Origin: a virus
Length of the DNA: 23,488 nucleotides
Strand: one strand, 5' to 3'
Virus record (IMG/VR): IMGVR_UViG_3300049810_000655
Span: 1 to 23,488 of that record
Part shown: positions 1 through 23,488 of the stretch, in pieces
Numbering within the stretch: position 1 is the first letter of the stretch
Layout of the letters: each line of letters opens with the position of its first letter
Position numbers and translations under genes: made by a program
Notes under the pieces: model-generated
Database searches by the model: none
What the model was told of the DNA's origin: nothing
The model's input: the letters and a program-made list of their open reading frames with translations, nothing else

Positions 1-1139
1 CAGAAGGAACATATACTCTTGCATCTACTGGTGCAATGGTTATGGATTCTAACGCAACACTGAAAATTGGTTCAAGTGGTGCAATGAACCTTGATGGTGA
101 AACGATTGATTTGAATACTAACGGAAGAACTGCCATAGAGATTACCGCAATAGTTCCAGCAGTAACTCCTCAACCTGCCGCAGTTGGTATTGCTCCTGCT
201 ATGTCTTATGTTGACAGTGGTGATTTGGATACTGGTATCAAACCGTGGAGTGTTGAAGTGGATGAACTTGACACTGATGGATTTGCAACTACTGCCGAAG
301 CACCTAAAGAAGCAGAAGTGATAGAACCAAAACCTTTTGTCCCATTGAAGGATGATGATGAGTTTCATGCAAATGATGATGAACCATTAAGTATAGATGA
401 GGTTCGTGCAGCAGTAACTTCTGGACAAATTACTCCTACATCATTCTCTGACTATTCATTCAACGCACTAGAAGGAACATACACTCTTACTAATGCAACT
501 CGTTCTGTAACTGCACAACCTAGAATACCAGATACAGATGGTGGTGACCACGGTGAGGTTGAAGACAATCCATATATCTCTGCACCAGAGGCAGGGAATA
601 CTTCTGTGTCACCTAACCCAACAGACCCAACCAACTATGATGATGCTGGTGATATGATTGGTGGTGTAAACTATAGATTGAAACTTTCGAAACACTTTAC
701 TTTGGGACAACTCTCTGCAAGTTCTATTGTTGCGAAAACAAGAATTGCAAAGGGTGGGAATAAAGGTCTTACGCAACAAGAGATTATTGATAATCTTTCA
801 GTCCTTGCAAACAATGCTCTTGACTTAATTAGAGATGAATACCCTACTATGATTGTTACGAATGCATATAGAGGTAAACAAACTGGTTCACAACATAACA
901 TTGGTCAAGCTGCGGATATGCAATTCCCTGGCGTATCTAAGAACAGTTATATTGATATTGCATCTTGGATTCGTGAGAATGTTCCTCATGACCAATTGAT
1001 TCTAGAATACAAAAACACTGGTTCTGGTCTACCTTGGATTCATCTATCATTAACCGATACGACAAATAGAGGAATGATATTCACAATGTGGAACCATACT
1101 CGTTACAAGGAGATTGGTAACTTCTACCAATTAGCATAA
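1..1139 (+). CDS. 5: gp5-like baseplate hub/central spike protein, C-terminal part, with M15-type peptidase domain (5' partial)
   Basis: The reading frame is open to the left edge (first full codon at 3), so the ATG at 36 is internal and the N-terminus is missing. Residue numbers here count from that Met. The first 40 residues are short alternating strands of the kind seen in the gp5 needle (LKIGSSGAMNLDGETIDLN). An acidic linker rich in Pro, Thr and Asp follows (about 80-215). From about 220 to the end the protein looks like a zinc D,D-carboxypeptidase/endopeptidase of the M15 family: SxHxxGxAxD appears as SQHNIGQAADM (H287, D294), with a third ligand candidate H336 in WIHLS, and YRG just before the first motif. 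T4 gp5 carries a lysozyme domain instead. The role would be local peptidoglycan cleavage as the tail tube passes. Identity as gp5 rests on the needle-like strands and the PAAR, gp25 and gp6 genes that follow. The peptidase call is firmer than the gp5 call. Confidence 0.8.
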   Translation, partial: EGTYTLASTGAMVMDSNATLKIGSSGAMNLDGETIDLNTNGRTAIEITAIVPAVTPQPAAVGIAPAMSYVDSGDLDTGIKPWSVEVDELDTDGFATTAEAPKEAEVIEPKPFVPLKDDDEFHANDDEPLSIDEVRAAVTSGQITPTSFSDYSFNALEGTYTLTNATRSVTAQPRIPDTDGGDHGEVEDNPYISAPEAGNTSVSPNPTDPTNYDDAGDMIGGVNYRLKLSKHFTLGQLSASSIVAKTRIAKGGNKGLTQQEIIDNLSVLANNALDLIRDEYPTMIVTNAYRGKQTGSQHNIGQAADMQFPGVSKNSYIDIASWIRENVPHDQLILEYKNTGSGLPWIHLSLTDTTNRGMIFTMWNHTRYKEIGNFYQLA

Positions 1140-1441
1140 TGCCAGCAGTTTCTAGAGAGGGAGATGCTTTAACAACAGGACATGAATGTGTTGATGAGAC
1201 AACCATTGACACTTCGAATACTGATGGAACAGTTAAGGCAAACGGAATAAATATAATTGTGGTGGGTGCAGAAACAGTTGCCCATCCATTTCCACCAACC
1301 CCTTCTTGTGCTGACCACACAGCCGCATTGAATGCTGGTTCATCAACTGTATCTATTAATGGAATCGCAGTTGGTAGAGTTGGTGACAGTGCAGATGGTG
1401 GTGCGATGACAGGTGGTAGTGGTAATGTATCAGTTGGATAA
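1139..1441 (+). CDS. PAAR-motif spike tip protein (gp5.4-like)
   Basis: This 100-residue protein fits the PAAR family, which caps the central spike of phage tails and type VI secretion needles with a sharp metal-bound cone. Visible hallmarks are an N-terminal MPAVSREGD strand, His and Cys in TGHEC, a second cluster VAHPFPPTPSCADH offering His and Cys metal ligands, and the C-terminal glycine-rich strands INGIAVGRVGDSADGG and GGSGNVSVG. The start codon overlaps the stop of the spike gene (TAATG), and there is no close Shine-Dalgarno sequence, so translation is probably coupled to the upstream gene. T4 has the small PAAR protein gp5.4 in the same role. The adjacency to gp5 supports binding at the tip of its needle. 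Confidence 0.9.
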   Translation: MPAVSREGDALTTGHECVDETTIDTSNTDGTVKANGINIIVVGAETVAHPFPPTPSCADHTAALNAGSSTVSINGIAVGRVGDSADGGAMTGGSGNVSVG

Positions 1442-1457
1442 ATGGAGAGAATAAAAA

Positions 1458-1895
1458 ATGTATGAGTATAGATGTAAAATATTAAGAGTGGTCGATGGTG
1501 ATACTGTTGACATTGATATTGATTTGGGTTTTGGTATTTGGATGCATAGAGAAAGAGTTCGAATGATGGGGATTGATACTCCAGAATCTAGAACCAGAGA
1601 TTTAGTAGAGAAGGCCTTCGGACTAGCAAGTAAACAGTTTGTTAAGGATAATCTTCCTATAGGTTCTATGCATGTTCTTAAAACAGAAATTGATAAAAAG
1701 GGTGAAGACGCAAAGGGAAAGTTTGGAAGAGTTCTTGGTGACTTCATTATTGATGGGAAAAGATTAACTGATATGTTGGTAGAATCTGGACATGCAGTTG
1801 CATACTTTGGTGGTTCTAAAGAAGAGATTCATTTGAAACATCTCGCAAATCGTGAGAAGTTAATTCGTGAAGGAAAGGTTCAACTTCCCGAATAA
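1458..1895 (+). CDS. Thermonuclease (SNase-fold) family protein
   Basis: The 145-residue product is a compact staphylococcal-nuclease-like domain with no signal peptide. Catalytic positions are all present and fall almost on staphylococcal numbering: DGDT (D13, D15), R35, D40 and E43 in GIDTPES, and R91 in GKFGRVLGD (Arg87 of the reference enzyme). Such enzymes are calcium-dependent phosphodiesterases that cut DNA and RNA. The ATG at 1458 has a GGAGAGA Shine-Dalgarno at about 1444-1449. The gene sits between the PAAR gene and the late promoter in front of gp25, so it is probably co-transcribed with the spike genes. Possible roles are degradation of host nucleic acid in the infected cell or, less certainly, a nuclease carried with the tail. 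The sequence does not decide between them. Confidence 0.93.
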   Translation: MYEYRCKILRVVDGDTVDIDIDLGFGIWMHRERVRMMGIDTPESRTRDLVEKAFGLASKQFVKDNLPIGSMHVLKTEIDKKGEDAKGKFGRVLGDFIIDGKRLTDMLVESGHAVAYFGGSKEEIHLKHLANREKLIREGKVQLPE

Positions 1896-1898
1896 CCT

Positions 1899-1906
1899 TA
1901 TAAATA
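1899..1906 (+). promoter_or_regulatory. T4-type late promoter before gp25
   Basis: An exact TATAAATA box, the -10 element read by the T4 late sigma gp55, lies in the 28-base gap before gp25. It is followed by GAGGAG at 1911-1916 and the ATG at 1924. The expected start of transcription would fall next to the ribosome binding site, giving a very short leader. Confidence 0.7.
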
Positions 1907-1923
1907 GAATGAGGAGAATATAG

Positions 1924-2367
1924 ATGGCAGTAAATCCAACAGCATTTAGTGACGCAACTGGAACAAATGAATCCAGTAGAAGCACACGCATATACAGGGA
2001 TGTGAGTTTAACATTCACAAAACACCCTGTTACTGGAGATATTGCTAAGCTGTCTGATGCAGATGCTATTAAAAGAAGTGTAAGAAATCTAATCAATACT
2101 AATCACTATGAAAGACCTTTTCATCCAGAGATTGGTTCTGATATCAGAGAAGCACTTTTTGAACCAGTATCTCCTATGGTAGCAAATCTACTTGCACGAC
2201 ATGTGGAGGATTGTATTACAAACTTTGAACCAAGAGTTGATTTGGCAAATGTTATATGTCTAGGAGATATTGACAGAAATGCATATGAAGTGGTCATCGA
2301 ATTTTATATTGTTAATGCACCACCAGAATTACAATCACTTAATTTGTTTTTAGAGAGACTAAGATAA
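1924..2367 (+). CDS. 25: Baseplate wedge subunit gp25
   Basis: The 147-residue protein matches the GPW/gp25 family, which forms the core of the baseplate wedge and starts sheath assembly in T4-like phages and type VI secretion systems. Visible family features are the early strand SLTFTKHPVTGDI, the helix DADAIKRSVRNLI, the NHYERPFHPEIGSDIREALFEP segment, and the signature EPR (E102-P103-R104, in NFEPRVDL), followed by the C-terminal strand VVIEFYIVNAP. Length is close to T4 gp25 (132). A strong GAGGAG precedes the ATG. The gene is directly followed, after one base, by gp6, its known partner in the wedge core. Confidence 0.95.
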   Translation: MAVNPTAFSDATGTNESSRSTRIYRDVSLTFTKHPVTGDIAKLSDADAIKRSVRNLINTNHYERPFHPEIGSDIREALFEPVSPMVANLLARHVEDCITNFEPRVDLANVICLGDIDRNAYEVVIEFYIVNAPPELQSLNLFLERLR

Positions 2368-2368
2368 G

Positions 2369-4222
2369 ATGGCAAACAAACTACAAGTTACTGAGTTGGA
2401 CTTTGATGATATTAAGAACAACTTAAAAACATACCTAAAAAACCAAAACGAATTTACAGACTATAACTTTGAAGGTTCTGGTTTGTCAACTATTATTGAT
2501 TTGCTGGCGTATAACACACACTACCTAGCAATGAATGCAAACATGGCAGTGAACGAATCATTCCTAGATACTGCAACCCTACGGTCATCTGTTGTCTCTC
2601 ATGCAAAGACTCTAGGATATACTCCTCGTTCTGTTAGAGCCCCAGTTGCATATTTGGACGTTGTGATTAATAATTCAAACCTTACTTCTCTTACTATGAA
2701 TAAGGGAACAAAGTTCACTACGCAAATGGATGGGACTGCGTATAGTTTCATTACCAATGAAGATTTTAGTCAAACCCCGATTAATGGAATCTTGCGATTT
2801 AGTAATGTTCCAGTTTATGAAGGTTCATTAGTTTACGCAAAATATACTGTTGATGCAACACAACCAGAGAAGAGATATCTTATAACAAACAATCGTGCAG
2901 ATACTTCAACACTAAAGGTTTCTGTTCAAGCATCATCAACTAATAACTCAACAGAGGTTTATACTCTTGCGACTGATATTACAGAGGTAACTGCAAATTC
3001 TAATAGTTACTTCTTGCAAGAAGTAGAGGATGGAAGATTTGAGGTTTACTTTGGTGATGGTGTAATAGGTAAGTCACCAACTAACGGAAACATTATTTGT
3101 TTAGAATATATTGTGACAAATAGTGACAAGGCAAATGGTGCAAAGAGTTTTAGTGCCACTACTATTGGTGGACAAACAGATTATGATATCGCAACACTAA
3201 TTGAAGCAAAAGGTGGTGCAGATGCGGAAACTATTCAATCTATAAAATATAATGCACCTCTAGATTTCGCATCACAGGGTAGAGCAGTAACTACTGAAGA
3301 TTATAAACTTGTTCTTCCAAAGGTATACCCAGATGTTCGTGCAGTTCAAGTTTGGGGTGGTGAGGATAATGACCCACCTGTATACGGACAGGTATTTCTT
3401 TCAGTTAAAACAAACTCTGGTATCAATCTAACTGTTGCTCAGAAAAATACTATTGCAAAGGCAATGGATAAATTTAATGTTGCATCAGTTCGTCCAAGCA
3501 TTATTGACCCAGATATAACTAAACTTATACTTGGGGTTTCTTTTAAATATAATAGTAATGCAACAACAAAATCTTCTGGTGATTTAGAAGCAATTGTCAG
3601 AAATTCAATTACTAATTATAACACTCAAGATTTGGATAAGTTCGATGTCGTATTCAGATATTCTAAATTATCAAGATTAGTTGATAGTTCAGATAGTTCT
3701 ATTCTCTCAAGCATAACTAATGTTAGAATGAGAAATAGTATTATTCCTATTCTTAATACACCTTCTGAGTATGTAATTAATTTTAATAATAACATTCATT
3801 ATCCTTTAGAAAATGCATCAACAGTAACAGATGCTACACTTGGAGTTGAGGTTGTGACCTCAACAGGATTTACTGTCGCCGGTGATACTAAGACGATGTA
3901 TCTTGAAGACGATGGAACAGGAACTCTTAGAAGATATTATATCACTGGTGGAACAACAAAAAACTTTGTTGATAATTCCGCTGGAACCGTGGACTATGCA
4001 AACGGAAAAGTTGTTATAACCTCATTGAATGTTACAGGTTCATCTAATTCTGATGGAACTATATCAATAACTGTAAAACCAGAATCTAATGATGTGGTAT
4101 CTGTGCGTAACCAACTTTTAGAAATTGATTTGTCCAACCTAATTATAACAGGAAGCAATGATACAATTAAGGCTGGTGGTTCATCTGCCGGAACTAACTA
4201 CGCAACATCATCGTCTTATTAA
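2369..4222 (+). CDS. 6: Baseplate wedge subunit gp6 (baseplate J-like)
   Basis: The product has 617 residues (T4 gp6 has 660). The N-terminus has the arrangement typical of gp6/baseplate J proteins: LDFDDIKNNLKTYLK, then SGLSTIIDLLAYNTHYLAMNANM and NESFLDTATLRSSVVSHAKTLGYTP. A beta-rich middle containing YFGDGVIGKSP and the helical AVTTEDYKLVLPKVYPDVRAVQVWGGED follow. gp6 dimers form the inner ring that ties the wedges together and clamps gp7. One base separates it from gp25, and AGAGAG at 2350-2355 can serve as the ribosome binding site. The C-terminal 150 residues are Ser/Thr/Asn-rich and less recognisable. Confidence 0.93.
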   Translation: MANKLQVTELDFDDIKNNLKTYLKNQNEFTDYNFEGSGLSTIIDLLAYNTHYLAMNANMAVNESFLDTATLRSSVVSHAKTLGYTPRSVRAPVAYLDVVINNSNLTSLTMNKGTKFTTQMDGTAYSFITNEDFSQTPINGILRFSNVPVYEGSLVYAKYTVDATQPEKRYLITNNRADTSTLKVSVQASSTNNSTEVYTLATDITEVTANSNSYFLQEVEDGRFEVYFGDGVIGKSPTNGNIICLEYIVTNSDKANGAKSFSATTIGGQTDYDIATLIEAKGGADAETIQSIKYNAPLDFASQGRAVTTEDYKLVLPKVYPDVRAVQVWGGEDNDPPVYGQVFLSVKTNSGINLTVAQKNTIAKAMDKFNVASVRPSIIDPDITKLILGVSFKYNSNATTKSSGDLEAIVRNSITNYNTQDLDKFDVVFRYSKLSRLVDSSDSSILSSITNVRMRNSIIPILNTPSEYVINFNNNIHYPLENASTVTDATLGVEVVTSTGFTVAGDTKTMYLEDDGTGTLRRYYITGGTTKNFVDNSAGTVDYANGKVVITSLNVTGSSNSDGTISITVKPESNDVVSVRNQLLEIDLSNLIITGSNDTIKAGGSSAGTNYATSSSY

Positions 4223-4233
4223 GGTAATATTAA

Positions 4234-7200
4234 ATGGCAGACACTTTAAAGAACAAAGTCTCCCCACACATTGAGAGTCAATTACCAGACTTTGTTCGTG
4301 AAGAACATCCACTATTCTCTTTATTTCTCAAGTATTACTATGAGTTTCTTGAGGCAGGCGAACTAAGCCTTTCTGGAAGTAACAACTATGTAGTTGAGGA
4401 AACTCTATCTAAAAACTATATTCTAGAAGAGACTGGCGAGAACATTGTTCTAGAAGATTCTGTTGGTAAGTTTGTTGCTGGTGAAACTATTATTGGATTA
4501 ACTTCTGGTTTTACTGCAACTGTATTGGTTGATGACTTTGATAGCAATAATCGACTATTCATTACCTCTCAACAAAAATTTATAACTGGTGAACAGGTCA
4601 GAGGACAAACCTCTGGTGGTGTTGCAACAGTTCTATCCTACCGTCCAAACCCTGTTCAGAACATTCAACAACTTTTAGAATTTGCTGATGTTGATAATAC
4701 TGTTTATGATTTTCTAGATACGTTCAAAGAATCTTTTATGGAATCTTTGCCGAATACTCTTGCAGAGGGTCTTGAGAAAAGAAAACTTCTTAAAAACATT
4801 AAAGACTTGTATACCGCAAAAGGAACAAGGGACGGACATAAACTATTCTTCAGAATTCTTTTTAATGAAGAACCAGTAATTGCATATCCAAGAGATAACA
4901 TTTTCCGTCCATCTGATGGTCAATGGTCTACTGATAAAATTATTCGTGTTGTTGAAAATGGAACTTCAAACTTTTCAAACAGTATTGGAGAAAGACTAAC
5001 TGGTGGAACCTCTGGTGCGACTGCCCTTATTGGAACAGTAATTAAATTCAGAGAAGGTGCGACACTTCTTGCAGAGATTAATCTGGATGCAAACTCAGTT
5101 AATGGAACCTTTATATCTGGAGAAACCGTAACTACCACTGACTCCCAACGTGACTTAGAAATTTCTGCACAAGTTAAAAGTATTGTAACTGGTGCTGTAG
5201 TAACAACTGGTGGTGCATATTATAATATTGCCGACCCAGTATATATTACTGGTGGTAATGGAAACGGTCAGGCCACTGCCCGTGTTGATGGTGCTGGAAC
5301 TGGTTCTATTGATGAGATTATGATTGAGAATGGTGGTTCTGGTTATACTGTAAATGAAGAACTAGTATTTAATACCATTAATACTGAGGGTAGAGGAGTT
5401 CGTGCGAAAGTCGCTGTTGTTGGGGGTTCTGTTAATTTAGAAACCTTTACTTCGCCAGACCACTTCATTACTGAAGATGGTGATTTTGTTATTACCCAAG
5501 ATAGAAATTTTATAAAACAAGAAGAGACCGTTGGAGAACATGACCACCTTGTATTAGAAAATGGTGACACAATCATATTAGAAGAAGCAACCTTTACTGA
5601 TTTAGGAGTTTCCTCTGAGATTGGTGAGATTACTAAAATTAAGATGATTGATAAAGGTAATGGTTTCATTAAACTTCCAACTGTTACTACTCCAAATAAT
5701 ACAAGTGGTTCGGGGGCAACATTATATTCTGTATCTAATATTACTCCTATGGTCGGTAATGTTCAAGGTGTTGTTATTACAAACTTTGGATTGGACTATT
5801 CTGTTGAACCAACCTTTACACTAAACCGTTGTATCCTAGTAAAAAATGTTTCTGGAACATTTGCGGCAGGGGATTCACTTATAAGTCATGATGGTGTCGT
5901 AGTAAACTTTGATGTAGACACTCACATTCTTCAACTTAAAACTTCAGTAACATTCAGTAGAGATGATTTAATTGAAACAATCACTGGAGCATCTGCAACA
6001 GTGTATCAATCAGATTTCGCAACCGCAACTTCTTCTGTAGGAACTGTTGGTGAGACAGTAGGAAATTATATCTCAGACAGAGGTAAGATTTCTGAAGAGG
6101 CGATGAAGATACAAGACTCCTACTATTACCAAGATTATTCTTATGTTGTTCGTATTGGTGAGTCTATCAATAGATGGCGTGATTCTATTCGTAGGTCTGT
6201 TCACCCAGCTGGTTGGAACGTATTTGGTGAAGTATCATTTGCATCTCAAGTTTCTGCAACCATACAAGTTCCTGCTGCTGGAACGGTATCTGGTTTCGAT
6301 GACACAACATTCTCACCAGAACTTGCATCTACATTTACTAATCTATTCACTACAGTATTTGGTAGAAGAATAGGAACGGCAGATGACTCGACAAAAAGTG
6401 TTAATGCTAAAGTCGGTGTTCCACTTTCTTCTGACTTGAATGCTGGAGAAAGGGATGTCACAGTAACAAGTGAAGTAGATGTCCGTTTGGATATTGATAG
6501 AGGAAACACATCTTTTAATCTTGGGCCTACCCTAGAAAATTTTGTAAAGTATGCATTTACTGTGAGTCCAGTATATGATTCCAACCCCTCTGCCTTTGCA
6601 GTAGACCCTGGCGGTAGAATACCAACAATCAGTTCAAACTTATCTCGTGACCAATATAGTATTGCACAATGGGGTTATCTGAACATTAGAGATGTATCTC
6701 TTGCAGACGGTTCTATTCCATCTACAGCATTTAGAACTAAAATTAATGTAATGCCCCCTTCTGAGATTATAATTTCTCGTGGTGGTCGTTATAATACTTT
6801 TGACAATGACTTCATGAAATTCTCTGATGGTTTCAACAAGTTCGATGAAGCCGAATTTGGTATTGGTGACTTTGATAACACATCTGTTACCTTTGATTCA
6901 AACACTACTTTTGATAAGGCTGACTTGAAACCAGACACAGAAGGTTTACATGCAGAGTCATTTGATGAAAACAATATTCTACTTGATAACACCTCTCTTA
7001 CTTTTGATATTGCATCTGGTAATGAAGAGGATTGGATTCAAACGTGGGATACGGTCAACCTTACCTCAGGCACCTTTGATGGTGATGGAACAAGGTTTGA
7101 TGCAGCTCCAGATGGAACTGTAACTAAACCACTGTTTAGTGATACCGATTATGGTGTTACACTTGACAGTGTAAATATGGAAAATTGGGATAATTCAGAA

Positions 7201-7281
7201 TCTAATACAACAAGAGTTGGGTTCGGTATATTAGACCAAAATTTCGACAAAAATAATGTAACTTTTGATAGAGACACTTGA
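4234..7281 (+). CDS. Large baseplate structural protein, candidate gp7 equivalent
   Basis: The 1015-residue protein is in the position and nearly the size of T4 gp7 (1032), directly after gp6, but I see no sequence feature that proves homology. The N-terminus (SPHIESQLPDFVREEHPLF and SLFLKYYYEFLEAGELS) is a conserved-looking helical segment. Small beta modules of the form GE-x-x-x-G-x-TSG-x-xA start at residues 83, 119 and 252, with degenerate copies at 296 and 546. Two stretches (about 45-75 and 405-460) repeat an acidic ITEDGDFVITQ / LVLENGDTIILEE pattern. A segment around 625-660 (YYYQDYSYVVRIGESINRWRD) looks like a conserved core. The last 150 residues are a low-complexity tail full of FD pairs. 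The stop of gp6 (4220-4222) lies inside the AAGG ribosome binding site region. A late promoter lies just downstream, so this gene ends the gp25 transcription unit. Confidence 0.62.
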   Translation: MADTLKNKVSPHIESQLPDFVREEHPLFSLFLKYYYEFLEAGELSLSGSNNYVVEETLSKNYILEETGENIVLEDSVGKFVAGETIIGLTSGFTATVLVDDFDSNNRLFITSQQKFITGEQVRGQTSGGVATVLSYRPNPVQNIQQLLEFADVDNTVYDFLDTFKESFMESLPNTLAEGLEKRKLLKNIKDLYTAKGTRDGHKLFFRILFNEEPVIAYPRDNIFRPSDGQWSTDKIIRVVENGTSNFSNSIGERLTGGTSGATALIGTVIKFREGATLLAEINLDANSVNGTFISGETVTTTDSQRDLEISAQVKSIVTGAVVTTGGAYYNIADPVYITGGNGNGQATARVDGAGTGSIDEIMIENGGSGYTVNEELVFNTINTEGRGVRAKVAVVGGSVNLETFTSPDHFITEDGDFVITQDRNFIKQEETVGEHDHLVLENGDTIILEEATFTDLGVSSEIGEITKIKMIDKGNGFIKLPTVTTPNNTSGSGATLYSVSNITPMVGNVQGVVITNFGLDYSVEPTFTLNRCILVKNVSGTFAAGDSLISHDGVVVNFDVDTHILQLKTSVTFSRDDLIETITGASATVYQSDFATATSSVGTVGETVGNYISDRGKISEEAMKIQDSYYYQDYSYVVRIGESINRWRDSIRRSVHPAGWNVFGEVSFASQVSATIQVPAAGTVSGFDDTTFSPELASTFTNLFTTVFGRRIGTADDSTKSVNAKVGVPLSSDLNAGERDVTVTSEVDVRLDIDRGNTSFNLGPTLENFVKYAFTVSPVYDSNPSAFAVDPGGRIPTISSNLSRDQYSIAQWGYLNIRDVSLADGSIPSTAFRTKINVMPPSEIIISRGGRYNTFDNDFMKFSDGFNKFDEAEFGIGDFDNTSVTFDSNTTFDKADLKPDTEGLHAESFDENNILLDNTSLTFDIASGNEEDWIQTWDTVNLTSGTFDGDGTRFDAAPDGTVTKPLFSDTDYGVTLDSVNMENWDNSESNTTRVGFGILDQNFDKNNVTFDRDT

Positions 7282-7288
7282 TAGGTGT

Positions 7289-7296
7289 TATAAATA
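7289..7296 (+). promoter_or_regulatory. T4-type late promoter before the gp10-like gene
   Basis: An exact TATAAATA lies in the 52-base gap after the gp7 candidate. It is followed by an A/T-rich leader and AAGGAGA at 7320-7326, then ATG at 7334. Spacing to the gene is comfortable, and this is the best placed of the three late boxes in the window. Confidence 0.78.
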
Positions 7297-7333
7297 ACTA
7301 AGATAAGATAATAAACTCTAAGGAGAACCAAAA

Positions 7334-8350
7334 ATGGCATATCAATCAATCGGGCGTGGAAGCTCTGCGAATGACGGCACAGGCGATGACCTTCGCACCG
7401 GCGCAGGCAAAATTAACGCCAATTTCGTAGAAGTATACACCAAGCTTGGTGATGGTTCTACTCTAACTTCTGACGATGTTGTTCTAGTGGACGCAACTCA
7501 GACAATAACTAATAAAACAATTTCAGGCACACTAACTGGTGATGTTACTGGTAATCTTACTGGTAATGTAACTGGTGACGTAACTGGAGATGTAACTGGT
7601 GATGTTACTGGCAATCTTACTGGTAATGTAAGTGGAGATGTAACTGGTGCGGTCACTGGAGATGTAACAGGTGGTCTAACTGGTAATGTAACTGGTAATG
7701 TAACTGGTGATGTAACTGGTAACCTAATCGGTAATGTTTCAACAGCATCTGGTAATTTACAGATTACCCCAGCAACTAATATTGTTGAAGTTCGTGGTGA
7801 TGGCTCAGCAGTTGAAGGACAAATTGTTCTAAACTGTCATGCAAACTCACATGGACAAACAATTAAACCACAACCACACAGTGCGGCAGTAACAAATGTA
7901 TTAACACTTCCTGCTGGTGCTGACCAAGAATTGGTAGGAACTCTAGATTCTCAAACTCTAGAAAATAAATCATTAACTGCTCCAACAATTACTGGTGGCG
8001 GAACAGCAACATTTGCTACAGTTGATGCACAATTTATTGCAAGTGAATCTACTTTCACTGGTGATGGGTCTGCAACTATTGTTCTTTCTGCAAGTTCTGG
8101 ATTTAACCTAGTAGAGTCAAGTGCATCTGCTGAGGCAGCAACACTTGCCGAAGGAAGTGCAATTGGTCAAATGACTAGTATTATTCTAGTAACTGACGGT
8201 GGTGGTGATGTTACTATTACTCCAGCTCAATTTCTAAACGGTTCTACTATTACTCTTGCCGATGTTGGTGACATGGTTCAATTGATTTGGACAGGTTCCA
8301 ATGGATGGGCAATGGCAGGCAATGGTTACGGTTCACCAGTAATCGCATAA
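7334..8350 (+). CDS. Baseplate/short-fibre protein with gp9/gp10-type N-terminus and tetrapeptide repeat stalk
   Basis: The first 45 residues carry the pattern DGTGDDLRTGAGKINANF-x-E-x-Y-x-KLGDG, which matches my recollection of the N-terminus of T4 gp10 (DGTGDYLRKGGIKINENFDE...LGDGD) and, more loosely, gp9. In T4 this part attaches gp10 to the wedge. Residues 67-134 are 17 tandem four-residue units of the type (V/L)TG(D/N), a likely repetitive beta stalk. The segment VDATQTITNKTISG before it and the later DSQTLENKSLTAPTITGGG resemble trimeric fibre modules. The C-terminus (about 225-338) is beta-rich and ends in MVQLIWTGSNGWAMAGNG, resembling a small fibre head. The first 110 bases are visibly richer in GC than the rest. 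Calling it a gp10 equivalent is inference from the N-terminus; the rest does not resemble T4 gp10. Confidence 0.75.
   Translation: MAYQSIGRGSSANDGTGDDLRTGAGKINANFVEVYTKLGDGSTLTSDDVVLVDATQTITNKTISGTLTGDVTGNLTGNVTGDVTGDVTGDVTGNLTGNVSGDVTGAVTGDVTGGLTGNVTGNVTGDVTGNLIGNVSTASGNLQITPATNIVEVRGDGSAVEGQIVLNCHANSHGQTIKPQPHSAAVTNVLTLPAGADQELVGTLDSQTLENKSLTAPTITGGGTATFATVDAQFIASESTFTGDGSATIVLSASSGFNLVESSASAEAATLAEGSAIGQMTSIILVTDGGGDVTITPAQFLNGSTITLADVGDMVQLIWTGSNGWAMAGNGYGSPVIA
7532..7735 (+). repeat. 17 tandem 12-bp coding repeats, (V/L)TG(D/N)
   Basis: Units vary around GTAACTGGTGAT / CTTACTGGTAAT and keep the reading frame. Synonymous changes (GTA/GTT, GAT/GAC) are scattered among copies, so the array is old enough to have drifted, or has been shuffled by unequal exchange. 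The last unit is degenerate (LIGN). Confidence 0.95.
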
Positions 8351-8362
8351 GGATAATTAAAA

Positions 8363-9382
8363 ATGGCAATTGATAAAATAGGAAGTGCTTCAATAGGAAC
8401 TGATGTTATCGTTGCTGAAGACTTGGCAGCAAACTCGGTAACCGTATCTGAAATTCAAGATAGTGCGGTTACAACAGTAAAGATTTCTGATGATGCTGTA
8501 ACTGGTGCAAAGATTGAAGACAATCCTACGATTGCTGGAAATCTTACTGTAGTTGGTTCTACTAATGTTGATACTCTGAATGTATCGGATACTGTGAAGA
8601 TTGCTCAGGGAACTGATGTTTGGGTTGGTTGGGATAACTCCGATACCGCAAGAAACCTAAGAATACAAACTAATGTTGGTGATGGTTCTACAGACGCATA
8701 TGGTGTTGAAGACATAAATTATGCAACAGTTTTCACCAATGAACAGGGAACAACTAACCAAGCAATAGTTATAAACGATAAAGCGTCAAACAGTCTAGAT
8801 GCAGAACCTGCCCTTCTATTCAGTGTTACTGATAATGGAACGGCAGATGCAACCACAGGGACAGGTAGTGAAACTTGGACTAAACTTTGGTCTGTTAGTG
8901 GAACTGGTATCGTTCAAGCACCGAAACAACCTTGTTTCACTGGTTATGTTGAAAATGCCTTCCTTAACAATGCAAACACCAATTCTGGTGATGTTATTCT
9001 ATTCGGTGAAAGCACTAACACATCCTCATGGACTCAAGATGTAGATTCTAATGGTGACTTCAATGCTAATAATGGAAGATTCACTGCTCCAGTAGATGGT
9101 AACTATTACTTTTCAGCACATATGACTATTGATGCTGGTGATGGGTCTGAACAGAATAATAACCAAGTTGCTCTTTTCAAAAACGGTTCTCTTCAAAGAG
9201 GGTTGTATCAAGATATGGAATCGACTGCTGCCGCTGTTTCCGGCGATGTCCACTTACCACAAGTGACTAGTATTGCAATGGTAATAACTTTAACTGCTGG
9301 AGATTATGTTCAATGTGGTGTGTATGAGAACCCAACAACAGATATCACTAATGCGATATTCAGTGGATTCTTGATAGGTTAA
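8363..9382 (+). CDS. Tail fibre-like protein with C-terminal C1q-like domain
   Basis: The 339-residue product starts with repeated short segments (AEDLAANSVTVSEIQDSAVT, KISDDAVTGAKIED) that look like a trimeric helical or beta stalk. The phrase AGNLTVVGSTNVDTLNVSD, common in marine phage fibres, follows. Residues about 187-339 have the outline of a C1q/TNF-like jelly roll: KQPCFTGYVENAFLNN at its start, GRFTAPVDGNYYFSAHMTI from 238, NQVALFKNGSLQRG, LTAGDYVQCGVYEN and the closing strand FSGFLIG. C1q-like trimers are binding modules, so this end probably contacts a receptor or another virion protein. An AGGA at about 8350 serves the start, and there is no separate promoter in the 12-base gap after the gp10-like gene. 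Confidence 0.78.
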   Translation: MAIDKIGSASIGTDVIVAEDLAANSVTVSEIQDSAVTTVKISDDAVTGAKIEDNPTIAGNLTVVGSTNVDTLNVSDTVKIAQGTDVWVGWDNSDTARNLRIQTNVGDGSTDAYGVEDINYATVFTNEQGTTNQAIVINDKASNSLDAEPALLFSVTDNGTADATTGTGSETWTKLWSVSGTGIVQAPKQPCFTGYVENAFLNNANTNSGDVILFGESTNTSSWTQDVDSNGDFNANNGRFTAPVDGNYYFSAHMTIDAGDGSEQNNNQVALFKNGSLQRGLYQDMESTAAAVSGDVHLPQVTSIAMVITLTAGDYVQCGVYENPTTDITNAIFSGFLIG

Positions 9383-9384
9383 TA

Positions 9385-9660
9385 ATGAAAAAATTTGTAA
9401 TTGAATTGAGTGATGTAGATTATAATAGTTTATTGGTTGATATGATATCCCCAGAGGAACTATTCACTAACTTTGTAACAAGCAGAGTGGATAGAAGTCA
9501 ATCAAAAATTATAAAGATTGCTACAGATTGGCACATTAGAAACGAAAAACAATTACCTGTAAAAAAAGAAGATATTATAAAACAGGCATTTGATAATGGA
9601 TTGGTATTAACTCTTGAAGAAAGAGCCAAACAGCAACGACTAGCAGAACTCAATAAATAA
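9385..9660 (+). CDS. Small conserved-looking protein of unknown function
   Basis: The 91-residue product begins two bases after the preceding stop and is predicted mostly helical and charged. Its shape recalls a family of small proteins next to tail fibre genes in marine phages: an N-terminal strand (MKKFVIELSDVDYNSLLV), a SPEELFTNFVTSRVDRSQ helix, then IIKIATDWHIRNEKQLP, KKEDIIKQAFDNG and a basic-acidic tail. I know of no function for that family; a fibre assembly factor would be a guess from position only. There is no signal peptide or membrane segment, and it lacks the Thr/Gly/Asn-rich composition of the virion proteins around it. Confidence 0.85.
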   Translation: MKKFVIELSDVDYNSLLVDMISPEELFTNFVTSRVDRSQSKIIKIATDWHIRNEKQLPVKKEDIIKQAFDNGLVLTLEERAKQQRLAELNK

Positions 9661-9678
9661 CTTTGTAAAGAAGGAATA

Positions 9679-9690
9679 ATGGAAAACTAA
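9679..9690 (+). other. Three-codon mini-ORF (M-E-N-stop) directly before gp8
   Basis: ATGGAAAACTAA has an AAGGA at 9671-9675 at suitable distance, and its stop ends one base before the gp8 ATG. It may act as a translational relay into gp8, or be chance. No other ribosome binding site is obvious for gp8 except a weak GGA at 9681. Confidence 0.3.
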
Positions 9691-9691
9691 A

Positions 9692-11158
9692 ATGGCAGCG
9701 ATTATTACAGAAAACTTTAGACGCCATAATGCTGAACAATTCTTTGAATCGTTCTCAGAAGCAAGTGCGTCAACATATTACTTATTCATCGGTAAGAGTT
9801 CACCCTTTACCGTTGACACATCTGGTGGTGATGACAACTCCCCTCCTGTTCCAAATGACGATGTTGTAACAGAATTTTATAAATGGGATTCAATGCTAGC
9901 TGCCAAACTAATTTCATCTTCGGATGTTGCATACGTTATCCCTCGTAGAAACTGGACAAACGGAATTACTTATGACATGTATGAACATGATGTAAGTTCA
10001 ACTAACACCACAACTTCTGGTGCAACTAATCTTTATGATGGAACTTTCTACTTTATGACTTCAGAGTATAAAGTATATAAAGTTCTTGACAATAATGGTG
10101 GAACAGCATATAGTGGTTCTGAACCAACTTCAACTACCGCAGCTCCTTTTGAATTAGGTGGTTACACCTTGCAATACATGTATGCACTAACAACCTCTCA
10201 AGTTCAAAAGTTTTTAACTACAGACTTTTTACCAGTATATTCTGATACAACAATTTCTGCAGCTGCAATTGATGGTTCAATCGACACAGTTCGTGTGGCT
10301 GGTGGTTCTGGTTATACAGATGGAATATACTATGCCTCAATTGATGGTGATGGTTCTTCTAGTGTTGTAGAGATTTCGGTATCTGGTGGTGCAATAGAAC
10401 CACAGGGGTCTTCTGGTTCCAATGTTTACGCATCTGGTTCTGGTTATACCTTTGCAACTGTTGACCTCACAAATGTTTACTCAGATAATGATTTGCAAAC
10501 TTCAGCATCCATTGGTTCTGGAACTGGTGGTATTGTAACACCTATAATTTCACCGAAAGGTGGACATGGGTTCAATCCACAAACAGAACTAGGTGGTCAC
10601 TTTGTAATGATGAACTCTAAACTAGAACAAAATGAAGGTGATGATATTACAGTAGCAAACGACTTCAGAGAAGTTGGTATCATTAAAGACCCATATAATT
10701 TTGGAACAACAACAGTATCATCGGCATCTACTCGTAGACAAACATTTGCAGTTAAGTTTGCTTCTTCACCGTCTACAGACTATAGTGTTGATGAAAAGAT
10801 TACACAAACATCTACTGGTGCAGTTGGTCGTGTTGTAGAATGGGATGCAACAAATAGTATTCTCTATTTCCTACAAGAGAGATGGGAAGAATATGGTGTA
10901 GATTCTACAGACAATCAACCTGCCTTTACTGGTGCAAATGTTATTACTGGTGCATCCTCAACAGCAGCCGGAACACCTTCTGCATCTTCTTCTGAAGATG
11001 TCACTCTAGGTGGTGGAACAACACTAACCTTTCAAAACGGTTATGCAAATCCAGAACTAGAACCTAATAGTGGAAAGGTTCTCTATGTTGAAAATAGACG
11101 GCCGATATCTCGTGCGTCTGACCAAACAGAAGATATTAAAATCGTAGTGGAATTCTAA
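9692..11158 (+). CDS. 8: Baseplate wedge subunit gp8
   Basis: The protein is 488 residues, longer than T4 gp8 (334). Both ends match the T4 protein as I recall it: AAIITENFRRHNAEQFFESF at the start, then YVIPRRNWTNG (VIPRRDW in T4), and at the C-terminus GKVLYVENRRPI followed by DQTEDIKIVVEF (T4 GEMIYMENRPPI and DQTEEINILFTF). gp8 is a dimer bridging gp10, gp7 and gp6 in the wedge. Extra length lies in the middle: a Gly/Ser-rich stretch around 205-290 (VRVAGGSGYTDG) and a beta module about 360-430 with DEKITQTSTGAVGRVVEWD, related to modules in the gp7 candidate and the DUF4815 protein. The AAGGA at 9671-9675 is 16 bases from this ATG but well placed for a three-codon ORF at 9679-9690 that ends one base before it. 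Confidence 0.93.
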   Translation: MAAIITENFRRHNAEQFFESFSEASASTYYLFIGKSSPFTVDTSGGDDNSPPVPNDDVVTEFYKWDSMLAAKLISSSDVAYVIPRRNWTNGITYDMYEHDVSSTNTTTSGATNLYDGTFYFMTSEYKVYKVLDNNGGTAYSGSEPTSTTAAPFELGGYTLQYMYALTTSQVQKFLTTDFLPVYSDTTISAAAIDGSIDTVRVAGGSGYTDGIYYASIDGDGSSSVVEISVSGGAIEPQGSSGSNVYASGSGYTFATVDLTNVYSDNDLQTSASIGSGTGGIVTPIISPKGGHGFNPQTELGGHFVMMNSKLEQNEGDDITVANDFREVGIIKDPYNFGTTTVSSASTRRQTFAVKFASSPSTDYSVDEKITQTSTGAVGRVVEWDATNSILYFLQERWEEYGVDSTDNQPAFTGANVITGASSTAAGTPSASSSEDVTLGGGTTLTFQNGYANPELEPNSGKVLYVENRRPISRASDQTEDIKIVVEF

Positions 11159-11161
11159 ACA

Positions 11162-14100
11162 ATGGAAAAAACCAATCTAAATGTCACTCCTTATTATGAT
11201 GACTTTGCCGAGGATGATAATTTTCATCGTGTCCTCTTTAGGCCCGGCTTTTCAGTTCAGGCCCGTGAACTAACACAACTCCAATCTATTCTTCAAAATC
11301 AGATTGAGAGACATGGCCGCCACATGTTCAAAGAAGGAACAGTGGTTATTCCTGGCGCATGTGGTTGGACAGAAAAATATTATGCAGTAAAATTGCAACC
11401 GACATTTGGTGGTAGTGATATTTCTCCTCAAATTTCAGAGTATGTTGGAACCAGAATTACTGGTGTAACTTCTGGTGTTGAAGCAGAGGTAATTGAAGTT
11501 GTTCCCTCAACTTCTTCTGACCCAATAACTCTATATGTAAAGTATTTAAAAACTGGACAAGACAATACATCTATAGTATTCAGTGATGGCGAAAACATTT
11601 CTGCCGATGCTACCGTAGGTGACTTTGGTGCTGGTATTGCTTCTGCAATCTTAGAAGCATCAAATGCAACTGCAACTGGTTCATCAGCAAACATCCAAGA
11701 GGGTGTTTACTTTGTTCGTGGTCACTTTGTTCATGTTCCAGAACAGAGAATCATTCTAGACAAATATACTAATACACCTTCATATCGTATTGGTTTGACA
11801 ATTACGGAATCTCTTGTTACTCCAGAGGAAGACACTTCCTTGTTGGATAATGCACAAGGAACATCAAACGTAAATGCAAAGGGTGCTCATCGACTAAAGA
11901 TTGATTTGTCTCTTGCAAAACTTTCTCTTGATTCAGAAGAAGATGGTAATTTCATCGAACTGTTGAGAGTAAGTAAAGGTGTCCTTCAACAGAAAGCAAG
12001 AAACACAGAATACTCAGTTATTGGTGAAACTCTTGCAAGAAGAACTTTCGATGAAAGTGGTGATTACGTTATTCGTAATTTTGAACTTAATCTTCGGGAG
12101 GCACTAGATGATGGACTAAACAATGGTGTATATGCTGTGGGAACAACTACAGATAGTGGTAACACTGCATCTGAAGATAACCTAACCATGCAAGTATCGC
12201 CCGGCAAGGCATATGTTCGTGGTTATGAAATTGAAACCATTGCACCAAAGTTTATTGATATTCCTAAACCAAGAAGTTTTAATTACTATGACGGTTCTGT
12301 TACTCCAGTAGAAGTGGGTAACTATGTTATAGTTGACAATGTTTATAATACTCCAGACTTGCAACCACTAACTGGTGGTGAAATTGCAGAACCATATAGG
12401 GAAGTTGCACTTTTTGATGCTGCAACATCAACTCGTGGTCAATCATCAAGTGGTAATAAGATTGGTTTCGCTCGTGTTCGTGGGTTTGAACATCTTAGTG
12501 GTAACCAAGATACATCTGATGATTTTCTAGCAGATGGTTCAACTACAGATTCTAGATTCAAACTTTACATGTTTGACCTTCGTATGTTCACTAAGTTGAC
12601 TCTTAGTGGAACTCCAAGTCCAGCCATAACTGCTGGTGCAAAAGTAACTGGTATGGAATCTGGTGCATATGGTTATGTTACATCTGACTCTACTGGAACC
12701 TCACTTGTTCTAATAACAGTTACAGGTTCTTTCTCTACTGGAGAAAAACTAAAATCTACATCTTCAACAGAGACAGATGAGATTTTAGAAACTTCTGGTA
12801 ATACAGATATTACTATATCTTCTTTGGAAAGTTTTGATTTTAGTTCTGTAAAACAAGTTTACATGAATGACCCAGATGCTGGACAGGATTTTACTGCTGA
12901 CCCATTACTTAATGCTGAGTTTGTTATTGACGGAACGGTTTCTGTGTCTGCTGGTGGAACTACACTTACAGGGTTCCAAACTGATTTCACAACCCAACTT
13001 AAAGTTGGTGATTTTATTAAGATTCCTTCTGGAACTGCTGGTGCAGTTGAAACCAAAGAAGTTACAAACATTGCAAGTTCAACTTCTTTAACAATTGGTA
13101 GTGCGGCAACTGTTGCAGTGTCTTCTGGTAAGGCAGATAGACTTCGTGCAAAGTTGATTGACCAGAATAAAAACATTCTGATTCGTAAACTACAAAAAGA
13201 TTTTATTAAGACACTTAAAACAGAAGGTAATAATGGACTATCAAAGTCCCAAGTTATTGTTCGTAAACAATTGTTTGATACTTCTGCATCTGGTGCTCTT
13301 ACGTTTAGTATCGGTTCTAATGAAACCTTTAATGCCGTTGATAATACAGACTACGTTCTTTCTATCCTTACTGCTGGTGATGGTAGTGCAACTCAAGGTG
13401 AAGTTATCAACCTAAACAGTTCTAATGTAACACTAGGGACTACTGGTGGACAATCATTAACAATTACTTCTTCATCATTGTTCGGTGATGGTTGTAAAGC
13501 AAAATTAGTCGCAACAGTTACTAGAACCAATATTAACGAAAAAACAAAAACAAATAATCGTTGTCATCTAGTGGTAGTTGATAATGATGGTATTGCTGGT
13601 GGTAGTGAATACGGAACTTCAGCACACCACAAAGATATTTCACTAGGTAAAGGTGATATTCATAAACTTCGTGCAGTTTATGCTTCTGCTGATAATTCAA
13701 CAGAGGTCACTTTACCGTCATGGACTGTTACTGGTGCAACTGGTTCTTTCACTAAAGGTGAAACAATTACTGGTGGAACTTCTGGTGCAAAGGCAACAGT
13801 AATTAATCCAATTTCTCCGATTTCATATATTCCGATTAACAACAATTCGTTCTCTGCATCAGAAACTATTACTGGTAATGAGTCTGGTGTTTCTGCAACA
13901 ATGGAAGCACAATCTTATGTCGGGGACAATAACGTAACTAATGATTTCACCTTTGACAATGGACAAAGAGATAACTTCTATGATGTTGCTCGTATTGTTC
14001 GCAAACCAACTGCACTTTCCCCACAGGGTAAGTTGTTGATTGTCTGTGATTACTTTGACCATTCTTCTGGTGATTTCTTTACCGTTGATTCTTATAGTAG

Positions 14101-17100
14101 TATTGATTACAAAGATATTCCAACATACTCTGCTACTCGTGTTGACCCAGAGGTTGCAGAACCTACTGGTGAATACGATTTGAGAAACGCAGTTGACTTT
14201 AGACCTAAAGTTCAAGACTCAACAAATTCTATTACTTCGGATTATAATTCTCAAGGACAGCCTGCAACAAAAATTACAGACTTCTCTTTTGATTTTGAGA
14301 ATCGTTCTTATTCTGGAACTGGTGCATCAACTATTAGTATTCCAAAGGATAACTCTAACTTTACATATGACTTTGAATATTATCTTGGTCGTATTGACAT
14401 GTTGTTCTTGGATTCTGTTGGTGAGTTTAAACTTGCACAAGGTGCTCCGGCAGAACAACCTTCTGCACCTAAACCTCTAGAAAATGCAATGAAGATTGCA
14501 ACGATTAATCTTAATCCTTATATTGTTGCACTAGAAGATGCGACATATACTAGAGAGAATAATCGTAGATACACAATGCGTGATATCGGTAAACTTGATA
14601 ACCGTATTTCTAATATTGAATATTACACTGCATTGAATCTTCTGGAGAAAGATGCACAGTCACTAGAAATTTTAGATTCAAATGGTTTGAATAGATTTAA
14701 GTCTGGTTTTGTTGTAGATAACTTTGCTGGACACGCAACTGGTGATGTTAAACATCCAGATTATCGTAACTCCATTGATATGGAGAATGGTGAACTTCGT
14801 CCAAAATATTATATGAAGGGTGTTACTTTAGAAGAAGAAAATCTAAATGACACAGAAAGAACAAATGATAATTACACGATTCATGATAATATCATTACTC
14901 TTCCTTATACTCATGAAGTTACTGCCGAACAACCATACGCAACTCGTGTTGAAAACCTTAACCCTGTTCTGAACTTTTCATGGGCAGGTATATGTAAACT
15001 TACACCATCTGGTGATGAGTGGTTTGAAGTAGACCGTCTTCCAGATTTGATTATTAACAGAGAAGGTAATTTTGATACGGTTCTTGCTGCAAATCGTAAT
15101 GCAATTGGAACGGTATGGAATGCATGGCAGACACAGTGGTCTGGTATAACTACATCTTCTTCTACACGATTTAGAGAAACTTCTTGGCAGAGAGCTCGTA
15201 ACACAGTTCCGTATAGACCAGTTATTCAGAGAACAACTACAACTGAACAGGGAACTAGAACCAGAACAGGTGTATCAACTCAAGTTGTTGCACAGATTGA
15301 TTTGGAATCACAAGGTGATAGAATTCTATCACAAGCGGTTATTCCGTTCATTCGTTCTAGAAATGTTATTTTTGAAACAACTGGTATGAAACCTTTAACA
15401 AAGGTATATCCATTCTTTGATAAAGTTAATGTAACACAATACTGCACACAGATTTCTGGTGCGGTTGCTGGAACTGCAACTGTTCTTGACCCAACTGCCG
15501 AATCTGGTGATTGGACTCGTATCGGTAAAGTTACTGTTGAGTATGACTTAAACCAAAACAGTCAAGTTGATATTAGTCTATCATATAGTGATAAAGTATC
15601 TAGTGGATATAGAACACTTACTACACAAAAAACTGCATCTACACGTTCAGTAACATCTGACATTATGGAGTTCAATCTAATCAATGACGAAATTGAAATT
15701 GACCCTAATGACTATGGTGAAACTTTTATTAAAATTGATATAGATGCAACAGGTAGAAATAAACTTAGGTCATTCCAAGTTTTGGAAATAAAATTCTATG
15801 ACCAAGATGAAAACCTAATTGGAAACTCAACTCATGCTGAAGTTGTTCGATTTAAAAACTTCTCTAATGCACATCGTGCTGTTGATGAGATTGTAAACCC
15901 AGAATCTAACAAATCAAGAGTTGGTGAAACTGAAATTTGGGGTAGTCAATACTCAAGTGGTTTCCTAACTACTCGTGTATTTGGTGGTGCAAGAAATAGA
16001 TTTAACGCAAGAGTAAGTCAAATCATCCAGACAACTGATGTTGAATCTGGAACATTGACCACTGATGCGGCCGGTAATCTTTCTGGTGTATTCGCAATTC
16101 CAGACCCAAAGGTTAGTGGTAACCCAAGATTTAGAACTGGTGAAAGAATGTTTAGACTTACTTCTGATATTAATAATTCAGAAGAAAGTGTAGAAACATT
16201 TGCACAAGCACTTTATAGTGCAAAGGGTATCTTGAATACAGTTCAAGAAACAATCATTGCAACTCGTAATGGTAGAGTAGAAACTACTGATATTTCGCAA
16301 TCTCGTGCAACATCTAGACAGTCAACTCGTGATACTGTTGTCGGATGGTGGGACCCGTTAGCACAATCCTTCATGCCTCAGGCAGAAGGTGGTGAATATA
16401 TCACCAAAGTTGATGCATACTTCTCTCAAAAAGACGAATCAATTCCTGTTAGTTGTCAAATTCGTGAAATGCAAAATGGTTATCCTACAACTAAGGTTCT
16501 TCCTTTTGCATCCAAAACACTTGAACCAGATGAGGTGTCAACCTCTTTTGATGCAACAGCAGTAACAACATTTGAGTTTGATGCTCCAGTGTATGTTAAA
16601 GATGGTGTGGAATATTGTATAGTTCTCTTTACAGATTCTCCAAAATATCTATGTTGGATTTCACGAATGGGTGAAACTGATGTGGGGGGAACTCGTTTGG
16701 TTTCTGAACAACCTTACTTGGGTGTTCTGTTCAAATCACAGAATAACACAACTTGGTCTGCATATGACCTAGAAGACTTGAAGTTTAAATTGCATCGTGC
16801 AAAATTTGATACTAATGTAACTGGTGTTGTAGATTTGATTAATGCAGATATTCCAGAAGTCAAACTTCAAAACAATCCAATAAGAACAATATCTGGTGAA
16901 ACTAAAATTAAAGTTATTCATCAAGACCATCACATGTATGATAGTAGAAACAACGTAACAATTGATGGGGTATCTTCTGGTGTGTCAACCACACTTAATG
17001 GTGCGATTACAGATAGTGCTACTAGTTTGGTTTTGGACAATGCTTCAAACTTCCCAACTTCTGGAACGGTTTATTTGAAACTTTACACTGAAACTACTAA

Positions 17101-18139
17101 CCCAGAACAAGAAGAATTTGAAATTGTTTATGGAACAATTTCTGGAACTTCAGTAAGTTCAATTACTCGTGGAGCTGGTTCTACGTCAGCGATTGCACAT
17201 GTTGATAATACAACTATAGAGTTGTATCAACTAAATGGAATTCCTTTGACGGAGATTAATAAGACTCATACTCAATTATCCAATATTCAAATGGACTCTT
17301 ATACTGTCTCTACTACAACTGCCGCATCAACAACTGGTGCTGGTGGTGGTGCAGAAGTTTATGCAACAGAGAATGCAGTTATTAACCAAATGCAGACTCT
17401 TGTTCCAACAGTTGAACATCCAAACACTTCAATTATTGCGAAAGTAAGAACTACAAGTGGAACCTCACCAAGTGGTAATGAACAATCGTTTGATTTACAA
17501 AGCAGTAGTGCCTCAGAGGTTATCCCTCTAACAGATAACTATTTGTTTGAGACACCTCGACTTGTTGCTTCTAAGGTAAATGAAGATAATGAAATGGACG
17601 GTAGTAAATCACTCAGACTGCAAATGTTAATGCAAACAGAGGTTGATAACCTGTCACCAATTATTGATTTGGAAAGAAAAACACTTATCGCAGTTGCAAA
17701 TAGACTAGATAATGTGGACTCTTCTTCTGATGTTTATCCTACAGATGAGTATATTCCAGCAACAGACCCAGATGGGGATTCTAACGAGGCAATTTATGTA
17801 ACTCGTAAGGTTCAATTGAAAACTCCTGGCACTGCTATTAGAACATATCTAGATGCAGTTAATTTTGACTCATCTGAAATACAAGTAATGTATAAGATAC
17901 TTCGTTCAGATGATGCTTCAGACTTTGATGAAATTGGTTGGAGATATTTCAATACTGATGGAACCCCAGACGAAACAGTAAATGCATCTATTAGTTATAC
18001 TGACTATATTGAAAGAGCATATACCGTTGAGGGACTAGAAGAGTTCATTGCATTTGCAATTAAAATTCGTATGCAAGGAACTAACTCTTCAGAGGTTCCT
18101 CGTATTAAAGATTTAAGAGCAATTGCGTTGGCGACATAA
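11162..18139 (+). CDS. Giant virion structural protein, DUF4815 family
   Basis: At 2325 residues this is the largest gene in the window. The N-terminus has the DUF4815 outline: NVTPYYDDFAEDDNFHRVLF, RPGFSVQARELTQLQSILQNQIERHG and, at about 330-365, MQVSPGKAYVRGYEIETIAP. Between about 490 and 920 lie several small beta modules (GAKVTGMESGAYGYV, KGETITGGTSGAKATV, SASETITGNESGVSATM) plus a VSVSAGGTTLTGFQTDFTTQL module. A helical and beta core of about 1100-1700 follows. At 1731 comes DPLAQSFMPQAEGGEYITKV, a segment I know from large baseplate/fibre proteins of marine T4-like phages, and at about 1940-2005 a LNGAITDSATSLVLDNASNF ... SSITRGAGSTSAIAHVDN module. The C-terminus (YIERAYTVEGLEEFIAFAIK, VPRIKDLRAIAL) is compact. 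It probably forms the baseplate periphery or fibre base. Three bases separate it from gp8, and its own Shine-Dalgarno is weak, which suggests coupling. Confidence 0.82.
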   Translation: MEKTNLNVTPYYDDFAEDDNFHRVLFRPGFSVQARELTQLQSILQNQIERHGRHMFKEGTVVIPGACGWTEKYYAVKLQPTFGGSDISPQISEYVGTRITGVTSGVEAEVIEVVPSTSSDPITLYVKYLKTGQDNTSIVFSDGENISADATVGDFGAGIASAILEASNATATGSSANIQEGVYFVRGHFVHVPEQRIILDKYTNTPSYRIGLTITESLVTPEEDTSLLDNAQGTSNVNAKGAHRLKIDLSLAKLSLDSEEDGNFIELLRVSKGVLQQKARNTEYSVIGETLARRTFDESGDYVIRNFELNLREALDDGLNNGVYAVGTTTDSGNTASEDNLTMQVSPGKAYVRGYEIETIAPKFIDIPKPRSFNYYDGSVTPVEVGNYVIVDNVYNTPDLQPLTGGEIAEPYREVALFDAATSTRGQSSSGNKIGFARVRGFEHLSGNQDTSDDFLADGSTTDSRFKLYMFDLRMFTKLTLSGTPSPAITAGAKVTGMESGAYGYVTSDSTGTSLVLITVTGSFSTGEKLKSTSSTETDEILETSGNTDITISSLESFDFSSVKQVYMNDPDAGQDFTADPLLNAEFVIDGTVSVSAGGTTLTGFQTDFTTQLKVGDFIKIPSGTAGAVETKEVTNIASSTSLTIGSAATVAVSSGKADRLRAKLIDQNKNILIRKLQKDFIKTLKTEGNNGLSKSQVIVRKQLFDTSASGALTFSIGSNETFNAVDNTDYVLSILTAGDGSATQGEVINLNSSNVTLGTTGGQSLTITSSSLFGDGCKAKLVATVTRTNINEKTKTNNRCHLVVVDNDGIAGGSEYGTSAHHKDISLGKGDIHKLRAVYASADNSTEVTLPSWTVTGATGSFTKGETITGGTSGAKATVINPISPISYIPINNNSFSASETITGNESGVSATMEAQSYVGDNNVTNDFTFDNGQRDNFYDVARIVRKPTALSPQGKLLIVCDYFDHSSGDFFTVDSYSSIDYKDIPTYSATRVDPEVAEPTGEYDLRNAVDFRPKVQDSTNSITSDYNSQGQPATKITDFSFDFENRSYSGTGASTISIPKDNSNFTYDFEYYLGRIDMLFLDSVGEFKLAQGAPAEQPSAPKPLENAMKIATINLNPYIVALEDATYTRENNRRYTMRDIGKLDNRISNIEYYTALNLLEKDAQSLEILDSNGLNRFKSGFVVDNFAGHATGDVKHPDYRNSIDMENGELRPKYYMKGVTLEEENLNDTERTNDNYTIHDNIITLPYTHEVTAEQPYATRVENLNPVLNFSWAGICKLTPSGDEWFEVDRLPDLIINREGNFDTVLAANRNAIGTVWNAWQTQWSGITTSSSTRFRETSWQRARNTVPYRPVIQRTTTTEQGTRTRTGVSTQVVAQIDLESQGDRILSQAVIPFIRSRNVIFETTGMKPLTKVYPFFDKVNVTQYCTQISGAVAGTATVLDPTAESGDWTRIGKVTVEYDLNQNSQVDISLSYSDKVSSGYRTLTTQKTASTRSVTSDIMEFNLINDEIEIDPNDYGETFIKIDIDATGRNKLRSFQVLEIKFYDQDENLIGNSTHAEVVRFKNFSNAHRAVDEIVNPESNKSRVGETEIWGSQYSSGFLTTRVFGGARNRFNARVSQIIQTTDVESGTLTTDAAGNLSGVFAIPDPKVSGNPRFRTGERMFRLTSDINNSEESVETFAQALYSAKGILNTVQETIIATRNGRVETTDISQSRATSRQSTRDTVVGWWDPLAQSFMPQAEGGEYITKVDAYFSQKDESIPVSCQIREMQNGYPTTKVLPFASKTLEPDEVSTSFDATAVTTFEFDAPVYVKDGVEYCIVLFTDSPKYLCWISRMGETDVGGTRLVSEQPYLGVLFKSQNNTTWSAYDLEDLKFKLHRAKFDTNVTGVVDLINADIPEVKLQNNPIRTISGETKIKVIHQDHHMYDSRNNVTIDGVSSGVSTTLNGAITDSATSLVLDNASNFPTSGTVYLKLYTETTNPEQEEFEIVYGTISGTSVSSITRGAGSTSAIAHVDNTTIELYQLNGIPLTEINKTHTQLSNIQMDSYTVSTTTAASTTGAGGGAEVYATENAVINQMQTLVPTVEHPNTSIIAKVRTTSGTSPSGNEQSFDLQSSSASEVIPLTDNYLFETPRLVASKVNEDNEMDGSKSLRLQMLMQTEVDNLSPIIDLERKTLIAVANRLDNVDSSSDVYPTDEYIPATDPDGDSNEAIYVTRKVQLKTPGTAIRTYLDAVNFDSSEIQVMYKILRSDDASDFDEIGWRYFNTDGTPDETVNASISYTDYIERAYTVEGLEEFIAFAIKIRMQGTNSSEVPRIKDLRAIALAT

Positions 18140-18140
18140 G

Positions 18141-18368
18141 ATGAGTGAATTTATTAAAGTAGAAAATCATCCGAATCTAGTTAGAGACACAAGTTCTCGT
18201 GCAATTATTAATACTGATATGACCGCATATAGAGCTGCGGTTGCTAGGTCTCGTGCGGCAACCCAACAAAAAGATGTATTAAGGGATGCAGTAAGAGACA
18301 TAAATAATCTAAAGTGTGAGATGCATGAAATAAAATCTCTCCTATTAAAGTTAGTGGATAAAGATTAA
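18141..18368 (+). CDS. Small coiled-coil protein of unknown function
   Basis: I start at ATG 18141, one base after the stop of the giant gene, rather than at a TTG at 18123 lying inside it. The product is 75 residues. It begins SEFIKVENHPNLVRDTSSRAIINTD, a phrase that resembles small proteins in baseplate clusters of other marine T4-like phages. It ends in a likely coiled coil with leucine/isoleucine spacing (DVLRDAVRDINNLKCEMHEI, KSLLLKLVDKD). There are no membrane segments. A structural or assembly role is plausible from place and coiled coil, but function is unknown. Confidence 0.82.
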   Translation: MSEFIKVENHPNLVRDTSSRAIINTDMTAYRAAVARSRAATQQKDVLRDAVRDINNLKCEMHEIKSLLLKLVDKD

Positions 18369-18907
18369 TGGCAGACCGTAATACACCAGCAAGTTTTACC
18401 TTTGAGGAATGGCGTGTAGAGTTTAATGAACTCGCATCTGATGTGGGCGATATTGGTAATCTTCCTGCTTCTATTAATGGGAATGCAGTAACAGATATTG
18501 TTGAAGCAGTTACAGAGTTGGAAGGTGCAATTTCTAATGTCCTATTTCCAAACGTAATTGACTTTGATGACTCCCCAGATTCTTCTAACGAAAGAATTAA
18601 GATGGGTGCCTCAGATGATATGCAACTATATCATGATGGTTCTAATTCTTATGTTAGTCATGATGGTGGCGGAGACTTAAACATTAGTTCTACAAGTGAC
18701 TTAACGGTCAATGCTACAACTGGTGTTAATTTACAATTTAATGGGTCTACAAGATTAGACACAACAGCCGATGGTATTAATGTCACAGGTGATGTTCAAC
18801 TAAGTGGAAACATCACAAACGGTTCAACAGTATTGCAAATTGGAGATACTAGTGGAAGAGTGGCAACTGAAGGATTTTCTGTAGCAATGGGTATTGCTCT
18901 CGGATAA
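18368..18907 (+). CDS. Small tail fibre-like protein
   Basis: This 179-residue protein overlaps the preceding stop by one base (TAATG). Residues 1-35 (FTFEEWRVEFNELASDVGDI) look like a helical adaptor. The middle has MGASDDMQLYHDGSNSYVSH, a motif very common in fibres of marine phages. The later part has strands in the order DLNISSTSDLTVNATTGVNL, then RLDTTADGINVTGDVQLSGN. It probably forms a thin trimeric beta stalk. There is no recognisable head domain, so it may be a shaft or spacer piece. A weak GGA at about 18356 is the only nearby ribosome binding candidate, and coupling to the upstream gene is likely. A late promoter follows immediately. Confidence 0.78.
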   Translation: MADRNTPASFTFEEWRVEFNELASDVGDIGNLPASINGNAVTDIVEAVTELEGAISNVLFPNVIDFDDSPDSSNERIKMGASDDMQLYHDGSNSYVSHDGGGDLNISSTSDLTVNATTGVNLQFNGSTRLDTTADGINVTGDVQLSGNITNGSTVLQIGDTSGRVATEGFSVAMGIALG

Positions 18908-18911
18908 ACAT

Positions 18912-18919
18912 TATAAATA
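18912..18919 (+). promoter_or_regulatory. T4-type late promoter before the small tail-protein cassette
   Basis: An exact TATAAATA lies in the 41-base gap. AAGGAAG at 18934-18940 and ATG at 18949 follow at fitting distances. It would drive the gene run from 18949 to beyond the window end. Confidence 0.75.
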
Positions 18920-18948
18920 ACTTAGTATAAACAAAGGAAGAAATCAGA

Positions 18949-19293
18949 ATGGCAAACAATTTTAAAAATGCTTTCGCAACAAGTGTCAGCACCTCAAGTG
19001 GGTCACCGACAAATGTTTACACTGCGAACAATGGTTCTGCCGTCAACTCAATTCTGATTGAACTTGATGTAGCAAACACAAGTTCATCTGCAATTCAAGT
19101 ATCTGTTGTAATTTATGACAGTTCTGGAACTGCATCGTATCACATCGTTAAAAATGCTCCTCTCCCAGCGGGCGGTGCATTGAAAGTTGTGTCGGGTCAG
19201 AAGGTCGTGTTGAACGGTGACGATGAAGTTCGTGTATACGCAAGTGCATCAGACGTTGATGTGGTGGCATCAATTCTAGAAGATGTTGCATAA
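18949..19293 (+). CDS. Small beta-sandwich virion protein, unknown role
   Basis: The 114-residue product is almost all predicted strand: NNFKNAFATSVSTSSGSP, TNVYTANNGSAVNSILIELD, VANTSSSAIQVSVVIYDSSG, then a loop with APLPAGGALKVVSGQKVVL and the closing strands DEVRVYASASDVDVVASILE. Similar small proteins with a VANTSSS-x-IxVxV core occur in tail regions of marine phages, where they are annotated only as structural or hypothetical. It is the first gene after a late promoter and has a good AAGGAAG, so it may be made in quantity. The 3' half (about 19165-19270) is richer in G and C than neighbouring genes. Confidence 0.8.
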   Translation: MANNFKNAFATSVSTSSGSPTNVYTANNGSAVNSILIELDVANTSSSAIQVSVVIYDSSGTASYHIVKNAPLPAGGALKVVSGQKVVLNGDDEVRVYASASDVDVVASILEDVA

Positions 19294-19306
19294 GGGGTAA
19301 ACAATC

Positions 19307-20125
19307 ATGTCAGACGCATATATTGGTGTTCCATTTATAAACCAAGTTTCAGATACCTTTCCCAAAGAGGATTTTACAGGTTCAGACTTTGGTTCAGTAA
19401 CAGGCGCCCACGGAACTTATTCAAATGCTGTTGAGTTGAGTATTGATGTTCCTGGCAGTGAGTCGGGTAATATTGAAGTTCTTTACGATAATGTTCGTCA
19501 AGAACCCGATGTAGCCTATACTGTTCATGAGGACAGTTCAAACAGACCTAGAGTTATAAATTTCTCTGAATCTGTTTCTTCTACTGCGTCTATTTACATT
19601 ATTCATAAGGGTGTTGGGCCATATAATATGACTCCCCCAAATAATTCTATAACACATCTGCATTTGTCAGATAATATGAAAACTTTCACTACAGATGCTT
19701 TTACTGGTGATGGTTCAACAACAGGATTTACACTATCAGAGACCCCAGCAAATGTCAATACTTTGTTGGTGATAGTTGATGGTATTATTCAGAAAGCAAC
19801 AACGAACTATACTCTTTCTGGCACAACTTTAACATTCACCTCTGCCCCAGACGCAAGTGCAGAGATTGAAGCAAAACATTTAGGGATTCGTGGAATTGTT
19901 CGTAGAGCCCCAGATTGGTTAGTTGATAACTATACTGGTGACGGTTCAACAACAACTTTTACATTAACAACTGCCGGTGTCACTACTAATAGTGCATGGG
20001 TTTATTATAACGGTGTCATGATGGTGCCAACAACTGACTACTCAGTTAATTCTTCTACTGGAGTGGTTACATTTACGTTTGCTCCATTAACAGGCCTACC
20101 AATCATGATAAGGTATCAAAACTAA
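19307..20125 (+). CDS. Tail protein with three tandem GDGS-type beta domains (paralogue A)
   Basis: The 272-residue product has an N-terminal MSDAYIGVPFINQVSDTFPK and then three repeats of one beta-sandwich plan. The plan is GDGSTTxFxL, a hydrophobic strand ending in V-x-V-D-G-x-x-Q, a xxYTxSGTTLTF strand, AP, and a closing strand. Copy 1 (about 35-105) is diverged (NIEVLYDNVRQEPDVAYTV). Copy 2 begins near residue 133 (TGDGSTTGFTL) and copy 3 near 210 (TGDGSTTTFTL). T4 gp10 contains a somewhat similar strand order (LEVRFNGILQE). A paralogue lies at 21903-22673. AAGGGG at 19292-19297 serves the start. A virion adaptor or fibre role is likely. Confidence 0.8.
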   Translation: MSDAYIGVPFINQVSDTFPKEDFTGSDFGSVTGAHGTYSNAVELSIDVPGSESGNIEVLYDNVRQEPDVAYTVHEDSSNRPRVINFSESVSSTASIYIIHKGVGPYNMTPPNNSITHLHLSDNMKTFTTDAFTGDGSTTGFTLSETPANVNTLLVIVDGIIQKATTNYTLSGTTLTFTSAPDASAEIEAKHLGIRGIVRRAPDWLVDNYTGDGSTTTFTLTTAGVTTNSAWVYYNGVMMVPTTDYSVNSSTGVVTFTFAPLTGLPIMIRYQN

Positions 20126-21480
20126 TGGCAAGTAAAAATAAAAATATCGCAGAACTTCTTGATGCAAACGGTGACGTTTTACTATCTAATCTAGATAATA
20201 TTTCTGTTACTGCTCAAGATGTTTCTGACATGGACAATGCATCTACAGGACAGTTTACACTTCCATCTGGAACAACTGCTCAACAACCAGCCACCTCATA
20301 TGAAGGTGCTCAAAGGTTTAATACTGAGTTGGGTGTTATGGAATACTATGATGGCACTTCTTGGAAAAAGGTTTCTGCACAGATTCCTGTAATTAGTTCT
20401 ACATCTGGTAGAATTTATGATGGTTGGACTTCTGACATTACAATTACTGGTAATAACTTTTTGGTTTCATCTATGGTTGTAAACTTTAATCAATCAGATG
20501 ATAGTATTGATGAAAATGTTACAGTAACTCCTACTAGTAATACTTCTGTAACTGTTACAGTCCCAAGTGCAGTTTATTCAAATGTAACTAGTGGTAATGT
20601 TGTTGATGTCAGAGTAACAAACAGTGACAGTGCCACATCTTCATCTGCTTCAATAACTGCTACAGGTCTTCCTAGTGGTGGAACAATAACAACCTCTGGT
20701 GATTATAGAATTCACAGATTTACATCATCTGGAACTTTCACAGTTCCTTCTGGTGTGTCGTTCTCTTCTAGAGAATCACTCATTGTTGCTGGTGGCGGCG
20801 GTGGTGGTAACGATAACGCAGGCGGTGGTGGTGCTGGTGGACTAATTCACAACACATCTGATTCATTCTCTGCTGGAAATAGTTACAGTGTAACTATCGG
20901 TGGTGGAGGCGGTGCCGGAGCCAACTCTGGTGGTGACGGTGGCCCTTACGCATCGAATGGCTCTAATTCAGTATTCAATAGTCAAACTGCTATTGGTGGT
21001 GGTAGAGGCGGTTCTGGTGGTGGTGCCAATGCGAATTCTGGTGGTTCTGGCGGAGGCGGTTCTGGTGAAGCTGCAAACGGAATTGGTGGTGCTGGAACAT
21101 CTGGACAAGGAAACAGAGGCGGTGATGTATCTGGTTCTGGAGGCGGCGGCGGCGGTGGTGCTGGTGCAGCTGGACAGGATGGTGATGTTCGTGCCGCAAG
21201 TAAAGGTGGATACGGTGGTGCTGGACTTCAAAAGAGCATTACAGGTTCCAATACATATTATGCTGCTGGTGGTAACGGTGGTAACGATAACGGGCAATAC
21301 GAAACACAAACATCTACAAATGGTATTGGTGGAATATCAAATACCAACAGTAGCACTGGTGCAACCGCCGGTGCAACAAATACTGGTTCTGGTGGTGGAG
21401 CAACAACTCACACGGTTTCTCCAGTAGGAACTGGTAACGGCGGTTCTGGTGTTGTTGTTATTCGGTATGAATTGGACTAG
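20125..21480 (+). CDS. Glycine-rich tail adhesin-like protein (paralogue B)
   Basis: The 451-residue product overlaps the previous stop by one base. Order of parts: a short N-terminal helix; LPSGTTAQQPATSYEGAQRF with NTELGVMEYYDGTSWKKV (a PxGTxAxxP...RFNTxxGxxExxDGxxW module frequent in marine phage fibres, about 46-85); an Ig-like domain (about 90-185); SGGTITTSGDYRIHRFTSSG; then from residue 223 a glycine-rich region of more than 200 residues with runs of GGGGGG, ending in GNGGSGVVVIRYELD. Glycine-rich heads occur in the T2/S16-type gp38 adhesins, where polyglycine helices hold variable receptor-contacting loops. That comparison rests on composition and architecture, not on alignment. A second, related gene starts at 22684. 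Confidence 0.8.
   Translation: MASKNKNIAELLDANGDVLLSNLDNISVTAQDVSDMDNASTGQFTLPSGTTAQQPATSYEGAQRFNTELGVMEYYDGTSWKKVSAQIPVISSTSGRIYDGWTSDITITGNNFLVSSMVVNFNQSDDSIDENVTVTPTSNTSVTVTVPSAVYSNVTSGNVVDVRVTNSDSATSSSASITATGLPSGGTITTSGDYRIHRFTSSGTFTVPSGVSFSSRESLIVAGGGGGGNDNAGGGGAGGLIHNTSDSFSAGNSYSVTIGGGGGAGANSGGDGGPYASNGSNSVFNSQTAIGGGRGGSGGGANANSGGSGGGGSGEAANGIGGAGTSGQGNRGGDVSGSGGGGGGGAGAAGQDGDVRAASKGGYGGAGLQKSITGSNTYYAAGGNGGNDNGQYETQTSTNGIGGISNTNSSTGATAGATNTGSGGGATTHTVSPVGTGNGGSGVVVIRYELD
20676..20714 (+). repeat. 39-bp exact direct repeat, copy 1
   Basis: The sequence from TGGTGGAACAATAACAACCT to the ATTCA at 20714 is identical to 23202-23240. It encodes GGTITTSGDYRIH at the boundary between the Ig-like part and the glycine-rich part of the protein. 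Confidence 0.95.
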
Positions 21481-21492
21481 GAGAAAATAAAT

Positions 21493-21867
21493 ATGGCACA
21501 TTACGCAAGAGTATTAGATGGAATTGTAACAGAAGTTATAGTTGCCGAGGATGATTTTTTTGAAAATTTTGTAGATAACTCTCCTGGCGAATGGATTCAA
21601 ACTTCTTTTAATACACATGGTGGAAAACATTATAATTGTGATACTGGTGTAGAAGATGATGGGACACCTCTCAGAAAAAATTATGCTGGGATTGGTTATA
21701 CCTATGATAGAGTAAGAGATGCATTTATCTCTCCTCAAAAGTTCCCTAGTTGGACATTAAATGAGGATACTTGCAAATGGGAACCACCTACCCCAAGACC
21801 AGATGACTATAATAGCAATAATTATACATGGAACGAAACTGACCAGACTTGGGATGCAGTTGAATAA
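21493..21867 (+). CDS. Conserved-looking small tail-region protein, unknown function
   Basis: The 124-residue product has a distinctive layout: MAHYARVLDGIVTEVIVAED, then WIQTSFNTHGGKHYN, LRKNYAGIGYTYDRVRDAFI, PSWTLNEDTCKWEPPTPRPD and a final TWNETDQTWDAVE. I recognise this pattern from small proteins beside tail fibre genes in many marine phages, where no function is assigned. The aromatic-rich beta pattern could suit a fibre tip or an assembly factor. It lies between the two glycine-rich/GDGS cassettes. AGGAGA overlapping the previous stop provides the ribosome binding site. No cysteine pair, signal or membrane segment is seen beyond two isolated Cys. Confidence 0.85.
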   Translation: MAHYARVLDGIVTEVIVAEDDFFENFVDNSPGEWIQTSFNTHGGKHYNCDTGVEDDGTPLRKNYAGIGYTYDRVRDAFISPQKFPSWTLNEDTCKWEPPTPRPDDYNSNNYTWNETDQTWDAVE

Positions 21868-21902
21868 ATAGACATGAACGGAATTAAAGGTAGACACGAA
21901 TA

Positions 21903-22673
21903 ATGGCATATATTGGAGCAGAACCGGCATACGGTGTATTTCAAAGACAGGTTGTTTCGGGTGATGGTTCGACAACAACTTTTGCTTTGGATTACCCTGT
22001 ATCACAAGCAACACAATTACTAATCGTTCTTGACGGTATCGTCCAAGAGCCTGAGTATTCATATACCGTAACTACTTCCAGTGGAAGTGGTTCGTTGACA
22101 TTTTCAGAAGCACCAGACAATAATGCTCGAGCATCCATTGTGTATATGGGTAGACAGTTGCTCGTGGCCACTCAAGCAACATCATCTCCTGCCATTGATA
22201 CTTTCAATGGTGATGGTTCGACAACAACTTTCAGTTTAAGTAGAACTCCAAGTGTTGGTAATGGTGCAAACATTATTGTGTTTGTGGATAATGTATATCA
22301 AAGATATGGGTCTTCGTATGCATATACAACCAGTGGTTCAAATATAATTTTTACTGGTGCCCCTTCAAATGGAACAAACAATATTCAAGTTATTCAACTT
22401 GCAGAATCTAACAATATTATAGATACTGTATTGGATAACTCAGTTACAAATGCAAAGTTATCTCTTAGTTATTCATCAACTGGTGCAACTGGAGATGGGT
22501 CATCAACAGATTTCACAATCACAACTGGTCATACGGTAGAATCAGTTTTGGTTCACGAAAACGGTGTATGCTTGGAGCCGACTACGGATTATACAATTTC
22601 AGGCACAACTTTAACATTTACAACTGCACCTGCTAACGGTGCAACACTAAGGTTTAGATATCTACCAATTTAG
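21903..22673 (+). CDS. Tail protein with three tandem GDGS-type beta domains (paralogue A')
   Basis: The 256-residue product begins MAYIGAEPAYGVFQRQ, similar to the YIG start of the 19307 gene, and then shows three domains starting SGDGSTTTFALDYP (about 19), NGDGSTTTFSLSRTP (about 102) and TGDGSSTDFTI (about 198). Each continues with a strand such as LLIVLDGIVQEPEYSYTV and ends with an AP-turn and a last strand (TLTFTTAPANGATLRFRYLP). Between domains 2 and 3 is a linker NIIDTVLDNSVTNAKLSLSY like those of fibre stalks. AAAGG at 21885-21889 is a distant ribosome binding candidate. It is followed 10 bases later by another glycine-rich gene, as its paralogue is. Confidence 0.8.
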   Translation: MAYIGAEPAYGVFQRQVVSGDGSTTTFALDYPVSQATQLLIVLDGIVQEPEYSYTVTTSSGSGSLTFSEAPDNNARASIVYMGRQLLVATQATSSPAIDTFNGDGSTTTFSLSRTPSVGNGANIIVFVDNVYQRYGSSYAYTTSGSNIIFTGAPSNGTNNIQVIQLAESNNIIDTVLDNSVTNAKLSLSYSSTGATGDGSSTDFTITTGHTVESVLVHENGVCLEPTTDYTISGTTLTFTTAPANGATLRFRYLPI

Positions 22674-22683
22674 GAAATAGAGA

Positions 22684-23488
22684 ATGTCAGACAGTAACGC
22701 AAAAAAATTAGCACAACTTCTAGGAAGTGACTCCGATATTAAAGCAGATGACACAGATTTTGGTGCATCTACAGACAGTATTGGAATGCCTGCTGGAACG
22801 CAAGCAGAAAGACCAACATTAACCAATTCTCAATATGGACACACACGGTTTAACACAGATGTTGGGTCATTAGAGTTTTGGGATGGTTCGAATTGGGTAG
22901 CAACAAATCTAATACCAGAAATGACATCTGTTTCAGGCACAATTTATAATGGTTTGGCATCTACACTTACTATTAATATTGGTAGTAAGACGGATGAAGT
23001 AGATATTGTCTTTAGTGATAATAGTGGAACATTTATTGCCGAAGTTACAGGTTTAGATGCAACCTCATCAGTTTCAACCGCAGTTCCTTCATCAGTTTAT
23101 GGGGCAGTGAGTGTTGGTGATGTTATAAGAATTAGTTCAAAAAACCAAGATGGAACTCCATCATCAAACTTTTTAACCGAAACAGTTGTTGATATTCCTA
23201 CTGGTGGAACAATAACAACCTCTGGTGATTATAGAATTCATACATTCACCTCTTCTGGAACTCTTGCAGTTCCAACTGGATTTTCTGTAGCCGCAGATTA
23301 TGTGGTTTCTGCCGGTGGTGGTGGAGGCGGTGGTGGTAACCCAGGCTCTGCCCTTGGTGGCGGAGGCGGTGGGGGCGGTGGCCTAGTTGAAAGCACCACA
23401 ACCCTTGCATCTGCAACAAACTATACAATGACTATTGGTGCTGGTGGTGCTGGTGATTCTACTGGTAGCTTAGGTAACGCAGACCAAG
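22684..23488 (+). CDS. Glycine-rich tail adhesin-like protein (paralogue B'), 3' partial
   Basis: The frame is open from ATG 22684 to the window end (268 codons visible, no stop). An AGGA at 22672-22675, overlapping the previous stop, is the ribosome binding site. It follows the plan of the 20125 gene: MPAGTQAERPTLTN and RFNTDVGSLEFWDGSNWVA (module PxGTxAxxP...RFNTxxGxxExxDGxxW), a shorter beta domain, then TGGTITTSGDYRIHTFTSSG, and glycine runs (AGGGGGGGGN, LGGGGGGGGGLVE) with TNYTMTIGAGGAGDSTGS at the edge. Its N-terminal 40 residues differ from the 20125 product. The remaining glycine-rich head lies outside the window. Confidence 0.85.
   Translation, partial: MSDSNAKKLAQLLGSDSDIKADDTDFGASTDSIGMPAGTQAERPTLTNSQYGHTRFNTDVGSLEFWDGSNWVATNLIPEMTSVSGTIYNGLASTLTINIGSKTDEVDIVFSDNSGTFIAEVTGLDATSSVSTAVPSSVYGAVSVGDVIRISSKNQDGTPSSNFLTETVVDIPTGGTITTSGDYRIHTFTSSGTLAVPTGFSVAADYVVSAGGGGGGGGNPGSALGGGGGGGGGLVESTTTLASATNYTMTIGAGGAGDSTGSLGNADQ
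23202..23240 (+). repeat. 39-bp exact direct repeat, copy 2
   Basis: This stretch is identical to 20676-20714, 2526 bases upstream, and encodes the same GGTITTSGDYRIH segment at the entry to the glycine-rich head. Confidence 0.95.

Follow-up and report, generated by a model that had tools for sequence, protein, structure and literature searches.

The window, meaning the whole 23,488-nucleotide stretch analyzed here, is a contig of a T4-like phage whose closest named relative is Methylophilales phage Melnitz. Related contigs contain several successive stalk genes downstream of a VrlC-like baseplate gene, and the adhesin positions of this region are designated slots below. The following features were assigned.

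7334–8350, plus strand: T4 gp9/gp10-like baseplate/fibre connector directly before slot 0 (PF07880, 25.3 bits at a cut-off of 25; phrog_677, "baseplate wedge tail fiber protein connector")
8363–9382, plus strand: slot-0 adhesin with a C1q domain (PF00386, E = 7.7e-10) and the N-terminal tag MAIDKI, a pattern seen in slot-0 relatives
9385–9660, plus strand: 91-residue gene, by its position a possible partner of the slot-0 adhesin; zero matches in the Pfam and PHROGs scans
9692–11158, plus strand: gp8-like baseplate wedge subunit (PF09215, phrog_438)
11162–18139, plus strand: large DUF4815 protein, VrlC-like (PF16075, E = 2.3e-64; gene order as in Mosig, where the gene at this place is annotated VrlC)
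18368–18907, plus strand: gene F, short fibre-like protein with the C-terminus ...AMGIALG (F-E-A order conserved in relatives)
18912–18919, plus strand: putative T4-late-promoter-like TATAAATA upstream of E, assigned by likeness to the T4 late consensus
18949–19293, plus strand: gene E, small conserved protein (90% identity to Melnitz gp169, 38% to Melnitz gp174)
19307–20125, plus strand: A, slot-1 stalk of 272 residues with GDGS repeats, ending ...IMIRYQN (slot-1 clade of the stalk tree; RY end)
20125–21480, plus strand: B, slot-1 adhesin of 451 residues (PF21722; structure model and match to Pam3 gp24)
20125–20199, plus strand: slot-1 N-terminal tag of B, MASKNKNIAELLDANGDVLLSNLDN (comparison with slot-1 adhesins)
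20676–20714, plus strand: 39-bp tract in B, exact copy of 23202–23240 (sequence comparison)
21493–21867, plus strand: x, 124 residues, putative tip chaperone occurring with Gly-rich adhesins (phrog_7759; Gly-rich gene upstream; likeness to Pam3 gp25)
21903–22673, plus strand: A', long-type stalk of slot 2, 256 residues, of which the final 68 form a GDGS repeat ending RFRYLPI (within the A2 clade)
22684–23487/23488, plus strand: B', slot-2 adhesin with the tag MSDSNAKKLAQLL, 268 residues seen, open at the contig end (PF21722, 33.6 bits)
23202–23240, plus strand: 39-bp tract in B', exact copy of 20676–20714 (sequence comparison)

The A-B-x-A'-B' layout proposed in an earlier, sequence-only reading was confirmed, with the open reading frames at these coordinates. 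Its two pairs of GDGS and Gly-rich genes are indeed homologous and in the same order, as A and A' share 33% identity over 244 residues (E = 1.5e-26) and B and B' 39% over 273 residues (E = 4e-33), both far above chance. The GDGS layouts differ, however, with two motifs in A (134, 211) and three in A' (20, 103, 197). The Phage_T7_tail family (PF03906, cut-off 25.2 bits) matched A' at 33.2 bits and A at 24.1 bits, just under the threshold. The repeating unit, regarded earlier as two genes, turned out to be the larger E-A-B-x, and E itself is duplicated in relatives, most of which possess the paralogue E2 in slot 2. Gene x had been taken for an unrelated spacer, but its relatives follow a Gly-rich reading frame in 115 of the 127 cases with a called upstream frame (141 x genes in total; background 225 of 1414 frames), and B' too has an x relative behind it in L006 and L007. 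The idea of a switchable spare found no support either. Invertible fibre cassettes of the Mu/P1 S-U, S'-U' type have inverted arms and a recombinase that flank the alternative fibre genes. These features were absent from the scanned reading frames of the window and from 18300–23488, the far flank of B' lying beyond the record end; both copies are on the same strand, one weak 16-nt inverted pair (88%) was detected, and an invertible switch was thus set aside. Two receptor-binding units per virion are likely.

The stalks were compared in a tree of 129 non-redundant rows, thinned by k-mer redundancy from 253. This tree required 5 changes of slot label against a minimum of 4 (shuffled mean 70.5; none of 200 shuffles as low), where A2L, a label of 8 rows prior to thinning, was assigned partly from a sequence score and the other labels from neighbouring genes. 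A clustered with the slot-1 stalks and A' with the slot-2 stalks of other phages, and judged by this tree each stalk clade holds its position. Identity to orthologues in the nearest contigs was 84–86% for A and 77–87% for A', compared with 33% between A and A', which disagrees with a recently duplicated cassette. Tandem duplication followed by divergence applies to the stalks at most, and it could only be ancient because A and A' each group with same-slot stalks elsewhere. The C-terminus of A' is similar to that of A3 of L088 (65%) and of the A1 stalks.

The adhesin following a stalk begins with a short tag that depends on the slot. The pattern MA[IL]D[KTR]I was found in 9 of 10 slot-0 adhesins with a visible start, while the consensus was S-[NK]-x-K-x-[LI]-A-[EQ] in slots 1 and 2 and M[AP]IS[KRQ]I further down. 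Of 98 stalks ending in RY, 93 had a tagged adhesin behind them, against 0 of 166 other stalks, though these contigs are mostly fragments and include several near-copies, so that the counts are not independent. The same was observed within slot 2, where RY-ended long A' stalks preceded a tag in 7 of the 8 cases with a next reading frame (the eighth, in L227, begins tag-like), as against 0 of 71 ALG-ended A2 stalks. When unseen contigs were examined with the regular expression frozen, 7 of 10 new RY-ended stalks were tagged; of the remaining three, L358 and L361 were tagged by eye, and L329 bears a variant. In slot 1, the stop of A and the start of the adhesin overlap in 81 of 88 cases, and slot 2 behind A' has a related tag family without such overlap. 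In four contigs (L226, L230, L232 and L233) an RY-ended A lacks a following adhesin; of these, L233 alone has a tagged gene at another place, with a tag of the slot-1 type in slot 0. Likeness within slots was evaluated for 28 complete pairs, these being the x-bearing loci with a splittable body out of 46 (ten were skipped, and the rest had bodies below 300 residues or none). The tag alone was more alike within slots (0.62 versus 0.43; 0 of 1000 permutations), and the Ig-like part (p = 0.26), the tip (p = 0.84) and x (p = 0.72) were not. By this comparison, the N-terminal tag is the only part of the adhesin that follows the slot.

B consists of the tag (residues 1–25), an Ig-like domain (about 85–182) and a TNF-like and Gly-rich tip (about 193–451). 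Both adhesins matched the Gly_rich_2 family (PF21722) above its cut-off of 24.3 bits, with 70.8 bits for B and the 33.6 bits listed for B'. Residues 193–451 of B, a region modelled partly with low confidence, were superimposed on the fibre protein gp24 of phage Pam3 (7ypx_A) with Z = 13.7 and 3.3 Å over 173 residues, and a profile comparison gave E = 0.0078. The best Foldseek E-value for B, to an IL-23 receptor chain, and many fibronectin-type matches were set aside, as they reflect the Ig-like domain at 85–182. The body of B' is 53–56% identical to the slot-1 bodies of L225, L183 and L187, and 42% identical to its neighbour B, whose own nearest body is that of slot 1 in L006 (67%). The copies are thus nearer to different phages than to each other, which contradicts a recent tandem duplication of B and B' and confines the duplication claim to the stalks. 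The 39-bp exact tract, which is common to B and B' only, suggests a later local exchange between the two.

In the trees compared here, bodies and x are nearly random with respect to slot position. The x tree (46 rows) required 15 changes of slot against a minimum of 3 (shuffles averaged 16.9, and 19 of 200 were as low) and the body tree (43 rows) also 15 (shuffled 16.0; 52 of 200 as low). A noisier set of 61 x rows showed slight slot clustering (25 changes, shuffled 29.4, 3 of 200); its slot labels were replaced, contigs of other phage types having been labelled, and one doubtful row (L124) is left in the relabelled set. A single B-x cartridge was located in slot 2 of L006, in slot 1 of L007 and L008 (B 97% and x 100% at the amino-acid level) and in slot 0 of Melnitz (87%), with one seam immediately after the tag and the other where the following stalk begins. 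Among the 11 loci with relatives of the L006 slot-2 x, the cartridge occupied no slots beyond those of L006, L007 and L008. The isolates Melnitz-2 and Melnitz-3 have flanks identical at 99.93% over 19,013 bases and 100% over 5,772 bases, and their bodies are swapped at gp175, gp177, gp181 and gp183 with the N-termini retained. Tight co-inheritance of B and x was expected, but the linkage over the 28 pairs was weak (rho = 0.21 between Ig part and x, 0.13 between tip and x). Body and x need not always move together, and bodies therefore appear to recombine internally too.

Pfam assigned x to no family (six weak one-member matches were disregarded), phrog_7759 carries no function in PHROGs, the best PDB sequence profile gave E = 0.33, and ten BFVD matches at E ≤ 0.001 were uncharacterised or unnamed phage proteins. 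Its model (pLDDT 95) contains one four-residue helix only and no helical trimerisation domain of the Pam3-type chaperone. The sole structural match with Z ≥ 2 was that chaperone, gp25 (7ypx_a), to residues 1–81 (Z = 5.2, 2.1 Å over 54 residues; weak in Foldseek, E = 1.1). From this model-based likeness we infer that x may be a folding chaperone of the Gly-rich tip. The possibility that x is instead another tip protein, an adhesin of the gp38 kind, is distinctly unlikely: T-even phages do carry gp38 as a small gene after the fibre gene, which is also the place of x, and the model lacks the trimerisation domain, but x is not Gly-rich and its one match is a chaperone, while B matches the fibre of the same complex.

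The position-bound stalks, slot-specific tags, slot-free bodies and x, the cartridge found in three slots and the body swaps between near-identical isolates, as read from sequence comparison, lead us to propose, with a probability of roughly 75%, that this region belongs to a row of position-bound adhesin sockets on the baseplate of a T4-type phage resembling Melnitz. In each case the socket would be a stalk gene fixed in its position, namely A for slot 1, A' for slot 2 and further stalks downstream in relatives, with the gp9/10-like connector serving slot 0. The adhesin would be the plug, whose short N-terminal tag belongs to its socket and may dock physically on the repeat at the stalk's C-terminus, and whose tip is predicted to bind the host surface. 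The body behind the tag, often together with x, would form a cartridge that homologous recombination carries between sockets and between phages. A further step is possible though doubtful, in which the tag peptides suffice as an address code to route any body to a socket and a shared recombining pool alters host range by reshuffling as well as by new tips.

Plain homologous exchange of whole adhesin genes in a plastic region, with the N-terminus serving as crossover homology or as a leader for A-B translational coupling and not as a docking address, would account for the stop/start overlap in slot 1, for seams that coincide with the tag and with the start of the following stalk, and for the variability described for the pelagimyophage host recognition cluster (PMC7029224). 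It is nevertheless an unlikely explanation, since the tags are preserved as peptides across unrelated bodies, slot 2 after A' keeps a related tag family without overlap, L233 bears its slot-1-type tag at the slot-0 position, and tagging behind slot-2 stalks differs between RY and ALG ends. Tandem duplication of an A-B unit in this lineage, giving two diverged specificities or a spare copy, agrees with the homology, the common order and the shared 39-bp tract, but is very improbable given the same-slot clustering of A and A', the closer relatives of the B' body in other phages and the membership of x in the unit. That the sharing across slots arose from chimeric contigs is hardly credible; most loci are metagenome contigs, yet the same B-x pair occurs in Melnitz, an isolate genome, L007 and L008 agree although their samples differ, and the Melnitz isolates themselves differ by swaps.

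With such a row of sockets, members of this phage group could vary the set of attachment proteins that they carry, and the part of a marine phage adhesin that sets its place can be told apart from the part that sets its target. Their hosts are streamlined bacteria that are very abundant in the ocean, and few of the receptors of these bacteria are known. The rule linking RY ends to tags enables adhesins to be found by position in fragmentary contigs, also where the bodies lack known relatives. Moreover, the near-identical Melnitz isolates bear different bodies at several sockets with the same reported host range on three strains, which makes the importance of the sockets testable. If the address code is true, host range would alter by reshuffling of positions as well as by new tips.

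The pelagimyophage host recognition cluster (PMC7029224) and the Melnitz study (PMC9004378) concern the same genome region, and the latter reported one isolate with nine altered genes and an unchanged host range. The passages of these two papers considered here do not describe slot-bound stalks, slot tags or one adhesin in different slots. In Ackermannviridae, several receptor-binding proteins per virion (TSP1–TSP4) are encoded in a cluster beside baseplate genes, their distinct N-termini set position, and receptor-binding modules are exchanged between positions (PMC8432352, PMC11414711); the same exchange behind position-specific N-termini was found here. Those spikes, however, have beta-helical bodies and N-terminal XD domains, which the Pfam and PHROGs scans did not list for the window adhesins, whereas here short tags follow separate GDGS-repeat stalk genes, the tips are TNF-like/Gly-rich or of other folds, and a separate small x stands behind many of them. 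The fibre gp24 of Pam3 (PMC9608196, PDB 7YPX) likewise has an N-terminal docking part, a role only presumed for the tag here, followed by a TNF-like and Gly-rich tip, and the first domain of x, the small downstream gene here, weakly resembles gp25. Pam3 differs in having one fibre instead of several sockets, no counterpart of the extra Ig-like domain of B, and the helical trimerisation domain missing from the x model. The depolymerase receptor-binding proteins of Klebsiella phages (PMC6872550, PMC8262889) also combine a conserved N-terminal anchor with an exchangeable C-terminal body. The present system falls within this known theme of modular receptor-binding proteins, and its distinguishing point is the exchange among several sockets of one genome.

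The 23,488 bases, which constitute the entire IMG/VR virus record, contain a T4-like baseplate and fibre region. Genes similar to gp25, gp6, gp9/10, and gp8 are followed by that for a 2,325-aa DUF4815 protein, which occupies the place of the annotated VrlC in Pelagibacter phage Mosig. Four Methylophilales Melnitz records were the closest named phages (74.7% DNA identity, with 25% of query 11162-23488 covered). A staphylococcal-nuclease-like gene (1458-1895) lies amid the baseplate genes and adjoins a PAAR-like gene (1139-1441). Internal short tandem-like DNA repeats were observed in the gp9/10-like connector gene (7533-7710), and three T4-late-promoter-like TATAAATA words, all on the + strand, are located closely 5' of gene starts (1899, 7289, and 18912). 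The genes listed by the sequence-only reading were confirmed in place, including the following:

19307-20125, A, the stalk gene of adhesin position (slot) 1
20125-21480, B, its adhesin
21493-21867, x, a small gene for a putative tip chaperone
21903-22673, A', the stalk gene of slot 2
22684-23488, B', its adhesin, which extends past the record end

The proposed kinship of A with A' and of B with B' was borne out, as both pairs are true homologues, but the unit is larger than the two genes assumed. Its order in Melnitz is F-E-A-B-x (F and E are small genes upstream of A), followed by A', a second E with 38% identity to that of the window, a fused stalk-adhesin gene, and a second x. Among 134 contigs with a stalk match, a few of which belong to other phage types, the commonest order was the VrlC-like gene, F, E, A, adhesin, the downstream copies A2, E2, and A3, and more stalks. 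In Mosig (L240), the annotations after VrlC hold no E-A-B array and continue with hypothetical, epimerase, and transferase genes; its slot 0, near the connector, holds a fibre and a chaperone by annotation. A long A2 (256 aa), directly followed by an adhesin or the contig end, was found in the window, L006-L009, and L011-L013. Because its residues 1-188 are those of a slot-2 stalk and its last 68 resemble the A3 end of L088 (65%) or slot-1 stalk ends (59%), it looks like a slot-2 stalk carrying a repeat with the C-terminal RY motif (RY end) in place of the "ALG" end and E2 of most relatives.

In a tree built from residues 1-115 of 129 non-redundant stalks (out of 253), the sequences sorted by position and required 5 label changes against a minimum of 4; the shuffled mean was 70.5, and 0/200 shuffles were as low. 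The x tree (46 rows) required 15 changes, compared with a minimum of 3 and a shuffled mean of 16.9, and that of the adhesin bodies (43 rows) also 15 (shuffled 16.0). These trees suggest that stalks keep their position, while adhesin bodies and x move between positions. Among the x clades that mix slots with good support, one holds Melnitz slot 0, L006 slot 2, and L007/L008 slot 1 (100/99), another Melnitz slot 1 and L054 slot 3+ (100/98), and a third L220 slot 0 and L225 slot 1 (100/97). Between L006 slot 2 and L007 slot 1, protein identity was 96.8% for B and 100% for x, and the near-identical DNA begins at about codon 27 of B, continues through x, and reaches the initial codons of the stalk gene that follows.

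The tag, a short N-terminal peptide of the adhesin, was alone more alike within than between slots (0.62 versus 0.43, 0/1000 permutations, 28 complete pairs); no within-slot excess identity was detected in 28 complete pairs for the Ig-like part (p 0.26), the tip (p 0.84), or x (p 0.72). The tag was present on 80 of the 88 ORFs after slot-1 stalks (71/77 distinct N-termini), among them adhesins whose bodies are unrelated, and on 15 of 3,262 other ORFs, namely 7 in slot 2 behind the long A2 and 8 at slot 1 in contigs cut upstream. In three of the eight slot-1 misses, the stalk is shortened to 237-238 aa and lacks the RY end, and the tag is absent as well. Of the 98 RY-ended stalks with an ORF called after them, 93 preceded a tagged gene (83 identified by the initial regex and 10 ending MARYFV), as compared with 0/166 for other stalks, near-copies being counted in both. 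Regarding the five exceptions, the start in L227 is tag-like, and the remaining four have no adhesin after A. In one of these, L233, a gene 5' of gp8 at the slot-0 position (116-820) bears a slot-1-type tag, and no adhesin follows the contig's own slot-1 stalk. Where no next ORF was called after an RY-ended stalk, L196 and L211 were tagged by reading and L011 stops there. With the regex frozen, 7 of ten new contigs were tagged; L358 and L361 were tagged by reading but are broken or cut, and L329 is a variant. A separate tag, MA[IL]D[KTR]I, marks slot 0, where it is present on 9 of 10 adhesins with a visible start, including the C1q-type adhesin of the window. This C1q-domain adhesin and a 91-aa gene occupy slot 0 of the window (8363-9660), where Melnitz holds a Gly-rich adhesin and x; the N-terminal tag is common to both.

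The flanks of Melnitz-2 and Melnitz-3 are 99.93% identical on the upstream side (19,013 bases) and 100% identical on the downstream side (5,772 bases); in between, the bodies of gp175, gp177, gp181, and gp183 differ and the N-termini are retained (approximately 270 bases in gp175, 150 in gp183, and some 30 each in gp177 and gp181). A Gly-rich adhesin and x are gp175-176 in Melnitz-2 and gp181-182 in Melnitz-3. The consulted sections of the Melnitz paper describe one isolate with nine genes of altered length and an unchanged host range on three strains (PMC9004378); isolates are identified here by accession, and numbering may differ between paper and records.

The B' body most resembled those at slot 1 in L225, L183, and L187 (53-56%), as compared with 42% for B. 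Nevertheless, B and B' share an exact 39-bp tract that none of the other 219 contigs contains; the chance of identical codons over its 13 residues, given the same peptide, is approximately 4e-5. Exact tracts of at least 30 bp between differently tagged adhesins occurred in 6 of 18 same-contig pairs versus 27 of 861 different-contig pairs (Fisher 2.4e-5, or 2.1e-4 when the near-copy L008 is left out), and a rank test over all tract lengths was marginal only (p 0.048). The shared tract and this same-contig excess point to exchange of adhesin sequence both within and between genomes.

In the model of B (pLDDT 67.9), a floppy N-terminus precedes an Ig-like domain, and the C-terminal part matches the Pam3 fibre gp24 (Z 13.7). 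The sole structural match of the x model (pLDDT 95.1) at Z of 2 or more was the first domain of the Pam3 chaperone gp25, with Z 5.2 and a Foldseek E of 1.1. The predicted B and x each match one partner of the same solved complex, which is suggestive, though not proof. Relatives of x also occur in other phages, such as HTVC025P, CRP-143, and CRP-207; that of P-RSM4 (L098, 5001-5381) has 2OG-Fe(II) oxygenase, ferrochelatase, and TPR genes as neighbours, and the gene immediately upstream is not Gly-rich.

In the portions consulted, published work describes position-specific N-termini with receptor-binding modules exchanged between positions in Ackermannviridae (PMC8432352, PMC11414711), and anchor-plus-body receptor-binding proteins in Klebsiella phages (PMC6872550, PMC8262889). 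The consulted parts of the literature, including the Melnitz and pelagimyophage papers (PMC9004378, PMC7029224), gave no account of slot-bound stalks or tags in these marine phages. Given these precedents and the lack of such an account, the slot-bound stalks and tags would represent a new form of the position-specific exchange already described. The Ackermannviridae and the marine phages examined here are alike in that N-termini are position-specific and modules are exchanged between positions.
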